A stretch of 64,000 bases of DNA, from positions 434,001 to 498,000 of the forward strand of contig OY282385.1 of assembly GCA_958295935.1 (NCBI GenBank), written 5' to 3'. The notes under the pieces were generated by a model that worked only from the letters and a program-made list of their open reading frames with translations, ran no database searches and was not told the DNA's origin. How positions within the stretch are numbered: position 1 is the stretch's first letter; each line of letters starts with the position of its first letter. Positions 1 to 64,000 of this stretch are shown in pieces. The DNA comes from an uncultured Dehalococcoidia bacterium (GTDB taxonomy: Bacteria > Chloroflexota > Dehalococcoidia > Lucifugimonadales > Lucifugimonadaceae). A program made the translations under genes and the position numbers.

Positions 1-28
1 CGCGCCCTCAACCCCGCCGCGACCAACC
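1..28. repeat. 28-bp direct repeat, left copy
   Basis: These 28 bases recur without mismatch at 621-648, directly after the stop codon of the small membrane-protein gene at 221-619. The two copies therefore bracket that gene plus its upstream region, with a period of 620 bp. The left copy begins at the window edge and may extend further left. The remaining upstream sequence to 220 shows no convincing gene. Confidence 0.85.
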
Positions 29-220
29 TCCCCGCCGACTCCGGAAGTCGCGCACGTACAACGACCCCCGCCTAGGAAGCAACGCCAAGGGGACACCCAT
101 GCGCGCCGCACACAACGCCGCGCTGGAAACAACCTTTACATACCCAACCCAATATGAGAACCTGCCAGACAGCGCAAAGCCCCGACCCACACCGCAAAAT
201 ACAAACCCGAGGCAAATGAT

Positions 221-619
221 ATGAACAATGTACTCAAGACGTTGTCCGCGCTATGCTGGCTGTGCACAATAAGCGGAACCTTCTTCTACTACTACTTCCC
301 ATTCAATCCTGACTTCGTACATAACATGTGGGATTACGTCATCGACCCCGTGATCATAGCCACTTTCATACTCATCGTCATCACCAACGTGCACATATCA
401 CTCAGCCTGCGCAACAGAGGCGAAACCGCGCAAGCCCTCCAACTCGATCTCTTCACAAGCGCCGCAGGATTCACCGCCGCACTCTACCTCCACAACTATG
501 TCCTCAAATTCGCCGATGCATTCGAACCCCTTCAAATCATGTGGGACTTCCTGCTCCCCGCCGCCGCCGTCATCATGACCGTAGCCGCCATCACCTACTG
601 GCGAAAGGCAACCCGCTGA
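221..619 (+). CDS. Small integral membrane protein, function unknown
   Basis: A 132-residue protein with four likely membrane helices (about residues 8-28, 40-58, 73-92 and 105-125), a short polar loop rich in N, R and E near residues 62-70, and a basic C-terminus (WRKATR). I do not recognise a family. The arrangement resembles small four-helix transport or scaffold proteins, but no catalytic motif is visible. It stands alone, in the same direction as the repeat-protein gene that follows 204 bp later, and is bracketed by a 28-bp direct repeat (1-28 and 621-648). The start ATG has only a weak ribosome-binding site. Confidence 0.6.
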   Translation: MNNVLKTLSALCWLCTISGTFFYYYFPFNPDFVHNMWDYVIDPVIIATFILIVITNVHISLSLRNRGETAQALQLDLFTSAAGFTAALYLHNYVLKFADAFEPLQIMWDFLLPAAAVIMTVAAITYWRKATR

Positions 620-620
620 C

Positions 621-648
621 CGCGCCCTCAACCCCGCCGCGACCAACC
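621..648. repeat. 28-bp direct repeat, right copy
   Basis: Exact copy of bases 1-28, starting two bases after the stop codon of the gene at 221-619. The flanks differ on both sides where they can be compared. It could be the footprint of a duplication or of an insertion that brought in the small membrane-protein gene. No transposase or integrase is visible nearby. Confidence 0.85.
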
Positions 649-823
649 GCCCCAGCACGCGCCCGCCTTCACCTACACTCCGCGGGCCCTGAACCCAAGC
701 CTCCCCGGACGCAGCGACCAGACACACCATGAATAACGTCCCGGCTTACTAGAGCCCAAGCGGCCCCGAACGGTCACCCCCGCAAACTGTGGTACTCTGG
801 CCCCCGGAGGAACCACCAAGAAA

Positions 824-1153
824 ATGCTAGATTCATCAACCTCAAACTCGATCAACAAATGGGCCACCGTTGACGTCGTAGCCGTAGGCTCCAACGCAAT
901 CGGACTCGTCGCAGCCGGCGGATGGAACGCAATTGGACTGGTAGCCATAAGCATCCTCAACGCAATGGGCCTCGTGGCATTCGGCCCCGCAAACGCCATG
1001 GGAATCATTGCCATCGGAGGAGCCAACGCTATGGGAATCGTCGCCATCGGAGGCGTCAACGCAGTCGGACTCGTTGCCATCGGAGGCCTGAACGCAACAG
1101 GACTGATCGCCTTCAGCTTCGGAACCAGCAGAAGCGCATTCAACCCAGCGTAA
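824..1153 (+). CDS. Short protein of tandem 11-residue Gly/Ala-rich repeats
   Basis: A 109-residue protein whose residues ~25-101 are seven consecutive 11-residue repeats of pattern N-A-x-G-(L/I)-(V/I)-A-(I/F/A)-G-G-x, with a polar Ser/Asn-rich head and a short tail. The repeat is also plain at DNA level. No signal peptide is evident. The regular small/hydrophobic spacing suggests a stacked beta solenoid or an amyloid-like or membrane-interacting fold; this is inference from composition only. The opposite strand is also open here, a by-product of the repetitive sequence. The gene stands alone between the small membrane protein and the convergent binding-protein gene at 1222. Function unknown. 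Confidence 0.6.
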   Translation: MLDSSTSNSINKWATVDVVAVGSNAIGLVAAGGWNAIGLVAISILNAMGLVAFGPANAMGIIAIGGANAMGIVAIGGVNAVGLVAIGGLNATGLIAFSFGTSRSAFNPA

Positions 1154-1221
1154 GACCCCAAAAGAAACACCCGCCTCCGCCCTGCCGCGGGTCTCGCCGC
1201 TAAAAACTCGACAGCTAGAAA

Positions 1222-2319
1222 TCAGCGCAACGGCGGCGCGTAGATCTGACCCCCCGCGCCCTTGGGACAGTCCGTACACCGAGCCCCTGGCCACAGCGCG
1301 TTGCGGCCACCCTCCCGCAGCAGCCCCACACCGCCGGAACCCAAACTGCGGTCATACAGCTCACCGTAGTTGCCGACAGACCGAATCACGTCCTGCGCAA
1401 CCGTTTGGCTAAGCCCCAACGTCTCCTGCCCGAAAGAACCCGCCAGACCAAACAGACGATCCACCTTGGTATCCCCCGTCACCGAGCTCGGAACACCGTC
1501 CGAAGTCACCCCATAGGCCTCCGCGTATATCAAAATGGACATCACCGTCTTAACAAGGTCGTACCATTGCTCGTCCCCATGCGGAACACCCGGAGCAAGA
1601 GGCTCCTCAGAAATGATGTCCGGCAACACCGCGTGCTCAGATTTGTCCGAGAAACCGCTGAGATACGCATACAGACCCGAATGGTCCGTAGTAAACGCAT
1701 CGCACTGCTCACGCCGGTAAGCGTCCACCGCAGCATCCGTCTTCTCAAAAGTCAACGCCTCGATCCCAAGATTGTTCAAATTAGAAAAATCCTGAAGATT
1801 CAACTCAGTCGTCGTACCCTGAGTCACGCACACTATCGCCCCTTCCAACTCCAACCCGCTGGAAATGCCCAAATCCTTTCGGATCAGAAAACCCTGACCG
1901 TCGTAGTACATCGGAAAAGTGAAATTGCCCCACTGCGCCTCACGAGAAGAGGAAACCGTCACCGTCCGAACCAGCATGTCCACCTCACCGGACTGAAGCG
2001 TCGCACCCATCTCCGTCGCCGCAATCGGACGAATCTCAGTAGCCGACGGATCCCCAAGAACAGCCGCCGCAACCGCACGACAAAGATCTATGTCAAAACC
2101 CGCATTGTCACCACCAGAGTCTATGAATCCAAAGCCGGGAATACCGTTGTTGCTAGCACAAACCACCCGACCGCGCTCGCGAACCTGCTCCAACCTGCTG
2201 ACATCGTCAGACGCGCTCTCCCCAGCCGGCGCAGACTCACCCTGACATCCCGCCAATACCACCGCCCAAAGCGCAAACGCCGCGCCAAGCAAGCCAACTA
2301 ACTTGAAACCTCTGCGCAT
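1222..2319 (-). CDS. Polar amino-acid ABC transporter substrate-binding lipoprotein (AapJ-like)
   Basis: A 365-residue protein of the family-3 periplasmic binding proteins (AapJ/BztA type for glutamate/general amino acids). The ATG at 2319 is preceded by AGGAGGG. Next come a hydrophobic signal and a lipobox ending LAGC, a low-complexity Ser/Ala/Glu linker, then the binding domain opening with a 'RGRVVCASNNGIPGFGF' segment and 'GFDIDLCRAVAAAVLG', typical of this family. The paired cysteines are conserved in AapJ-like proteins. Its usual permease/ATPase partners are not adjacent: the ABC ATPase at 2518 is divergent and of an exporter type. An in-frame extension to 2505 exists but lacks a signal sequence. 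Confidence 0.88.
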   Translation of the reverse strand: MRRGFKLVGLLGAAFALWAVVLAGCQGESAPAGESASDDVSRLEQVRERGRVVCASNNGIPGFGFIDSGGDNAGFDIDLCRAVAAAVLGDPSATEIRPIAATEMGATLQSGEVDMLVRTVTVSSSREAQWGNFTFPMYYDGQGFLIRKDLGISSGLELEGAIVCVTQGTTTELNLQDFSNLNNLGIEALTFEKTDAAVDAYRREQCDAFTTDHSGLYAYLSGFSDKSEHAVLPDIISEEPLAPGVPHGDEQWYDLVKTVMSILIYAEAYGVTSDGVPSSVTGDTKVDRLFGLAGSFGQETLGLSQTVAQDVIRSVGNYGELYDRSLGSGGVGLLREGGRNALWPGARCTDCPKGAGGQIYAPPLR

Positions 2320-2517
2320 CCGGCCCTCCTCGTTCCAAACCCCTATCTTACTTATAGGAATCGAGGAAGCAAGGCCCGGCGAACCTCGACCACAAGCCCG
2401 CCCACGGCCAAGAATGCACTTTGAAAAGTACGCAGGTGATATAAAGATTCCAGACTGCCCCGCGCAGGGCGCGCCCACACCTCGCGGCAAACTGCAAACA
2501 GGCACAGCGTGGAGTAC

Positions 2518-3426
2518 ATGAAAGATACCGTCCTGGAAATCAAGGGGCTGACCAAAAACTACGGCCCCAGAACCGTTGTCAACGACGTCTCATTCGACGT
2601 CAGACGCGGCGAAATCTTCGGCTTCCTCGGTCCCAACGGATCAGGAAAGACCACCACCATACGCATCTGCCTAGGAATAATACGACCAAACCAGGGCCGA
2701 GTAAAAATCCTCGGCGCCGAGCCTGAACGAAACGTCCTCAAGAGAGTTGGATACCTCCCCGAAGAACGAGGGCTCCCCAAAAAAGTACGCCTCATGGACG
2801 CCATGCGCTACCTCGGCCGACTCAAGGGACTAACCTTCGCCCAAGCCGAACAACGAGCCGACGAAGCCCTCAAACGCGTGAACCTGTACGAGAGCCGCAA
2901 CAAAAAGGTCGAAAACCTCTCAAAAGGCATGACCCAACTCGCACAGTTCACAGCCGCCACATTGCACGATCCCGAATTCATCGTCCTCGACGAACCCTTC
3001 GCAGGACTCGATCCCCTAAACGTAGATCTGATGAAAGAAATGCTCCTGGAGCGCCAACGCGCAGGCGCCGCCATCATGTTCAGCACACACGTCATGTCCG
3101 ACGTAGAAGAACTCTGCGAGCGCGTAGCCCTCATCTCAGACAGCCGCCTCATACTGTTCGGAAACCTCGCCCAAATCAAGCGGCGCCACGGAGCCAACTC
3201 CGTACAGGTACTCGCACAAGCCATACCGGACAGCCTCGCCAACCACAACAAGAAAACCCTCCGAAACGGAGTGGTCGAGTACGCCATACGGAACAGCGAT
3301 ACCCCGGAAACCATACTCAGGTCATACCTCGACGCCGGAATAGACGTTGAGCGCTTCCAACTCGCCCTGCCCTCGCTAAACGAGGTATTTGTCGAGGAGG
3401 TCTCCCGTGCCAGGGCTGCCCAATGA
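2518..3426 (+). CDS. ABC exporter ATP-binding protein (NatA-like)
   Basis: A 302-residue ABC ATPase with Walker A 'GPNGSGKTT', signature region 'LSKGMTQLAQF', Walker B 'FIVLDEPFAGLDP' and a switch histidine in 'MFSTHVMSD'. A C-terminal DUF4162-type domain of about 90 residues ends in a segment contacting the permease. This is the NatA/CcmA subfamily, driving ABC-2 permeases. The ATG at 2518 is preferred; a GTG lies nine bases upstream. The stop overlaps the start region of its permease partner (GTG 3407, strong GAGGAGG upstream). The permease is disrupted by an insert and frameshifts, so this ATPase may have no functional partner here. Its last 70 bases are duplicated at 5335. Confidence 0.93.
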   Translation: MKDTVLEIKGLTKNYGPRTVVNDVSFDVRRGEIFGFLGPNGSGKTTTIRICLGIIRPNQGRVKILGAEPERNVLKRVGYLPEERGLPKKVRLMDAMRYLGRLKGLTFAQAEQRADEALKRVNLYESRNKKVENLSKGMTQLAQFTAATLHDPEFIVLDEPFAGLDPLNVDLMKEMLLERQRAGAAIMFSTHVMSDVEELCERVALISDSRLILFGNLAQIKRRHGANSVQVLAQAIPDSLANHNKKTLRNGVVEYAIRNSDTPETILRSYLDAGIDVERFQLALPSLNEVFVEEVSRARAAQ

Positions 3427-3574
3427 AATGCGCGTCATATTCGCCGAAGAGTTCAGGCGCCAAATTAAGAACCTCGGACTCATTATCTTCACCGCAACCA
3501 TCCTCGTCGGCATGGTCGCAGCCATACCCCTCACCTCATTCGTCGTCAACCTCATCCAGAACGACGCAACAGAC
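3354..3574. repeat. ~220-bp direct repeat, copy 1 (ATPase 3' end + permease 5' end)
   Basis: This segment spans the last 24 codons of the ABC ATPase, the GAGGAGG ribosome-binding site and the first ~55 codons of the permease. It recurs at 5335-5557 at roughly 94-95 % identity by eye (a dozen substitutions and one inserted G at about 5527). The two copies flank a 1.76-kb insert carrying two unrelated genes. Because the copies differ by several percent, a simple recent tandem duplication is unlikely; the second copy may come from a related strain. Confidence 0.9.
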
Positions 3575-3718
3575 CCCAGCACAGGACCCAACACCGACCC
3601 CGCCGCCCGTTCACTCCCAAGTGGCGATGGACTTCCTCCAAGTCGCCCAGTATGGCTGCCGTCAGCGTCTGGCCGACTTGGACTGTACCAGCGATCGTGC
3701 CGCCTACTATTCCCATGA
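3407..3718 (+). pseudogene. 5' fragment of ABC-2 permease (NatB-like), cut off by insertion
   Basis: GTG 3407 (GAGGAGG upstream) begins a protein with 'EMRVIFAEEFRRQIKNLG', the cytosolic amphipathic start of NatB-type permeases, followed by the first membrane helix (about residues 28-48). Similarity to the second copy at 5389 stops near 3574. From there the frame runs through unrelated sequence to a stop at 3718. It is a truncated 5' piece left by the insertion, with no remaining transport domain. Confidence 0.8.
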
Positions 3719-3875
3719 GAGGTCGGCTAAGTGTGCAGGACCACTATAGGAAACGTGATTTCATGGTGACGTACCCTCCAATGTGTTGTATTCTTATAGC
3801 CAAACCATCGGCCAGTTTTTGGCCATTAAACCAGAGTGACGGGAAGGCTCGAAAGCCTTGCCGCGGAGATTGCAA

Positions 3876-4481
3876 ATGGAAACCAACGGAAGCCTAGAGC
3901 CTTATACGGAGACGGAGATCGCTCCTGCGTTAGAAACGTTTGGTACGCAGCTCGACTCTTACCTAGACTCTGTAGGGCTGCCCAAGGACCAGATCTTAGT
4001 CCCGTACGAGCGGCGGGGTCCCGTATTCCAGAATATGCGGACCGTTCTTGCCTCCCTGACAGACGACCAACGATTAGCGGCGGTCTACATTTCCAAGTTT
4101 GTAGCCGCGTGTGCTGTTGGTCTCTTTGACGCAGCGTTGAACTATCTTTGGAATGAGACTGTAAGGAATCTACGGGAGAAAGTAGCTCGATTCGACCTTT
4201 CGTATTTCTTCGACAGCGTAGTCAGCGATGGAGATCGGCGGTCGAAATTTCGAAGCGAAGCAGACTTGGAAAAACTCGATGATTGGGAACTGATACGTGG
4301 CTGCCATACTACCGGCATAATCACCCAGAACGGTTTTCGACATCTAGACTACGTTCGTAATATGAGAAACCACGCTAGCGCAGCTCATCCAAACCAGAAT
4401 GAAATCACTGGGCTGCAAATCGTTAGCTGGTTGGAAACGTGCATCATGGAGGTGCTAGCAAGGAACCTGCCGGACCGGTGA
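3876..4481 (+). CDS. HEPN-like protein (candidate RNase toxin), first gene of inserted cassette
   Basis: A 201-residue mostly helical protein. Residues 161-171 read RNMRNHASAAH, which satisfies the HEPN ribonuclease pattern R-x4-6-H twice (R161/H166 and R164/H171) and is followed by Pro, as in many RNA-cutting HEPN toxins. I recognise no named family beyond that. The ATG at 3876 has GGAG about nine bases upstream. The gene overlaps the next one by GTGA, indicating translational coupling. The pair lies between two copies of the ABC ATPase/permease junction, and its base composition looks lower in GC than the flanks, consistent with transfer. A toxin role is inferred from the motif and cassette context only. 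Confidence 0.6.
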   Translation: METNGSLEPYTETEIAPALETFGTQLDSYLDSVGLPKDQILVPYERRGPVFQNMRTVLASLTDDQRLAAVYISKFVAACAVGLFDAALNYLWNETVRNLREKVARFDLSYFFDSVVSDGDRRSKFRSEADLEKLDDWELIRGCHTTGIITQNGFRHLDYVRNMRNHASAAHPNQNEITGLQIVSWLETCIMEVLARNLPDR

Positions 4482-5302
4482 TCAAAATACGAAAGCTGTT
4501 GCACAGTCTTCGCACAGAGTGCCTCTCCGAGACAGACGTACCGCTTATCGAAGCGGCCTTACCTTCGTTGCCTGAGGACCTTTCTTGGTCCTTACTTCGG
4601 GCAATGTTTGGGATGTACACGGACACTGAGATCGACTCCCGGATCAGGGATAACATCAAGCTTGTAGCCAAGTCGGTCTGGGACGTTTCCCCAGTCGATG
4701 CACGCCGAGAAGCCGGTGTGAAACAGGCAACGCTTGCCGTAAACGGCGAGGCGGTCAGAGCAAACCTGGCCCGTGAGTTTATTGAGGTAGTCAAAGGTCT
4801 GGATTTCTTGACGGATTCAATACTCGCTACTGAGATCTCAACGGCCTTGGATAGCTTGGCAACGGCACACAATGGATGGGATAATTTTCATAATGAGCCA
4901 GCTCCAGCCAGACTTCTGCATCGCTTGATTCTTGGGAGTGGAGATGCTCCCAAAGCCGTTCGAGCGAAATACGTCAAGACGCTTACGATGTGTAGCATTG
5001 GCAATGGACATGGAGTCTCCTGGGCGGCAGAAAAGTACTACGCCGACCTGATGTCGCGGTTCTCTGACAGCCATATCTTCACGTTTATCAATCTTATCCG
5101 CGACCAAGAAGTCGCTTCGAGGTTACGGTTTCGGGACTGTGCAATAAAGTATCAATCATTATCTACTAAGCTTAATGAGCGGGCGGTAAGGGCGCGGCTG
5201 AAGGAGATGCTGACCTTCATTGTGGGATACGCCCAGGACCGTCTTCACGACATCCCCTCTGACGCCGGGTTTAACCAATTGCAGCGGACTCAACGAGCCT
5301 GA
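4478..5302 (+). CDS. Unknown all-helical protein coupled to the HEPN-like gene
   Basis: A 274-residue protein, predicted by eye to be almost entirely alpha-helical, with no signal peptide, membrane segment or recognised catalytic motif. The GTG at 4478 overlaps the stop of the HEPN-like gene (GTGA); an earlier GTG at 4439 is in frame. Segments such as 'NGWDNFHNEPAPARLLHRLILG' and 'GHGVSWAAEKYYADLM' look like a folded conserved domain. As second gene of a two-gene mobile cassette it could be the antitoxin, sensor or effector partner of the HEPN-like protein. It could equally be unrelated cargo; I cannot assign a family. Confidence 0.55.
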   Translation: MIKIRKLLHSLRTECLSETDVPLIEAALPSLPEDLSWSLLRAMFGMYTDTEIDSRIRDNIKLVAKSVWDVSPVDARREAGVKQATLAVNGEAVRANLAREFIEVVKGLDFLTDSILATEISTALDSLATAHNGWDNFHNEPAPARLLHRLILGSGDAPKAVRAKYVKTLTMCSIGNGHGVSWAAEKYYADLMSRFSDSHIFTFINLIRDQEVASRLRFRDCAIKYQSLSTKLNERAVRARLKEMLTFIVGYAQDRLHDIPSDAGFNQLQRTQRA

Positions 5303-5334
5303 TCGCCCGTGTCACCAACGAGGATACAGTATAC

Positions 5335-5557
5335 TCTTCCAACTCGCCCTACCCTCGCTGAACGACGTATTTGTCGAGGAGGTGTCCCGTGCCAGGGCTG
5401 CCCAATGAAATGCGCGTCATATTTACCGAAGAGTTCAGGCGCCAAATTAAGAACCTCGGACTCATTATCTTCACCGCAACCATCCTCGTCGGAATGGTCG
5501 CAGCCATACCCATCACCTCATTCGTCGGTCAACCTCATCCAGAGCGACGCAACCGAC
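5335..5557. repeat. ~220-bp direct repeat, copy 2
   Basis: Second copy of the ATPase/permease junction (see 3354-3574). It starts abruptly after unrelated sequence and again contains the ATPase C-terminal codons up to the TGA, the GAGGAGG site and the permease start (GTG 5389). One extra G at about 5527 relative to copy 1 throws the permease out of frame. Confidence 0.9.
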
Positions 5558-6653
5558 GCCGACCCTGCCGCGCCGCAAAGAATCGGCTACGTGGACCCGC
5601 AAAACCACCTGCCGGAAACCGAAACCCCGATCACGCCCCAAAGGTACCAAGACGCCGACAGCGGATCGAAGCCGTCCGCAACGGAGACATAGACACCCTC
5701 TTCGTACTCTCCGAAGACTACCTACAGTCCGGAAAAGTCGAGGAGTACCGAACCGCGCGCAACCAAAGCGGAAGATTCTCAGGCAACTGGGCCGCACAAT
5801 CCGCATTCAGAGACTTCCTGCGAGTGAAACTGATCGCAGGACAGATCGATAACCGCACCCTCGAACGAGTCATCGAACCCGGGCGCTACCAAACCTACGA
5901 CGTGCCGCAACAGGGAACCATTGCCCCAACCGTCCCCGTCGCACAGGAAATAGGCGAACTCCTCGTACCCACACTCTTCGGACTACTGCTCATGATCGCA
6001 GCCCTCACCGGCGCAGGATCGATACTCAGAAGCGTCTCCGAAGAAAAGAGACCCGCATGATAGAAATGCTCGTCACCTCCGCCTCCCCCTTATCCATCAT
6101 GACCGGAAAACTGCTCGCCGCAGCCGCCGCAGGACTCATCCACACCGCAATATGGATCACCGCAGGCGCATTCACACTCCCCGCCGTCTTCGACCGAATA
6201 CCTAGCGGAGGCGAACTCACAATCTCAACCGAACTACTCGTCATAGTCTCACTAAGCTTCGTACTCGGATACCTCCTGTTCTCCACTCTGTCCTGCTGAT
6301 AGGAACCATAGTGTCCTCCGCAGCAGAGGGACAACGACAGACAGGACTCCTCAGCATGCTGGCCGGACTGCCAATATGGCTGACTGGCCTCATCATCAAC
6401 CAGCCGGACGGAACAATCGCACAGATACTCACCCTCTTCCATTTACCGCTCCCACGATGATCATGATAAGACTCGCGGCGGAAGCGAAATGACCGCAGCA
6501 GAAATCGCATACCCCATGATCCTGCTCGCATCGACCAACTTGCTAATGCTCTGGATCGCCGCACGACTCTTTCGAGCCAACATCCTGCTCTCAGGCCAGC
6601 GAGTCACCCCGGGCAACGTATGGGACGCAATACGCATGCCGACTAGGGCCTGA
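5389..6653 (+). pseudogene. ABC-2 permease (NatB-like), multiply frameshifted
   Basis: Pieces in shifting frames join into one NatB-type permease: N-terminal helix (from GTG 5389), an extracytoplasmic loop 'RNGDIDTLFVLSEDYLQSG', a membrane stretch 'LLVPTLFGLLLMIAALTG', the hallmark 'SEEK-ET-RMIEMLVTSASPLSIMTGKLL', further helices, and a C-terminal 'ILLSGQRVTPGNVWDAIR' ending at 6653. Breaks occur near 5527, 5680, 6043, 6294 and 6445, each fitting a one-base gain or loss. In this state no full product is made. The sequence could be a decaying gene following the insertion, or assembly indel errors, since neighbouring genes to 13 kb show the same kind of defect. Confidence 0.8.
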
Positions 6654-6773
6654 CCCGACCTAGGGCAAACCTCAAAGGATCCCCTGACGGCTCACAGTAG
6701 CGCACGCCCCTAACCCCGAACCCGACCCAGGGCAAACCCCCAAAAGCCCGCCTGGAGGCTCACAGCAGCGCAC
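6654..6773. repeat. Degenerate tandem repeat, ~67-bp unit, two copies
   Basis: Two adjacent copies start at 6654 and 6721, each opening with CCCGACC(C/T)AGGGCAAACC and containing GGCTCACAG(C/T)AGCGCAC about 40 bases later. They lie between the broken permease and the dehydrogenase remnant. No hairpin or gene function is evident. Confidence 0.7.
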
Positions 6774-6790
6774 CGCAAAGAACTCCCGTA

Positions 6791-6997
6791 GAGGATAAAG
6801 TAGAGGTCGTCGCAATCCCCATCCTGAACGAGTGGCCGGAATACTTGTACGCCGACCTGCGAACCATCCGAAACGACATGTCCATGCCACTGATCGTCGA
6901 TGCCAGGAACATGCTAGACACCGAGGCGGTTAGAGCGCTCGGATTCGAGTACTACGGCATCGCAAGACCACAAACCCCTGCGCTAGGTACCGGGTGA
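6791..6997 (+). pseudogene. C-terminal remnant of UDP-glucose/GDP-mannose-type dehydrogenase
   Basis: About 68 codons without a start encode 'LNEWPEYLYADLRTIRNDM' and 'LIVDARNMLDTEAVRALGF' and end 'YYGIAR' plus a short tail. This matches the end of the C-terminal domain of the UDP-glucose 6-dehydrogenase / UDPG-MGDP dehydrogenase family, where W-P-E-(F/Y) and D-x-R-N are conserved. The catalytic and NAD-binding parts (over 300 residues) are missing. The fragment ends three bases before the dehydratase start at 7001. It is too short to function and is most likely a deletion relic. Confidence 0.75.
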
Positions 6998-7000
6998 CAG

Positions 7001-8773
7001 ATGAACGGAAACCGCGAGAAGAACGGGAACGCCCTCAGAAGCGCCGAATGGTTCGGCAGCAGAGACCTCGAAGGCTTCCTGCACCGCTCCGGCCTGAAGG
7101 CCCAGGGATGGCCGGAAGAAACCTTCGCTGGAAAGCCCGTGGTTGGCATCGCCAACTCCTGGAGCGAGGCTACACACTGCAACGCCACCTAAGGGAACTC
7201 GCAGCACACGTCAAGAGAGGCGTCCTGGCAGCCGGCGGTTTCCCCCTCGAATTCCCGACCATCTCACTAGGCGAATTCTTCCTCTCCCCAACCTCCATGT
7301 ACTGCCGAAACCTCATGTCAATGGACGTAGAGGAGATGATCCGGGGGCTGCCCATAGACAGCGTCGTACTCCTCTCAGGATGCGACAAGACCACACCGGC
7401 AATGCTCATGGGCGCAGCCTCTGCGATCTGCCAGCCATAATGCTGACCGGCGGACCCCAACTCAAAGGCAACTGGAGAGGACAGGAACTGGGATCCTGCA
7501 CCGACTGCCGAAGGTACTGGTCGGAACTGCGAGCCGGTACCATCACACAGGCCGAGTACGACTCCATGGAAGAGGCCATCTACAGATCCCCAGGCCACTG
7601 CATGGTGATGGGAACCGCCTCCACCATGGCCGGAATCGCCGAAACCTTGGGCATGACACTGCCGGGAGGCGCGGCCATACCGGCGCAGACGCTCGACGTA
7701 GCGCTCTCGCAGAGGCCACCGGAAAAAGGGCCGTGGAACTCATCGAGGAAGGCGCAAGACCCTCCACGCATCATGACACAAGCCGCCTTCTCCAACGCCA
7801 TACGATTCCTCGCAGCCGCCGGAGGAGCCACCAACGCCATCGTTCACCTCGCAGCCATCGCAGGAAGGATCGGAATAGACCTACCCCTCGAACGGTTCGA
7901 CCATCTGTCCAGGCAAACCCCCACCATCGTCAATCTCAAACCGGCGGCAAGTACCTCATGGAAGACCTCTACTACGCTGGAGGCGTTGGAGCAGTGCTGA
8001 ACCGACTGGCCGATTTGCTCGATCTCGACTGCACCACAGTGTCCGGAGCTACGCTCGGCGAAAACGTCAGCCGGGCCCAATGCTTCAACGACGACGTGAT
8101 CAGGACCATGGAAGACCCGCTGTCCCCGGAAGGCGGCATAGCAGCCCTGTACGGCTCCCTGGCCCCCGACGGCGCGGTCATCAAGCACGTGGCGGCATCG
8201 CCGGAACTGCAACAACACCGAGGCCGAGCCGTGGTATTCCAGGATTACGCCGACCTGAAAGCGCGCATAGACGACCCCGATCTGGACGTGGAACCGGACG
8301 ACGTGCTCGTGATGCGAAACGCAGGACCCATCGGCGGGCCCGGAATGCCGGAGTGGGGATTCCTGCCGCTGCCCCGAAAACTGCTAGAAAAGGGCGTGAG
8401 GGACATGGTGAGGATCAGCGACGCACGAATGAGCGGCACCGCATTCGGTACCATCGTCCTGCACGTCTCCCCCGAATCCGCGGCCGGCGGGCCGCTGGCG
8501 CTCGTGCAAAGCGGAGACCCGATCCACCTGGACGTACCCGCACGGCAACTCGACCTACTGGTCGACGACTCAGAAATGGCGCGCCGGCGGACGGAATGGG
8601 AGAGCCGCCCAGGGGTTGCACACGATGAGTTCGAACGAGGGTACGGCAGGATGTACTCGGAACACGTCATGCAGGCCCAACACGGCTGCGACTTCGACTT
8701 CCTCCAAGGACGAACCCCCGTAAAAACCCGCGTTATGACAGGCCCGACTCCACAAAAACGCAGGCCTGACTAG
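7001..8773 (+). pseudogene. IlvD/Edd-family dehydratase, frameshifted
   Basis: Consecutive pieces reconstruct one [Fe-S] sugar-acid/dihydroxy-acid dehydratase. The start 'LRSAEWFGSRDLEGFLHRS' (ATG 7001) is typical of sugar-acid members. Then come the cluster-ligand motif 'LLSGCDKTTPAMLMGA', 'GSCTDCRRYW', 'ASTMAGIAETLGMTLPG', 'NAIVHLAAIAGRIGIDLPL', and the C-terminal swivel domain 'RNAGPIGGPGMPEWGFLPLP' with 'MSGTAFGTIVLH'. Frame changes occur near 7190, 7425, 7710, 7767 and 7945. The longest intact part runs from about 7950 to the stop at 8773. Family members dehydrate aldonates such as arabonate or galactonate, which fits the sugar-acid enzymes nearby. It is either a pseudogene or a single gene damaged by sequence indels. 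Confidence 0.85.
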
Positions 8774-8900
8774 AAGGTAGCCGCCGCAAGCGTTTCACCC
8801 CGTCGCATCGCCGGAATCCAACTGGAATCAGGGTGACAACGGCCCCACAAGACCGCGTACGGCTCGCTAGACCTCTCCACCGCGCCTTGCGCAGAGCCGA

Positions 8901-9904
8901 CTACGGAGTCGGCGCGTCCGCAGGTATTAGAGACTCCGCCCGCAGGTCGTCCCAGAGTTCCGGGGGAATCACTGACCCCACCATCTCGACGTTCTGCAAA
9001 AGCTCGGAAACGCTCGAAGCGCCGGGAATAACCGTGGCAACCGCCGGATGCGCAAGCACGAACTGAAGCGCAGCCGCTCGGAGGTCCACGCCGTGACTGT
9101 CACAAACCGACTTCAATCGCCGGGCGCGCTGCACCAGGCGGGCGGGAGCCGGTTCGTAGTCGAACGAAACAGGGCCGGAAAGGTCCCGGGCCAGGATGCC
9201 GGAGTTGTAAGGCCCCCCGATGGCGACCTTCACACCCCGCTCGAGGCAGAGAGGCATGAACTCCCCATGAGCGCCATAGTCGAGCAGCGTGTAGCGGCCG
9301 GCAAGCAGCGCTATGTCCATGTCGAACTGACGGATGAAGCGGGCCAGCATCTGCCACTCGTTCATTCCTGCCCCCACCGCCCTCACTACGCCCTGATCGC
9401 GCAACTCGATCAGCGCAGGCATGGCAGTCTCCACCGCCTCCGCTTCAAGACCGCCCATGTCCGGATCGTGAAGGTAGAGAATGTCTATCCGATCCATGCC
9501 CAGACGCTTCAGGCTCTCTTCCACCGACCGGCGTATGCCGTCGCGCGTCATGTCGAACACAGGCTCAAGCTCAGGCAGGCCCTCAGGACCAAGAGCGCCA
9601 TTCCCCGTTGCATTGAGTACCCGACCCGCCTTTGTCGAAATAGTCACAAGGTCCCTGTCTCTGCCCGCAAGCGCCCTGCCCAGTCGAACCTCGCTGCGTT
9701 TCCATACAAGGGCGCCGTGTCGAAGTAGCGAACTCCAGCCTTGAAGGCAGCCGTTGCAACCTCCATCCCCTCCTCGAAGCCCACGCCGCCATACAGACCG
9801 CCGGCCTCAACCAGACCGCTGAGAGCCGCGCACCCCAGACCAAGCCTCGTCACGGACACGCCCGTACGCCCTATAGGTACCTTTGCAAACGCTTCTATCG
9901 GCAC
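8901..9904 (-). pseudogene. Aldo/keto reductase (L-fucose/galactose dehydrogenase type), one frameshift
   Basis: The N-terminal part (9904 to about 9690) has 'VPIGRTGVSVTRLGLGCAAL' and 'GVRYFDTAPLYGN'; the rest (to 8901) continues in another frame with 'TISTKAGRVL', 'DILYLHDPD' and 'LAHPAVATVIPGASS'. Losing one base near 9690 joins them into 'YGN-SEVRLGRALAGRDRDLVTISTKAGR', the expected family sequence. Together they give a full-length (~330 residue) aldo/keto reductase that would oxidise or reduce an aldose or lactol with NAD(P). The single-base break argues for either very recent decay or a sequencing indel. Confidence 0.85.
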
Positions 9905-10110
9905 AGTCTGAACTCCGTCAGGCCCCCTCGATTAGTGACAAGCCTGAAAATCCCGGGAACAATGAAAGACAACCGTCACTGCCCCAGCCTGGATCGTATG
10001 CCATCCTCAAATTCGCTCAACGTAACAGGATACCCGCCCGTCAATCCCTCTGTAGCCCGCTCTAACGTCGTCACGTGTCAAACCAACATAGGAATGTCCA
10101 TACCACTCCC

Positions 10111-11073
10111 CTATCCCGAAACGTCGAGGCCGGATCGAGGCGATAGCTCGTGCGACGTGATGAGCAACTCATACATAACCGCATGGTGCGTGTTCTTCAT
10201 CGGAACCTTGGCCAGGTGGAATCCTCGCCTTCGCGCCATCTCGATGATGTCGGGACTTTCGTCGTAGGTCATCATGAAGGCCCCGGCTACCCTGGACATA
10301 CGCTCGAACAAATCCTCGTGATCGATCTCGTTGTACGTATACAAGCGCCGCCCTGCACGCTTGCCCGCGGCGGTGTAGGGAGGATCTATGAAGAACGCGG
10401 CTGAACGGTTGTCCCTGCACAACTCCACTAGGTTCACACCGTCTCCCTGAAAGAAATCGAGCCGCCCGGCACACTCCCCGATAGCTCGGATACGGGAGGC
10501 AAGGGTCTCAGCGTACCAGCGGGAAGAAATCCCATTCCCATTCTCCCCTTGCCTCATCACAGAAGCGCCCACGGCCATTATGCCGCCCCGGTTGACCCTG
10601 TTCCGCAAGAGGGTTCGGAATGCCCCTTCCACTCCCGAAACCCCGGCCCCGGAAAACACCGCGCCCACGTTCTCCGGGGTTGGAACGAAACTCTCGACTC
10701 GCAGGGCCAACCGCTCGGCGTCGTTAATCATGCACCGCCACAAATTCGACACGTCCGGGTCTTTCTCGCAAAGCGCCGCGCGGTCTGCGTAGCAATCCAT
10801 GACCGCCGTCAGGGACGCAACGCCGCCGCCGGCAAATGGCTCGACGAACACCTCTGGACGGAAACTGAGCCCCGCCAGCCACTTCCTTATCTCCGGTACG
10901 AGCCAGGTCTTGCCCCCCGGATAGCGTAAGGGGCTGCGCTGCGGAACCGAAGCGACGTTGACCACCCTATCGGACAACGTCGGAATCATCTGAACGTCGC
11001 GAGGCTCAACCCGTGCCTCGACACCATCCCTAAAGCCGAGCCCGTTGACGCCTACCTCCCGCGTGGCTGGCAT
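10111..11073 (-). CDS. D12-class (Dam-like) adenine-specific DNA methyltransferase
   Basis: A 320-residue N6-adenine methyltransferase. Motif I-like region 'SPLRYPGGKTWLVPEI' binds S-adenosylmethionine, followed by 'VFVEPFAGGGVASL', and the catalytic motif IV is 'FFIDPPYTAAGKR'. The order matches the D12/alpha-amino methyltransferases (Dam, M.DpnM). The ATG at 11073 gives a 28-residue leader; ATG 10989 puts the start nearer the first motif, as is usual, and may be the true one. No endonuclease is adjacent, so it is probably a solitary methyltransferase or phage-derived. It is intact while its neighbours are frameshifted. Confidence 0.9.
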   Translation of the reverse strand: MPATREVGVNGLGFRDGVEARVEPRDVQMIPTLSDRVVNVASVPQRSPLRYPGGKTWLVPEIRKWLAGLSFRPEVFVEPFAGGGVASLTAVMDCYADRAALCEKDPDVSNLWRCMINDAERLALRVESFVPTPENVGAVFSGAGVSGVEGAFRTLLRNRVNRGGIMAVGASVMRQGENGNGISSRWYAETLASRIRAIGECAGRLDFFQGDGVNLVELCRDNRSAAFFIDPPYTAAGKRAGRRLYTYNEIDHEDLFERMSRVAGAFMMTYDESPDIIEMARRRGFHLAKVPMKNTHHAVMYELLITSHELSPRSGLDVSG

Positions 11074-11196
11074 CTCAAGCCGTCTCGAATGTCATGGCTG
11101 AAGTAAGAATGAGCATGACCCGCTCGAGAGATGGAGCGTCCCCACCCCCACTACTTCACCAGACCGCGAGTCATCAACCCTCAACCTGCTCTCGCA

Positions 11197-12267
11197 TCAG
11201 CCGCTCAGGACCGCAGACACTATGGCGTCACCGACACTCGAAGTACTGGAAGACCCACCCAGATCCGCGGTAAGGATCTCGCCTTGCGCCAAGACCTGCA
11301 AAGTCGCCTGCTCCAACCTGTCCGCCGCAGCGCCCTCACCGAGGTGACGCAGCATCATGGCCCCGGTCAGTATCTGCGCCATGGGATTCGCCAATCCTTT
11401 GCCCGCAATGTCCGGCGCCGTCCCGTGAGTCGGCTCGAACATAGACGGACCGACGCGCTCAGGACTCAGGTTCGCACTCTGTGCAAGACCCATGCTGCCG
11501 GTCACCATTGCGCTAACGTCGGTGATGATGTCACCGAATAGATTGGAAGCCACCAGCACGTCGAACTGTTCCGGCGCGCGGATCATCTCCATGCACGCAC
11601 GGTCGATCAGCATCGAGTCCGTCTCGATCTCTGGATAGCGCTCGCTGACCGCCTCGAAAGTGCGGTCCCAAAGAGCCATTCCGTAACCCAGAGCATTCGA
11701 CTTGGTGATCGACGTAACTCGACCCGCCTTGCCGCGCTCTTTGGCCAACTCGAAAGCGTAAGCGATGATGCGCTCCGTGCCCCGACGGGTGAAAACCGCG
11801 GTCTGCACTGCCACCTCTTCCGGAAAACCTTCATACTGGAACCCGCCAACGTTCGCGTACTCGCCCTCCGTGTTCTCACGCACCACCACAAGGTCTATGT
11901 CACCGGCCTTCTTTCCCGCCAGCGGGGACTCCACACCGGGATACAGCGTCGAAGGCCGCTCGCAAACGTACTGGTCGAACGTCCTCCGAATAGGCAACAG
12001 CAAGCCGTTCAACGTTACGTGATCCTGAATCTCAGGATGCCCCACCGCGCCGAGAAAGATGGCGTCGAACCCCGCAAGCCGATCCACCCCGTCTTCCGGA
12101 AGCATCTCGCCATGCTCCAGGTAGTAGTCCGAACCCCAAGGGAACTCTGTGAAACCCCACGCGATCTTCTCCCTCGACCCAACCGCCTCAAGCGCCTTCA
12201 GACCCTCGCCAACCACCTCTTTGCCTATGCCGTCTCCCCTGATGACGGCGATTTTGTACTCGTTCAT
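11197..12267 (-). CDS. Isopropylmalate/tartrate dehydrogenase-family NAD-dependent decarboxylating dehydrogenase
   Basis: A 356-residue member of the isocitrate/isopropylmalate dehydrogenase family, closest in look to tartrate/D-malate dehydrogenases. It has the N-terminal 'IAVIRGDGIGKEVV', 'RENTEGEYANVGG', 'TSITKSNALGYGM', the metal-binding 'NLFGDIITDVSAMV' and 'FEPTHGTAPDIAGK'. It would oxidatively decarboxylate a malate-like 2-hydroxyacid. The ATG at 12267 follows AAGGAG with good spacing. It sits beside a 3-hydroxyisobutyrate-type dehydrogenase on the same strand, with other sugar-acid enzymes around it, which suggests hydroxyacid catabolism. Confidence 0.9.
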   Translation of the reverse strand: MNEYKIAVIRGDGIGKEVVGEGLKALEAVGSREKIAWGFTEFPWGSDYYLEHGEMLPEDGVDRLAGFDAIFLGAVGHPEIQDHVTLNGLLLPIRRTFDQYVCERPSTLYPGVESPLAGKKAGDIDLVVVRENTEGEYANVGGFQYEGFPEEVAVQTAVFTRRGTERIIAYAFELAKERGKAGRVTSITKSNALGYGMALWDRTFEAVSERYPEIETDSMLIDRACMEMIRAPEQFDVLVASNLFGDIITDVSAMVTGSMGLAQSANLSPERVGPSMFEPTHGTAPDIAGKGLANPMAQILTGAMMLRHLGEGAAADRLEQATLQVLAQGEILTADLGGSSSTSSVGDAIVSAVLSG

Positions 12268-12343
12268 GTGTCTCCTTGCCACTCGCGCCAATGCCATGGC
12301 GCAATAGGCACAGGTCCTTTCTCATCTTGCCTGATCGCACGAA

Positions 12344-13230
12344 TCATCCGACAGACTCCCGCGCTCGCCGCTCAAGTACCAGAAGCGCGCCGGAGATGTC
12401 CCCCTCCGAGTACCCGGCGGATACCAGGTCGTCAAAGACTTTCACCGATTCAATCGTCGCCGGCATCGAAAGACCCATCTCCCCGGCCAGCTCGGTAATG
12501 ATGCCCAGATCCTTCACGAGGTTGCGCACGGGCGCGGCCGAATGCTCGAAGTCCCGAGCCGCAGTGATAGGACCGTTCCGCTCCACCATGGTGCTCTGTC
12601 CCCAACTCGCGCTCAGCACTATTCGACCGCTTCCACCAGATCCACCCCAACCGCATTCGCCATGGCGAAGGCCTCTGCCGCCGCGACGGAGTGGACCGCT
12701 ACAAGTGCCTGATTGATGAGCTTCATCGCGGTTCCCGCGCCCGTGTTTCCCATGCGGCGGACGTTGGAACCCATCATCTCCAGGCACGGCCGCGCCGTCG
12801 CAAAGGCCCCTTCGTCCCCGCCCACCATTATGGAAAGAGTCCCGTCAGCCGCCCTGAGAGGCCCTCCGCTTATAGGCGCGTCCAGAAAGGCCGCGCCTGC
12901 CGCCGACGCCGCCGAGGCGCAGTCGCGGGACGTCGAGATGTCAACCGTTCCGTGGTCCGCAAGCACCGCACCGCACCGGGCGTTCTCTATCAAACCGCCC
13001 CGGCCCAGAAAGACGCGGCGGGTGGTTTCAACACTGTCCAGGCACGACAGCACAATATCGCACTGCCCGGAGAGGTCTGCAGGAGACTCGGCGACGCTCG
13101 CCCCGGCCAAAGACATTGCATCCACCTTGGCGCGGGTACGACTCCACACCACCAGAGCAGCGCCCTTCGAGAGCAGGTTGTTGGCCATGCCCTGCCCCAT
13201 GTTCCCAAGCCCGACAAATCCAACCTTCAT
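12344..13230 (-). pseudogene. 3-hydroxyisobutyrate dehydrogenase-family protein, one frameshift
   Basis: From ATG 13230 the protein starts 'MKVGFVGLGNMGQGMANNLL', the NAD(P)-binding GxGxxG of beta-hydroxyacid dehydrogenases. It continues through 'FLDAPISGGPLRAADGTLSIMVGG' (substrate loop) and 'TGAGTAMKLINQAL' (with catalytic Lys), then stops at 12619. The expected helical C-terminal domain follows in another frame from about 12630 to 12344 ('LSASWGQSTMV', 'KDLGIITELAGEMGLSMPA'). A single-base change near 12630 reconnects them into a ~295-residue enzyme. It probably formed a pair with the dehydrogenase at 11197-12267. Confidence 0.88.
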
Positions 13231-13509
13231 ACGCGTACTCTCAACAAGTCTGCATCCTTGGGGATGAGCGTTTCCGGCGAGCCGTCAGCCGATGGGCTGC
13301 GCGACCCGGACAATCGATTATATGTTCCCAGATAACCAGGACTTCCGGCAAACCCGCGTGCTCTCCAGCCGGACGAACGCCGAGCCCGCTGCACGGCCCG
13401 CGAGAACTCAAGGGTCAACCGCTGCTAAGATAGCGCATACATCCTTATGCCTCAGTACGTCACGCCGCAATTCATCACGCCGCATACCGCGCGTCTGCGC
13501 TGATCCAAT

Positions 13510-14301
13510 ATGGCCGTCATTCCCGCAACATCGGCATGCGCATGGTGCCTGACAGGGCCGCCGGAGGAATCCTTGCGCCGCCTGCAGGCGCTCGGATTCG
13601 ACATGGTAGACCTGCGGCCCGACTGTTGGAACGGGATCGACCAAGACGACCTGCAAAGACTGGGAATCGTAGTCCCCTGCACAGGCGTCACGCCAATGCA
13701 GATGGCCCCCGGACTATCGCTCGACTCCCTGGCAACACCCAGCGCAGACGCCGCACTGCCCTACTTCACAAATGCGCTGGAACGCAGCGCATCCATTGGC
13801 GCAACATGCGCGTACATGACCACCCCGGACCGCGGCGCAGGTGAAGAACCCGCATACGTTCGCTCCATGTCCAAACTCGGAGACCGCGCCGCAAGCTTGG
13901 GGATGAAACTCTGCGTCGAACCCTCGCCGGGAAGGGCGCTCGCCGATTACACCGAAACTATGAGGCTGATCGACAACGCCGGTTCCGAAGGTCTCTTCGC
14001 ACTGCTCGACCTCGGACATCTACTGCTCACCGGGGAAGACCCGCCCGCAACCATAAAAGCGCTGGGCGACCGGCTCGGTTACGTTCACGTCGACGATAAC
14101 GACGGCCAGTCCGACGCACACTACGGCCTGATGGAAGGCGTGATGTCGGAAAAGTATCTTTACGGATTCCTCGACGCCCTCGCCGACTCGCCCTACAAGG
14201 GGCCATTGGCCATCGAGATCAAGTCCGATCTACCCTCTCCATTGTTGTCCCTCGTACGATCTCGAAACCTGATAGCCGAGTGGGCGTTGGCCGCCGGATA
14301 G
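13510..14301 (+). CDS. Sugar phosphate isomerase/epimerase-family TIM-barrel protein
   Basis: A 263-residue protein of the xylose-isomerase-like / AP-endonuclease-2 barrel family. It has 'LQALGFDMVDLRPDCW' near the N-terminus, a Glu in 'MKLCVEPSPGRALADY', 'FALLDLGHLLLTGEDP' and 'LGYVHVDDNDGQSDAH', which carry the metal-binding Glu, Asp, His and Asp positions expected of the fold. Substrate cannot be told from sequence; relatives are sugar or hydroxypyruvate isomerases. It is divergent from the hydroxyacid dehydrogenase at 13230 and starts the plus-strand run that leads into the corrinoid operon. Confidence 0.85.
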   Translation: MAVIPATSACAWCLTGPPEESLRRLQALGFDMVDLRPDCWNGIDQDDLQRLGIVVPCTGVTPMQMAPGLSLDSLATPSADAALPYFTNALERSASIGATCAYMTTPDRGAGEEPAYVRSMSKLGDRAASLGMKLCVEPSPGRALADYTETMRLIDNAGSEGLFALLDLGHLLLTGEDPPATIKALGDRLGYVHVDDNDGQSDAHYGLMEGVMSEKYLYGFLDALADSPYKGPLAIEIKSDLPSPLLSLVRSRNLIAEWALAAG

Positions 14302-14404
14302 AGTCGCCGGTACGGGAAAACTCTCTCACACACCCGTAGCCATGCTCCGTTAGGCGCTACGATTGAAAGCCGCACAGCCACGGGAAGCAACGGGCCCGGT
14401 GAAG

Positions 14405-14746
14405 ATGACGAGAACAAGAGTCATGTACTGGAAGGAAATTCCGGTGCAGGTGCAGGCCGAAGACGGTAGGGAAACCGTTTCCATGCCCCTCGACCCCGCA
14501 TTCCAGGAGGCCGTAGACGCCATCGCAATGTTCGACGGCAGCGCGGGAAGCGACCAGTACCTCGACGCCTGGGAATGGGGACCCTACGCCTCTTCAGACT
14601 GCAACCCATCCGAGGCCGCGGAAGCGGCGGCAAGCCGCTACAACACGGGCATCCCAAGAGACTTTGTGGCCCGCATAAGAGACCTGCACAGAGCCGGGCG
14701 GCGAAATACCAATCCCGGCGCCATCGATCACTGGTTCGATGCCTGA
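14405..14746 (+). CDS. Small 'virulence factor' family protein (PF13769-like), head of corrinoid operon
   Basis: A 113-residue protein with the conserved core 'MYWKEIPVQVQAEDG', 'PLDPAFQEAVDAIAM' and 'LDAWEWGP', which I recognise as the Virulence_fact family, named historically and of unknown biochemistry. The ATG at 14405 is preferred because homology starts there; an in-frame ATG at 14363 would add 14 residues. It overlaps the next gene (homocysteine S-methyltransferase) by eight bases, so it belongs to the methyl-transfer operon. That context suggests a role in corrinoid or methyl metabolism rather than virulence. Confidence 0.72.
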   Translation: MTRTRVMYWKEIPVQVQAEDGRETVSMPLDPAFQEAVDAIAMFDGSAGSDQYLDAWEWGPYASSDCNPSEAAEAAASRYNTGIPRDFVARIRDLHRAGRRNTNPGAIDHWFDA

Positions 14747-15692
14747 AGCAATGCCAACGTCAAGAGAACCTTCGTCGAAAGACTGTGCCCCCGCAAAAGG
14801 GATACTAGACAGGCTGGCCCAGGGGGAAACCCTCGCACTCGACGGAGCGACCGGTACATACCTGCAAAAGTGCGGTTTGGAGCCGGGAGGGTGCCCTGAA
14901 CTCATGAACGCCGAGGTCCCGGACACGGTGAGGAGTATGACAGCCAGATACTTCGAGGCCGGGTCCGACATGGCCCTCACCAATTCCTTTGGAGGCTCTA
15001 AGTTCATGCTGCGAAAGTACGGCGTGGGCGACCGGGTTCGAGAACTCAATCGGCTGGCAGCGGAACACGTCCGAGCCGTCGCGCCGCAGGGCGGCTTCGT
15101 AGTTGGATCGGTCGGCCCGACCGGAGAATTCATGGAGCCGCTGGGCGAAGTTTCAGAGCAGGAAATGTACGACGCTTTCGCAGAGCAAATCACAGCCCTG
15201 GAGGAAGGCGGCGCAGACGCGGTCGTAATCGAGACTCAAATGGCCCTCGAAGAGGCCGCAACCGCAATCCGGGCCGCACGGGACAACACCGGCCTGACAG
15301 TCATGTCCACAATGGTATTCGAAAAGGGCCCCAGAGGTTACTTCACGATGATGGGGGTGACCCCCCAGCGCGCAGTTGTGGAACTGCAGGCCGCGGGCGC
15401 AGACGTGGTGGGAACCAATTGCGGCAACGGCATTGAAAAAATGGTCGAACTCGGCGGCATAATGCGCAACTTGACCGACGGATTCCTCATCATTCAGTCG
15501 AACGCCGGCATACCGCAGATAGTGGGCGGAGAAATCCACTACCCGGAGTCTCCGGAGTTCATGTCCGAGCGCTACGCGCAGCTGGCCGAGATACCCATTA
15601 ACATCCTGGGCGGGTGCTGCGGAACCGGCCCCGCCCACGTCGAGGCGATGGTAGAAGCTTTACGGGGCTCACCGCAGGCCGCGGCGGTCTGA
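14739..15692 (+). CDS. Homocysteine S-methyltransferase-family protein
   Basis: A 317-residue Pfam S-methyl_trans barrel: 'LALDGATGTYLQ' at the start, 'ALTNSFGGSKFML', 'VGSVGPTGEFMEP', and the zinc cysteines in 'VVGTNCGNGIEKM' and 'NILGGCCGTGPAHV'. Zinc activates a thiol acceptor such as homocysteine for methylation; some operon-encoded relatives instead handle methyl groups from betaines or methylamines. It overlaps the preceding small gene and precedes the unknown protein at 15731 by 38 bases. With the UroD-type methyltransferase and corrinoid protein downstream it could provide the end acceptor of a demethylation pathway. Confidence 0.92.
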   Translation: MPEAMPTSREPSSKDCAPAKGILDRLAQGETLALDGATGTYLQKCGLEPGGCPELMNAEVPDTVRSMTARYFEAGSDMALTNSFGGSKFMLRKYGVGDRVRELNRLAAEHVRAVAPQGGFVVGSVGPTGEFMEPLGEVSEQEMYDAFAEQITALEEGGADAVVIETQMALEEAATAIRAARDNTGLTVMSTMVFEKGPRGYFTMMGVTPQRAVVELQAAGADVVGTNCGNGIEKMVELGGIMRNLTDGFLIIQSNAGIPQIVGGEIHYPESPEFMSERYAQLAEIPINILGGCCGTGPAHVEAMVEALRGSPQAAAV

Positions 15693-15730
15693 CCGGCGAG
15701 GCGCCGACGAGCGCGGAGGTGTACCAAACC

Positions 15731-16402
15731 ATGGAACAAGACGGGAAACGGCCAAACGTCAAGCAGACGCTCAGACGGCTGGGCAGGTGCTTGGAACTGG
15801 TCTCGATGGATCCACACTTCAACGACGTGACGGTCGGACTCTACTACCAAGGCAACCTGGTTACCGTGTGGTCCTTCAGCGCCATACACGGAATCGAAAA
15901 ACGCATAGAGCAGATTCGAGACCGCCTGGTAGCGCTGGGGGGACTCAAGCCCGTGGAAGGAACGCACGATCAGGCGGTGTTTCCATCGGAGACCATATTC
16001 GAAAGACCCCTGCGGTTCCTGTTTACCCATGCGGTTGAGAAGGATCCCCGGACGGAGCCGCCCAGTGGGCCGATCTCTGCCCCGGACACCAAGACCCGGC
16101 TCACCTTCAGCGTGGCCGGCAAACAAACTGACGAGGGGTTCGTATACACCGTAACCGCCCAGGGTGAGGCGCCCAGACCACAGGCCCGCATACGCGCCGT
16201 GGTCGGCGGATACGTAAGGTACGGAGAATGCAAGCGGGTTTCACCGGATAGCTTCGTGCTTCCGGACAAGGCGCGCCACGATCAAATGGCCAGGGTGCTG
16301 CTGCCGTATGCAAGAAACGTGAGCGCCGTAGAGGGTATGCTTGCCGCTTCCGATCTTGCCGGCCAGATGACCACCCAGACACTGGGCTTTTCGCAAACCT
16401 GA
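15731..16402 (+). CDS. Conserved protein of unknown function in corrinoid operon
   Basis: A 223-residue soluble protein starting at ATG 15731. I do not recognise a family. It shows an alpha/beta N-terminal half ('ELVSMDPHFNDVTVGLYYQ', 'TVWSFSAIHGIEKRIEQI') and a C-terminal half with 'GYVRYGEC' and a helical end. No metal-binding cysteine cluster or membrane segment is visible. Its position between the methyl-acceptor enzyme and the UroD-type methyltransferase, with short spacings on both sides, argues for co-transcription and a role in the same pathway. Confidence 0.65.
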   Translation: MEQDGKRPNVKQTLRRLGRCLELVSMDPHFNDVTVGLYYQGNLVTVWSFSAIHGIEKRIEQIRDRLVALGGLKPVEGTHDQAVFPSETIFERPLRFLFTHAVEKDPRTEPPSGPISAPDTKTRLTFSVAGKQTDEGFVYTVTAQGEAPRPQARIRAVVGGYVRYGECKRVSPDSFVLPDKARHDQMARVLLPYARNVSAVEGMLAASDLAGQMTTQTLGFSQT

Positions 16403-16453
16403 GCGCCGGGCAAGGCGTTGCCAGAGTTCGAACCCGCAAGCTGGAGCGATGAT

Positions 16454-17494
16454 ATGAACGAGCCCAAGCAAATGACACCGAAAGAGCGAGTGCTCAACGC
16501 GCTTGCGGGAAAACCCGTCGACCGTCCGCCTGTATCCAACCCCACCAGCATAGCCACCGTAGAGCTGATGGACCTTGTGGACGCACCATTCCCGGAGGCG
16601 TGCCGAAACCCCGAATTGAACGCCAGGCTGGCCGTAACCGGACATACCCAACTGGGATTCGACTCGATACAGCCGTACTTCTCGATAATTCAGGAATCCT
16701 CAGCCCTGGGATGCGACATGCAGTGGGAGCAAAAGGACAACTGGCCCACGGTGCGCATGTCGAATCCGATATGGCGAGGCCCGGAAGACGTGCGAATTCC
16801 GCCAAATTTCCTGGAGCACCCCGACAACCGAGCCGTTACCGAATCCATAGGCATGATACGCCAGGAAGTCGGCGATGACGTGCCGATCATCGGTAAGACC
16901 ATGGGCCCATGGACGCTTGCCTACCACGTATTCGGAGTGGAACCATTCCTACTGGCCACCATCGATGACCCCGACGAGGTCATGAGGTCGCTGCATAAGC
17001 TGAAGGAAATATCCGTACTGTTCGGCCAGGCGCAGATCGACGCAGGCGCCGACGCCCTCACCTTTCCGGACCACGCTACCGGAGACCTCGTTAGCGGAGA
17101 GTACTACCGAAGATTCCTGCTGGAGATTCACCAGGAAATGGTCGAACGCTTGAACGTGCCCCTGATCCTGCACATTTGCGGCAAGACCGTTGACAGAATG
17201 CCCTACATAGCTCAATCCGGCATGGCCGCCTTCCACTTCGATTCCAGAAATGACCCCGCCGAGGCCATTGACGCAGTCGATGACGGCATCAGGCTGGTAG
17301 GCAACCTCAACAACCCGGAAACCCTATACGCAAGGGGGCCCGAAGAGGTCCGCCAGGAGGTGTACCGGGCGCTTGAGGCAGGCGTGCAGTTGATAGCGCC
17401 CGAATGCGCAATACCCCTTAAGACCAGACTGGAAAACCTGCTGGAGATCCCGGCAGCCGTTCAGGATTGGGCAGCCGAAAGGATGCCGGGTTAA
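16454..17494 (+). CDS. Uroporphyrinogen decarboxylase-family corrinoid methyltransferase (MtaA/MtbA-like)
   Basis: A 346-residue UroD-fold protein. It carries the zinc signature of the methyltransferase branch: H-x-C in 'LILHICGKTVD' and a later cysteine in 'LIAPECAIPLKTRLEN'. These zinc ligands occur in MtaA/MtbA/CmuA-type enzymes and are absent from true heme-pathway UroD. It begins with 'TPKERVLNALAGKPVDRPP', standard for the family. It would pass a methyl group between a methyl donor, the corrinoid protein encoded next and a thiol or folate acceptor. The ATG at 16454 is preferred over an upstream TTG at 16418. Confidence 0.9.
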   Translation: MNEPKQMTPKERVLNALAGKPVDRPPVSNPTSIATVELMDLVDAPFPEACRNPELNARLAVTGHTQLGFDSIQPYFSIIQESSALGCDMQWEQKDNWPTVRMSNPIWRGPEDVRIPPNFLEHPDNRAVTESIGMIRQEVGDDVPIIGKTMGPWTLAYHVFGVEPFLLATIDDPDEVMRSLHKLKEISVLFGQAQIDAGADALTFPDHATGDLVSGEYYRRFLLEIHQEMVERLNVPLILHICGKTVDRMPYIAQSGMAAFHFDSRNDPAEAIDAVDDGIRLVGNLNNPETLYARGPEEVRQEVYRALEAGVQLIAPECAIPLKTRLENLLEIPAAVQDWAAERMPG

Positions 17495-17655
17495 GCGCCG
17501 CGCGTCCCCCAAACCCCGCACACACTCACGTTCATCATGCCAAAATTGTTCTACCGGCCAGATCTAGACCGCCCATACGGTTCAGCCATGACTTCCCGTA
17601 CCCGTAGAGGCTGCTGCGAAAACCATTCATGCCTTGAGAGCGATCGAAGAACGCC

Positions 17656-18405
17656 ATGCCAATAGTCAACGAGGGACTTCAGAAAGAGTTCGAGTACGTC
17701 ACCCGTCCGGGAGAGCGAAAGCATATCGGCGAAACACTTGATCAGGCCGATGAACTGATGCAGGAAATGGCCTACGCCCTCATCACCGGCAAGCACCTCG
17801 AGGTTGACCGCCTGACCAGGGAGGCCCTCGACAAGGGCTATACGGCGAACCGCATCCTCGATTTCGGACTGCTGGCCGGAATGGCTATCGTCGGCGTGAA
17901 GTTCCGCGACAACATAATCTTCGTGCCGGAGGTCCTCGTCGCCGCTAGAGCAATGAAGGCCGGCATGGCGCACGTCGAACCCATACTCTCCGCAGCGGGA
18001 GTGGAACCAAAGGGCACGATCATAATGGGTACCGTGAAGGGTGACCTCCACGACATCGGCAAAAACCTTTGCATCATGATGCTCCGAGGCGCGGGGTACA
18101 CTGTCCACGACCTCGGAGTCGACACCGCGCCGGACGAGTTCGTCGACGCTATCGACGAGTACGAGGCCCAATTGGTAGGAATGTCCGCCCTGCTCACCAC
18201 CACCATGCCCAACATGGGGCGCACCATCAACGCCATCGAGGAGGCGGGTCTGAGGGATGAAGTAAGAGTGATGGTGGGCGGAGCCCCGGTAACGCAGGAA
18301 TTCGCCGACGAAATGGGGGCCGACGGCTACGGACAAAACGCCGTCGAATGCGTGGACAGAGCCAATGAGTTGATCGTGCTGCTCGAAGAACTTCGCAGAA
18401 GCTGA
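17656..18405 (+). CDS. Corrinoid (B12)-binding methyltransferase protein (MtaC/MttC-like)
   Basis: A 249-residue two-domain corrinoid protein. A helical cap (residues ~30-110) is followed by a Rossmann B12 domain with the cobalt-ligating 'GDLHDIGKNL' motif (D-x-H-x-x-G; His binds cobalt), then 'LGVDTAPDEFVDAI', 'MSALLTTTMPNM' and 'VMVGGAPVTQEFADEMGADGYG'. It is the methyl carrier of the operon, working with the UroD-type methyltransferase upstream and kept reduced by the RACo-like protein downstream. A long open frame on the opposite strand is a composition artefact. Confidence 0.93.
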   Translation: MPIVNEGLQKEFEYVTRPGERKHIGETLDQADELMQEMAYALITGKHLEVDRLTREALDKGYTANRILDFGLLAGMAIVGVKFRDNIIFVPEVLVAARAMKAGMAHVEPILSAAGVEPKGTIIMGTVKGDLHDIGKNLCIMMLRGAGYTVHDLGVDTAPDEFVDAIDEYEAQLVGMSALLTTTMPNMGRTINAIEEAGLRDEVRVMVGGAPVTQEFADEMGADGYGQNAVECVDRANELIVLLEELRRS

Positions 18406-18417
18406 ACGGCGGGAAAG

Positions 18418-18675
18418 ATGAGGCACAAAGACCGGCCCACCGGCATTGACACCGAGGGACTGCAGAAGAGTATCGACCGGCTGACCTCTATCTACCGCGA
18501 TATCGCAGTCAAGGCCGATGAGGTTACCCGCTCCCGCTGCCCGTACAAAGACGCAAAGTCACGCTGCACGGCCATGTTCGGGTGCCGCCATCAATACTTC
18601 ACCAAAGACCCATCCGCCCCTCCTGTCTGCACGGGAAGCGACAAACTCGACTACAGAAGCGCCTGGGAAGTGTAA
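18418..18675 (+). CDS. Small Cys-rich protein downstream of corrinoid protein
   Basis: An 85-residue protein starting 13 bases after the corrinoid gene. Its centre reads 'RCPYKDAKSRCTAMFGCRHQ' and a fourth cysteine follows 15-20 residues later in 'PPVCTG'. The spacing C-x8-C-x5-C...C could bind zinc or an iron-sulphur cluster. I know no function for it. Its place between the corrinoid protein and its reactivator suggests an accessory role in electron delivery or assembly; this is context inference only. Confidence 0.65.
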   Translation: MRHKDRPTGIDTEGLQKSIDRLTSIYRDIAVKADEVTRSRCPYKDAKSRCTAMFGCRHQYFTKDPSAPPVCTGSDKLDYRSAWEV

Positions 18676-18794
18676 AAGGGTATCCAATAACCACTCCCAT
18701 CTTGTCCAGGGAAGGATAGACCAGCCCCTCGCGAAAGCAAGAGACGGGAACACCCCGCACCGCGTCGCTCGCCAACCGCCTCATCCCGGAAAAC

Positions 18795-20438
18795 ATGAGC
18801 CCTCTGATACACGGCAAACGGCGCCTTGACCTCGAAACGGGTCGCAGCCTGTTCGACTATGCCGACTCGTTACGCGTGCGAGTTCCCACGTCCTGCGGCC
18901 GTAACGGGGAGTGCCATGAGTGCATAGTCGAAATAAAGCAGGGCTGGGATGCGCTGACCTCCCAAACGGAGAGCGAGTCGTTTCTCCGCGGCAGCTACCG
19001 CCTGGCCTGCCAGGCCCGCGTCCAGGACCCATCCGAGGATGTTGAATTCGCAGTACTGAGGCGCCAACCCAGAATCCTTACCACCGGCGTGAAGAGAGAA
19101 GTAAAGTGCGGCCCGATGACGGTTCGGGACGGGGACGACGTGGTGTTCAAAGGGCCTAACGGCGCGATCAGGATCGACAAGTACAGGGGCGGGATATACG
19201 GCATAGCCGTTGACGTAGGAACCACCACGGTCGCCGCCAACTTCGTGGATATGGAGACCGGGCGGGTGTTGTACACCTCGTCGTTCGAAAACCCCCAGCG
19301 GTTTGGCGGCAGCGACGTGATGCACCGCATTTCCTACGACGGAGGCGAGTTCTGCGGAGAACTGCAATCCGTCATGGTCTCATCGATCAACTTCGAAATC
19401 GGAGAGGCCTGCAAGCGGCTTGGCATACGACGCAGACACATATACGAAATCGTCGCCGTCGGCAACTCCACCATGCGAGACCTACTCTTTGGCCTGGATG
19501 TTCAGCCCATCGGTCTGAAACCCTACCGGTCGTCCACCGAGACGGACTTCCTGCAAGGCAAGAGGAACACCACCGCGCTCTACGCCCTCGCGTCCGATCT
19601 AGGTCTGCGCATACACCCCCAGGCTAACGTATACGGAGGGCCGCTGGTCGGGTCCCACGTCGGCTCCGACGCTGCCGCCGACATGCTCGCCGTCGGCATG
19701 GACGAGCAGACTGAGCCGGTCTTGCTCGTAGACGTTGGCACCAACACCGAGGTGATCGCGGGAACGAAAGAGCGGCTACTCGCAGCCTCCTGCCCTGCCG
19801 GCCCCGCCTTTGAAGGCGGCGAGGTGAAGTACGGCATGCCCGGATACGAGGGCGCAGTCGAGTCCTTCCGTATAGACGATGGCCGGGCAATATGCCGCAC
19901 CATTGACAACGCCGACCCTTCTGGAATCTGCGGATCCGGTCTTATCGACCTGCTAGCCGAGTTGCGTAGGCACGGGATCATGACGGAATTGGGCCAGTTC
20001 AATGACGGCTCATTCGAGTTCCGGCTTCTTCCCGATCGCGATCTCTCGCTCTCACGCGCCGACGTCTCTGCCCTCGCCCAAGCCAAAGCCGCGAACTACT
20101 GCGGCCAATCTATCGTCATCCGGCGATACGGCCTGCCCCTGGAGAACTTCAAAAGGCTCTACCTCGCAGGCGGATTTGCAAACTACGTCGATGCGCGGAA
20201 CGCAGTGGAGATTGGGTTCATCGCAGGGGTGCCCCTGGAGCGAATCGAGAAGGTGGGCAACGCTTCGCTGGAAGGCGCCACCATCATGTTGACCTCAGCG
20301 AAGATGCGCAGCAGGATCGAGAATCTTGTCAAGACAGTGGAGCATGTGGAGCTGGAAACCGAGCCTGACTTCTTCGACTTCTTCGTGGAAGGATGCCAGT
20401 TCAAGCCAATGCTTTCAGAGTCGCTACAACCGTCATAG
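18795..20438 (+). CDS. RACo-like corrinoid activation protein: 2Fe-2S ferredoxin + ASKHA ATPase (DUF4445)
   Basis: A 547-residue protein. The N-terminus is a plant-type ferredoxin domain with cysteines in 'TSCGRNGECHEC' and a fourth in 'YRLACQARV'. After a linker comes an actin-like ATPase: 'GIAVDVGTTTVAANFVDME' (phosphate 1), 'VGNSTMRDLL', 'VLLVDVGTNTEVI' (phosphate 2) and 'LYLAGGFANYVD' (adenosine). This is the build of RACo/RamQ/ELI-type reductive activators, which use ATP to bring inactive Co(II) corrinoid back to Co(I). It closes the corrinoid operon and fits the UroD-type methyltransferase and MtaC-like protein upstream. Confidence 0.93.
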   Translation: MSPLIHGKRRLDLETGRSLFDYADSLRVRVPTSCGRNGECHECIVEIKQGWDALTSQTESESFLRGSYRLACQARVQDPSEDVEFAVLRRQPRILTTGVKREVKCGPMTVRDGDDVVFKGPNGAIRIDKYRGGIYGIAVDVGTTTVAANFVDMETGRVLYTSSFENPQRFGGSDVMHRISYDGGEFCGELQSVMVSSINFEIGEACKRLGIRRRHIYEIVAVGNSTMRDLLFGLDVQPIGLKPYRSSTETDFLQGKRNTTALYALASDLGLRIHPQANVYGGPLVGSHVGSDAAADMLAVGMDEQTEPVLLVDVGTNTEVIAGTKERLLAASCPAGPAFEGGEVKYGMPGYEGAVESFRIDDGRAICRTIDNADPSGICGSGLIDLLAELRRHGIMTELGQFNDGSFEFRLLPDRDLSLSRADVSALAQAKAANYCGQSIVIRRYGLPLENFKRLYLAGGFANYVDARNAVEIGFIAGVPLERIEKVGNASLEGATIMLTSAKMRSRIENLVKTVEHVELETEPDFFDFFVEGCQFKPMLSESLQPS

Positions 20439-20549
20439 CGCTGCTGCTGCGAGCGATGCAAGGGGCCGCGCTTCAGCGCCATGGGCGCGGGCAGCCGGAT
20501 CTGACTTGAGTGTGGCGGCCAAGCGCAGCGAGGGGATATGCTTTGTGCC

Positions 20550-21536
20550 ATGAGCAAGAAAGTACTGATAACCGACTACGTATGGGACAGCCTGGAACCT
20601 GAACGCCAGGTGCTGGAAGCCGCAGGACTGGAAATTGTGGCCGCGCCCGACGGCTCCGAGGAGACTCTCGCCGATCTGGCCCGTGACGCAGACGCCATCA
20701 TGTTTTGCTTCGCGCAGGTGACCGCCAAAGTGCTGCGCGCAGCCACAAGATGCTTGGTCGCCTCCAGGTACGGAATCGGCGTTGACAACATCGACATAGC
20801 CGAGGCAACCAAACTCGGCATCGTAGTTACCAACGTGCCCGATTACTGTATAGGCGAAGTCGCTGATCACGCCATCAGCATGATTTTGGCCCTAAACAGA
20901 CGGCTCGGAGAACACGACCGCCTCGTGAAAAGAGGCGGATGGGCCGATCTCGCATTGAATAGGACGATGCGCCGCATGAGTGACGCAACCCTAGGAGTGA
21001 TCGGCTTTGGGCGCATAGGCAGAGCCGTGGCAGAGCGCGGCAAGGCATTCTGCGGCCGAATCGTAGCCTACGACCCGCTAATAGAGCCGGGCCAGGTCGT
21101 GGACGGAGTGGAGTGCGTGGAGTTCGGACAACTCATCGAGCAGTCCGACTTCATCACCCTGCACGTGCCCCTCACACCCGATACGGAAGGCCTCATAGGG
21201 TCCGGGGAACTGGCGCGGATGAAGGACGACGCCATCATCGTCAATTGCGCACGGGGAGGATTGATCGACGAGTCGGCGCTGGCAGAGGCTCTCGCCCACG
21301 ATCAAATCGGAGGCGCAGGGCTGGACGTACTCGAACCGGCGCCGCCCAGCGCCAAACACCCCCTATTCGGCTTCGACAACGTGATCATCACCCCGCACAC
21401 TGCGTTTTTCTCCCAAGCCTCCACCCTGGAATTGGAACGACGAACAGCGCGGGAGGTCGTGCGGGTATTGAATGCAGAACGCCCGGAGAACTTCATCAAC
21501 CCCGAGGTGGCGGGGCGTTCCCGAGCCAACCTATGA
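20550..21536 (+). CDS. D-2-hydroxyacid dehydrogenase (phosphoglycerate dehydrogenase/CtBP-like)
   Basis: A 328-residue NAD-dependent D-2-hydroxyacid dehydrogenase. It has the Rossmann 'LGVIGFGRIGRAVAERG', the substrate-binding 'VASRYGIGVDNID', the catalytic Arg in 'IIVNCARGGLIDESAL', Glu in 'GAGLDVLEPAPP' and His in 'ITPHTAFFS'. The C-terminal ACT domain of SerA is absent, as in C-terminal-binding-protein-like members. ATG 20538 is also possible but its AGGGG box is only two bases away. It lies 111 bases after the RACo gene and may or may not share its transcript. Confidence 0.9.
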   Translation: MSKKVLITDYVWDSLEPERQVLEAAGLEIVAAPDGSEETLADLARDADAIMFCFAQVTAKVLRAATRCLVASRYGIGVDNIDIAEATKLGIVVTNVPDYCIGEVADHAISMILALNRRLGEHDRLVKRGGWADLALNRTMRRMSDATLGVIGFGRIGRAVAERGKAFCGRIVAYDPLIEPGQVVDGVECVEFGQLIEQSDFITLHVPLTPDTEGLIGSGELARMKDDAIIVNCARGGLIDESALAEALAHDQIGGAGLDVLEPAPPSAKHPLFGFDNVIITPHTAFFSQASTLELERRTAREVVRVLNAERPENFINPEVAGRSRANL

Positions 21537-21608
21537 CGGGACGCGAGAATGCCGCGCCAGGCAGCGCAGCATTCCCGCATTCAGAGAAGATCCCCTTTGG
21601 CGCGGCGG

Positions 21609-22277
21609 TCACGCCTTTCTGAAGAGCACGACGCCGAGGCTAACAGCCCAAAGTACCCAGCCAAAGTAGCAGACCCGGGCGACCGTCAGCATGTTATCGA
21701 GCAGACTCGAGCTGCTGATCCCAAGGACCAGGCTCACCAAAGCCACCGCCGAAACCACGGCTGCCAGGAACGCTCCGATCGTGTTGAACTCGTCCCTGGT
21801 TGAGAGAGCCAGACCGAGAAGCAGAAAACCCAAGGCGATGGCAAGGCCCGACACCAGCGTAAGAGCCGATCCAACTGCATAGACGGCAACCGATACCCCC
21901 ACGGACTGCGGATTTTGCAGATCGGTGTCGGCCATGACGAATGTAAGCCCTGAGTCCAGAATCCACCCGATCGAGCCAATTGCCAGGATAACCACCGCAA
22001 GCTGCGTCAGCGCGTCACCGGGGCCGCCGTCTCTGACGACCCGTTGGATCACGAACCATCCATAGAGCGTCAAAGCCAATCCGAGGGCTATCCCGAAAGC
22101 AGTTATGTTGGACAACACAGGGTTCGACGCCAAAGCCGTTATCGACCCGCCGACGTTGGAGGCATATACAGGTTCGACGAACAAACCCCCCGGCTGGAGC
22201 AAAAAGGAAATTATCGACAAGACTGGGCCCAGCGCCAAACACGCCCCGCCAAGTCTATTCACGGACACGGATCCCAT
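21609..22277 (-). CDS. Six-helix membrane protein (DUF4386-like)
   Basis: A 222-residue protein with about six hydrophobic helices, among them 'LGGACLALGPVLSIISFLL', 'LSNITAFGIALGLALTLYGW', 'LAVVILAIGSIGWILDSGL' and two more towards the C-terminus, ending 'VVLFRKA'. It resembles the loosely defined DUF4386 / hypothetical integral membrane family. No catalytic motif is visible. It is convergent with the hydroxyacid dehydrogenase and stands alone. Function unknown. Confidence 0.7.
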   Translation of the reverse strand: MGSVSVNRLGGACLALGPVLSIISFLLQPGGLFVEPVYASNVGGSITALASNPVLSNITAFGIALGLALTLYGWFVIQRVVRDGGPGDALTQLAVVILAIGSIGWILDSGLTFVMADTDLQNPQSVGVSVAVYAVGSALTLVSGLAIALGFLLLGLALSTRDEFNTIGAFLAAVVSAVALVSLVLGISSSSLLDNMLTVARVCYFGWVLWAVSLGVVLFRKA

Positions 22278-22588
22278 TGATCAACCCCCTTGCTGGAAAA
22301 AATCAGCACGAACATTGGCAACGTCAGGCCGGACGTCATCCTTCCCCACCACTGCCCCACGCGCTGAACGGCGAGTGGAAAGGCAAATAGGTACGAAGGA
22401 TATCCTGCAACCGAACCCTCTTCTCCTTAAGAAGTAAGTGTCCCGGAGCCGGGGCCAAGTAGGCTCAGGGAACGCGGCGAAAGCCCGTCGCTGCCATAAC
22501 CGGGCGGCGCGCAGTCTAGTACACCGCAAAACGCTCGGCAACTAGCCGCGGGTTTGCCCGCCGCGAAACGGCGGAGTTGGTATCCAAC

Positions 22589-22617
22589 TTGACACTCATT
22601 TAGCGCGGTCGTAGCCT
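22589..22617 (+). promoter_or_regulatory. Sigma-70-type promoter for the peptide transporter
   Basis: A perfect TTGACA (22589-22594) is separated by 17 bases from TAGCCT (22612-22617), a partial match to TATAAT. It lies about 130 bases upstream of the TTG start of the peptide-binding protein. The rest of 22278-22746 contains no gene I can support. Confidence 0.5.
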
Positions 22618-22746
22618 TTGCCGCCATGTACGAGGAGATATAACTGCAACTGCGCCTGAAATTACGTGCCGGGCAGATATTTCTCCTCAAACCGATCGGG
22701 AAAGGACCGCACAGAAAAGCACGGTCGCCTTCGAGGAGAAAGTCAT

Positions 22747-24567
22747 TTGAGCAAGAACAGGTTCAGATTCTTCGTGTCTGTGCTGATTGCAGGCGGCTTG
22801 GCTATCGCCATGGCCTGCGGAGGGGGCGCAGACCCAACCCCGACGCAACCAGCGCCGGCAGCCACGTCCCCGCCGGCCACCGCAAAAGCCGCGCCAACAG
22901 CAACCCCCGCAGAAGCTATGAGCGGAGGAGGACAACTGCCGGATACCAAATCCCCTCCCGGTACCCTCGTCATGGTACCCGAAGGCGGAGTCGGCGCATG
23001 GGTCGGACTCAACAGGTCGCAAGCGCCGGAAAGCCTCATGTATTGGGGCGTCTCAGAGCAGCTCTTCCGACCAACCGGTGAGGAACTTGTAACCGGGTGG
23101 TTGGCGGATTCTTGGGACATCACGCCCGACGGCTCACGCGCAACAGTGAAACTGCGAAGCGGAGTCCAGTTCCATCAAAACAACGGGGAATTGACCGCTG
23201 AGGACTTCGTATGGAGCCTCAACGACGCCAACGCCGCCACAACGCCGGAGAGCATTCACGGACAGGCAGGAGACTTCGCCGCATTCATGGGGCCGGCAGA
23301 AGCCTTGGATGCAAACACCGTGATACTCAACTTCACCGCGCCGGAACCAAGGTGGACCACCCTGTTGTTCAACCAGGCCGGGGACGCCTTTGGAGTCTTC
23401 TCCAAGAAGCTCTTCGACGCCAACGGCGCCGACTGGATGAGGGAAAACATCATTGGAACAGGTCCCTACGAAGTTACTGAGGCGGTGCGAGACGACCACA
23501 TCACACTGACCGCTGTCAGCAACCACTGGGACAAGAGCGGCGAAGTACAGACTCTCAGGCTCATCGACGTTAGCGAAACAACCACACGAGTGGCCTTGCT
23601 ACGCTCAGGTGAAGCCGACTGGGCCGCACTACCGGTGAGAGACGTGCCAGACTTGACCGAAGACGGATTCAAGACAACCAGGACCGGACGACAGAACGGC
23701 GTGCCCATCAACATGGCCGGAAACTACTGGGAAACCACCATGGCCAAGACAGGGGAGGAAATCAAGCACGTCACCTTCACGCATGACATCCCCTGGATCG
23801 GAAACCCACACAAGCCCGACGATGGAAACAACCCCGCAGGAATCGATGACATGGAGCAGGCCAGGCTAGTCAGGCAGGCCGTAGCTCACTCCATCGACCG
23901 GGACCTGCTCAACGAGTCCCTCTACGACAACAATGCAGGACAGTACTTCATCGGAATGTTCCACCCGATTGACCCCAACTGGGACAGCAAGTGGAGCTAC
24001 ACCTACGACGTCGCAATGGCCAACCAGCTCCTGGACCAAGCCGGTTACCCGGTGAAGGACGGGGTACGGTTCGAAATGCCGCTGTACGCCTTTACATCAG
24101 TCAGAGACTGGGCGGAACTGGCCGACGCAGTGTCCGGTTTCCTCGGCGAAGTCAACATCAAGACCAACGTGATCAAGGTCGCCTACTCGATCGTACGGCC
24201 CAGCCTGGTCGCCCGTTCAACCACTACCCCCGCTACTCAGTGGTGCCGCTCAGACATCTGGCTGCCATACGACTGGGTGCGCGGAGAAGAGGAAACCAGC
24301 CTGACGCGAGGCGGTTTTGGCTGTCACATGGAAAGCCCATTCATCCTCGACGTGGTGCGGAAGGTCGCCGCGGAACCAGACCTCCAGAAGAGGATAGAGA
24401 TCAACCGAACTCTTGCCGACTACCTGCACCACCAGGCCCTGAAGATCGGCGTCATCGCCCTGCCCACGGTTGCCGTATACAACCCGAACGCCATCGAGAG
24501 TTGGAACATGCGCCGAGCGCCGCAGAACAACGCCAACTCACCTGAACTGATCGTCCCGGCCAGGTAA
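22747..24567 (+). CDS. Oligopeptide/dipeptide ABC transporter substrate-binding lipoprotein
   Basis: A 606-residue family-5 solute-binding protein (DppA/OppA class). The TTG at 22747 is chosen because GAGGAGAAAG precedes it and the signal peptide with lipobox 'AIAMAC' starts just after. A Thr/Pro/Ala-rich linker (residues ~28-60), common in Chloroflexota lipoproteins, precedes the binding domain with 'LADSWDITPDGSRATVKLRSG', 'DFVWSLND' and 'RQAVAHSIDRDLLNESLY'. It delivers peptides or another oligomeric substrate to the permeases encoded downstream. A strong terminator-like hairpin after the gene would make it more abundant than the permeases. Confidence 0.93.
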   Translation: MSKNRFRFFVSVLIAGGLAIAMACGGGADPTPTQPAPAATSPPATAKAAPTATPAEAMSGGGQLPDTKSPPGTLVMVPEGGVGAWVGLNRSQAPESLMYWGVSEQLFRPTGEELVTGWLADSWDITPDGSRATVKLRSGVQFHQNNGELTAEDFVWSLNDANAATTPESIHGQAGDFAAFMGPAEALDANTVILNFTAPEPRWTTLLFNQAGDAFGVFSKKLFDANGADWMRENIIGTGPYEVTEAVRDDHITLTAVSNHWDKSGEVQTLRLIDVSETTTRVALLRSGEADWAALPVRDVPDLTEDGFKTTRTGRQNGVPINMAGNYWETTMAKTGEEIKHVTFTHDIPWIGNPHKPDDGNNPAGIDDMEQARLVRQAVAHSIDRDLLNESLYDNNAGQYFIGMFHPIDPNWDSKWSYTYDVAMANQLLDQAGYPVKDGVRFEMPLYAFTSVRDWAELADAVSGFLGEVNIKTNVIKVAYSIVRPSLVARSTTTPATQWCRSDIWLPYDWVRGEEETSLTRGGFGCHMESPFILDVVRKVAAEPDLQKRIEINRTLADYLHHQALKIGVIALPTVAVYNPNAIESWNMRRAPQNNANSPELIVPAR

Positions 24568-24589
24568 AGCCGGCAAAGCCAAAACCAAA

Positions 24590-24625
24590 GCGGCAGGGCA
24601 AGCTCATAACTCGCCCTGCCGCTTC
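24590..24625 (+). terminator. Hairpin between binding-protein and permease genes
   Basis: A 10-bp perfect stem (24590-24599 pairing with 24613-24622; GCGGCAGGGC / GCCCTGCCGC) with a 13-base loop, followed by only a short TTC. It lies in the 142-base gap between the substrate-binding gene and the first permease. It may act as a partial terminator or protect the upstream mRNA 3' end, as often seen in ABC operons. Confidence 0.65.
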
Positions 24626-24709
24626 ACACGACCCGAACCCCGTATCATCGCCAACCCCTCGCCCGTAAGGGTGATAAGACGGTCAGGCTGACTCTAACGA
24701 TCCTGCAAA

Positions 24710-25666
24710 ATGAGAACCTTCATAATACGAAGGCTCTTCGCGACCATCCTGTCGGTGATCGCCGCCACGATGATCGTATTCGGTATCTCGCGAGCCGCGG
24801 GAGACCCCCTACTCCTCTACGCCAAGCCCGGTGGATACGGCGTGTCTCCGGAGCAAATCGAGGCCCTCGAAAAGAAGCTGGGCCTCGACATGCCCCTCGC
24901 CTTCCAGTACGTACGCTGGCTCGGGCAGCTTCTGCGAGGCGACTTGGGGAGGACGCTCCTCACCGAGACGCCCGTCACGAAGGTCATCAGCGAAAAGCTG
25001 GGGGCCACTTTCCAACTCGGTTTCGCCGCATGGCTCTTGGCCTCGATCGTTGGAATACCCCTGGGCGTGCTATCGGCCACGAAACGGGGGTCCGCATTCG
25101 ACTACGCAGGCCGAGGCCTTGCTCTCATGGGGCAGGCCCTACCCAGCTTCTGGGTCGGGATCATGTTCATACTCTTGTTCTCCGTCCAATTGGGCTTGCT
25201 GCCGGTGGGCACCCGCGGAGACCTGACGGGATTCCCGCTTGCCTGGAAGAACGTCAAGTACTTCATACTGCCTTCCGTAACCCTCGCATGGGGCGCGGCC
25301 GCGGGATACATGCGCATCACCCGCTCCGCCATGCTCGAAGTGCTCGACTCCGAATTCATAAAACTGGCACGCGCCAAAGGTGTCGCAACCAGACCCATCG
25401 TATGGAAGCACGCGTTCAAGAACGCACTCATACCCCCCCTGACCGTCTCCTCACTCCTCATGGCCGGTTTCATTACGGGAAGCGTGGTCACAGAGCAGGT
25501 ATTCGCATGGCCCGGGCTTGGACGACTGGCCGTACGAGCAGTGGAGGACAACGACTTCCCCATCATGACCGCGGCCGCACTCATATTCGTACTGGTCTTT
25601 GTGACACTCAACTTCATCACCGACCTCCTATACGCGGTTATAGACCCGCGTATCAGATACTCCTAG
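24710..25666 (+). CDS. Peptide ABC transporter permease (DppB-like)
   Basis: A 318-residue inner-membrane permease with six helices. The N-terminus 'MRTFIIRRLFATILSVIAATMIVF' is typical of DppB/OppB, and the cytoplasmic EAA loop reads 'LEVLDSEFIKLARAKGVATRPIVWKHAFKNAL', which contacts the ATPase. It pairs with the second permease encoded eight bases after its stop. No ATPase gene follows within this cluster, so DppD/DppF-type subunits must be encoded elsewhere. Confidence 0.95.
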   Translation: MRTFIIRRLFATILSVIAATMIVFGISRAAGDPLLLYAKPGGYGVSPEQIEALEKKLGLDMPLAFQYVRWLGQLLRGDLGRTLLTETPVTKVISEKLGATFQLGFAAWLLASIVGIPLGVLSATKRGSAFDYAGRGLALMGQALPSFWVGIMFILLFSVQLGLLPVGTRGDLTGFPLAWKNVKYFILPSVTLAWGAAAGYMRITRSAMLEVLDSEFIKLARAKGVATRPIVWKHAFKNALIPPLTVSSLLMAGFITGSVVTEQVFAWPGLGRLAVRAVEDNDFPIMTAAALIFVLVFVTLNFITDLLYAVIDPRIRYS

Positions 25667-25673
25667 AACCGAC

Positions 25674-26609
25674 GTGGCTACCAGAACCAGAGCGCAATTT
25701 CGCCGCCCCACCGTTTCGGCAGCCCTCATCTTCAGTCTGCCAAAACTCGGTTTCTACTTCTTTCGCCGCTGGCCGATCATCTCCCTCATCATTCTCGGCG
25801 CCCTGCTCTTCTTCGGCATATTCGCCGGCGCCGTCTCCCCATACGACCCCATCAAGCAGGACCTGAGGCTCAGAAACGCACCGCCCAGATTTCAGGATCA
25901 AGCCTTCTACGACGAGAAGAGCCCGGACAAGCGCTACCTCCTAGGCGGTGACCACGTAGGCAGAGACGTGTTCAGCCGCATTGTGCACGGCGCACGCATC
26001 TCTCTGGTCCTGACCTCCGTAGCCTTGGCTACCGGTATCGTCGTAGGGGTCGCTCTCGGCCTCGTGTCCGGATACTTTGGAGGCCTCGTCGACGAGATCA
26101 TCATGCGGCTCGTCGACGTGTGGTTCGCACTACCCTTCCTGTTGCTCGCCATGGTCTCGGTAATCGTCTTCGGAGCCAGCTTCAATCTCGTACTAGGGCT
26201 CTTGGCCCTGCTCGCATGGAGCGGGTTCGTCAGAAACGTTCGAGCCGAGGTCCTCTCCCTCAAGGAGCGAGATTACGTTGCTATTGCCAAGGTGGCAGGG
26301 GCTCCATACTCGCGCATCATCATGCGCCACCTGCTGCCCGGCGTCTTCAACACCGTGCTGGTCATTGCCAGCCTCAGAGTTGGCAACCTGATACTCGCCG
26401 AGGCAAGCCTGAGCTTCGTTGGAGCAGGAATACCGTCACCCACCCCAGCGTGGGGCGTGATGATCTCTGAAGCCCGGGAGTACGTCCAGACCGCTTGGTG
26501 GACGATCGTCTACCCGGGCATCGCTATCTTGTTGGTCGTTATGTCTCTCAACTTCCTGGGAGACTGGATGAGAGACAGGTTCGACCCAAGGCTGCGCCAG
26601 ATCGACTAA
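25674..26609 (+). CDS. Peptide ABC transporter permease (DppC-like)
   Basis: A 311-residue permease with the DppC/OppC layout: an N-terminal extension, a first helix 'WPIISLIILGALLFFGIFAG', an extracytoplasmic segment 'YLLGGDHVGRDVFSRIVHGARISL' (the 'LGTDxxGRDxxSR' signature), and the EAA loop 'VLSLKERDYVAIAKVAGAPYSRIIMRHLLPG'. The start is GTG at 25674, seven bases after the DppB-like stop. It forms the channel with the preceding permease. Confidence 0.95.
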   Translation: MATRTRAQFRRPTVSAALIFSLPKLGFYFFRRWPIISLIILGALLFFGIFAGAVSPYDPIKQDLRLRNAPPRFQDQAFYDEKSPDKRYLLGGDHVGRDVFSRIVHGARISLVLTSVALATGIVVGVALGLVSGYFGGLVDEIIMRLVDVWFALPFLLLAMVSVIVFGASFNLVLGLLALLAWSGFVRNVRAEVLSLKERDYVAIAKVAGAPYSRIIMRHLLPGVFNTVLVIASLRVGNLILAEASLSFVGAGIPSPTPAWGVMISEAREYVQTAWWTIVYPGIAILLVVMSLNFLGDWMRDRFDPRLRQID

Positions 26610-26783
26610 CCTCGCACAGCAGGATCCGGACGCTACTCCTAACAGAGTCTGGATCAGTTCTCCCTGCCAGAGTCGGATGACAAACGCCCCGACTCGCAAA
26701 GAGGCCCCAATAGATCCTTACCCGCGACGAAAGGAAGGCTAGATCCCGCCCCCGCGAAAGCAGAGAGGGAAGCCGCCAAGGCG

Positions 26784-26990
26784 CTACTCGCCAGGAGGTC
26801 TCGCGGACCGAGCCTCATCTCCGGCGTCCGCCAATCGCGCTATGCCAAACAGGCCGGGTATGCTGATAACGGCAAAGACCGCCAGCCCAACCCCTCCGCT
26901 CACCGCAGCCCCCGCAAGACCCGCTACAGTCACCACTGCCACGATCAGGAAGGAATATAGAAAATCGTTGTGCAGTATCGTCAATCTCAT
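26784..26990 (-). CDS. Small two-helix membrane protein, unknown
   Basis: A 68-residue protein with two hydrophobic segments (about residues 10-30 and 33-50) and a charged C-terminal tail. I recognise no family. It is divergent from the tRNA gene that starts 38 bases away. Length and clean hydrophobic pattern make it plausible, but there is no homology-type evidence. Confidence 0.4.
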   Translation of the reverse strand: MRLTILHNDFLYSFLIVAVVTVAGLAGAAVSGGVGLAVFAVISIPGLFGIARLADAGDEARSARPPGE

Positions 26991-27027
26991 AGTTAGAATG
27001 TTACCTTGATTCTTGGCCGAGGCAAGA

Positions 27028-27102
27028 GCCAGCGTAGCTCAGTGGCAGAGCAGCTGTTTCGTAAACAGCAGGTCCCCGGTTCGAATCCGGGCGTTGGCTC
27101 CA
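27028..27102 (+). tRNA. tRNA-Thr (anticodon CGU)
   Basis: A complete cloverleaf. Acceptor stem GCCAGCG pairs with CGTTGGC (one G-T pair). The D-arm contains TAGCTCAGTGGCAGAGC; the anticodon stem GCTGT/ACAGC encloses loop TTCGTAA with anticodon CGT; the T-arm is CCCGG TTCGAAT CCGGG; discriminator T is followed by encoded CCA (27100-27102). It reads ACG threonine codons. No attachment-site duplicate of its 3' end was noticed in the window. Confidence 0.96.
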
Positions 27103-27201
27103 GACTTCCGGCAGATGCGGCAAGCCAGGAGGGCCGACTGTCAGCATGAGCCCGTAGCCAATGTCCGTTCAGAGCGCTACCGAAAGAACTGCAGGACGAA
27201 T

Positions 27202-27825
27202 ATGACGATACTCAACTGGTTCATAAAGACCCGCACCAGGAAGATACTGACAGCGCTCGCCGTCATACTGGCCATCCCCGCATTGTGGCTGGCGTGGTGG
27301 CTAGGCTCCCCCTTGCTCATCAACAGGAGCGTAGACGAACAGTTCCCGATGTCGTCTTCCGCCGAAGTGCCGGCAGGGTTCACGCGCCAGGAAGTTGAGG
27401 ACACCATGGCCGGAATGGCAAAGATCGACGATGATGCCATGGCAGAGCCCATGACCGAGACCATGGAGTCCGCGCAGGCTTTGCTCACAGGCAACTTCCG
27501 AGATGCGGACAGCTTCCACAGGGGATCGGGGACCGCCACTGTCTACCGCCTTGGGAACGGCGCACACGTGCTTCGATTCGAAGATTTTCGGGTCATAAAC
27601 GGCCCCGACCTGCGAGTCATGTTGAGCGGAGCACCCGATCCCAAGGGCAGAGGCGAGTTCAGAAGCCACGAATCCGTTGAACTAGCGCCGCTTAAGGGCA
27701 ACATAGGCAACCAGAACTACGAGATACCGGCAGACCTGAACCCATCCGACTACCGCTCTGTCGTGATCTACTGCAAGCCCTTCCAGGTGCTCTTCTCCGT
27801 TGCGCCTCTTAACGAGGCAAGCTGA
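27202..27825 (+). CDS. DM13-domain, membrane-anchored exported protein
   Basis: A 207-residue protein. One N-terminal helix (residues ~13-35) anchors it, followed by an acidic stretch rich in Met, Glu and Ala. The C-terminal half is a DM13 domain: 'GTATVYRLGNGAHVLRFEDFRVINGPDLRVMLSG', '...VELAPLKGNIGNQNYEIPADL' and 'YRSVVIYCKPFQVLFSVAPL'. DM13 domains often carry a redox-active Cys (here in 'VIYCKPF') and occur in electron-transfer or surface proteins. The ATG at 27202 follows GCAGGACG; reading through the tRNA from 27013 is not credible. Confidence 0.85.
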   Translation: MTILNWFIKTRTRKILTALAVILAIPALWLAWWLGSPLLINRSVDEQFPMSSSAEVPAGFTRQEVEDTMAGMAKIDDDAMAEPMTETMESAQALLTGNFRDADSFHRGSGTATVYRLGNGAHVLRFEDFRVINGPDLRVMLSGAPDPKGRGEFRSHESVELAPLKGNIGNQNYEIPADLNPSDYRSVVIYCKPFQVLFSVAPLNEAS

Positions 27826-28448
27826 CCTATCGCTTTACCGCCGCTCCAAGACGCCAGGCGATTCGCTTTCAGCGCTAACAGCCGACCCGCAGCGCCAAAC
27901 GCATGCTTCCCGCCCAATTCCTGAACCCAAGGAATAGGATCACGTTCACCGGACACCCCCTCCAAGAACAATAATCGGGCTATCAACAACACCAAAAACG
28001 GGTTGGAATGCTGAACGCTCTCATCACTCGGTAGACGTGAACGTCTCGAAGACCATCCCGAAGGTAACGGAAGGCAACCCTGGCGCAAGACCGTACGCGA
28101 CAGGGAGTGTGCTGGCATACGACGCCTGAGCCTCGCCGTCTATACGCTGTGCCGCCCCACCCCTGGCCGGTTGCGCTGCCTATCGCAGCCACTCGACTTG
28201 CTCCTACCGCTTGAATATCTTTCCCAATGCCGCCGGCGCACAGATCCGCTCCGGCAGACTGCCAAGCCTGAAACATACCGAGCCCCGATAGTCATGAATA
28301 TCGAGCCTCATACGTTCGCCGGGCAAAGGGGCCTGTTTGCACGAGAACTCCGGTGACCCGCCCCAGGCATCGTAGTACTATCTACTCACCGTTGCCGGAC
28401 CGCCGGCAAGATCCGGCCAGGGGCGCATAAAGCGAACAGGACATCAAG
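27826..28448. other. Intergenic stretch with no supported gene
   Basis: A 623-base gap between the DM13 gene and the PhyH-like gene. Short open frames exist on both strands (for example 27768-28118 minus and 28171-28356 plus), but they lack ribosome-binding sites, domain-like sequence or plausible composition. I see no hairpin, repeat or RNA gene here. Confidence 0.5.
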
Positions 28449-29483
28449 ATGGATACGGAACTCAAGGAATTCAAGGTCTCCAATGACATCCTTTGCTCGC
28501 CGGAGGCCATGAAGGCCAGGCTCATGGAAGAGGGATACCTGTTCTTCAAGAACATGATAGACCCCGGACATATCGAGTCGCTAAGGGCCGAAATCCTCGA
28601 CCTATACCGCCAAAACGAATGGGTGATGCGAGGCACGGACCCCATGGAGGGGCGGGTCGACGTCGGAAAGAGCTGCGCAGAGGGAGAACCCCCCTACCTG
28701 GAGGTTTACAGGCAGCTCTACGCGCTCCGCTCCTTCCACGCCATAGCCCACGCACCCGCCATGATGGGCGCCATGGAAAAACTGATCAACGGGAAGGTAC
28801 TCCCCCACCCCAGCAAAGTGGCCCGGATGTCCTTCCCACAGTCCGACCGGCACACCACCCCCATTCACCAAGACTTCGTCCACTTCCAGGGATCCTTCTA
28901 TACCCTCACCTGCTGGACCCCGCTCTCCGATTGCCCGGTTGAACTGGGCGGACTCGCCATTCATCCCAGACCTTGGTCGGAAGAGATATTCAACCACCGC
29001 TTCTCGCTTGGCGCCGGAATGCTGAAGATCGACGAGGACCAATTGCAAGGCTCATGGCACACCACCAATTACGAAATTGGAGACGCCCTGATCTTCCACA
29101 GCCTCACCGTCCACAAAGCATTGCCCAACCAGACCGATGAAATAATGCGCATATCCCTCGACAATCGGTACCAGGCTGCCACCGACGTGATCAACGACCG
29201 GCAGTTGCAGCCTCACCTTAGCGGCTCTGGACAACGATGGGGATGGGACGAGATATACGACGACTGGACTCCGGACGACGAACTCGCATGGTACTGGCGA
29301 GACATGGATCTGAAGGTCGTACCCTGGGATGAAAGCTTTTCCGACAAGGGCGTTCAGGACGCCATGGCAAAGGCAGGCGACGGCGACGAGGACGCCATAT
29401 ACAGCCTCAACGTGCTATTGAAGGCCAACCCTGGCTCCAAGTGGGCCAGTCGCGCCGCAGACATACTGGCCGCGGTCGGTTGA
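28449..29483 (+). CDS. Phytanoyl-CoA dioxygenase (PhyH)-family Fe(II)/2-oxoglutarate oxygenase
   Basis: A 344-residue non-heme iron oxygenase. The facial triad is visible as H-x-D in 'TTPIHQDFVHFQ' and the distal His in 'ALIFHSLTVHKALPNQTDEIMRISLDNRY', where the Arg binds 2-oxoglutarate. The jelly-roll core 'YTLTCWTPLSDCPVELGGLAIHP' is typical. Substrate unknown; bacterial family members hydroxylate or cleave diverse natural compounds including phosphonates and ectoine. The Mrr-like endonuclease gene begins four bases after its stop, an odd pairing that may just be gene packing. Confidence 0.9.
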   Translation: MDTELKEFKVSNDILCSPEAMKARLMEEGYLFFKNMIDPGHIESLRAEILDLYRQNEWVMRGTDPMEGRVDVGKSCAEGEPPYLEVYRQLYALRSFHAIAHAPAMMGAMEKLINGKVLPHPSKVARMSFPQSDRHTTPIHQDFVHFQGSFYTLTCWTPLSDCPVELGGLAIHPRPWSEEIFNHRFSLGAGMLKIDEDQLQGSWHTTNYEIGDALIFHSLTVHKALPNQTDEIMRISLDNRYQAATDVINDRQLQPHLSGSGQRWGWDEIYDDWTPDDELAWYWRDMDLKVVPWDESFSDKGVQDAMAKAGDGDEDAIYSLNVLLKANPGSKWASRAADILAAVG

Positions 29484-29487
29484 AAGG

Positions 29488-30597
29488 ATGCCAACTATGA
29501 CCTCCGAAACTGGCGGGCAGCCAGCCAGCGACTCTACTCCCCGCACTCCCCGCGTATGGCTGGTACGCGCAGGCAGGCAGGGAGAGGACGAAGCCGCTGC
29601 AATAGAAAACAACCTCGCAATCATCGGCTTCACCGACGTTCAAAGTTTGGAAGACGCCGAGGACAAAGATGCCATGTCATCGCGTCTGCGCCAGTCCAAT
29701 CCAGCGGCTCGGGAAAAAACCATCATCATCCGCGCAGCTCAGCTGGCCGCTTTCGTTCTGCGCATGAGAGATGGCGACATAGTGGCCCTCCCACTCAAGA
29801 CCCGGCCCGGTCAAGTCGCCCTTGGTCGCGTCGAGGGCCCCTACGCCTATAGAGAAATTGGAGACGCACGGCGCCACACTCGCCCCGTGAAGTGGGTTCG
29901 CCCGGACGTCGCCCGATCTGAATTCGGACAAGACTTGATCCGCTCGCTGGGAACCTCGATGACCGTATGCCGAATTCAACGTGACCAGGCTGAACGGCGA
30001 ATAGCAGCGATACTGGCCGGAAAACCGGATCCAGACAGTGATACACCGGAGGAGTCCAACGCTGTAGACACTGAAAATATGCAGGAACTCCAGGAACCCG
30101 AGGTGGAGACCGACATACGCGAGACAGCCCACCAGGAAATCCTCGACCACATTCGGGCGCGCTTCCCAGGGCATGACTTTGCGCGGCTGGTCGAGGCGGC
30201 CCTGCAAGCGGAAGGGTACTTCACACAGCTTTCACCCCCTGGCCCGGACGGTGGCGTAGACATACTCGCCGGACGAGGTCCGATCGGATTCGAAACTCCA
30301 AGGATCTGCGTTCAGGTCAAAGCCACCGCCGCCGCCGTCAACGTCGATGTTCTACGCAGCCTCCAGGGCGCTATGCAATCTTTCCATGCGGATCAAGGCC
30401 TCCTCGTTAGCTGGGGCGGATTCACAGACCCCCTGATACAAGAAGCAAGGCGGCGCTTCTTCAACGTCCGGCTATGGAACGCGAACGATCTGGCGGAAGC
30501 CATCTACGACAACTATGAGCGGCTGCCGAAACAGATTCAGGCGGAGATCCCGCTTGAGAGAGTATGGACCCTCGTCCATGATGAAGACGGCCCGTAA
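29488..30597 (+). CDS. Mrr-like restriction endonuclease
   Basis: A 369-residue protein. Residues ~20-170 form an N-terminal domain found in 'restriction system' proteins ('VWLVRAGRQGEDEAAAIENN', 'GDIVALPLKTRPGQVALGRVEG'). An acidic linker follows, then a C-terminal Mrr_cat PD-(D/E)xK nuclease with 'GPDGGVDILAG' (catalytic Asp) and 'RICVQVKATAAAVNVDVLRSLQGAM' (Q-x-K). Mrr-type enzymes cut methylated DNA or act when foreign methylation appears. No methyltransferase is adjacent; the nearest is the Dam-like gene at 10.1 kb. The stop codon lies inside the first unit of a ~66-bp tandem repeat. Confidence 0.88.
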   Translation: MPTMTSETGGQPASDSTPRTPRVWLVRAGRQGEDEAAAIENNLAIIGFTDVQSLEDAEDKDAMSSRLRQSNPAAREKTIIIRAAQLAAFVLRMRDGDIVALPLKTRPGQVALGRVEGPYAYREIGDARRHTRPVKWVRPDVARSEFGQDLIRSLGTSMTVCRIQRDQAERRIAAILAGKPDPDSDTPEESNAVDTENMQELQEPEVETDIRETAHQEILDHIRARFPGHDFARLVEAALQAEGYFTQLSPPGPDGGVDILAGRGPIGFETPRICVQVKATAAAVNVDVLRSLQGAMQSFHADQGLLVSWGGFTDPLIQEARRRFFNVRLWNANDLAEAIYDNYERLPKQIQAEIPLERVWTLVHDEDGP

Positions 30598-30756
30598 AGC
30601 GCACACAGACGCCAAGTGACAAACCTACGTGCGGGACGGTGTGGCTGCGTTCCTGGCCCGTAAAGTGCACACAGACGCCAAATGACAAACCACGTGCGGG
30701 ACGGTGTGGCTGCGTTCCTGGCCCGTAAAGCGCACACAGACGCCAAATGACAAACG
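30589..30756. repeat. ~66-bp tandem repeat, 2.6 copies, spanning a stop and a start codon
   Basis: Units start at 30589, 30655 and 30720 (periods 66 and 65). Each begins with the Gly-Pro-stop codons of the endonuclease gene (GGCCCGTAA) and contains CGCCAA(A/G)TGACAAAC. In the third copy this last element supplies the ATG of the hydrolase gene (30747). The array therefore duplicated the whole intergenic region, keeping both genes intact. Confidence 0.9.
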
Positions 30757-32426
30757 ACCTGCACCGATTTCTGGCAACCGCCCCGGCCCCGTGGACCCTC
30801 GACGCCTGCGGGGTTTTCGGAAACGGCCAGGCGATGCCGGCCCTGCTCCACCGTTTCGCTTACAACCGAACCGACGAGCGGCCCAGCGTTCTGGTAATCG
30901 GAGACCTCGCCGGAAAGACCCACGGAGACACCATCGCCCACGCGATCGCAGACGCAGTTAGCGGAAACGATCGCACCGCAATCCTCAGCGCAGCGCCGGC
31001 CCCCGTGCAGCCCGGCGCGCCTGTTCACGCACAGTCCTACCCCCCGGACGGTGGATACTTTGATCACCAATCCAACCCCGAATCCCGCTACCTGTGGAGG
31101 TGGGTCAACTATCTGGCCCCCGACTTGCTGGTCGAGTTGCGGACTGGCGAATCGAACGAGCTGAGGGTCTCTGAAGAGCAGTACGCAGCCCTGGCCAACA
31201 CACCCTATGAGACCGGATTCGAGGACGATTCGCTGCCATCCGCGTTGAGCCGCGGCAAAGGCGACGGCGTCGGAGAAATCCCATGTCTGCGTATAACCGC
31301 CCCGGAAAACACCCTGGCAGACAGGCTCGCCCACCTCATATCCTCGCTCGAACGCTCACCTATCCCCCGCTCCCGCGCCCGTAGGTCGTTGGCAGCGCGA
31401 CAAGAACGAAAACCCGGCGAGGTGGCCGGCCTTCTGACAAACGCTTACGGACACACACTCGACCCCGTGGTCTACACGCAGGGCGTCGCAGTTAGCGGCA
31501 GGCTGCTGGCAGCAGAATCCGGTTACGCTCACGACGACACGATCCAGGACGTGATACGCCTGGTGGAGCCAGTCGTGTCCAACCCCAAGCCCTTCTTCGA
31601 TACCGATCCCGATGGAGCCGCCCTGGCAGGGCTAACCTGGGCCTACGACTTGGCCCGCCTCACCGACGACCCCCGTTACGCCAATCTTGCAGTCGCGGCA
31701 GCCCAGCGGTTTGAGACCGCCGCGCGCGGCGCTCCCCCGCCCCCCGCCGATCCCGACTATCGGGTTGAGGACGTGTTCTTCACCGCAGCAGTGCTCGGCA
31801 GAGCCATAGGGCTGACCAAACAGGAAAGCTATTCCACCCTCTTGAGCGGGTACGTGGAGGACTGCATCCACTCGGGCGTGCAGAGGGAGGACGGCCTCTT
31901 TGACCACTGCATGGGATCGAGGTTTCCTTGGGGCCGGGGCAACGGTTTCGCAGCCCTCGGAATGGCAGAAGCCCTGACCTGGATTCCGCAAACAAACCGC
32001 GTTCGAGAGAAACTCGCAAGCGCACACCGAACTCACCTGCGCGCGCTCATCGAGCATTCCGCTCCGTCGGGGATGCAGCGGCAACTGACAGACCTGAAGG
32101 GGTCATATGAAGAGTTGAGCGCAACGTGCATGGCGGGCATCGCCATCGCACGGGGGCTGAGGCTAGGCTGGCTAGACCAATCCTTCGCGCCGGGCTTGAA
32201 AGACACCTGGAACGCCGTCAACGAACGCATCGACAATAGCGGCAGCCTCGTAGACGTCTGCGCCGGCACCGGGCCGCAATCTTCCGTCCAGGAATACCTC
32301 GACCGACCCGCCATTTCAGGACTCGACGACCGAGGCGGAGCGATGGCCCTCTGGTTCGCCCTCGAAATGGCCTGGCTAGACCTCAACCGGACGTCCGCAC
32401 AAGCCCAGGAAAGTAGCTGCGCCTGA
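30747..32426 (+). CDS. GH88/105-family unsaturated glucuronyl/rhamnogalacturonyl hydrolase with extra N-terminal domain
   Basis: A 559-residue protein. The C-terminal ~330 residues are an (alpha/alpha)6 barrel with 'GVAVSGRLLAAESGY', 'REDGLFDHCMGSRFPWGRGNGFAALGMAEAL' (the RGNG(W/F) motif) and 'DLKGSYEELSATCMAGIAIARGLRLG', as in YteR/YesR-type hydrolases that open unsaturated uronic-acid disaccharides. The N-terminal ~210 residues ('PSVLVIGDLAGKTHGDTIAHAI') form a separate alpha/beta domain I do not recognise, resembling a carboxypeptidase-like or esterase fold. No signal peptide is seen. The start ATG lies inside a tandem repeat unit. Confidence 0.8.
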   Translation: MTNDLHRFLATAPAPWTLDACGVFGNGQAMPALLHRFAYNRTDERPSVLVIGDLAGKTHGDTIAHAIADAVSGNDRTAILSAAPAPVQPGAPVHAQSYPPDGGYFDHQSNPESRYLWRWVNYLAPDLLVELRTGESNELRVSEEQYAALANTPYETGFEDDSLPSALSRGKGDGVGEIPCLRITAPENTLADRLAHLISSLERSPIPRSRARRSLAARQERKPGEVAGLLTNAYGHTLDPVVYTQGVAVSGRLLAAESGYAHDDTIQDVIRLVEPVVSNPKPFFDTDPDGAALAGLTWAYDLARLTDDPRYANLAVAAAQRFETAARGAPPPPADPDYRVEDVFFTAAVLGRAIGLTKQESYSTLLSGYVEDCIHSGVQREDGLFDHCMGSRFPWGRGNGFAALGMAEALTWIPQTNRVREKLASAHRTHLRALIEHSAPSGMQRQLTDLKGSYEELSATCMAGIAIARGLRLGWLDQSFAPGLKDTWNAVNERIDNSGSLVDVCAGTGPQSSVQEYLDRPAISGLDDRGGAMALWFALEMAWLDLNRTSAQAQESSCA

Positions 32427-32595
32427 CGCCCAGGAGGTCGACGACCTCCGAGGAAGAGGCGAACCAGGGCCGGATCCGATACAGCTGTACCGCCCTGCCC
32501 TGGAATCACGCACGGGGCCGCGTCCGTAGAGGAGCCGCGCAGCAGCAACCATCGACGAGCCGGCCACACGCAAGCCCGTCAGCCGACCTCAGGCC

Positions 32596-33246
32596 CTACA
32601 GTATCGGGTGCATCGCCAAAGCCAGGGACTCCTCGATGTCCCAAACCGCCTGCGAAACCGCCTGACCAATCAGGTCCAGCTTCCGCACCTGCTCTATGCG
32701 CGCCATCGCGCGATCCAACTCCCGCCGAGACAGCAACTCCCGAAATATGCCGCAAGCATCCACAAGACAGATGATCACGATGTCACGAGGATCGGGAATC
32801 TCGTCGCTGAACAGCACCCCCATGATCCGAAGCTTCACCTCGCGGTCAGCGCTGCCGTCAACCGACGGGTAGCGCCGAGACCGGAACACCCACAGAAAAC
32901 GATCATCCCGACGCCGGAGAATCCCCCGCTCGATGAGCCGCTCCAGCGCCAGATCGCGAATCCCATAAGCCTCCTGCGCCGTCCGCTCCACCCAATAGCG
33001 GGCATCGTAAGACTCCGTGGATTCCGCAATGCTGGCAAGCGTAGGATCCAGCAGACTGTCCCCAACCGGAGTCGAATCCACCAACAACAGACTGCTCGGA
33101 TCCGTATCGATGCGGTTTTCCAAAGCCAGATCCATAAGCACAGAGCCAGCGATAGCGTGACGCAACGATAAGTCCGACACGCGCACGAACTCCCCGCTGT
33201 CATCGTGCAACAGAAGAAGCATTATCTCTTCGGCAAATCTCAGCAT
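32596..33246 (-). CDS. GPP34 (Golgi phosphoprotein 3-like) family protein
   Basis: A 216-residue protein beginning 'MLRFAEEIMLLLLHDDSGEF', the GPP34 hallmark, followed by 'LRHAIAGSVLMDLALENRIDTD' and the helical C-terminus 'DIVIICLVDACGIFRELLS'. Eukaryotic GOLPH3 binds phosphatidylinositol-4-phosphate; bacterial members occur mostly in actinobacteria and are uncharacterised, probably membrane-peripheral. The ATG at 33246 has GAGGGA upstream. It stands alone, downstream of the binding-protein gene on the same strand. Confidence 0.85.
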   Translation of the reverse strand: MLRFAEEIMLLLLHDDSGEFVRVSDLSLRHAIAGSVLMDLALENRIDTDPSSLLLVDSTPVGDSLLDPTLASIAESTESYDARYWVERTAQEAYGIRDLALERLIERGILRRRDDRFLWVFRSRRYPSVDGSADREVKLRIMGVLFSDEIPDPRDIVIICLVDACGIFRELLSRRELDRAMARIEQVRKLDLIGQAVSQAVWDIEESLALAMHPIL

Positions 33247-33438
33247 GAGCAAGGTCCCTCGTCATACGTGTTCGGGAAACGGAGCGAACTCCGACAGTCT
33301 ACCTTAACCACAACCGTGCCCCGCAATCGTCTCCCCGCACGCAACCCAACGTCCTCGCCCCGAAATACCCTTGCGCGCCCGCTCCGTCTCCTCACGGCCC
33401 GCCGCCCTACCCGCATCCCCGCGCTTCCGCGCAGCTCA

Positions 33439-34794
33439 CTACGGGAAGCGGTACACCACAGGCAATTTCGAGCTATCCGTAACGCCAAAATCCGCGTTAT
33501 GGTAGATGTTGACGCGACCCGAACCGCAATCGCCGAAATCGTCGCAGGAAAGATCACCGGTCAGACCCTGAAAGCCGGACGACACGTCCCTAATGTCCTC
33601 ACGAAGCCTCGAACGATTTATCACCAGCTTCTCGTTAGCCAACCCCAGCGCACGCGTCAGGAAATTCCCCTCATCCTTCACCGCAGCCCGCTGAATCGAG
33701 GCCAGCAGCAATACCGTCGCATCATAGGCGTGCGGCCAAAACGTCGTGGACGGAAGCTCACCGTAAGCAGACTCATAAACCGATGACACCGAATTGGCGT
33801 CCTTGCCGGTAGCCTGGTTGCGGTACTCGCTCAAATCCACCTCCGGACCGGCAATGTAAACGTCCTCAGACTCCGGCGCGCTCAGAAACCTAGACGACAA
33901 CATATCCTCCGCACCGATGAGAGCTACCCCCGACAGACCCTCGAAGCCGGAAATCTGCTGCACGAACGGCAAACCCTCCTCCACGAACAGCGGAAAGAAA
34001 ATGCCGTCAGGCGCCACAGACGCAAACCGGGCGAGAACCTCCGACATGTCCCTGTCACCCTTCTCTATAGCCTCCACGGACACAACCTCCCCGCCGTGCT
34101 CGCGGAAGGAATCCCGAAACCCAAGCGCCAGACCGCTGGTGTAAGGATCGCCGTCGTGAATAGACGCCATGCGGCGAAGGCCAAGCTGGAAATACGCAAA
34201 CTCAGCCGCGGCATGAGCCTTGTTGAGATCGTTGTTCGCAACACGGAAATAACCCGGGTAATAGTCCGAACTGGCATTCCCAAAAAGATCGGACGTCAGC
34301 GCAGGCGACGTGTTGGACGGAGAAATCATCGATAAACCCGCATCGCTCAACATAGACGAGACAACCACCCCGGCCACAGAGCACGAGGGCCCAATAACGG
34401 CCAGCACCCGCGAGTCATCCAGAACGCGGCGGGCAGCCTCACGGCCCCCTTCGCCCGAACACGCACTATCCAAAGGCTCCCCCAGCTCCACCTCATAGCC
34501 GAATAGCCCGTGAAAATCCTCCAACGCCAACTTGATGGCGCGATACCGGGGATGGTCCTCCCAAGGAAGGCCATCGAATGAAAACATCGTCCGAATCTGT
34601 ATCGCCTCCCCCTCATTCACCTCCACCACCGAAACCGAATCAGCCCCGCCCCCACCACACCCCGCCGCAACAACCAGAACACTCGCCACAAAGCCCGCCG
34701 CAAGCCACAAAAGCGCCGGCCGACCAACACGCGGGCGCCCCAAAGAACCCGTAACAACCTCGACCACGCTCCGACGAAACATCTTGTCCTCCAT
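33439..34794 (-). CDS. Branched-chain amino-acid-type ABC substrate-binding lipoprotein
   Basis: A 451-residue Leu/Ile/Val-binding (periplasmic binding type 1) protein. It has a signal helix ending in lipobox 'VVAAGC', then 'YRAIKLALEDFHGLFGYEVEL', 'VLAVIGPSCSVAGVVVSSML', 'MISPSNTSPALTSDL' and 'GYFRVANNDLNKAHAAAEF', all standard for the family. It may carry amino acids, amides or urea, or act as a sensor. ATG 34794 is used; ATG 34782 with GGAGG upstream is equally good. No permease or ATPase genes are adjacent. Its 5' region (34801-34898) is duplicated upstream of the defence operon at 39764. Confidence 0.88.
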   Translation of the reverse strand: MEDKMFRRSVVEVVTGSLGRPRVGRPALLWLAAGFVASVLVVAAGCGGGGADSVSVVEVNEGEAIQIRTMFSFDGLPWEDHPRYRAIKLALEDFHGLFGYEVELGEPLDSACSGEGGREAARRVLDDSRVLAVIGPSCSVAGVVVSSMLSDAGLSMISPSNTSPALTSDLFGNASSDYYPGYFRVANNDLNKAHAAAEFAYFQLGLRRMASIHDGDPYTSGLALGFRDSFREHGGEVVSVEAIEKGDRDMSEVLARFASVAPDGIFFPLFVEEGLPFVQQISGFEGLSGVALIGAEDMLSSRFLSAPESEDVYIAGPEVDLSEYRNQATGKDANSVSSVYESAYGELPSTTFWPHAYDATVLLLASIQRAAVKDEGNFLTRALGLANEKLVINRSRLREDIRDVSSGFQGLTGDLSCDDFGDCGSGRVNIYHNADFGVTDSSKLPVVYRFP

Positions 34795-34800
34795 CTTCCC

Positions 34801-34898
34801 TCTCCAGCGTCTACGCGCCATATCCAAGTCTAGGCGATGCGCCGTTGCCGCCCACTGTATCACCCCGCCACCATCAACCTTCCCGCCCGTCACGCAAC
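34801..34898 (-). repeat. Promoter-region repeat, copy A (upstream of binding-protein gene)
   Basis: This stretch closely matches 39764-39843 in the same orientation, with a few substitutions and about 18 extra bases here. Read on the minus strand it contains an extended -10-like TGATACAGT, a ~55-base leader and the GGAGAGG ribosome-binding site directly before the start codon. Copy B ends just before the first gene of the GHKL/helicase/PLD operon. The two copies bracket that operon exactly. Confidence 0.85.
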
Positions 34899-34944
34899 TG
34901 GAAACCCACAGGATTGGCGCCAACACCCATGTCTTTGGATTATC

Positions 34945-35802
34945 TCACTCACTCTGACGTAGAACTTCAGGAGCGAAGAATGCGAGCCAGTTCTGAACAG
35001 TCTCCATGTCCCTCCGAGCCTCAGTCATACTAAGACCATAGGTTTCGGCAAGCACGTTGTAAGAATCTGCCGCGTCCGCCGCATTGAGAAGCTGGATCAC
35101 GCTGTTGGTGAAGGGAGCAGCGAGCAGACTGGTTGATGCCCAGATCCGCACCTGCTCAACTGTTAGTCCCGATGGTATCGAAAGTGCTTGGATGTCTCGT
35201 CGCGCTGCCCTATGCTCGTCCTGCGAGGCTATCTCATCTTCTCTACCCTGATAGATCAGTCCAAAGTGCCTGGGGTCGCGAGTGGCCGGCCTCCAAGTGT
35301 CAAGCTTGGGCTCCCCGCCAATCATCGCCTGATCGCCTTGTGCACAGATTTTCGAGATCTCTTGCCAGTGCAGGAATTCCCAATCGCTAACCTCTCTTGC
35401 GTGTTTGAGGAGGTTCTGCTCAAAGCTCCAAGCATCAAAGTCGTCGCCGGCGCGACAGAGGATCTCCAAGTTGGATTGTGATGCCCAGCCCATTGCAGAG
35501 GAAGTGAGGTTAGCGGAACCGATCAGGACCGTATCGTCGATTCGGTAGTACTTAGCGTGCAGAGAGGTATGCAGTCTGAACGACCCGCCAAACTGAGTAA
35601 CCATAGTGCGACACTCGATATCGGATGCGCCCACTGCAAGGTCGCGGGGATTCCACCTCGTCACGCAGATAAAGGATGCTTCCGGAGCAACCCTACTGAG
35701 AACCACGTCAAGGACGTCGACTTTGATGTAAGGCGCTGCTAGAAGAAGACGCTGAGCCCCTGTGCAGAGGTCCCTTAGCAGACTCCCCGGTTGACCGTTC
35801 AC
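34945..35802 (-). CDS. Phospholipase D-like (HKD) nuclease, last gene of four-gene defence operon
   Basis: A 285-residue protein with a single HKD motif: 'HTSLHAKYYRIDDTVLIGSANLT' (His82, Lys84, then GSANLT at 95-100) and a following 'NLEILC'. Single-HKD proteins such as Nuc, BfiI and NgoFVII-type restriction nucleases dimerise to form one active site. The start is GTG at 35802, two bases after the GHKL gene's stop, so it is translationally coupled. With helicase and GHKL ATPase partners it most likely supplies DNA cleavage in an anti-phage system. The C-terminal ~120 residues are helical and unassigned. Confidence 0.85.
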   Translation of the reverse strand: MNGQPGSLLRDLCTGAQRLLLAAPYIKVDVLDVVLSRVAPEASFICVTRWNPRDLAVGASDIECRTMVTQFGGSFRLHTSLHAKYYRIDDTVLIGSANLTSSAMGWASQSNLEILCRAGDDFDAWSFEQNLLKHAREVSDWEFLHWQEISKICAQGDQAMIGGEPKLDTWRPATRDPRHFGLIYQGREDEIASQDEHRAARRDIQALSIPSGLTVEQVRIWASTSLLAAPFTNSVIQLLNAADAADSYNVLAETYGLSMTEARRDMETVQNWLAFFAPEVLRQSE

Positions 35803-35804
35803 AC

Positions 35805-37673
35805 CTAGCCATCTCGCTCCCGGAACTGGTTAATGACCCTATCCACCTGGCGACCCCAATTCATGGCGATATCCTGTATACGTGTTCTCTCGTCCCGTGA
35901 TTCTGTCTGATCCTCCATACGAGCCCAAGATGACAGCAGCAGTCTCAGCGCGACGATTGCCTGGAATGCAGGATCGTTCTCATCGCCTTCAGTGTTGAGT
36001 CGGCCCTCGAGATGTCTGATCTGGTCGTATATCCGATGGTCCATATTCAGGTCAATGTGCAAGATCCCCTGGCTCGAGCGGACGCCGAACATTTGGTATC
36101 CGTAGAGTTGAGCGGGGTTGAATTGGTACGAAAGGTCTTCGGCTATCAGATTCTTTGCAAGCCGCGTCGCTTCTTCTCTTGTTTGACCTGCATTGATGAA
36201 TTCTTCTGTTAGACCTGCCTCCCGCACTTCAGGGGGAATACGTTTTCGGTCTCTATCTGTCTGTGTTGGCTGTTCTTTACCATCGGCTATAGCATTTTTG
36301 TCAGCCTCAGTTTGAGTCTTAACTGCCCTACTTTCAGGAGTTTTCCCCCCGTCGGGGCTTCCGTCCAATTTCCGCTTCTGGGCGAACATTCGCCTAATCT
36401 CCCTCATCATGGCCCGCGTCTGATCTCGAATATCGCCGACTATAATGTAGATGTCGTCGCCCTCTATGCCCAATTCATCCAAGACGATTTGACTAGAGCG
36501 GTCGTCCCGAGCCAAGTCTTTTGCTGCTTGCGTAAAGTTAGCCACCATTTGTTTATTGTGATCCACACCAAATAATTCATCACAATTGCGTTTGAAGTTT
36601 ACTTCACACCCCCACCAACGATTCTGTGGATTATCGGCACTTCCCCCTTCTCTTAGAAAGGCATCCTCAAGAACGATTTCGCGATCTGCTCGCACAACCG
36701 ATACCCCGATGTTATGTCTGGCGTGCTGGCCGCGTTTCGTATCACCAGGATACCGTGTATGCGACTCCGTTATCAGGGCTTCAGGTTTTACTATGGAATA
36801 CTTAACACCAATGGACACTTCCAGACCACTTGCAGTAGTCGTGTATTCTTTTTCATACCAAAGTTTAAACATAGGTTCTTTGTCCCATGGCTTTTCAGGA
36901 ACGGACGTTGAGCTCATGAGATAGAGGGGATCGTTCGCGACTACAGTCGTCTCAAATTTAGGTTCGCTAGGTCGATTGATGAAAAAGGACGCGGCCCGTA
37001 TCCTTATAATATCATCGTTAATGTAATGGCGATGTATGCGCCCAATTTCTTGGGATGTCTTTTTAATAATTGTATCGCCAGTTCTCCATCGGATTTTATC
37101 TAGTTTGCTCCATACGACGAGAGTACCTGAGTGGTGTTGATAGATTTGCTCGTTGCCAGCTATTTTCCAAATCTCAGGTATCGGTGTATCCTGGTCAGGA
37201 ATAGGAACATTATAGTCACCCTTTTCAATATTGTCAGCGTCTATGCTAGAATGCCACACGGAATTCAGACCATCTTGCCAAGTCCACACATCCACTCTCT
37301 TACATTGCGACATCGATGATGTAGGAAGGCCCATGCCATATTTACCGATTCCTCTTCCTCCTATGAAATTATGCCGCGCACCTCCTCCGAATTTTAGAGC
37401 ATCAAATAGGGTTCTCACACTCATCCCAGTGCCATTATCCAATACTCCTATCTTACAAATTTGTGGTCGGTTCTGAGTCTTCACTCGCCTCATTTCTTCC
37501 ATGCACAGAAGCTCGATACGTTCGGCGTCAGCGTCTATAGAGTTATCTATGAGTTCGGCAATGGCGTAGGCTGAGTTGTGATATCTGCTGTCACGCAAAG
37601 CCCGGATGGTGAAACTGCCTGGGAACAGACTGCGGTCTGCGTCCTTCAGTTGCTCAACTATTTGCTCGACCAT
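35805..37673 (-). CDS. MORC/MutL-like GHKL ATPase of defence operon
   Basis: A 622-residue protein. The GHKL ATP-binding domain is clear: N-box 'AIAELIDNSIDADA' (Glu40, Asn44), G1 'DNGTGM' (79-84) and G2 'GGRGIGKYGMGLP' (105-117). A MutL/MORC-type transducer region probably follows; the C-terminal third is charged ('RKLDGSPDGGKTPESRAVKTQ') and then helical. In this family ATP closes a dimer clamp on DNA. The ATG at 37673 has GGGAGG upstream and overlaps the helicase gene by 16 bases. GHKL ATPases combined with SF2 helicases and PLD nucleases were predicted as restriction-like systems (Iyer, Abhiman and Aravind, from memory). GC is visibly lower than in surrounding core genes. Confidence 0.88.
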   Translation of the reverse strand: MVEQIVEQLKDADRSLFPGSFTIRALRDSRYHNSAYAIAELIDNSIDADAERIELLCMEEMRRVKTQNRPQICKIGVLDNGTGMSVRTLFDALKFGGGARHNFIGGRGIGKYGMGLPTSSMSQCKRVDVWTWQDGLNSVWHSSIDADNIEKGDYNVPIPDQDTPIPEIWKIAGNEQIYQHHSGTLVVWSKLDKIRWRTGDTIIKKTSQEIGRIHRHYINDDIIRIRAASFFINRPSEPKFETTVVANDPLYLMSSTSVPEKPWDKEPMFKLWYEKEYTTTASGLEVSIGVKYSIVKPEALITESHTRYPGDTKRGQHARHNIGVSVVRADREIVLEDAFLREGGSADNPQNRWWGCEVNFKRNCDELFGVDHNKQMVANFTQAAKDLARDDRSSQIVLDELGIEGDDIYIIVGDIRDQTRAMMREIRRMFAQKRKLDGSPDGGKTPESRAVKTQTEADKNAIADGKEQPTQTDRDRKRIPPEVREAGLTEEFINAGQTREEATRLAKNLIAEDLSYQFNPAQLYGYQMFGVRSSQGILHIDLNMDHRIYDQIRHLEGRLNTEGDENDPAFQAIVALRLLLSSWARMEDQTESRDERTRIQDIAMNWGRQVDRVINQFRERDG

Positions 37674-38920
37674 AATTCCTCCCAATTCGTGAAAGCATCG
37701 GTAACTGAACCAAAGCTAGGTAGGTTCGTATCCGCAACGGTCAGTATCTCGGCCCTAGAGTTTCCACCAGCACGGGGGCCGCGCATCGCTCGTCCTGCCA
37801 TCTGCGAATAGAGGACTAGAGACGTGGTGGGACGGGCTATGATTACGCAGCGGGTGCGGGGTGCGTCGAATCCAGCAGTCAGCACCCCGTAGTTGAACAT
37901 CACCATATGTTCCCGCCTGTGGCTTCTAAAACCCTCAATTATGACTCGCCGGTCCTCAGCGGGGGTGCTAGCAGTTAACACCTCACTGACGACTCCTTTG
38001 GCCTGGAGGAGTCGGTTGCAGTCTACCGCACTTTCCACCGAAGGACAAAACACTATAGTGCGGAGGTGACGTGCAACGGCTCTTTCAGCTAGCGCGACGA
38101 CCTTGCGGGTGCGCTCCCGATTGCGACCCAATTCGTCCAAGTCACTTCCGCTGTAATCCATCCCAGGGCTTGGATCAGGAATCACAGCGTCGGAGTCGAA
38201 GTTGATGGGCACGAAACGCGGCTCAGCGAGGTAATCACTCTGGATTAGGTAGGTTACGGGATTGTCATAGCCCCGAGGATCTATCGAAATTTTCTTATGG
38301 TTGAACATCCTGGCCAGACTGTGATCCGCCTCAGTGATGTTTGCAGTGCGCCCAGGAGTAGCCGTAAGCCCAAGAAGTGGCGGCCGAGTGCTGCATAGCT
38401 GCTCGGTTACAAACGAGTAGGTCTCAGCAACCGCTTGATGAGCTTCATCAAAGATGACCGCTGCGGCACGTCCAGCGATGTGAGCAAGCAGAGTGTTGTC
38501 CCGATTAGTGGAGGAGCGTAGTTTGGCAAGCCCAGTCACCAAGAAACCAGACGGCAGGTCCCGCAGATCAAGCCTGCGATTCCCCCAGTATCGGTGCACG
38601 TGAGTATCATGACGCCCTAGGTGTGTCCATCCACGGGAAAGTTCGTCCGCCGCTTGTTCACACAACTCTCCGCTAGAGGCAAGCCAGATCACAAGGGAAG
38701 AATCAGTGGCGGCCTCATTCAACAGATGACAGGCCGCATGGACCGCGATCCTTGTCTTGCCAGCGCCTGTAGGAAGGTGGGCGACAGCACGTCGCTCAGG
38801 CGAGGATAGAGCTCTAAGAATGTCCCCCAGAACCTGCCGCTGATAGGGATGCAGTGGGTATTTTGGGCTGACTGTCTCCTCACCCACTTCAGGTACCACA
38901 GAGACCCTCGCATTCTTCAT
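37658..38920 (-). CDS. DEAH-type SF2 helicase of defence operon
   Basis: A 420-residue superfamily-2 helicase. It has a Q-motif-like start 'LHPYQRQVLGDIL', Walker A 'LPTGAGKTRIA' (50-56), DEAH in 'VIFDEAHQAVAETY' (158-161), motif III 'GLTATPGR' (185-191), and motifs V/VI 'GVLTAGFDAPRTRC' and 'YSQMAGRAMRGPR'. The layout is that of type I/III restriction-type helicases (RAD25/UvrB-like). It overlaps the PP-loop gene by 32 bases and the GHKL gene by 16, so all four operon genes are tightly coupled. It probably translocates on or remodels invading DNA. Confidence 0.92.
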   Translation of the reverse strand: MKNARVSVVPEVGEETVSPKYPLHPYQRQVLGDILRALSSPERRAVAHLPTGAGKTRIAVHAACHLLNEAATDSSLVIWLASSGELCEQAADELSRGWTHLGRHDTHVHRYWGNRRLDLRDLPSGFLVTGLAKLRSSTNRDNTLLAHIAGRAAAVIFDEAHQAVAETYSFVTEQLCSTRPPLLGLTATPGRTANITEADHSLARMFNHKKISIDPRGYDNPVTYLIQSDYLAEPRFVPINFDSDAVIPDPSPGMDYSGSDLDELGRNRERTRKVVALAERAVARHLRTIVFCPSVESAVDCNRLLQAKGVVSEVLTASTPAEDRRVIIEGFRSHRREHMVMFNYGVLTAGFDAPRTRCVIIARPTTSLVLYSQMAGRAMRGPRAGGNSRAEILTVADTNLPSFGSVTDAFTNWEELWSSK

Positions 38921-39755
38921 TGAAGTGGTTCAAGTCAACGCCTTGCGCCTCCCGATCCGCAATGACCGTGCCCAAGGGCCGACGGGCGGCGTGGAGATAG
39001 GGCCGTCCATTCAGTAGTTCCCGTATTGGATTCTTTGTGCTATTTCTGAGCCAACGGTCGAACCTTACGGCCTCGTTGTAGCTGTCCGGTTCACGCCGCT
39101 TCAACTCTAGCCAATGTTCATCGGATCTGTACGGGCATATCACGCAGGCTGAGCGCGGCAGCCGGCGTCCCGAATACTCCACAGAGAACCATTCAACACA
39201 GTCGCGGCGAGTCATGCCTAGGTCCACCAGCGGCCAGCGATGATCGACCCAAGATTCCCTACTTGCCTTCATGCGGCCGACCTCATCCCGTGATATTCCC
39301 AACCACATCTCTACACGGTTGTTCTTGGGGAACCGTCGGCCTCGCCGTCCACCCGCGAGGCTCCTAACTTTCCGGTAGATGGGCGCAATCTTGTAGTGGT
39401 TTGTGCACTGTCGTCGCAACATCCCCTTCTTGCCGTTCTCGTCAACTGTGAAAAGAGGGACGTCAACGAAACGGTGGCCGGAGACCGTACGACCTTGCCT
39501 TAGATTAGCCCGGAGGTCACCGCTGGACACCCGTATAAGCGGAAAGTCGAGTTGATTTTCCAACCAGTCAAGATGGAGATAAACGTACTCAGGCTCCCAT
39601 CCGGTATCGGCAAATATCGCCACGTCCGGTTTCGAGTAACCGCGTTTGAGCAATTGAGGATCGGACCGCGACAATAGAAGCGCCAAGACCGAGCTCTGTA
39701 CCCCAGCTCCCAAGCTAAGGGCCCGATAGACTACCGTTTTCGCGTCCGCGACCAT
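38889..39755 (-). CDS. PP-loop / PAPS-reductase-like protein, first gene of defence operon
   Basis: A 288-residue adenine-nucleotide alpha-hydrolase. The pyrophosphate loop is the variant 'SLGAGVQSS' (14-22), followed by 'PDVAIFADTGWEPEYVYLHLDWL', as in phage and island proteins annotated phosphoadenosine phosphosulphate reductase. Cysteines cluster in 'RRQCTNHYKIAPIYRKVR', 'SACVICPYRSDEHW' and 'CEGLCGT' and could bind iron-sulphur or zinc. In Dnd-type modification DndC has this fold and activates DNA for sulphur insertion; here no DndD/E or DndA is present, so a DNA modification role is only a suggestion. The ATG at 39755 follows GGAGAGGAG inside the duplicated promoter repeat. Confidence 0.82.
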   Translation of the reverse strand: MVADAKTVVYRALSLGAGVQSSVLALLLSRSDPQLLKRGYSKPDVAIFADTGWEPEYVYLHLDWLENQLDFPLIRVSSGDLRANLRQGRTVSGHRFVDVPLFTVDENGKKGMLRRQCTNHYKIAPIYRKVRSLAGGRRGRRFPKNNRVEMWLGISRDEVGRMKASRESWVDHRWPLVDLGMTRRDCVEWFSVEYSGRRLPRSACVICPYRSDEHWLELKRREPDSYNEAVRFDRWLRNSTKNPIRELLNGRPYLHAARRPLGTVIADREAQGVDLNHFNEECEGLCGT

Positions 39756-39763
39756 CAGTCTCC

Positions 39764-39843
39764 TCTCCAGCGTCTACGCGCCGTGTCCAAGTCTCGGCGA
39801 CCCGCCGTTGCCGCCCACTGTATCACCCCGCCCGTCACGCAAC
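39764..39843 (-). repeat. Promoter-region repeat, copy B (upstream of the PP-loop gene)
   Basis: Same-orientation match to 34801-34898. On the minus strand it carries TGATACAGT (extended -10-like), a leader of about 55 bases and the ribosome-binding site of the PP-loop gene. It lacks about 18 bases present in copy A between the upstream GC-rich block and the -10-like element. Together with copy A it frames the four-gene operon. Confidence 0.85.
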
Positions 39844-39849
39844 CCGCAG

Positions 39850-39887
39850 CGCTGGCGCGGACCACATCTATCGCGTGGTCCCCAGCG
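39850..39887. repeat. Inverted repeat between divergent defence operons
   Basis: Two stacked stems: 39850-39855 pairs with 39882-39887 (CGCTGG/CCAGCG) and 39859-39865 pairs with 39875-39881 (GGACCAC/GTGGTCC). No T-run follows, so it is not a standard terminator. It sits between the divergent promoters of the GHKL operon and the McrB-like genes and could be an operator or part of a mobile end. Confidence 0.55.
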
Positions 39888-39925
39888 AAGGCCAAGCCCC
39901 CTACCCGGACTTGGCCTCTGGAAAC

Positions 39926-39953
39926 TTCACGCTGAAAGCGTACGTGCTACTCT
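39926..39953 (+). promoter_or_regulatory. Candidate promoter of the McrB-N paralogue
   Basis: TTCACG and TACTCT are separated by 16 bases; the segment ends about 37 bases before the ATG at 39990. The same promoter, nearly base for base, precedes McrB at 41003-41030, so both genes were duplicated with their control region and are probably co-regulated. Confidence 0.45.
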
Positions 39954-39989
39954 AGCCGAGCGTCACAACAGACAGTGGCAAGGAGAACG

Positions 39990-40829
39990 ATGGGCAGCAG
40001 GCAGAGCGGCGACAAGGAACACACAGGCGGCAAGGCAGGAGTAGAAAACGTTTACGCAGCAGCCAATAAGTGGGTCGACTGCGCGCTGCGTAACGACGAC
40101 TCGCTCTTCACGCCCGGCAAGGCTATCTGGTCCAGCCGTTGCCTTGCAGAGCTTCGGGAGTGGTTCCCGGACAGCCGGGGTGCCTTTCTTGAAAAATTGA
40201 AGAAACGGTTGTGGGGCAGTCCTCGTGATGTCTATCAATTGATGGCCGAGGCGTACTACGTCCACTTCCTCATTGTGTGGCGTGGAAGCATAAGGCCCGA
40301 TACCAAACTAGATCGCATAAATGAGGTGATCGGGTGGTCGTATCAAGCCATGACAATTCCTGCCGACCTCGTGGACGGCCTGACGCCTGGCATGGTCAGT
40401 TCTCGGGCGTTCGGCCAATACCCCGAGTATCACCTTGCGTTCCTCATAGAGTTTGCCGAGCAGTGGAAGGAGCAGGAGTCGGACGAACGCCAGCGCCTGC
40501 TCGAGGACCCCTGGGCGTTCAAAGACTTCGCGACCGGGCTCACGTTCAGAAGTCAACTCTTGGAGGACTATTCTGGCACCACTCATCTCGCTCAACGTGA
40601 GGCTCTGTACCACCTCGTCTTTCCAGATCACTTCGAAGGCATGGTCAACGTTGAGAACAAGAAACGCATAGCTGACGCGCAGCCGTTCCAGAAGTTCGTC
40701 ACTCAGCAGACGGCCTATGACGTTGACCGCAGGCTTCAGCAGATTCGTAAAGGCCTTGAAGCCCAGCTTGGGAGAGACTTCGACTTCTACGACGATCCTT
40801 ATATTCGCGCTCAGTGGCGCGACGATTAG
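39990..40829 (+). CDS. Stand-alone copy of the McrB N-terminal domain
   Basis: A 279-residue protein that matches residues 1-275 of the McrB encoded next from end to end ('VENVYAAANKWVDCALRNDDSLFTPGKAIWSS', 'KLDRINEVIGWSYQAMTIP', 'ALYHLVFPDHFEGMVNVENK', 'RRLQQIRKGLEAQLGRDFDFYDDP'). It stops exactly where McrB enters its polyproline linker and has no AAA+ motor. The ATG has AGGAGA upstream. In McrB the N-terminal domain recognises modified DNA, so this protein may be a decoy, a regulator like the short McrBs form of E. coli (which also lacks one domain, though the other one), or a second recognition subunit. Confidence 0.85.
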   Translation: MGSRQSGDKEHTGGKAGVENVYAAANKWVDCALRNDDSLFTPGKAIWSSRCLAELREWFPDSRGAFLEKLKKRLWGSPRDVYQLMAEAYYVHFLIVWRGSIRPDTKLDRINEVIGWSYQAMTIPADLVDGLTPGMVSSRAFGQYPEYHLAFLIEFAEQWKEQESDERQRLLEDPWAFKDFATGLTFRSQLLEDYSGTTHLAQREALYHLVFPDHFEGMVNVENKKRIADAQPFQKFVTQQTAYDVDRRLQQIRKGLEAQLGRDFDFYDDPYIRAQWRDD

Positions 40830-41002
40830 AAGACCAAGAAACCAACTTCAAGGCCGTAAGCCAACCTGTGACAGTACGGAAAGCGCCGCCCGACCAATCC
40901 ATCACCTGAACCTCCACCGGGGATCCCCAACGGCTTCAGGAAGATACCCCCACAAGCGGTTCGATCGCGCTGACGTAGATCCTTGACTTGGCCGCTGGAG
41001 AC

Positions 41003-41030
41003 TTCACGCTGAAAGCGTGCGTGCTACTCT
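41003..41030 (+). promoter_or_regulatory. Candidate promoter of McrB
   Basis: TTCACG, 16 bases, TACTCT; near-identical to 39926-39953 upstream of the paralogue. The region 40830-41002 between the two genes contains no other gene. Confidence 0.45.
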
Positions 41031-41063
41031 AGCCGAGCGTCACAAACAGAGGGAATGAGAACG

Positions 41064-42848
41064 ATGGGCAGCAAAAAAACAGGCGACGGCGTAGAAAACG
41101 TTTACGCAGCAGCCGAGAAGTTGGTTGAACGCGCGCTCCGTAACGACGACTCGCTTTTCACGCCCGGAAAAGCTATCTGGTCCAGTCTCTGGCTTGCGGA
41201 TCTTAGGGAGCGGCTTCTGGACAAATGGGAATGGCCCGAAGACAAGGGCGGATTCGGCGCACAGTTGGAGAAGCAGTTGGCGGGCAGTCCTCATGAGGTC
41301 CATCAGCTGATGGCAGAGATGTCGTACGTCCATCTACTCATCGTGTGGCGTGAAAGCATGAAGCCTGATACCAAACTAGATCGGATAAATGAGGTGCTCG
41401 GATGGTCGGACCAAGCCGTGACAATTCCTGACGATCTAGTGGACGGCCTGACGCCTGGCATAGCCGGCTCTCAGTCGTTCGCCCGATATCGCCTGTACCA
41501 TCTTGGGTTCCTCATAGAGTTTGCCGAGCAGTGGAAGGAGCAAGATTCAGACGAACGCCAGCGGCTGCTCGAGGATCCTTGGGCGTTCAAAGACTTCGTG
41601 AAAGAACTCACGTTCAGAAGTCAACTCTTAGAGGGCTACAGTGGCACCGCTCATCGCGTTCCACGTGAGGCTCTGTACCACCTCGTTTTCCCAGATCACT
41701 TTGAAGGCATGGTCAGCGTTGGTCACAAGGAACGTATTGCCGGCGCGCAGCAGTTCGCGCAATTCACCACTCAGCCGACAGATGATGTTGACCGTAGGCT
41801 TCAGCAGATTCGCAAAGGCCTCGAAACCTACCTTGGGAGAGATTTCGACTTCTGGGATCCTGATATTAAGGGTATATGGGACGACAATTCGGTGGATGGG
41901 AACGGACCGCCACCTCCACCACCACCGCCACCTCCGGAGGACCCTCTGAAATCGCTTGCCAACGATTTGCACCTACCCGTCGAGTTCCTACGCGAAATCG
42001 AGACCCTGCTCAACGAAAAGAAGCAGGTCATCTTCCAGGGGCCGCCAGGCACCGGAAAGACCTACGTCGCACAGGAACTCGCCGAGGTTCTCGCCGGGTC
42101 GGAGGACAGGGTCACCCTCGTACAGTTCCACCCATCCTACGCATACGAGGACTTCGTGCAGGGCTTCCGCCCTACCCTTGAAAACGGTCAGCCCGGCTTC
42201 AAACTCAGGAACGGACCCCTGCTGAGCGCCGCCAAGAGCGCAAAGCAGAAACCCGACGAAGACCACTTCCTCGTCATCGACGAAATCAACCGAGGCAACA
42301 TAGCCAAGATCTTCGGAGAACTCTACTTCCTGCTCGAATACCGCGACCGCGAGATGCGCCTCCAATACTCCGACAAGCCATTCTCACTGCCGCGCAACTT
42401 GTACTTCATAGGCACCATGAACACCGCCGACCGCTCCATCGCTCTCGTCGATCTCGCGCTGCGCCGCCGCTTCTACTTCAAGGAATTCCACCCCGACGAG
42501 CAGCCGGTGAAAGACGTGCTCCGCAAGTGGCTCAACGCAAACGAGCCCGACGCGAATTGGGTGGCAGACCTCGTTGAACGCGCAAACGAAAAGCTGAACG
42601 ACCGGGACGCAGCCATCGGCCCCAGCTACTTCATGCAAAAGGGGCTGGACGAAGACAAGATCAATCGGATCTGGGAACACAGCGTCTTGCCATACGTACA
42701 GGAACGCCTCTTCGGTGAAGACGAACGCATCGCGGAGTTCAGATTGGACAAGCTCCGGCGAGAGGGCGCCGGCGCCTCTGACAACACCGACGACGGAGGC
42801 GAGCGAGCAGAACAACAGGACGACGACGGGAACGATGCGACAGATTGA
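41064..42848 (+). CDS. mcrB: McrB-type AAA+ GTPase of modification-dependent restriction
   Basis: A 594-residue protein. Residues 1-275 form the DNA-recognition-type domain shared with the upstream paralogue; 282-291 are ten consecutive prolines; from ~295 comes the McrB AAA+ motor with Walker A 'FQGPPGTGKTYVAQELA' (326-333), 'LVQFHPSYAYEDFVQGFRP', Walker B 'FLVIDEINRGNIAKIFGEL' and the McrB signature 'IGTMNTADRSIALVDLALRRRF'. It hydrolyses GTP and drives translocation while McrC cuts. It overlaps mcrC by 14 bases. The ATG at 41064 is chosen by alignment with the paralogue. The N-terminal domain is not the E. coli DUF3578 type as far as I can judge, so the recognised modification is unknown. 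Confidence 0.93.
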   Translation: MGSKKTGDGVENVYAAAEKLVERALRNDDSLFTPGKAIWSSLWLADLRERLLDKWEWPEDKGGFGAQLEKQLAGSPHEVHQLMAEMSYVHLLIVWRESMKPDTKLDRINEVLGWSDQAVTIPDDLVDGLTPGIAGSQSFARYRLYHLGFLIEFAEQWKEQDSDERQRLLEDPWAFKDFVKELTFRSQLLEGYSGTAHRVPREALYHLVFPDHFEGMVSVGHKERIAGAQQFAQFTTQPTDDVDRRLQQIRKGLETYLGRDFDFWDPDIKGIWDDNSVDGNGPPPPPPPPPPEDPLKSLANDLHLPVEFLREIETLLNEKKQVIFQGPPGTGKTYVAQELAEVLAGSEDRVTLVQFHPSYAYEDFVQGFRPTLENGQPGFKLRNGPLLSAAKSAKQKPDEDHFLVIDEINRGNIAKIFGELYFLLEYRDREMRLQYSDKPFSLPRNLYFIGTMNTADRSIALVDLALRRRFYFKEFHPDEQPVKDVLRKWLNANEPDANWVADLVERANEKLNDRDAAIGPSYFMQKGLDEDKINRIWEHSVLPYVQERLFGEDERIAEFRLDKLRREGAGASDNTDDGGERAEQQDDDGNDATD

Positions 42849-44148
42849 TCTGAAAGAGTACGAAACGAGCGCCTACCTGCTCTCCCATGCCGAAGCGAGC
42901 TCCCTTCGGAACAGGCCCAAGGAACTCGACCTCACGGTCACCCGCCCGCTCGATTCAAACGACGAGTACCACCTCGCGCCCGGCTCCACCGTCGGCGCAC
43001 TCGAACTCGACGGCCTGTCGATACTCATACAGCCCAAGATCAGCATCCCGCAACTGCTGTCCATGGCCTGCTACGCCATCGACAAGGTCAAGTTCAAAAA
43101 AGAACAGTTCAAGTACCCCGACGAACCCGCCCTGCCCGACGTGCTGGCGCGCTCTCTCGCCGCCTGCGCACGCAAGACGTTCGCCAGAGGGCTGCTACAC
43201 GACTACCGCACCGAGGAGGAAGCCCTCCACACGGTGCGCGGGCGCATCAGATTCGACGAGCAGATACGGCGCAGGTTCGGCTCCCCACTGCCGATCGAGG
43301 TCACCTACGACGACTTCACCGACGACATACCGCTGAATCAACTGGTCAAGGCCGCGGCCTTTCGGCTCCGCAGAATGCGCCTGCGATCAGCGGAGGCCCG
43401 CACGGGTCTGGCCTGGGTCGCGGCTATGCTCGATAACGTCTCCCTCAAAGAATTTCGCCCGCGCGAAGTGCCCAAAATCCGCTTCGACCGACTCAACGAG
43501 CGCTACAGAGACGTCGTCGCCCTGTCGAGCCTCGTTCTACAGCACAGCGCGTTCGAGTCCAACCGAGGGGATGTCCGAACGCCCGGATTCCTGATGGACA
43601 TGAATGAGGTATTCCAGGAATTCGTGACCGTAGCGATGAGGGAAGCCCTGGGCGCTTCTGACCGCATGTTCGGGGAACGCTCTATCGATTCGCTCGATGA
43701 AGACGGGGACATCCGGCTGAAGCCCGACCTCACTTGGCGGGATGGCAAAAACTGCCTGTTCGTGGGCGACGCCAAGTACAAGAAGATCGAAGGACACCCG
43801 CAAAACGCCGACTTGTACCAACTGCTGGCCTACGTCACCGCACTCGATCTGCCAGGCGGAATGCTCATCTACGCCCAGCACGAGGGAGACAGCACGATAG
43901 GCGAGTCGACCGGATCGCCGAACGGAATGCCCAGCTACGCCCAGCACGAAGAAAAACCGGCCGTCCACAAAGTCAGGCGCTCAGGCAAGCGCCTGGAAGT
44001 CGCCGCGCTAAACATATCCGGCACCCTGGACGACGTACTCGACCGCGTCAAGCGCCTGGCGGAAAGAGCAAAAGACCTCCGCGACGAAGCGCGCACGCTG
44101 CGAAATAAGGCATGGCAGCAGCAGCCCGCCAAATCCGCAGCCGCATAA
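42835..44148 (+). CDS. mcrC: McrC-type endonuclease subunit
   Basis: A 437-residue McrC. It has an N-terminal beta domain ('LDLTVTRPLDSNDEYHLAPGSTVGALELDGLSILIQPKI', the finger that stimulates McrB) and a C-terminal PD-(D/E)xK nuclease: 'IRLKPDLTWRDG' (Asp) and 'CLFVGDAKYKKIEG' (D-A-K). 'FLMDMNEVFQEFV' before the nuclease is typical of the family. The ATG lies within the last codons of mcrB. Near residues 340-375 'LIYAQHEGDS' and 'SYAQHEEKP' form a short internal repeat not normally seen, probably a small local duplication. Confidence 0.93.
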   Translation: MRQIDLKEYETSAYLLSHAEASSLRNRPKELDLTVTRPLDSNDEYHLAPGSTVGALELDGLSILIQPKISIPQLLSMACYAIDKVKFKKEQFKYPDEPALPDVLARSLAACARKTFARGLLHDYRTEEEALHTVRGRIRFDEQIRRRFGSPLPIEVTYDDFTDDIPLNQLVKAAAFRLRRMRLRSAEARTGLAWVAAMLDNVSLKEFRPREVPKIRFDRLNERYRDVVALSSLVLQHSAFESNRGDVRTPGFLMDMNEVFQEFVTVAMREALGASDRMFGERSIDSLDEDGDIRLKPDLTWRDGKNCLFVGDAKYKKIEGHPQNADLYQLLAYVTALDLPGGMLIYAQHEGDSTIGESTGSPNGMPSYAQHEEKPAVHKVRRSGKRLEVAALNISGTLDDVLDRVKRLAERAKDLRDEARTLRNKAWQQQPAKSAAA

Positions 44149-44392
44149 CCGACTCAGCCCCGCCAAGAACACGCGGTGCGGCGGCATGTCCACCGTCTAT
44201 CCTCGTCCTCATATCGCCGCTGCGAATCCGGGGGCGCTACCGGGGCCCCGACACCACCAGCGCGCCGTCATCCGACGTTTCCAACTCTCCGACCAGTCCC
44301 GCCCCCGATCCTCGCCCCAACGTAGCCGCTGCGCCCCCGCAGAGGCAAACCCAACCCGCTTCCACCATCCGCCATCCGCACCCAGCCCGCCA

Positions 44393-46573
44393 CTACTCAT
44401 CCAGCCGTATCTCCCCCTCCCAGAGGTTCTCGAAGCCCCCATCCACCGGCACGTACTGGCCGGTCCCGATGCGGACAACATCATACTCCGGGAGAGCCGC
44501 CCCCGCCGTACATATCCCGTCGAACGTTACGCCGCGCTGGTCGAAGCGGAAGTCCAGGTTGTCGAAGCCGTGCTGCAGGCGGTGGTCGGGAAGGTCGTTC
44601 ACGTCAAAGGGGTACAAGTGGAGGAAGAACATCGCCTCCACGTCGGCCAGGGCGCACGGCTCCTTGACGTACAACAGCCCGTTCTCGATGAGATACACGG
44701 CCCAGTCGGAGCGGATTGCGGGCGGGCTGTCTTCAACCTGTCCTGCCAGATAATCGCCCGTCGGCGCTGTTTCAACCAAAGACCGCAAGTCGTGTCCGGC
44801 GAAGCTGGCCGCGACCCACTCGTGGTCGTCGGAGTTGAAGGGCATCCACAGGTCGGGGCCGACCTTCACGGCGTACTGACCTCGGCCGAGGGCTTGGGCT
44901 TCGCTGGAGGAGGCAGCGAACACATAAATGTTAACCCCGCGCTGATCCAAATACCCGGGCGGCGGGCTGCGGTCGTGGGCGATTGCGCGCCGGTGGTTGG
45001 GTGTCGTGACAGGATTGCGCGCCACCGTCGCATCGGTCAAGCCAAAGATGTCAATGGCTCTCAGGTCCGGAAAATAATAGAACCTGCCGAGACCTCCGCC
45101 TGCCGTCAGCGCGTCTTCAGGAATCACCCCGCGCTTCATGTTCTCGTAGGGCTGCCACATACGCAGCATCTCCTTGGTGAACTCCCGGTGTTCCGCGAAT
45201 GGTGAAGCGACACTATGGACGGCAGACTGACGGCGCAGGTCGTTGGAGATAGAGGCCAGCGCCGGCATCCCCGGCGCGGCCAGCAGCCAGCCGGCGTTGC
45301 CCTCGTCGAGCTCTATGTGAAGTTTCAAGATGCGTTTGTCAATCTTGGCGCCCTCGAAAAACAGGGCTGCCTGTATGGCGCCGCAGTAGAAGACCACGGG
45401 GACGAACAGGATGAGCGCGCAAGTCCTCGCTCCCGGCAACCAAAGCAGGTAACTATCTAGACTCTGCCTACTCTCAGCTTGTCGAAGTACGGTCTTGCCC
45501 TTAGTTAGCAGAGCCGTGGGGATGGGTATGCGCCGCCAATCGAAGGCGGCAAGCCGCGAGCCGATACAGGCAATCCCCTCGGCAGCAGGCAGCGCCAGCA
45601 ACGGCCAGTAGAAGTCCAGCGGGCGATACTCGAAATGGTCGCCCCCTATCCGCATCACGTAGACCATGTGGACACCGATTAGCAGCAGTACCAGCCCATA
45701 GATCCCGTCGCGGCTCTCCCGCCACCGATGCCGCAGCGCAACCCAAGCTAGGGGAACCAACAGGTACAGACCCGTATCCAGCGCCGCCGCCAACAGGTAG
45801 CGGAAGCCCGACTCATACCACGGGCGGACGTGCTTGGCGTAATAGGTGTTGGGCAGCCACTCGCCGTAGTAGGCGTAGCGGAACAGGAAGTGGGCCGCTA
45901 CCAGGATGACGAAAGGCGCGGCCAAGTACGCCAATTCCCGCCAGTCCACCCTCAACCCTTTGGCGTCGGCCATCCGCTGCACGAAGAACCAGCCGAAGCA
46001 GCACACGGCAATCAACGGGCCTTCGGGTCGGGTCAGGGCCGCCCCGGCCAAACTGAACGACGCCGCCAGCAGGCCGGCACGCCTGTCGCGGTAGAGGCTC
46101 AGGCAGACGACGGCCAGGACGATGAAGAAGGTGAACTGCCGGGTTTCCAGCCCGCCAGCCGAGGTCCACACGGCAAAAGTCGCGCTGCTGCACACCAACC
46201 CCAACGCCATCCAGCCGACCAATCCACGGTTTCGAAGCGAGGGCAGGCGATAGACCCACCACGCCAGCGCGCCGACGGTTCCGGCAGTGAAGACCACCGA
46301 CAGCCATGGGGCCGCATCCTCCGGGGCCCAGCCCAGCACCCGCCAGATGGCGGCCAACTCCAGCACCCACAGGAAGTTGGAGTAACCTTCAACCCGCTCG
46401 CCGGGGTTGAACACCAAGCCGTGACCTTCCAGCAGGTTGCGCACGTAGCGAAAGCTGATGAAGGCGTCGTCGGTCAGGAACCAAGAAACCGAGGCCAACC
46501 AGCCCAACAGGGCCAGCCAAGGCAGGCAGGCCAAGATGAAACCCAGAGGCGCCTTTAGCTGCTGGCTTAACAT
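44393..46573 (-). CDS. GT-C-fold membrane glycosyltransferase-like protein
   Basis: A 726-residue protein with about ten membrane helices. The first extracytoplasmic loop 'FLTDDAFISFRYVRNLLEGHGLVFNPGERVEGYSN' carries the catalytic Asp pair of GT-C lipid-linked sugar transferases, as in AftB-like arabinofuranosyl or LPS mannosyltransferases. A soluble C-terminal region ends in a ~110-residue module (from 'DYLAGQVEDSPPAIRSDW' to 'DGGFENLWEGEIRLDE') that recurs in the next gene and in a remnant at 49092. It probably moves sugars from polyprenyl phosphate to surface glycans. ATG 46573 has AAGGA upstream. It is convergent with mcrC. Confidence 0.82.
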   Translation of the reverse strand: MLSQQLKAPLGFILACLPWLALLGWLASVSWFLTDDAFISFRYVRNLLEGHGLVFNPGERVEGYSNFLWVLELAAIWRVLGWAPEDAAPWLSVVFTAGTVGALAWWVYRLPSLRNRGLVGWMALGLVCSSATFAVWTSAGGLETRQFTFFIVLAVVCLSLYRDRRAGLLAASFSLAGAALTRPEGPLIAVCCFGWFFVQRMADAKGLRVDWRELAYLAAPFVILVAAHFLFRYAYYGEWLPNTYYAKHVRPWYESGFRYLLAAALDTGLYLLVPLAWVALRHRWRESRDGIYGLVLLLIGVHMVYVMRIGGDHFEYRPLDFYWPLLALPAAEGIACIGSRLAAFDWRRIPIPTALLTKGKTVLRQAESRQSLDSYLLWLPGARTCALILFVPVVFYCGAIQAALFFEGAKIDKRILKLHIELDEGNAGWLLAAPGMPALASISNDLRRQSAVHSVASPFAEHREFTKEMLRMWQPYENMKRGVIPEDALTAGGGLGRFYYFPDLRAIDIFGLTDATVARNPVTTPNHRRAIAHDRSPPPGYLDQRGVNIYVFAASSSEAQALGRGQYAVKVGPDLWMPFNSDDHEWVAASFAGHDLRSLVETAPTGDYLAGQVEDSPPAIRSDWAVYLIENGLLYVKEPCALADVEAMFFLHLYPFDVNDLPDHRLQHGFDNLDFRFDQRGVTFDGICTAGAALPEYDVVRIGTGQYVPVDGGFENLWEGEIRLDE

Positions 46574-46602
46574 CCGTCCTTCATCCGCACCTGTGGCGCC
46601 CA

Positions 46603-49041
46603 CTACCGCTCAAGCCGTATCTCCCCCTCCCAGAGGTCCTCGAAGCCGCCATCCACCTGCACGTACTGGCCGGTCCTGATGCCGGCAATATCATACTCAG
46701 GGAGAGCCACCGTCGCTATACATCTCCCGTCGAATGTCACGCCTTGCCCGTCGAAGCGGAAGTCCAGGTTGTCGAATCCGTGCCGCTTGCGATCGTCGGG
46801 AAGGTCGTTCACGTCAACCGGGTGGAGGTGGAGGAAGAAAGTCGCCTCCGTGTCGGCGCGGGAGCACGGCTCCTTGACGTACGCCAGCAGGTTATCGATG
46901 AGATGCACGTCCCAGTCGGAGCGGATTGCGGGCGGGCTGTCTTCAACCTGTCCTGCCAGATAATCGTCGACCGTCACCGTCTCCACCCGCACCGGAGGGG
47001 AGGCTTCGCGGGGCAGCATGAGGGCCGCCGCGCACAGCCCCGTTTGAGTTTGCGTCCAGGTTTTGGCGACCGGTTCGCCCCCTGCGCCGGTCCATGACCA
47101 CACTGCCAACTCGTCCGGCGCGCAACCTCTCACGAACGCCTGCGCCATCCGTCCGTCCACTATCAGCCCTATGCCATCCGACCGGTGGTCGAAGTGAGGC
47201 GCCATCCGCTGCCAGAACCAGTCGGAACGATCGATCCCGCCCGATGACGTTTCCGGCGGTTGGGGCCAGAGCTTGAATTGGCGTTTGCCATCGTGATGGT
47301 GATACGGCGGGCCTTCAAAATAACAAGACTCCCAACACGTGAACCACTCCGGACGGACGTTGGCGATGTGGGTAATTCCGTAACGTCGGTAGAACGCGCC
47401 GGGGGTTCCTTCCTTTCGGGCGCGCAGGTAACCGTAGGAGTTGACAAAGCCGTCCATGTTCACCACCGGAAAGCGCGAGAAGTACCCAATGACGCCGGCG
47501 TCCCACGACCCGACCACATTGTCCACAGGCAGCACACGGTCCATAACCTGCACGCCCATATGAGAAGCAACTTCCCAGTCGAGGCCGGTTGACTCGCTTG
47601 CCCGGTCAACATATCGGAACGGTCCCATGAAGTCCGCCTTTGTAAGCAGGAAGGATGCTCCGACAACGACGACGCCCGCGCTTAAAATGTTGGCCGCCAA
47701 GGGCCGCCTCGGGCCGACGAAACGGCGGATGAAGTGGATGGCGACATAACACCCCGTGGGAATGATGAGCGCCATCATCAGGTACCCCGGGACGAAGTAC
47801 CAGCCATAACTTCCCCAGTAGGGGTCCACCGTAAGAACGGTCTGAGCGAACTTGGCCAGGTGTCCGACCGCCAAGCCGAACACGCACACCAGGAAGGCCA
47901 ACAGCAGCCACTCTGTCCGGCCCCTGGAGCGGCGGGCGGACCACCAGACCAGGACGACCCAGGCACAGACCACCAGAGCGGCCAGCAGTTCGTAGTCGAA
48001 GACGGGAATCTGCAAGACGTCACGGAAGTTCTGAACGAAGCTGTAGCCGCCTTCGTCTTCCCATAGCCGCTGCGACCACATCTGCTTGACCGCGCCGCTC
48101 ACCGGCGTGATCCCCCCGAAGACGATGCCGTTGTACGCGAAGTACACCAGCAGCCCGGCAGCGGCGGCGAGAAACGGGACGACCGCCTTGGTGGAGAGCA
48201 CGGAATGGGCCAACCCCCTCACCCTGGCCTTCTCCCACAAGGTGAGGAGAAGGAACCCGCCCCCTCTCGTCTCCGGCGCGCAGAGGGCCTCTACCTCAAC
48301 GGGAGAGGGTTGGGGTGAGGGCCGTTCCCGCCGCGACCACTCGATCAGACACAGCGCGGCAGTGGCAGCCAAGGATATGGCGACGTACTCCAACCGCACC
48401 CAAGGCAGGGCGAAGGCCACGGCGGCCAGCAGCCAGCGCCACCGTTGCGAGTCTCGCACGTAGAGCATCACCGCCAGGAAGAACAGCGCCAGCATGAACA
48501 GCGCAGCGGCCGCTTCCAGTCCAAGAAATAAGCCGTGGTACTGGTACAGCAGCGGCAGCAGCGCGAAAAGCAGAATCCACGGCAGCCGGGCAAGACGGGC
48601 GGCCGCGGCGATTAGCGCCGCGCCGCCGGCGACCAGCATGATCTCGAAGGCCTTGATGCCGAACAGCGCCGCTTCCTTGTCGAACACCCAGTAGAAGGGC
48701 GTGATCAGCAGCAGCCAGAGGGGATGATAGCCGTTGGTCTGGGAGATGCCGCCGTCGAAGGTCGAGAAGTTCCCCGAGGCTAGGTTGTAAGCTATCTGGA
48801 AGTAATAGAAGGAGTCGTCGCCGTTTACGTCCCGGAGCAGGTTGACAAGGTCGAAGCGGGCCAACATGTACCAGGCGAACCCAGCCCCGTAGGCCAGGAC
48901 GCCGCCAATGAACAGGGCGAACAGGGCGTTCCGCAGCCGGGAGGAAGGAATACCTCCCCCGCACAATTGTTCTAGTAGCGCGGCCAAGGCGCGCAAGAGA
49001 CTGTTCAGCGCAAAGCCTCCCATGCCGTCCCCGCTACTCAT
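46603..49041 (-). CDS. Second GT-C-like membrane protein with shared C-terminal module and in-frame palindromic insert
   Basis: An 812-residue protein with about twelve helices. The loop 'VNGDDSFYYFQIAYNLASGNFSTFDGGISQTNGYHPLW' has the Asp-rich GT-C pattern. Residues ~242-277 ('RPSPQPSPVEVEALCAPETRGGG') are encoded by a palindromic intergenic-type element sitting inside the gene in frame (48216-48321). The ending from 'DYLAGQVEDSPPAIRSDWD' onwards is nearly the same as in the neighbour. 29 bases separate its stop from that gene's ATG, so the pair is an operon. Start ATG 49041; ATG 49023 (after GGGGAC) is an alternative. Confidence 0.82.
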   Translation of the reverse strand: MSSGDGMGGFALNSLLRALAALLEQLCGGGIPSSRLRNALFALFIGGVLAYGAGFAWYMLARFDLVNLLRDVNGDDSFYYFQIAYNLASGNFSTFDGGISQTNGYHPLWLLLITPFYWVFDKEAALFGIKAFEIMLVAGGAALIAAAARLARLPWILLFALLPLLYQYHGLFLGLEAAAALFMLALFFLAVMLYVRDSQRWRWLLAAVAFALPWVRLEYVAISLAATAALCLIEWSRRERPSPQPSPVEVEALCAPETRGGGFLLLTLWEKARVRGLAHSVLSTKAVVPFLAAAAGLLVYFAYNGIVFGGITPVSGAVKQMWSQRLWEDEGGYSFVQNFRDVLQIPVFDYELLAALVVCAWVVLVWWSARRSRGRTEWLLLAFLVCVFGLAVGHLAKFAQTVLTVDPYWGSYGWYFVPGYLMMALIIPTGCYVAIHFIRRFVGPRRPLAANILSAGVVVVGASFLLTKADFMGPFRYVDRASESTGLDWEVASHMGVQVMDRVLPVDNVVGSWDAGVIGYFSRFPVVNMDGFVNSYGYLRARKEGTPGAFYRRYGITHIANVRPEWFTCWESCYFEGPPYHHHDGKRQFKLWPQPPETSSGGIDRSDWFWQRMAPHFDHRSDGIGLIVDGRMAQAFVRGCAPDELAVWSWTGAGGEPVAKTWTQTQTGLCAAALMLPREASPPVRVETVTVDDYLAGQVEDSPPAIRSDWDVHLIDNLLAYVKEPCSRADTEATFFLHLHPVDVNDLPDDRKRHGFDNLDFRFDGQGVTFDGRCIATVALPEYDIAGIRTGQYVQVDGGFEDLWEGEIRLER
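48216..48321. repeat. Palindromic repeat element inserted within coding sequence
   Basis: A 106-bp element with 21-base terminal inverted arms: 48216-48236 (CCCTCACCCTGG...) matches the reverse complement of 48301-48321 (GGGAGAGGG..GGGGTGAGGG) with a few mismatches. This arm sequence is a widespread bacterial intergenic palindrome. Here it interrupts the cytoplasmic loop of the GT-C protein without breaking the frame, adding about 35 residues rich in Pro, Ser and Glu. Confidence 0.8.
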
Positions 49042-49091
49042 CAAGGCGTATCTACTCTCCCCACGCGCCCGCCCGCCGCCGCCCGTTCCCT

Positions 49092-49478
49092 CTACTGCTC
49101 AAGCCGTATTTCCCTCGCCCTGCGCGCCTGCTCCGCCGCCGCCCGCTCCCGCCAATACTCATCCAGCCGTATCTCCCCCTCCCAGAGGTGCTCGAAGCCG
49201 CCATCCACCGGCACGTACTGCCCGGTCCTGCTATAGGCAATATCATACTCAGGGAGAGCCACCGTCGCTATACATCTCCCGTCGAATATCCCGCCGCGCC
49301 CCTCGAAAACAAAGTCCAGGCTGTCGAAACCGTGCTGCTTGCGATGGTCGGGGAGATCATCCACGTCGGCGGGAATCACATGGAAGGAGAACGTCGCCTC
49401 CGTGTCGACCAGAGCGCACCGCTCCCTGACGTACACCAGCGTATCTTCGCTGAGATAAACCTCGAAGTCAGAGCGGTT
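49092..49478 (-). pseudogene. Remnant carrying only the C-terminal module of a third GT-C-like gene
   Basis: From 'NRSDFEVYLSEDTLVYVRERCALVDTEATF' to 'GGFEHLWEGEIRLDEYWRERAAAEQ' this matches the last ~110 residues of the two upstream-strand GT-C proteins, at protein and DNA level. A possible start exists at 49436, but the homologous region begins before it and no membrane part is present. It is best read as the 3' end of a deleted third copy; independent expression as a small domain protein cannot be excluded. Confidence 0.75.
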
Positions 49479-49532
49479 TGGCCTGCCCCTGCTTTCCTGC
49501 TATCCCCTACTGAGAAAGCGCGCCTCGCCCCG

Positions 49533-50315
49533 TCATCCCACTATCCCCGCCAGCAACCCCTCCGTCTCCCGCTCCAGCGCCAGAATATCGGTCCGTATCT
49601 CCCCCAGCGGGCGCAACGGCTGCGGCCTGTAGAAGTGGCGCGTGAAACTGATCTCGTAGCCGACCTTCACCGTACCGGGTACGTACCAGGCGTCCGGCGC
49701 ATAGGGCAGTACCTCGCGGCGCAGGAACGCCTCTATGCCGCCATCCTCGGTCAGCGGTATCTGCTCCGTGTCCCGCAGTTCGGTATCGGGCCAGTACTCG
49801 ACGACGGCAGGCTTGCCGCGGATGGCGGCGGTGAACAGGCACAGGTCCAGGGCAAGCTGCGCCTTGTCCCGGCTGTAGTGGAGCTGCCTCGTCACGCTGA
49901 AGCGGTTCTGCCCGTACCGCACCCTGGCCTTCTCGTTCCCCGGCGACGGCGTGCCATAGAACAAGTCGATCTGGTGAGGCCCGTGCTTCACGCCCTTGCG
50001 CAGCACGTCGACCGTCCCGCGCTTGGTGACCTCTCCTTCCAGGCGAGCCAAGAACCTGCGCCGCGTCGGGCTGCCCTGACCCAGGTCGAGCGATTCGGCA
50101 ACTTTGGGCTGTGTGGCGTGGAGGAAGGCGGAAAGATGGGCAAGGTCCACGCAGTACTCCCGGTCATAGTCCTGGGAATTACCGGCTACCCACCCCGCGC
50201 CATAGCCGGACGGCCGCTCGTGTACTTCGCCATCCTGCGGAGGCTCGCAGCCCGCGCCCGTCAGCGCCGCGCAGATGAGGCTCTCAAGGCCCTTCTCGCT
50301 GGTATCAGTGGTCAC
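49533..50315 (-). pseudogene. HsdR N-terminus fused to HsdM C-terminus (type I restriction deletion relic)
   Basis: A 260-residue open frame. Residues 1-~188 ('TSEKGLESLICAALTGAGCEPP', 'NSQDYDREYCVDLAHLSAFLHATQPKVAESL', 'KRGTVDVLRKGVKHGPHQIDLFYGTPSPGNEKARVRYGQNRFSVTRQLHYS') match the start of type I restriction subunit R. Residues ~190-260 ('AFLRREVLPYAPDAWYV', 'KVGYEISFTRHFYRPQPLRPLGEIRTDILALERETEGLL') match the very end of subunit M. Everything between, more than 1,000 residues plus any hsdS, is gone. The GTG start overlaps the PIN gene stop (GTGA), so the chimera is still translationally coupled. It lacks the nuclease lysine region and all helicase motifs. Confidence 0.85.
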
Positions 50316-50830
50316 ACGAACGCACCTTTCCAGTTAAATCTTGCTCCTAGATCGCGGAGCATCGCATAAGTGTCTAGATAATCGACCGCGAACTGCTGGC
50401 ATACGTTGGGGAGCTTCACACTCTTCTTGTCGTTGTGGTCGAACACTTCGCAGGTAACAACATCCATGCCATTCACCATAGCATAGGCGACAAGCCATCC
50501 ATCAGCCCCACTAGCAAAGACACCTTTAGCCGACTCCTTAAACTGAGGCATCTCCTGTACCCAATCCATAATCTCTCCGTAGGTTTGACCAACGCGTGGC
50601 GCCTCGGTGGATACAAATGCGTGTTGGGGCAATTGCTTCAGCCACTTGACTAGCCCAGGAGGATGTTTAATTTCATCACGCACGCGGTCGATTACCAACA
50701 GCCGACCTGTACTGAGGTAGTGGGTAATGCAGTCCCAGAAACCGGGGCATATGTCCGGTGCGTAATAGTCCCGATATGCGGTTATCAGGACGCTGGTATC
50801 CAGAAGCATAATCCGACTCTGACTCGTCAT
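50312..50830 (-). CDS. DUF4411-like PIN-domain toxin
   Basis: A 172-residue PIN-fold RNase. 'IMLLDTSVLITAYRDYY' gives the first acidic residue (Asp11), 'VIDRVRDEIKHPPGLVKWL' the second, and 'ASGADGWLVAYAMVNGMDVVTCE' the Asp pair of the active site. The 'Y-A-P-D-I-C-P-G-F-W' start is characteristic of DUF4411 proteins, usually encoded after an XRE/ImmA-type gene as here. The ATG overlaps the regulator's stop (ATGA). It probably cleaves RNA when released from its partner. Confidence 0.88.
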   Translation of the reverse strand: MTSQSRIMLLDTSVLITAYRDYYAPDICPGFWDCITHYLSTGRLLVIDRVRDEIKHPPGLVKWLKQLPQHAFVSTEAPRVGQTYGEIMDWVQEMPQFKESAKGVFASGADGWLVAYAMVNGMDVVTCEVFDHNDKKSVKLPNVCQQFAVDYLDTYAMLRDLGARFNWKGAFV

Positions 50831-51993
50831 AGCCGGATACCCATCTTTTCCGGCAGATTGTCGAAGGATTTGCCGTTCAGCCCGGTGAGAGAACAAGCCT
50901 CCCGGTAAGTTAGACGCCCTTCTTTTGCCGCTCTGACGACCGCGCCCGCGAAGCGGAAGCCTATGCGCCATCTCTGGGTAGCCCAAAAGTTGCCGCCGCT
51001 GCTTGCCGGCTTCCTGCTTTCCCCCTGCTTTTGGCTTTCGTAGAATTCGAAAAAGGTTTCTAGATCGATCAATTCCAGATCAAGCGCTCTCCGAGCGGCC
51101 ACGATTTCGCTCACTTTGAATTGATGGGCAATGGCCTGATAGGGGTCGCCTGTATCCGCCGCACTGCGCCAATGGTCGCGCAAGCCAGATTCGGGCACGA
51201 GAAATTCCGCCGCCGCCTGGTCGCAGAATCGCTCCGTAACATTCTGTGGCGGTTGTAGCTTCTCGAAATGGAATACGCCGGACTCGCCTACGCACAGGTG
51301 CGCCAATTCGTGGGCCAATGTGAACATCCTGGCCGCTGTGAAGTCTGCGTTGTTCACGAAGATCAGTGGAGCGTACTCGTCCACCAGTGCAAAGCCTTGG
51401 AACTCATCGGGATCGAGTCGTCGGCTGGTGTTGTTGCCCACGACGCCGTTGGCGACTACGAGTACCCCGGCAGCCTCCAATTGGTCCCGGAGGAATCTGA
51501 GCGCGTCAACCCAAGTGCGCATGTCCCCCGCCCAGCCATCTGCAATCCTCAGCGCATCTCGCATTGCGCCGGCAACTTCGACATGACTGTGCCTAAGGCT
51601 GTACGCGCCAACGAATTCCAACGGCTCCGCGCCTTTTTCAATCAGGTCTTCGCGCATCCAGTCCTGTCGCCGCTGCATCGCATAGACAGTCTCCAATAGG
51701 TCAGGGCTTGGCCGCAGCGGAACTTCGTCGGGGTGACGGCTTCTGAAGTCAGGTATGGGCAGCTTGTCCTCGGGAGGCTCCGAGAGGTACAGGAAGCCCA
51801 AGGGGGTGTGCGTGAACTTCGCAAGCTTGTCCGCTTGGGCAACGCTAATACTGCCAGTTTCCTCCCACTCCACCACACGCTCGATCTTCACCGGCATCTT
51901 TAGGGCCAGGTCGTCACGGCTGATGCCCGCGCGCTCCCGCGCCCAGCGCAACACGTCGGGCTGCAGTCCTATACGCCCGCGTCGGCTAGTCAT
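50827..51993 (-). CDS. XRE-HTH / ImmA-IrrE metallopeptidase regulator (antitoxin)
   Basis: A 388-residue protein. An N-terminal helix-turn-helix ('LRWARERAGISRDDLALKMPVKIERVVEWEE') is followed by an ImmA/IrrE peptidase domain with the zinc motif HELAH (228-232) in 'ARMFTLAHELAHLCVGESGV' and a downstream Glu in 'FCDQAAAEFLVP'. Such proteins autoregulate their operon and neutralise or release the co-encoded PIN toxin. It starts at ATG 51993. The region upstream carries repeat R1. The C-terminal 80 residues contain 'EGRLTYREACSLTGLNGKSFDNLPEKMG', a conserved ending in this subfamily. Confidence 0.88.
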   Translation of the reverse strand: MTSRRGRIGLQPDVLRWARERAGISRDDLALKMPVKIERVVEWEETGSISVAQADKLAKFTHTPLGFLYLSEPPEDKLPIPDFRSRHPDEVPLRPSPDLLETVYAMQRRQDWMREDLIEKGAEPLEFVGAYSLRHSHVEVAGAMRDALRIADGWAGDMRTWVDALRFLRDQLEAAGVLVVANGVVGNNTSRRLDPDEFQGFALVDEYAPLIFVNNADFTAARMFTLAHELAHLCVGESGVFHFEKLQPPQNVTERFCDQAAAEFLVPESGLRDHWRSAADTGDPYQAIAHQFKVSEIVAARRALDLELIDLETFFEFYESQKQGESRKPASSGGNFWATQRWRIGFRFAGAVVRAAKEGRLTYREACSLTGLNGKSFDNLPEKMGIRL

Positions 51994-52170
51994 GGCTCAC
52001 GTCTTTGTCAGGTTTATCCAGCGCACCCGCAATCATGCAATCCTTCTACAGGTTATCCGACATATGCACGCCCGCGCCGCCGATCACCCCCTCTTCTCCC
52101 AGTCCGCCATACGACCGCCTCGCTTTCCATCGAAACATCCCCTACCGACCGGTCAGGAGCGGTTCCGCCT

Positions 52171-52246
52171 CTCCCCTACTCCCACTCTCCCCCACCCATA
52201 ACGCCCACCTTACCGGCTACCCGGCCAACGCCGTAGCTGAACAGCA
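52171..52246. repeat. Intergenic repeat R1 (short copy)
   Basis: The segment containing CACCTTACCGGCTACC(C)GGCCAACG and CGTAG..GAACAG matches the first part of R2 (54141) and R3 (56170). It lies upstream of the ImmA/PIN operon, about 180 bases before its start. It lacks the iteron-bearing second half found in R2 and R3. The whole 51994-52349 gap contains this repeat and the out-of-use tail of the DUF4276 gene. Confidence 0.75.
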
Positions 52247-52349
52247 ATCCTTACGCAAGGGATTCCAACCTATCAAGCCAGTCTCTGAAGTGTTCACACT
52301 TCGAGCGCAAGGTAGGCAACCCTATGCGTTTTGCCACAATGGGGCCGGA

Positions 52350-52928
52350 TCATGCCTTCCGTCCTGAGTATTCCTGTATCTCATCGATGATTCGCTTTGA
52401 CGGCGCTGTATTGGGCCCACCATCGACGCGCTCCGGCGAACCAAAGGCACAGGCCATCGCTATGAGCCTCTGTATACCGGCGTCACAATCGGAGAACTGC
52501 AAGCCGAGTTTCTGAGGATCGGACAGCAACAACGCCTCGAATTCGTGAAGTTGGATATACGGAATGAATCGCCGATCAGAAATGTCCTCCCCCATGGCCT
52601 TCTCCAAAGTCCTGACACGGCTATAGGGATCCCGCACCTTTTCGGCGTCTCCGTAGCCGGGAAAATCCCTCGGGAGGCCGTACAAATCGAACATGGTCGT
52701 AAAGCGCGCGTCTGATCCTTGATCCTTCTTTATCCAGGCCATAACGTCCTTCTTTGCCTGGGTATACCCGCTGAGACCTCCCCTGTACTTGACGCCGCGC
52801 TTAAGACTAGTCATAACGCACCGCACGTTGGCAAAGATCGACCGGTGTGCCAGATGCGGGCTCAGGGTCTGCTTTACGAAAGCTTCCTCAGTCTGTCCCT
52901 CGACGATGAAATTCAGCCTCACGGCCAT
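52350..52928 (-). CDS. DUF4276-family TOPRIM-like protein, ended by a premature stop
   Basis: A 192-residue protein. 'LNFIVEGQTEEAFVKQTLSPHL' and 'FTTMFDLYGLPRDFPGYGDAEK' with 'FIPYIQLHEFEALLLSDP' are the DUF4276 hallmarks; the E...D-x-Y/H pattern resembles a TOPRIM nuclease site. The ATG overlaps the AAA gene's TAA by one base. After the TGA at 52350 the same frame continues for 32 codons ('SGPIVAKRIGLPTLRSKCEHFRDWLDRLESLA', stop at 52251) that look like the family's usual C-terminus. The gene therefore seems shortened by a nonsense change. With the ATPase it forms a PARIS/OLD-like ATPase-nuclease pair. Confidence 0.85.
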   Translation of the reverse strand: MAVRLNFIVEGQTEEAFVKQTLSPHLAHRSIFANVRCVMTSLKRGVKYRGGLSGYTQAKKDVMAWIKKDQGSDARFTTMFDLYGLPRDFPGYGDAEKVRDPYSRVRTLEKAMGEDISDRRFIPYIQLHEFEALLLSDPQKLGLQFSDCDAGIQRLIAMACAFGSPERVDGGPNTAPSKRIIDEIQEYSGRKA

Positions 52929-54067
52929 TATGGTCGTCCCCCGAGTACGTTCTTCTCCCACAATTCGGAAAGCGAATACTCTTCCAGCCATTCTTCCAGA
53001 GCTTTGGCATCCAGCCACCGGAATATGGACTTGCGGCCTTTGCGCTCGACGACGACTATGTCCTCCGGCTCGAAGCAGTCCACAAGAGCCATGGATTGGG
53101 TGGCGACGATGACCTGAATCTTCGTGGACACGGCCTGTATCAGCCCGCCGACCACGGTAATGGCGTAGGGGTGCAACCCAAGCTCCGGCTCATCCAGAAT
53201 CAGCACGTCCGGCAACCTCTCCTCCGGCTGGAGCAGAAGCGTGACGAGCGCTATCACCCGCAGCATCCCGTCCGACGCCTGCGAAACGTCGAATAGCTGG
53301 TCGCTGCCCTGCTCGCGCCACGCCAGCAGGACGTGCCCATTGTCAGGCTCCAGCTCGAAATCGGAGAAGAAGGGCAGAATCAGGTGTATGTTGTCAACGA
53401 TCCGTCGGTAGCGCCCGCTGTCCTCCCGCTTCAGGCGGAGTAGCACAGGCGCAATGTTGCCCCCGTCCTCCTTCAGAAAGCGGTTGTCGTATACGCGCCA
53501 CTTATTTCGGATGCGAGCTGTGGCCGAGGTGTTATGAAACTGGTATACGGTAATGCTCCTCAGAGAATCTCTGGTCACACTGGCGGGGGTGTCGTGCTCC
53601 GCATGAATTAGAAGAAACGGAGATTTTCGCCCGTGTTCGCGTTCACCAGGTCTCCATTCGTCCACTCCAATATAAGCCCAATCCTTGGGTTCGTCTTGAT
53701 CTGAACTAGAATGTTGGTGATGCTCGTTAAAAAAGAATAGTGTGTCGCCTGCGGCATAACCCAATAGGAAACAATAATGATAATTTTTTTCATCCTCGGT
53801 CACCAGTTCTATTATCGCTCCCGTTATAGGGGTTGTAGCAGGCCCGTCGTAGAGAAGTTTGCTTGCTCCTCCCTGTCCTGCTACGTAGTTCGAAAGGCCG
53901 CTCTCATCCGCCAAGGCCCGATTCATCATCTGGAAGAAAGAGATGAAGTTGGACTTGCCCGCGCCATTGGGCCCAATGAGCGCCGTTAGAGATCGAGGCT
54001 CGAAACTAACCAAATGGTGGATGGTCTTGAATCCTCTGAGGGATATCGCGCGAAGCCTATTCCTCAC
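52928..54067 (-). CDS. AAA_21-type ATPase paired with DUF4276 protein
   Basis: A 379-residue SMC/ABC-like ATPase. Walker A is 'LIGPNGAGKSNFISFFQMM', signature-like 'VSQASDGMLRVIALVTLLL', Walker B 'PDVLILDEPELGLHPYAI' and the switch 'IQVIVATQSMALVDCF'. It resembles the AAA_15/AAA_21 ATPases of PARIS, AbiL-like and OLD systems. The GTG at 54067 begins 'MRNRLRAISLRGFKTIHHLV'. It is coupled to the downstream DUF4276 gene and preceded by repeat R2. A role as phage sensor with a nuclease effector is inferred. Confidence 0.88.
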   Translation of the reverse strand: MRNRLRAISLRGFKTIHHLVSFEPRSLTALIGPNGAGKSNFISFFQMMNRALADESGLSNYVAGQGGASKLLYDGPATTPITGAIIELVTEDEKNYHYCFLLGYAAGDTLFFFNEHHQHSSSDQDEPKDWAYIGVDEWRPGEREHGRKSPFLLIHAEHDTPASVTRDSLRSITVYQFHNTSATARIRNKWRVYDNRFLKEDGGNIAPVLLRLKREDSGRYRRIVDNIHLILPFFSDFELEPDNGHVLLAWREQGSDQLFDVSQASDGMLRVIALVTLLLQPEERLPDVLILDEPELGLHPYAITVVGGLIQAVSTKIQVIVATQSMALVDCFEPEDIVVVERKGRKSIFRWLDAKALEEWLEEYSLSELWEKNVLGGRP

Positions 54068-54140
54068 GACATGCCGTCTCCTCTCCCGTGGCCGCCGACT
54101 CTGTGACCTTGAGCGAGCTTCTCGGCGTCATTGTAACGCA

Positions 54141-54422
54141 CAGCCTACACTCCCCCACTCTCCCACTCATACGCCCATCTTACCGGCTACCAGGCCAACG
54201 TCGTAGACGAACAGCCGCGCCTACACCACGCCCTTGGTCAACGCTGTAGGCACCCCTTGGTCAGCGCCGCGCATATAGGCGCTTGAGGCTCAGCTCAGCG
54301 GTGTCGGCGGTTCTTTTGGACGTTGCCGTCAATTGCCCGTCAATTGAAATAACCCGCCTTCCACGTCCTGACCGGCGCCCCGAAGCACCTCCTTCAATTA
54401 CCCGTCAAATGAAAAAATCCCT
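54141..54422. repeat. Intergenic repeat R2 with AATTGAC iterons
   Basis: About 280 bp largely matching R3 (56170-56451): TTACCGGCTACCAGGCCAACG, GACGAACAGCCGCGCC, GGTCAGCGCCGCGCAT, GCTCAGCGGTGTCGGCGG and then GTCAATT-type repeats at 54328-54350 and 54393-54415. It fills most of the 385-base gap between darG and the AAA gene and so forms the upstream region of the AAA/DUF4276 operon. No gene is seen in it. Confidence 0.85.
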
Positions 54423-54452
54423 TTCCATTCATACCCCCGCCCCCGCGCTTCG

Positions 54453-55493
54453 CTAGCGGAGAAGCCAGCCACCTTTCGCCAGGGTCCCAAGCGCCAGCTT
54501 TATCTGACGCTCCGAAAACTGCCGCTTCCGAGGATTCCACGCATACGTGTACTCGACAATCTCGCTCTCACCCGCCTCGGGACGTTCACCGGCTACCCAA
54601 TGAACCGTAGACAGCAGCTCCAGACCAAACGACGACTCGAACCCATCTACGAGGTCGGATACCCTCTTCAGCCGCCGCCTGGTCTCAGGGTGGCCTGCGA
54701 GGAACGTGCCCGCGTCCTCGACCGCCCCCGGAACCAGTTCCAACTCCTTGAAGGGCGCGTCGCCCCCGTCCCGGTAGCCCGATATGAGATGCCCTTCCAC
54801 CTTCCTCAGCTCATGCCGCAAGTTCTCAGCATAAGGGCCGTAACGCCCCTTCTCGAATCTCAGCCGCAGCGGCTCACCCGCCTTTTCCATGAAGTACATC
54901 AACTTATGCACTTCCAACAGCGTCACGAACGGATCAAGCAGACCGTTGAGGTAACGCCGCATCAAAGTCACCAACACCGCACGCGCCGGCGTCATCGTGG
55001 GAACGTCGGTGGATCGGTTCGGACGCCCATCCGCAGGCGCGCTGCCCGGCGTAAAGACGACCACGCTCACGCCTTCCAACCCTCTCAGGGCCGCGTCGAT
55101 CCTGGGGCGCACGTCCGCCCAATTCAGTCCGCCCAGATCGCTGCCCAAAGGCGGCACCGCGATCGATCTAATGGAGCGCTCGAGGATCTCCCGCGCCAGC
55201 GCTTTCAGCCCGGCCTCTATATCCTCCATACGGCTCTTGCCGCGCCAGTGCCGCTTGGTGGGAAAATTGATGATGTAGCGCGGGTTGGTCAACTGGTCCG
55301 TCTCGCAGACGAACATACGCCCAGGCTGCACCTCGCCTCGCCTGCAGGCCTCGGCGTAGGCCCTGAAGTTGTCGGGAAACACGTTCTTGAACTGAAGCGC
55401 TATACCCCGACCCATGACCCCCACGCAATTGACGCTGTTGACCAGAGCCTCCACGTCCTCCGCGAATATATCGCCGGTCTTGTAGTCGATCAT
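54453..55493 (-). CDS. darG: DarG-type antitoxin: macrodomain ADP-ribosyl-hydrolase
   Basis: A 346-residue protein. Residues 1-~155 are a macrodomain ('DIFAEDVEALVNSVNCVGVMGRGIALQFKNVFPDNF', 'FVCETDQLTNPRYIINFPTKRHWRG', 'SIAVPPLGSDLGGLNWADVRPRI') that removes ADP-ribose from DNA bases. Residues ~165-346 are the DarG C-terminal (DUF4065-like) part 'LLEVHKLMYFMEKAGEPLRLRFEKGRYGPYAENLRHELRK', which binds DarT directly. ATG 55493 has GGGAGGA upstream; frames starting earlier are spurious. It follows darT by 17 bases in the same transcript. Confidence 0.95.
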   Translation of the reverse strand: MIDYKTGDIFAEDVEALVNSVNCVGVMGRGIALQFKNVFPDNFRAYAEACRRGEVQPGRMFVCETDQLTNPRYIINFPTKRHWRGKSRMEDIEAGLKALAREILERSIRSIAVPPLGSDLGGLNWADVRPRIDAALRGLEGVSVVVFTPGSAPADGRPNRSTDVPTMTPARAVLVTLMRRYLNGLLDPFVTLLEVHKLMYFMEKAGEPLRLRFEKGRYGPYAENLRHELRKVEGHLISGYRDGGDAPFKELELVPGAVEDAGTFLAGHPETRRRLKRVSDLVDGFESSFGLELLSTVHWVAGERPEAGESEIVEYTYAWNPRKRQFSERQIKLALGTLAKGGWLLR

Positions 55494-55510
55494 GCCGTCC
55501 TCCCGCTTGG

Positions 55511-56152
55511 TCAGTAGTACCAATCCGGCTTGATTTCGACTGGCGGCCGGTGTGCGGCCCACCCCATCGCTGTTAATACTTTGTCCTGAATCGTCCGGGA
55601 GTGTACCCCAACACGGGTAACCAGACCCCAGTCGAACAGACATTCTATTAGAAACTCAGCCTGCTTCCTTTCCCGGTTGTCACTCCAGTACTTGGCGTGA
55701 ATGGCGTCCCAGTCCAGCCTGCCCAATCGAGCAAGGTCCGAAAAATCCTCGAAGTAACCGGATCCGGCGTTCGATGCTGTAACGGCCCAACGCAGCCCGT
55801 TACCATCCGCCCAGGCAACCGCCGCGCGCAAATCCGCCTCCAGATGTAGTATCGGCCCTTGCCCGCCGCGGTAGATCAGTTCAGGATTGTCAGCCATATG
55901 TATCACGTAGAGCATCACGGATCGGGGGCTGAAGTAGAACGGCACGCAGTCCCCGACGCGCAGACCCGGGCGGCTCCTGAGGTAATTGCCCAACCTGCGT
56001 TGCTTGATGGTGTTCATGCCGATCATCGTTCCCGTATCGTCAGTGCGCTGCCGCATCTTCGCATCACACCAGAGATAGCCGTCCTTGATGATCGACCGCA
56101 ACCGATCCACATGGACGATGTGGTATATCTTCGGCTCGGTGGGCACAAGCAT
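55511..56152 (-). CDS. darT: DarT-type toxin: DNA ADP-ribosyltransferase
   Basis: A 213-residue DarT (formerly DUF4433). NAD-binding residues are in 'KIYHIVHVDRLRSIIKDGYLWCD' and 'MIGMNTIKQRRLGNYL'; the catalytic Glu166 is in 'ERKQAEFLIECLFDW'; 'CVPFYFSPRSVMLYVI' is also conserved. It adds ADP-ribose to thymidine or guanosine in single-stranded DNA motifs and blocks replication, often as anti-phage defence. ATG 56152 follows AAGGA. The catalytic residues are intact, so with DarG it looks like a working pair. Repeat R3 lies directly upstream. Confidence 0.95.
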   Translation of the reverse strand: MLVPTEPKIYHIVHVDRLRSIIKDGYLWCDAKMRQRTDDTGTMIGMNTIKQRRLGNYLRSRPGLRVGDCVPFYFSPRSVMLYVIHMADNPELIYRGGQGPILHLEADLRAAVAWADGNGLRWAVTASNAGSGYFEDFSDLARLGRLDWDAIHAKYWSDNRERKQAEFLIECLFDWGLVTRVGVHSRTIQDKVLTAMGWAAHRPPVEIKPDWYY

Positions 56153-56169
56153 AGTCAAGTCCTTGCTGC

Positions 56170-56451
56170 GCCTACACTGCCCTACTCCCCCCTCTCCCTC
56201 ACTCATACCCCCAGTTTACCGGCTACCAGGCCAACGCCATAGACGAACAGCCGCGCCCACACCACGCGGCCCCTGGTCAGCGCCGCGCATCGAGGCGCTT
56301 GAGGCCCCGCTCAGCGGTGTCGGCGGCCTTTTTGGGCGTTGCCGTCAATTACCCGTCAATTGAAACAACCCGTTTCTTCCCGTTTTGTGCCAACGCCCCG
56401 AACCCATTCCGTCAATTACTTGTCAATTACCTGTCAATTGAAACAATCCCC
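56170..56451. repeat. Intergenic repeat R3 with AATTGAC iterons
   Basis: A ~280-bp copy of R2 filling the gap between hsdS and darT. Its right half has two iteron clusters: 56344-56366 (two GTCAATT units) and 56411-56440 (three units, 11-bp spacing; on the minus strand AATTGACAGGT, AATTGACAAGT, AATTGACGG). The clusters lie about 190-290 bases upstream of the darT start. Confidence 0.85.
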
Positions 56452-56466
56452 TACGCAGGCGCCACC

Positions 56467-57864
56467 CTACCCTCGTCCCACTCCCACCACACCATCCCCC
56501 GCAAGCTCCTTGGCCGCTGCTTCATCCGGCAGACGAGCCGCCGCGTCGCGCACGTCCAGCTTGCCCGTAACCACATCGGCGATCAGCCGGGTGCGGTACT
56601 CCTCCAGCAACTCGATCTGACGACGGGCGCGGGTGACCGCGGCGTCGGTTCGCGCAGTTGCCTGGTCGACGTACTGGGCGATGGCACGCTGCTCGGAGAG
56701 GGGCGGGAGTGGAACATGAACAGATCGGATGCCCACGTGGGTAAGGCCGTACCGCGTCACCCCGTTCGCCCTTACGTGAAACTGATAGGCAGCCACTTTA
56801 CTCTGAAGAGTTCGGGCCAGATATGCCCCTAGCACTCCCTTGAAGGGCCGCAACAAGGCCAAGTGGTAACCAGAGAGAAGGTCATCGGCCGACTCCTCCA
56901 CCAGAGCCGGAACCCCAATATCGTCCCAAGTCTCAGAGTCCTTTGTGATGAGCACGTCATCTCGCTCTAGCCGGAATCGCTTGATCTCGTTCTGTGAGGC
57001 GGTTGCGCTCATGAAAGGCATAGTCTGAGTGATACGGTCGTTCTTGTAGACATCCACGTAGTTACAAAGACGAACTGGGAACTCGCCCTCTTTAGTGTGC
57101 TTGTCCACGTTGCTCACCCGCATTTCGGCAACAGTGCGCAGCCGCCGCACCTCCCAATGAGCCGGCACCTCGCCGAGCCATTCGACGCCCGACGGCCTGA
57201 GACGGACGTTCGGGTCGAGGCCGCGAGTGACCGCCTGGTTGATGACGGCCTGCCGCTCCTCCTCCAGCAGCTCCACGAGCCGCTTCTTCGCGCTGACGTA
57301 GCCCCGAATGCGCCGATCCACGTAGTCCAGGTACCGCACGATAGCCCGCTGCTCAGCAAACGGCGGAAGGGAGCATTGGATCATCTTGAAGTGCTCCGGT
57401 CGCAGACTCCACATATCCGAAGCGATCCCATACGACCATCGTTCGGCCTCTGTTGCGAAGCTCGGCGTCCTGAACAGATGGTGGAAGTAAAGTGGATCAA
57501 CTCCGTTGCGAGGGCGTTGCACAATGTAAGCTGGGCTGACAATCCCCCTGTACTTCGATACGCCAACCGCGCCTTGCCACGCTCGCATTTTGTTATAGAC
57601 AATGTCACAGGGATGGACGAGCTTGTAGGCCGATTTGTCGAGCCGCGAACTGTCCTTCTGAGATCTGTCCTGCAATAATGCCCGTTGCAGAATGACTCCT
57701 GCGCCTATAGTGACGGACAGTAACTGTTCATCTGGGTGACCGCGCTCGTTGATTTCAGTGAACACCGCACGGCTAGGCCGCACCTCCCAATGCGCCGGCA
57801 CATCGCCAAGCCACTCGACGCCCGACGGCTTGTAGGTGGGGTATGGGTGAAGGGTGGGGGTCAT
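56467..57864 (-). CDS. hsdS: Type I restriction-modification specificity subunit HsdS
   Basis: A 465-residue two-TRD specificity subunit. It starts 'MTPTLHPYPTYKPSGVEWLGDVPAHWEVR', then target domain 1, central conserved helix region 'PPFAEQRAIVRYLDYVDRRIRGYVSAKKRLVELLEEERQAVINQAVTRGL', the second copy 'PSGVEWLGEVPAHWEVRRLR', target domain 2, and the distal helix 'PPLSEQRAIAQYVDQATARTDAAV'. It determines the DNA site for HsdM/HsdR. Neither partner is intact in the window. Its ATG overlaps the DUF6602 gene stop. Decayed copies of its first ~15-35 codons occur four times at 59.0-62.5 kb. Confidence 0.93.
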   Translation of the reverse strand: MTPTLHPYPTYKPSGVEWLGDVPAHWEVRPSRAVFTEINERGHPDEQLLSVTIGAGVILQRALLQDRSQKDSSRLDKSAYKLVHPCDIVYNKMRAWQGAVGVSKYRGIVSPAYIVQRPRNGVDPLYFHHLFRTPSFATEAERWSYGIASDMWSLRPEHFKMIQCSLPPFAEQRAIVRYLDYVDRRIRGYVSAKKRLVELLEEERQAVINQAVTRGLDPNVRLRPSGVEWLGEVPAHWEVRRLRTVAEMRVSNVDKHTKEGEFPVRLCNYVDVYKNDRITQTMPFMSATASQNEIKRFRLERDDVLITKDSETWDDIGVPALVEESADDLLSGYHLALLRPFKGVLGAYLARTLQSKVAAYQFHVRANGVTRYGLTHVGIRSVHVPLPPLSEQRAIAQYVDQATARTDAAVTRARRQIELLEEYRTRLIADVVTGKLDVRDAAARLPDEAAAKELAGDGVVGVGRG

Positions 57865-58814
57865 GGTGAGCCCATACTGTCTGCCTCGCGAATGTGAGAA
57901 TTGTATTGGGCTCCAAGGCAAGGATAAGTGTAATATTTTGAAACCGGTTCACCATAGTTCTCGTCTATGTTTGTTGTGTTGAGTACAGAGCGATGGAGAT
58001 GTCCCGAAATATGTGAGAAATATCTGTAAAAAGTGTTATCCGGTTCTTGGTCGTGGACGGCTAAGAGAAGCTGTTTATCCCTATCCGTCATGTACGTGGC
58101 GTTAACAGTGCCGGTATCTTTTGCTTCATACCATACTGCGCCATGGCCAAGGACGCAAAGCATTGTAACCATTTCACTGCGCTCAAGCGAGGCGTTAATC
58201 TGGCCAAACCGAAAAGCAATATCTCGGAATTCAATACCCCCACTGATTCCTATCCCGATGATAGCGGTGTGAAGCGGATTCAATATGCATCCTGGCCTGT
58301 CGAATTTAGGTATGTGTTGATTCTCTGTTATGTGGCCGTAAAGGTTCGCAGGGCGTTCCAATCGCGAGAGCTTAACTAGCTTCTCCATCGCCTTATCAAG
58401 TTCCTCAAACCCTAACGTTTGCTTGACCTCCGCTCCCGCGTAGATACTTTCTATGGGAAAATGAAAACGACGTGATTCTGGTGTTGCTCCGAGTTTGAGC
58501 ACAGGCGACCATATCGGGTCTCGAATCACTATATCGCAATCTTCGGCCGTTCTGCCTTTTCGGTCGTTCACGACTCCTTTGTCTACGAAGTATCTTCTTG
58601 GTAGAAGTTTTGAAATCTCTTGCCGTACGACGTCCTCGACTCCAAGACCGGAATCGAAGTTGCGGATATTAAACTTTTTTTCAATCTCAGCCTCAGCAAT
58701 GATCCGGTTTTGAGCTACTTGGCAGGTAAGCAAGAGACCAGAACTAAGGGTTTCTCTCCGCCCTGAGTATGGTTGCCACTTGTCGACATCAGGTAGCTGT
58801 TCATTCCAGTTCAT
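57861..58814 (-). CDS. DUF6602-like protein inserted upstream of hsdS
   Basis: A 317-residue soluble protein. I recognise the DUF6602 pattern: N-terminal 'ETLSSGLLLTCQVAQNRIIAEAEIEKKFN', then 'EISKLLPRRYFVDKGVVNDRKGRTAEDCDIVIRDP' and 'IESIYAGAEVKQTLGFEELDKAMEKLVKL'. The D-C-D-I-V-I-x-D ... E-V-K arrangement is PD-(D/E)xK nuclease-like (Asp in DCDIV, Glu-x-Lys in AEVK). The stop overlaps hsdS by four bases (ATGA). GC is lower than its neighbours. It sits where hsdM should be, so it has probably been inserted between hsdM and hsdS, or has replaced part of hsdM. Confidence 0.8.
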   Translation of the reverse strand: MNWNEQLPDVDKWQPYSGRRETLSSGLLLTCQVAQNRIIAEAEIEKKFNIRNFDSGLGVEDVVRQEISKLLPRRYFVDKGVVNDRKGRTAEDCDIVIRDPIWSPVLKLGATPESRRFHFPIESIYAGAEVKQTLGFEELDKAMEKLVKLSRLERPANLYGHITENQHIPKFDRPGCILNPLHTAIIGIGISGGIEFRDIAFRFGQINASLERSEMVTMLCVLGHGAVWYEAKDTGTVNATYMTDRDKQLLLAVHDQEPDNTFYRYFSHISGHLHRSVLNTTNIDENYGEPVSKYYTYPCLGAQYNSHIREADSMGSP

Positions 58815-58865
58815 GCCAATCCTCCCTGCATAGAGTTGCCGGCCCTTATGTTTCCTGCTCCAACA

Positions 58866-59299
58866 TCAGTATATCAATTCGGTTTCCTCCAACGGGTGCA
58901 TTGGCTGCGACTCGCAGAAGCGGCGGGTGAAGCTGATCTCATAGCCAACCTTGACGCTGGCCGGTACGTACCAAGCGTCCGGGACGTAGGACAGTGCTCC
59001 GCGATGCGCCGGCGTGCCGCCCGTCCGTGGAATCCCCGACGGCCTGCAGGCAGGGTAGGGATAAAGGGTGGCCATAGCTCTAGCTCTGCCAACCTCGCCT
59101 ATAATCTGTGGTCCTATTGCGAGCGAACGCTTGGCGGCCGTTGTTGGGCGGAGTCCCCTTCCTGCGATGGCGACCTTGGTGAACTCGATCGTCGCTCTCC
59201 CATGGCGGCGGAGAACCTCACGGGTAATCGGGAAAAACGAATAGGCGCTGTCCAGGGCCGTCTTCTCGTCGCCCGACTCGGCAGGCAACGCTGGAACCC
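58866..59299 (-). pseudogene. Composite relic: DUF middle part, TIR end, hsdS start, HsdM end
   Basis: Reading down the minus strand, four recognisable pieces follow each other. 59299-59165 matches the middle of the intact partner gene at 63013 ('PAESGDEKTALDSAYSFFPITREVL'). 59160-59088 corresponds to the last codons of the TIR genes in a shifted frame. 59080-59000 is a decayed hsdS start ('MATLYPYPACRPSGIPRTGG'). 59000-58866 is the HsdM C-terminus ('SYVPDAWYVPASVKVGYEISFTRRF'). An accidental open frame (58866-59360) runs through all of them. It shows that DUF, TIR and hsdS once stood in this order here. Confidence 0.75.
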
Positions 59300-59366
59300 C
59301 ATCCAACCTGAGTTGAACTATCTCAGCGTTCCTGGCCTCATTGACTGAACTGCGGGCCATCTATCG

Positions 59367-59813
59367 CTACCACCTGAAGGGCTGTATCGTTCCTCGTTTA
59401 CTCTCCCAACTCACAGGCCCATCTATATAGCAATCGCCTGCCTTCACGTACACGTCTCCAGGTATGCGCCAATACTCCACCTTGCCTATTGCCCACACTT
59501 TTTCCCCTCTGCCTTTGTCCTCCATCTTCCAGTTCCTATTCCCCAAGCAGGATACGGTATAGATGCTATCAATTGGGGTCACGCCTTCGGGTTCGCGACC
59601 AGGCCTCTTCCACGTCTCTTCGCCCCACAGCCAAGGCGGATACTTGTACTCCGGCTCTGAAATGCGAGCCAGATCAAATCTAGGCGCAGGTTCCAGTGTG
59701 GGCGTGACTGTAGGAATGCCTGTAGGAACCAGGTACTCTGCGCCAGGCTCATTCAACGTGCATCCCACTGCCATCAGCAGAATCATTCCAGTGGCTATCA
59801 ACAGTCTGATCAT
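59367..59813 (-). CDS. Small lipoprotein, inserted into the DUF remnant
   Basis: A 148-residue protein with signal peptide 'MIRLLIATGMILLMAVGC' (lipobox AVGC), a Thr/Pro/Glu linker and a C-terminal region 'SIYTVSCLGNRNWKMEDKG' to 'EYWRIPGDVYVKAGDCYI' with two cysteines. I recognise no family. It lies between the two halves of a broken copy of the DUF gene: homology stops at about 59299 on one side and resumes at about 59885 on the other. It therefore arrived as a ~590-bp insertion. No inverted repeats or transposase accompany it. Confidence 0.65.
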   Translation of the reverse strand: MIRLLIATGMILLMAVGCTLNEPGAEYLVPTGIPTVTPTLEPAPRFDLARISEPEYKYPPWLWGEETWKRPGREPEGVTPIDSIYTVSCLGNRNWKMEDKGRGEKVWAIGKVEYWRIPGDVYVKAGDCYIDGPVSWESKRGTIQPFRW

Positions 59814-59884
59814 CGTTCCCTCTCATTCCTAGACTGTTCGCATTGATCGCACCACTCATGGTTCGGAGGCAATGCCGACAGACA

Positions 59885-60044
59885 CAGTTCGCAGTTGAGT
59901 AACAATCCTCGTCAGCATCTCGATGCACAGTTCCCAAGCAGCATCCTTGCCGGCCGATTGGAAAGTTATCTCCGCACTCGCCCACTTAGGCCCCAATTCT
60001 ACTCTCTCCAAACGAAAATCACTGAACGATTTTCCCGAATTCAT
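59885..60044 (-). pseudogene. N-terminal remnant of the TIR-partner DUF gene
   Basis: From ATG 60044, 'FSDFRLERVELGPKWASAEITFQSAGKDAAWELCIEMLTRIVTQ' matches residues 7-50 of the intact gene at 63013-63495. The upstream sequence including the GGGAGGGTAC ribosome-binding region also matches. Homology ends at about 59885 where the lipoprotein insertion begins; the frame then runs to a chance stop at 59856. Confidence 0.85.
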
Positions 60045-60063
60045 CCTGAGTACCCTCCCACAA

Positions 60064-60106
60064 CCTTGACCTGCGGCCTGTAGGCAGAATAGGGGCGGAG
60101 GGTGGC
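60064..60106 (-). pseudogene. hsdS start remnant after TIR gene 1
   Basis: Starting ATG 60106, eight bases after the TIR gene's stop, 'MATLRPYSAYRP' matches the start of HsdS ('MTPTLHPYPTYKPSG'). It breaks off directly into the upstream region of the DUF remnant. Only about 14 codons remain. Confidence 0.65.
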
Positions 60107-60113
60107 CATGGCT

Positions 60114-60677
60114 CTAGTTCCGCCAGCCTCGCCGATAATCTCCAGCCCTATTGCGAGCGAACGCCCGGCGGCCGTTATTGGGCGGGGTCCCCTCCCGGCG
60201 CACGAACGCACGCTGAATCCATTTGGCAATCCTGGCAGGCGCCCAGGGATTCGGCCAATCGTAGATGAACGCGTAGGGATCGTCTCCTTTCCTGTTATCC
60301 GCAAGGCGAGGAGGAATCCGGCGAGGGTTAAGCTTCTTCCCGTAATCAGGATGGTTTGGAAGCACGATGCCCAGCAGCCCGCACCGGGAGTTCTTCTTGG
60401 TCTTCCTAATGCTTGAACCGATCTCCCAATCCACGTGCTTGCGCCGCCAGGTGTGAGGACCTATCAGCACGATGGTGACGCTGGCATCCCGTATGTGTTC
60501 GTCGCGAATCTTCTGACGCACCCTCGCCGTTCTCAAGTCGGTGTCGTCGATGTCCCCGGTATCAACCGACTTGTCGATCATGCGGTTCCCCATCATGCGA
60601 ACGAAGTCTTTTTTGCGCTTGATGTCCTCTTCGTGAAAGCTGATGAAGACCTTGCGCCTGGGTGTCTTGGCAGCCAT
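60114..60677 (-). CDS. TIR-like (MTH538/ThsB-type) protein 1
   Basis: A 187-residue protein of the DUF1863/MTH538 TIR-like family found in Thoeris ThsB. It has 'RRKVFISFHEEDIKRKKDFVRMM' (first strand and helix), 'RQKIRDEHIRDASVTIVLIGPHTWRRKHVDWEIGSSI' (second strand, conserved W/K and the WEI motif), 'CGLLGIVLPNHPD' and 'RIPPRLADNRKGDDPYAFIYDW'. ThsB proteins make a cyclic ADP-ribose signal from NAD on infection. No ThsA effector is seen. ATG 60677 is used, since the TIR fold begins seven residues on. An hsdS start relic follows the stop, as with the other TIR copy. Confidence 0.88.
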   Translation of the reverse strand: MAAKTPRRKVFISFHEEDIKRKKDFVRMMGNRMIDKSVDTGDIDDTDLRTARVRQKIRDEHIRDASVTIVLIGPHTWRRKHVDWEIGSSIRKTKKNSRCGLLGIVLPNHPDYGKKLNPRRIPPRLADNRKGDDPYAFIYDWPNPWAPARIAKWIQRAFVRREGTPPNNGRRAFARNRAGDYRRGWRN

Positions 60678-60799
60678 GGCAATACTCCCGCCTACTACGC
60701 CTACTACAGGATCACGCGCCGTCGCCAGCAGGATCGCGGCGATGCCCAACCCTTGACGCTCTCACGGACAAAATAAATATCGCCGTTCGATTCCTCGGC

Positions 60800-60926
60800 G
60801 AAATCAACTAAGCTTACCGAATTCCCCCTCCAACCGCCTCACCACCCACCCGCCAATGCGCCGACACGCGCCGCCCAGCCGCGGAACCCCCAACGGCCTG
60901 CAGGCAGGACACGGCAGGAAGGGATA
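60800..60926 (-). pseudogene. hsdS start remnant after the KAP gene
   Basis: On the minus strand from about 60926 the sequence reads 'YPFLPCPACRPLGVPRLGG' and then a frame-slipped '...VVRRLEG', a decayed version of the HsdS opening (P-Y-P-A-Y-R-P-S-G-V-E-W-L-G ... RRL). It follows 15 bases after the KAP stop, a position like those behind the TIR genes. The rest of 60678-60799 shows nothing recognisable. Confidence 0.55.
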
Positions 60927-60940
60927 GCGCACCACCGCCG

Positions 60941-62353
60941 CTAGTGCCTCAATTCCGTCTGATACATATCGATAAGCGACGCCAACCAGCCGAGCATGTT
61001 GTCTTCGATCTGTAACTTACTACCGAGAGGTATACCATAGTCTAATATTGTTTTGATGTGAGATCGATCGGCATTCTGAGCACGTCGAGAAATGACCCGG
61101 AAGTCAGTTTTCGAAGGGTCTGTTAATCTCTGGTGGAGTTCATCGATAGCAGCTTGGCGGCCTGTTTCGTCGGCGCAGTAGTAGAGGAAGCCCTCAACCC
61201 GATCCATGTTCCAGGAAAGGGCTTTGTCAACCAGATCGCGCCTGGCTTCCTCTTCAATGTAGTCCATGATCTCGCTTGCTCGGAAGTTACCTGCTGCCAA
61301 CGAGCGGTAAAACTCTGGCTTCTTGAACTTCATCGCTATGAGTACGGCAGATAGAACAGGTAGGAATGGATGAATAAGGCCGCGTACCCGTTCGTTCCGT
61401 AACAGAAGTGCGAGCAACCGTATGCCGTAGTCGGTGTCGCGAAGTGATAGGCCCAGTGCGTTCCACAGATCGGGAAGTACCCAGATGCGGAAAAAGGGCT
61501 CATTATTTCTCTCAATGAGTCTGCGAAATTCATCGAGAATACCGAACTCGCCCATCAAGTGAGTGGCAAAATCCTGTGAACCAACTTCCGGGAGATTGAA
61601 CTCGAAATCGAAGAAGCGCCTAAGGTACACGTCGGTATTGATCTCTCCGTATATCGACGATAGCGTTTTGCACAACTCGTCCCGGTTGAGCCCGAACACG
61701 AACACGGTGTGTGGAACGTCGAATATGTGCTTTACCCGCTCCAGAAGCTCGATGGAGAAGGTGGGACGGCAGCGGTCCAGTTCATCGATTATGAAGACCA
61801 GAGGATGACCGGTCTCGTCAGCCACTCTCTTGGACAACTTGGTCAGTTGGGCCTTGAGCTTCTGCTTCGTGTCTTTCAATTCGAGATATTCATCCAGGAA
61901 AGGCTTGCTGTCCGCTTTCGATTGGCCCAGCTCAATCGTCAACCCCGTAGTGGCTTTCAAGACGCTGGGGATGTTAGCTTTTATCAAAGGCACTGCGAAT
62001 TCGGCTGCCTTGCGGGCCAGTTCCTTGAACTTAGGTTCTTTGAAGTAGTCTGACAGCTGGGCGATTATGGCGAGGAGCGGATCGCGGGAAAAGTCGTCCT
62101 CCCACGCATTGAAGTAGATGGCACTGTAGCCCTCCTTTTCCAACGCCTTCTGCCAGCGCCTTAGCATGAACGTCTTGCCGGTTCCCCACTGCCCATGCAG
62201 GCTGACGGTCAGCGGCTCTTCCTGATAGGCGATGAGGTTCGTGAGCCGCCCAGCGATCTCTTCCCGCTTCAGCAGGTCGTCCCCCCAGGGGTTGTCACAA
62301 TCGACCTTCGGCTCCACTAGCTTCAACGCAATAGGCTTCTGCACGTCTACCAT
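60941..62353 (-). CDS. KAP-family P-loop NTPase
   Basis: A 470-residue KAP NTPase. Walker A is 'VSLHGQWGTGKTFMLRRW' (54-61), then 'AIYFNAWEDDFSRDPLLAII' (the KAP N-A-W motif), Walker B 'LVFIIDELDRCRPTFSIELLERVKHIFD' (185-193) and sensor 'VFVFGLNRDEL'. The membrane segments that split the NTPase domain in many KAP proteins are replaced here by a coiled, charged helix (residues ~150-180), so it is probably cytosolic. KAP NTPases occur in several phage-defence operons. It starts at ATG 62353 between two hsdS relics, between TIR modules. Confidence 0.9.
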   Translation of the reverse strand: MVDVQKPIALKLVEPKVDCDNPWGDDLLKREEIAGRLTNLIAYQEEPLTVSLHGQWGTGKTFMLRRWQKALEKEGYSAIYFNAWEDDFSRDPLLAIIAQLSDYFKEPKFKELARKAAEFAVPLIKANIPSVLKATTGLTIELGQSKADSKPFLDEYLELKDTKQKLKAQLTKLSKRVADETGHPLVFIIDELDRCRPTFSIELLERVKHIFDVPHTVFVFGLNRDELCKTLSSIYGEINTDVYLRRFFDFEFNLPEVGSQDFATHLMGEFGILDEFRRLIERNNEPFFRIWVLPDLWNALGLSLRDTDYGIRLLALLLRNERVRGLIHPFLPVLSAVLIAMKFKKPEFYRSLAAGNFRASEIMDYIEEEARRDLVDKALSWNMDRVEGFLYYCADETGRQAAIDELHQRLTDPSKTDFRVISRRAQNADRSHIKTILDYGIPLGSKLQIEDNMLGWLASLIDMYQTELRH

Positions 62354-62359
62354 CTGCTG

Positions 62360-62446
62360 GATCCTCTAGCCACAGTTGCCTCGCTCGCGTCCCGCCAAGC
62401 ACCACGCGCCCTGTAGGCAGAACACGGGCGAATACCGGGGCTCATT
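62360..62446 (-). pseudogene. hsdS start remnant after TIR gene 2
   Basis: From ATG 62446, seven bases after the TIR gene's stop, 'MSPGIRPCSAYRARGAW' is a degraded form of the HsdS opening 'MTPTLHPYPTYKPSGVEW'. It ends just before the start of the KAP gene. Confidence 0.55.
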
Positions 62447-62452
62447 GCCACT

Positions 62453-63016
62453 CTATCCCTGCCAGCCCCTAGAACAGTCTCCGCTTCTGTTGTGTCGGAA
62501 TTGATCCCGGCCATTGTTTGGAGATGCTCCATCTCTACGCTGGAATGCCTTATGGATCCAATTGCGAATGTCGGACGGTTGGTATGACCAATCATAAACT
62601 AGCGCATAGGGATCGCCGCCGCCCACGTTATCCGCCAGTCTGGGAGGGATGAGATTGAGCTTGTATTGCGCCATGCCGTGGTCTGGATGATTGGGCAGCA
62701 AGATGCCCAAAAGTCCGCACCTGGGGTTGCGCCTAGTGGCTCGTAGGCTAGAACCGATCTCCCAATCCACGTGTTTGCGCTGCCAGGTACAAGGGCCTAT
62801 CAACACGATGGTGACGCTGGCATCCCGTATGTATTCGTCACGAATCTTCTGACGCACCCGAGCCGTTTTCAAACCGGTATCGTCAATGTCCCCAGTATCA
62901 ACCGATTCATCTACTATACCGTCTCCCATCATTTGTACAAACCGATCTTTGTACGCTTGGTCATCATGGTGAAAACTGATGAACACTCTATGTCTTGGGG
63001 CTTCATACACCGTCAT
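62453..63016 (-). CDS. TIR-like (MTH538/ThsB-type) protein 2
   Basis: A 187-residue paralogue of the TIR protein at 60114. It has 'RHRVFISFHHDDQAYKDRFVQMM', 'TARVRQKIRDEYIRDASVTIVLIGPCTWQRKHVDWEIGSSL', 'CGLLGILLPNHPD' and 'IPPRLADNVGGGDPYALVYDW'. The core matches the paralogue closely while the N-terminal ten residues and the C-terminal ~35 diverge. Its ATG overlaps the stop of the partner gene (ATGA), so the pair is translationally coupled. It probably consumes or converts NAD on infection, by analogy with ThsB. Confidence 0.88.
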   Translation of the reverse strand: MTVYEAPRHRVFISFHHDDQAYKDRFVQMMGDGIVDESVDTGDIDDTGLKTARVRQKIRDEYIRDASVTIVLIGPCTWQRKHVDWEIGSSLRATRRNPRCGLLGILLPNHPDHGMAQYKLNLIPPRLADNVGGGDPYALVYDWSYQPSDIRNWIHKAFQRRDGASPNNGRDQFRHNRSGDCSRGWQG

Positions 63017-63495
63017 TCTCCTTCCACCTGCTCCAGGTCCGTCAAATCTTCCACGCCGGCGATCTCCGCCAGCATACGATTGTAGTTTCGCAGCTCATTT
63101 TGCAGGGTCACCAGTTCGTCGCGGAACTCCCTGCATTTGTCATCGTCGCCGAAGGCCCCGGCCAAGCTCGCCTTGTGCCACTTTGCCGTAAAGGGCCGGA
63201 CTACCTGGTTCAGAACAGGTATGGCAACCTTGGTGAACTCGATCGTCGCTCTCCCATGGCGGCGGAGAACCTCACGGGTAATCGGGAAAAGCGAATAGGC
63301 GCTATCCAGGGCCGTCTTCTCGTCGCCCGACTCGGCAGGCAACGGCTGAGTAACTATCCTGGTCAGCATCTCGATATACAGTTCCCAAGCCGCGTCCTCG
63401 TCCGCCGATTGGAAAGCTATCTCCGCATTGGCCCACTTGGGGCCCAATTTTACTCTCTCCAAACGAAAATTACTGAACCATTTTTCCAAATTCAT
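63013..63495 (-). CDS. Unknown helical protein coupled to TIR gene 2
   Basis: A 160-residue soluble protein that I do not recognise. Its N-terminal half ('FRLERVKLGPKWANAEIAFQSADEDAAWELYIEMLTRIVTQ') is alpha/beta; the C-terminal half ('CREFRDELVTLQNELRNYNRMLAEIAGVEDLTDLEQVEGE') is helical and coil-like. ATG 63495 has GGGAGGG upstream. It overlaps the TIR start by four bases. A second, broken copy lies next to the other TIR gene (59165-60044), so the DUF-TIR pairing is a real module. It may be the sensor, regulator or antitoxin of the TIR protein. Confidence 0.75.
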   Translation of the reverse strand: MNLEKWFSNFRLERVKLGPKWANAEIAFQSADEDAAWELYIEMLTRIVTQPLPAESGDEKTALDSAYSLFPITREVLRRHGRATIEFTKVAIPVLNQVVRPFTAKWHKASLAGAFGDDDKCREFRDELVTLQNELRNYNRMLAEIAGVEDLTDLEQVEGE

Positions 63496-63574
63496 CCTTG
63501 GTACCCTCCCACAACCTTGATCTGCGGGCTGTCAGACTCACGCTCAGGAGCCGACGTATCGCCGTATCTCCCCC

Positions 63575-64000
63575 TTACGAGCTGCGCCATTCGAGCAGAA
63601 CCCCCTCCAAGCCCTGCACCAGGAGTTGAATGTCGCTTCCCTCTTGGCCGGCCTCCCGCCGCGCTACTATCCTGCAAATGTCCGGAACACCCCGATTCGA
63701 GAATTCCGCCAGACCGCGGATCTTGTACTTGGCAATGTTCGATGGGCTGTCCGAAGCAGAGTCATAGAGCGAGTTCAGTTGGCCCATGCGAGCCGTCAGA
63801 CGGGTTCTGTCTGCGCCTAACTCATCGGAGTATTCCTCATGGTGGCCATCTAATTTCTCCCATATCCATGCTTCCGGCGATTCGCTGCCAGGAAGAAAAA
63901 CCACCGTAACATTGCCCTCTGCTCTGTCCTTAATTTTTTGTTCGATATCGCTACTGCGCTTGTCGCCATCGAGAACGAAGACGAAGTTCTCTATCTGGCC
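63575..64000 (-). CDS. C-terminal part of OLD/TOPRIM-type ATPase-nuclease (runs off window)
   Basis: An open frame entering from the right edge (reads in frame from 64000) with 'IENFVFVLDGDKRSSDIEQKI', where D-x-D in 'LDGDKRS' is the TOPRIM metal-binding pair. It is followed by 'VTVVFLPGSESPEAWIWEKL', a common C-terminal segment of AAA-TOPRIM (OLD-family or AAA_15-type) proteins, and a helical tail to the stop at 63575. The ATPase part lies outside the window. It is upstream of the DUF-TIR pair on the same strand, 80 bases away, and could belong to that operon. Confidence 0.75.
   Translation of the reverse strand, partial: GQIENFVFVLDGDKRSSDIEQKIKDRAEGNVTVVFLPGSESPEAWIWEKLDGHHEEYSDELGADRTRLTARMGQLNSLYDSASDSPSNIAKYKIRGLAEFSNRGVPDICRIVARREAGQEGSDIQLLVQGLEGVLLEWRSS

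What the first reader, a model, noticed from the sequence alone, without database searches (positions are those of the whole stretch)
34945..39755. Four-gene overlapping operon: PP-loop protein, SF2 helicase, MORC-like GHKL ATPase, PLD nuclease
All four genes overlap or nearly touch (32-bp and 16-bp overlaps and a 2-bp gap), which argues for one complex. GHKL + helicase + HKD nuclease is a combination predicted for MORC/MutL-type restriction-like systems (Iyer, Abhiman and Aravind, cited from memory). Here no DNA methylase is present and a PAPS-reductase-like PP-loop protein with cysteine clusters takes its place. Self/non-self marking might therefore be sulphur- or adenylate-based, or the PP-loop protein might be an effector acting on nucleotides. 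I do not recognise this exact set among named systems (it lacks DISARM, BREX, Dnd, Druantia and Zorya hallmarks).
Basis: partly seen in the sequence, partly recalled or inferred. Interest (0 to 1): 0.85.

Follow-up and report, generated by a model that had tools for sequence, protein, structure and literature searches.

The report
Compact PP-loop/helicase/GHKL/PLD defence cassette
This is a conserved four-gene bacterial defence cassette in which the DNA-cutting half of a known sulphur-marking immune system is joined to a single enzyme of a family otherwise found mostly in viruses, which may show what that common but unexplained viral enzyme does.

Summary
The same four genes, and only these, recur in 12 further loci from five named phyla. 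The 32-bp and 28-bp overlaps are identical in 11 of 11 close loci. HEL-GHKL-PLD is also a restriction-type module linked to SspABCD phosphorothioation genes: 53 of 67 related loci without PP carry SspB, C or D. None of the 13 loci with PP does. It is not SspFGH, Pbe, DISARM or MZA, and no PADLOC, NCBIfam or searched-paper entry names it. PP sits where SspD sits and shares its cysteine signature and a PAPS-reductase fold. By sequence and tree it is not SspD; it belongs to a family very common in viral contigs (at least 581 hits). SspB is absent from this genome and from 7 of 8 other PP-type genomes searched. Best reading: a restriction-modification-like system whose SspABCD marking module was replaced by one viral-type PP-loop enzyme, with HEL-GHKL-PLD attacking unmarked DNA. 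The chemistry is untested. Verdict: real, uncatalogued, a new variant of phosphorothioation-type defence.

The parts
38889..39755 (-). PP: 288-aa PP-loop (PAPS-reductase/DndC/SspD-like) protein, first gene; ATG start with GGAGAGGAG upstream
39690..39716 (-). degenerate PP-loop motif SLGAGVQSS (residues 14-22); SspD has SGG[KR]DS here
   Evidence: alignment
37658..38920 (-). HEL: 420-aa SF2 helicase with Walker A GAGKT (52), DEAH (158), TATP (186), QMAGRAMR (373); lacks about 115 N-terminal residues of the Ssp-linked relatives
38889..38920 (-). 32-bp PP/HEL gene overlap, identical in 11 of 11 close loci
35805..37685 (-). GHKL: MORC-like ATPase (626 aa from TTG; 622 aa from the likelier ATG at 37673) with N-box ELIDN, DNGTG, GIGKYGMG motifs intact
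34945..35802 (-). PLD: 285-aa one-HKD phospholipase-D-type nuclease, GTG start
35509..35559 (-). HKD catalytic motif HAKYYRIDDTVLIGSAN (residues 82-98)

Best explanation
A compact restriction-modification-like anti-phage cassette. HEL-GHKL-PLD is a restriction module that normally works with the SspABCD single-strand phosphorothioation system: the helicase translocates on DNA, the GHKL ATPase acts as an ATP-driven clamp that couples recognition to cleavage, and a PLD dimer cuts or nicks DNA lacking the host mark. In the window's clade the whole SspABCD modification module has been replaced by one enzyme, PP. PP belongs to a PP-loop family that is chiefly viral; it probably activates DNA or a nucleotide with ATP and delivers sulphur (donor: a housekeeping cysteine desulphurase) to mark host DNA. 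Shown here: the four-gene unit, its conservation and mobility, the kinship of the triad with the Ssp-linked triad, the exclusion between PP and SspB/C/D, the fold and conserved cysteines of PP, and the absence of SspB in the genome. Inferred: that PP marks DNA, that the mark is sulphur, and that the triad cleaves unmarked DNA.
For: Triad with Ssp genes: 53 of the 67 related loci without PP carry SspB, C or D, 51 of them two or more, and no locus carries both PP and Ssp genes (0 of 13; Fisher p=6e-8, without correction for shared ancestry). PP lies directly upstream of HEL, where SspD lies in L042, L043, L054, L056 and others. L042 has SspABCD joined to a triad of the window's own clade. PP shares with SspD C117-T, K122, DE157-158, CxxC 204-207 and the C-terminal C286. 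The model of PP (pLDDT 91.7) is closest to PAPS/APS reductases (Z 11-12), then [4Fe-4S] sulphur transferases NcsA and TtuA. The same PP-loop family is fused into a second defence locus of this genome beside PbeA- and PbeC-like genes. 13 of 80 viral PP genes overlap a cytosine DNA methylase gene by 16-27 bp. Cysteine-desulphurase-family genes are present in the genome. SspB is absent in G000 but present in 6 of 6 Ssp-type genomes.
Against: SspB (nickase) and SspC (ATPase) are part of the phosphorothioation machinery in Ssp systems, SspB nicking being essential (PMC8092258), and neither is found beside PP. The PP-loop motif is degenerate (SLGAGVQSS instead of SGGxDS). PP groups apart from SspD with 100/100 support. 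No modification or restriction activity is measured anywhere. Pairwise divergence of PP does not significantly track HEL, GHKL or PLD within the clade (Mantel rho 0.14-0.36, p 0.07-0.27), so co-evolution of the parts is not shown.
Confidence: 0.55

Rival explanations
1. PP is a sensor or effector, not a writer. Because phages carry the same enzyme family, the host copy may recognise or act on sulphur- or adenylate-modified phage DNA or nucleotides and licence HEL-GHKL-PLD to attack modified DNA (type IV-like), or it may itself be a nucleotide-directed toxin.
For: PP belongs to a chiefly viral family. No SspB or SspC is present to build a mark. The P-loop motif is degenerate. A McrBC-type modification-dependent system sits next door.
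Against: PP takes the place of a writer (SspD) in the operon, and catalytic-type cysteines and DE motif are invariant. A triad without its own marker would be expected to attack the host unless PP were an activator; this is not tested.
Confidence: 0.25
2. The cassette depends on an unlinked Ssp/Dnd phosphorothioation system or on no mark at all, and PP is a regulatory or accessory passenger.
For: L034's genome has an unlinked SspB. Orphan HEL-GHKL pairs or triads without any Ssp gene exist (14 loci, some contig-limited).
Against: No DUF4007/SspB in G000 or in 7 of 8 other PP-type genomes searched. PP is retained in every locus of the clade, with conserved overlap and low dN/dS.
Confidence: 0.12
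3. PP is a metabolic PAPS reductase that happens to sit in the operon.
For: The fold is closest to CysH.
Against: The genome has a separate full-strength PAPS_reduct protein (E 1.6e-44). PP falls below the family cut-off. No sulphate-assimilation gene recurs next to PP.
Confidence: 0.04

Closest known systems
SspABCD single-strand phosphorothioation systems (with SspE or SspFGH)
   Same: Relatives of HEL-GHKL-PLD lie next to SspABCD in most loci found; PP shares fold type and cysteine signature with SspD
   Different: No SspA, SspB or SspC in the cassette; PP is not SspD by tree or by model score (9e-13 against 7e-109 for a true SspD); the triad is neither SspE nor SspFGH
SspFGH restriction module (PMC8092258)
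   Same: Three genes beside sspBCD proposed to attack unmarked DNA
   Different: SspF has a Walker A motif and SspH is FtsK-like; candidate SspF/G-like genes occur as separate neighbours of the triad in L090, L095, L103 and L106
PbeABCD / CxC ABC-ATPase systems (PMC6459918, PMC10853773)
   Same: PLD nuclease plus SF2 helicase linked to phosphorothioation
   Different: In Pbe the PLD and helicase are one protein with an ABC ATPase and small partners, and there is no GHKL protein
MORC/paraMORC restriction-modification operons (Iyer 2008, PMC2292703)
   Same: GHKL ATPase with SF2 helicase and nuclease; HKD mentioned as a helicase fusion
   Different: Those described pair with methylases or REase/HNH/Vsr nucleases; the terms PAPS, PP-loop, phosphorothio and DndB do not occur in that paper
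Viral/plasmid PAPS-reductase-like proteins (phrog_424; Thermus phage P23-77, marine phages)
   Same: PP is about 40-46% identical to the best viral members over nearly full length and has the same motifs
   Different: Viral members are not linked to the triad; the operon PPs are split from them by a 98/100 branch
Type 4 BREX (BrxP) and type IV-B CRISPR CysH-like proteins
   Same: PAPS-reductase-type protein in a defence locus
   Different: No PglZ, BrxL or Csf genes here; no BrxP model match for PP

Membership tests
SspABCD phosphorothioation system | SspB (DUF4007 nickase) | tested here: not met
   No PF13182 match in G000, with the same search ringing in 6 of 6 Ssp-type genomes
SspABCD phosphorothioation system | SspC ATPase in the locus | tested here: not met
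   None within the held flanks of 13 PP-type loci; not searched genome-wide
SspABCD phosphorothioation system | SspD | tested here: not met
   PP matches the SspD model only at 9e-13 and groups apart 100/100; shares the cysteine signature
SspABCD phosphorothioation system | phosphorothioate in DNA | not testable with these tools
   needs LC-MS/MS
HEL-GHKL-PLD module linked to Ssp | three homologous genes in this order | tested here: met
   HEL, GHKL and PLD relatives in order across the loci
SspFGH | FtsK-like SspH and its SspF/SspG partners | tested here: not met
   gene content differs (PMC8092258)
PbeABCD | PLD-helicase fusion with CxC ABC ATPase | tested here: not met
   separate PLD and helicase, no ABC ATPase in the operon
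DISARM | DrmA/DrmB and methylase with DrmC | tested here: not met
   only a weak DrmC-like match of the PLD protein
MZA | MzaB-type GHKL over its whole length with MzaA-E | tested here: not met
   N-terminal match only, 60 bits against a cut-off of 850
MORC-like GHKL ATPases | GHKL motifs and MORC as nearest solved family | tested here: met
   the MORC-specific motif and S5 domain were not tested
phrog_424 PAPS-reductase-like proteins | profile match and placement with viral members, away from SspD | tested here: met
   5.6e-39 over residues 12-287; tree

The most novel reading that the evidence does not exclude
One viral-type PP-loop enzyme, without SspB or SspC, writes a self mark on DNA that a helicase-GHKL-PLD complex reads. 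This would mean that the widespread viral 'PAPS reductase/cysH' genes are DNA-marking or anti-restriction enzymes rather than sulphur-metabolism genes, possibly with a mark other than phosphorothioate.
Probability: 0.3. Interest if true: 0.9.

Novelty: new variant of a known kind. Interest (0 to 1): 0.72.

Why it matters
It points to a restriction-type module (helicase, GHKL, PLD) that accompanies Ssp phosphorothioation in many phyla; the SspFGH authors noted that 2,211 of 2,678 sspBCD loci had neither sspFGH nor sspE beside them (PMC8092258). It also offers a four-gene system in which the role of a very common but unexplained viral protein family can be tested by simple genetics: does PP protect the host from its own triad, and does it alter DNA?

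Tried and rejected
SspFGH as the identity of the triad: rejected after reading the paper (FtsK-like SspH). First PP model from 12 close sequences was poor (pLDDT 64.7) and was replaced by a 52-sequence model. PDB sequence search with the single PP protein found nothing, and the profile gave only E=0.035 to 'PptA', about which the library held nothing relevant. Mantel test of co-divergence was not significant. Promoter and terminator scan was no better than shuffles. Searches for papers on PDC-M33, and on cysH auxiliary genes together with phosphorothioation, gave none. PP homologues in G229, G193 and G129 had no informative context. DndC and BrxP did not appear as PADLOC matches for PP, which does not exclude distant kinship. 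DefenseFinder's own models and papers outside the held open-access library were not available, so 'uncatalogued' rests on PADLOC 2023, NCBIfam 2026, Pfam, PHROGs and ten full-text searches.

Full report
OBSERVATION. Four consecutive minus-strand ORFs lie at 34945-39755: PP, HEL, GHKL, PLD in transcription order. The overlaps are 32 bp (PP/HEL) and 16 bp (HEL/GHKL with the ATG at 37673, preceded by GGGAGGAATT; 28 bp with the upstream TTG), and GHKL and PLD are separated by 2 bp. Catalytic motifs are intact in HEL (GAGKT, DEAH, TATP, QxxGRAxR), GHKL (ExxDN, DxGxG, GxGxxGxG) and PLD (one HKD motif, so a dimer is expected).

CONSERVATION. The genome is one 2.75-Mb contig of the phylum Chloroflexota. 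The phylum is inferred: phylum-mates G252 and G294 have contigs of the same lengths as Chloroflexi records L032 and L033; these two are therefore the same loci seen twice and are counted once below. One scan of 84,980 species with a GHKL alignment found 294 relatives; the best 80 were taken with 10-kb flanks. Eleven loci at 61-71% GHKL identity (L029-L039), from Latescibacterota, Gemmatimonadota, Chloroflexota, Acidobacteriota and Pseudomonadota MAGs, all carry PP-HEL-GHKL-PLD, less PLD where the contig ends (L033, L039). L041 carries the same set at 40% GHKL identity, and L040 carries PP as a fusion. In the 11 close loci the overlaps extrapolate to exactly -32 and -28 bp. No gene other than these four recurs in more than four loci of the set; one aldo-keto reductase does so in four. 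Close pairs show dN/dS of 0.06-0.26 for all four genes. This is a mobile four-gene unit under purifying selection.

WHAT THE TRIAD IS. In plasmids of Hymenobacter, Trichormus, Geminocystis, Treponema, Roseobacter and Mesorhizobium, relatives of HEL-GHKL-PLD lie beside some or most of SspB (DUF4007), SspC, SspD, cysteine desulphurase and sometimes DndB. Among the 80 genomic loci, 13 have PP and none of these has SspB, C or D within the held DNA. Of the other 67, 53 have at least one of SspB/C/D, 51 at least two and 41 all three; 14 have neither, some because the contig ends. The exclusion gives Fisher p=6e-8, without correction for shared ancestry. DUF4007 occurs in 25 of 301 sampled Chloroflexota genomes, in 6 of 6 triad-plus-Ssp genomes, and not in G000, G252, G294 or the genomes of L029, L031, L036, L040 and L041. 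The genome of L034 has one, far from the cassette. PADLOC models recognise SspB, C and D of L042 with very strong scores, but no PADLOC or NCBIfam model covers HEL, GHKL or PLD as a family even from Ssp-type loci. SspFGH is a different module with an FtsK-like SspH (PMC8092258), and candidate SspF/G-like genes occur separately beside the triad in L090, L095, L103 and L106. A 2024 survey of phosphorothioation loci (PMC10853773) mentions HKD-helicase fusions but not the words GHKL or MORC. So the triad appears to be an unnamed restriction-type module of Ssp systems; its activity is inferred from domains and context.

TREES. In the GHKL tree the 12 close PP-type rows (window included) form one group (SH-aLRT 99) inside a 16-row group (100) that also holds L041 (PP), L040 (fused PP), L048 (cut contig) and L042, which has SspABCD in front of the triad. 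That whole group lies among Ssp-type rows (midpoint root, so direction of change is an inference). In the PP tree, SspD is separate (100/100). The operon PPs are split from viral, plasmid and fused PPs by a 98/100 branch, and the fused PPs form their own group (99/100). The simplest history is that a triad working with SspABCD exchanged that module for a PP-loop gene; L040 shows a second, fused form.

WHAT PP IS. PP shares with SspD the residues R115, C117-T118, K122, P125, D157-E158, S202, C204, C207 and C286, but its P-loop reads SLGAGVQSS where SspD has SGG[KR]DS. Across 52 operon, fused and viral sequences, C117, C204, C207, C282 and C286 are invariant. The AlphaFold model (pLDDT 91.7, pTM 0.88; last residues poor) matches PAPS/APS reductases best (Z 11-12), then the thiolases NcsA and TtuA and the sulphur transferase LarE (Z about 9-10). 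A shared fold does not show function. The genome has another, full-strength PAPS_reduct protein, which argues against a housekeeping role for PP. In 13 of 80 viral loci the PP gene overlaps a cytosine DNA methylase gene by 16-27 bp, a hint of a role in DNA modification. Authors working on Thermus phages note that these phage proteins deserve investigation (PMC11437467).

A SECOND LOCUS IN THE SAME GENOME. At G000:C1:2045698-2056955 (L028) a PP-loop domain 47-49% identical to PP is fused to DUF6339. It lies with PDC-M33A and M33B candidates, a protein with a sigma-70 region 4-like stretch, a PbeA-type PLD-helicase (1.9e-170) and a PbeC-type ABC ATPase (1.3e-56). L040 joins the same M33A-M33B-M33C::PP block directly to HEL-GHKL-PLD. 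The PP-loop family has thus been paired with two different phosphorothioation-type restriction modules, which supports its being an exchangeable marking (or sensing) part.

MECHANISM. Best reading (0.55): PP marks host DNA, with sulphur from a housekeeping cysteine desulphurase (the family is present), and HEL-GHKL-PLD attacks DNA without the mark. The main weakness is the absence of SspB and SspC, which belong to the Ssp marking machinery; either the triad supplies DNA opening and nicking, or the chemistry differs. Rival (0.25): PP is a sensor or effector for phage DNA carrying a related modification.

VERDICT. It is a new variant of phosphorothioation-type restriction-modification; it would be categorically new only if the mark proves not to be phosphorothioate.

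Noticed in passing
L028 (G000:C1:2039001-2059000) 6698-17955: Second defence locus of the same genome: PDC-M33A, M33B, M33C fused to a PP-loop domain, a sigma-70-r4-like protein, PbeA-type PLD-helicase and PbeC-type ABC ATPase.
   Followed up: partly
41055-44148 (+), with 39975-40829 (+): McrBC-type restriction genes divergent from the cassette, preceded by a separate ORF that looks like a duplicated McrB N-terminal domain.
   Followed up: no
29488-30597 (+): Mrr_cat protein matching PADLOC candidate PDC-S02 (8.7e-127), about 2.4 kb from a tRNA-Thr at 27028; with the cassette and McrBC this makes a defence island.
   Followed up: no
L046, L047, L052, L058: Orphan HEL-GHKL pairs without PLD or Ssp genes, kept in the same metabolic-gene neighbourhood of several Chloroflexota MAGs; possibly re-used for another purpose.
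   Followed up: partly
L123, L168, L170, L194 and nine other viral loci: Viral PP-loop gene overlapping an adjacent cytosine DNA methylase gene by 16-27 bp.
   Followed up: partly
L038 3253-4590: HEL is split into two ORFs while PP, GHKL and PLD are intact; decay or assembly error.
   Followed up: no
L018 (Streptomyces plasmid) 3486-5677: PP-loop gene overlapping a cytosine methylase gene on a small plasmid, like the viral arrangement.
   Followed up: no
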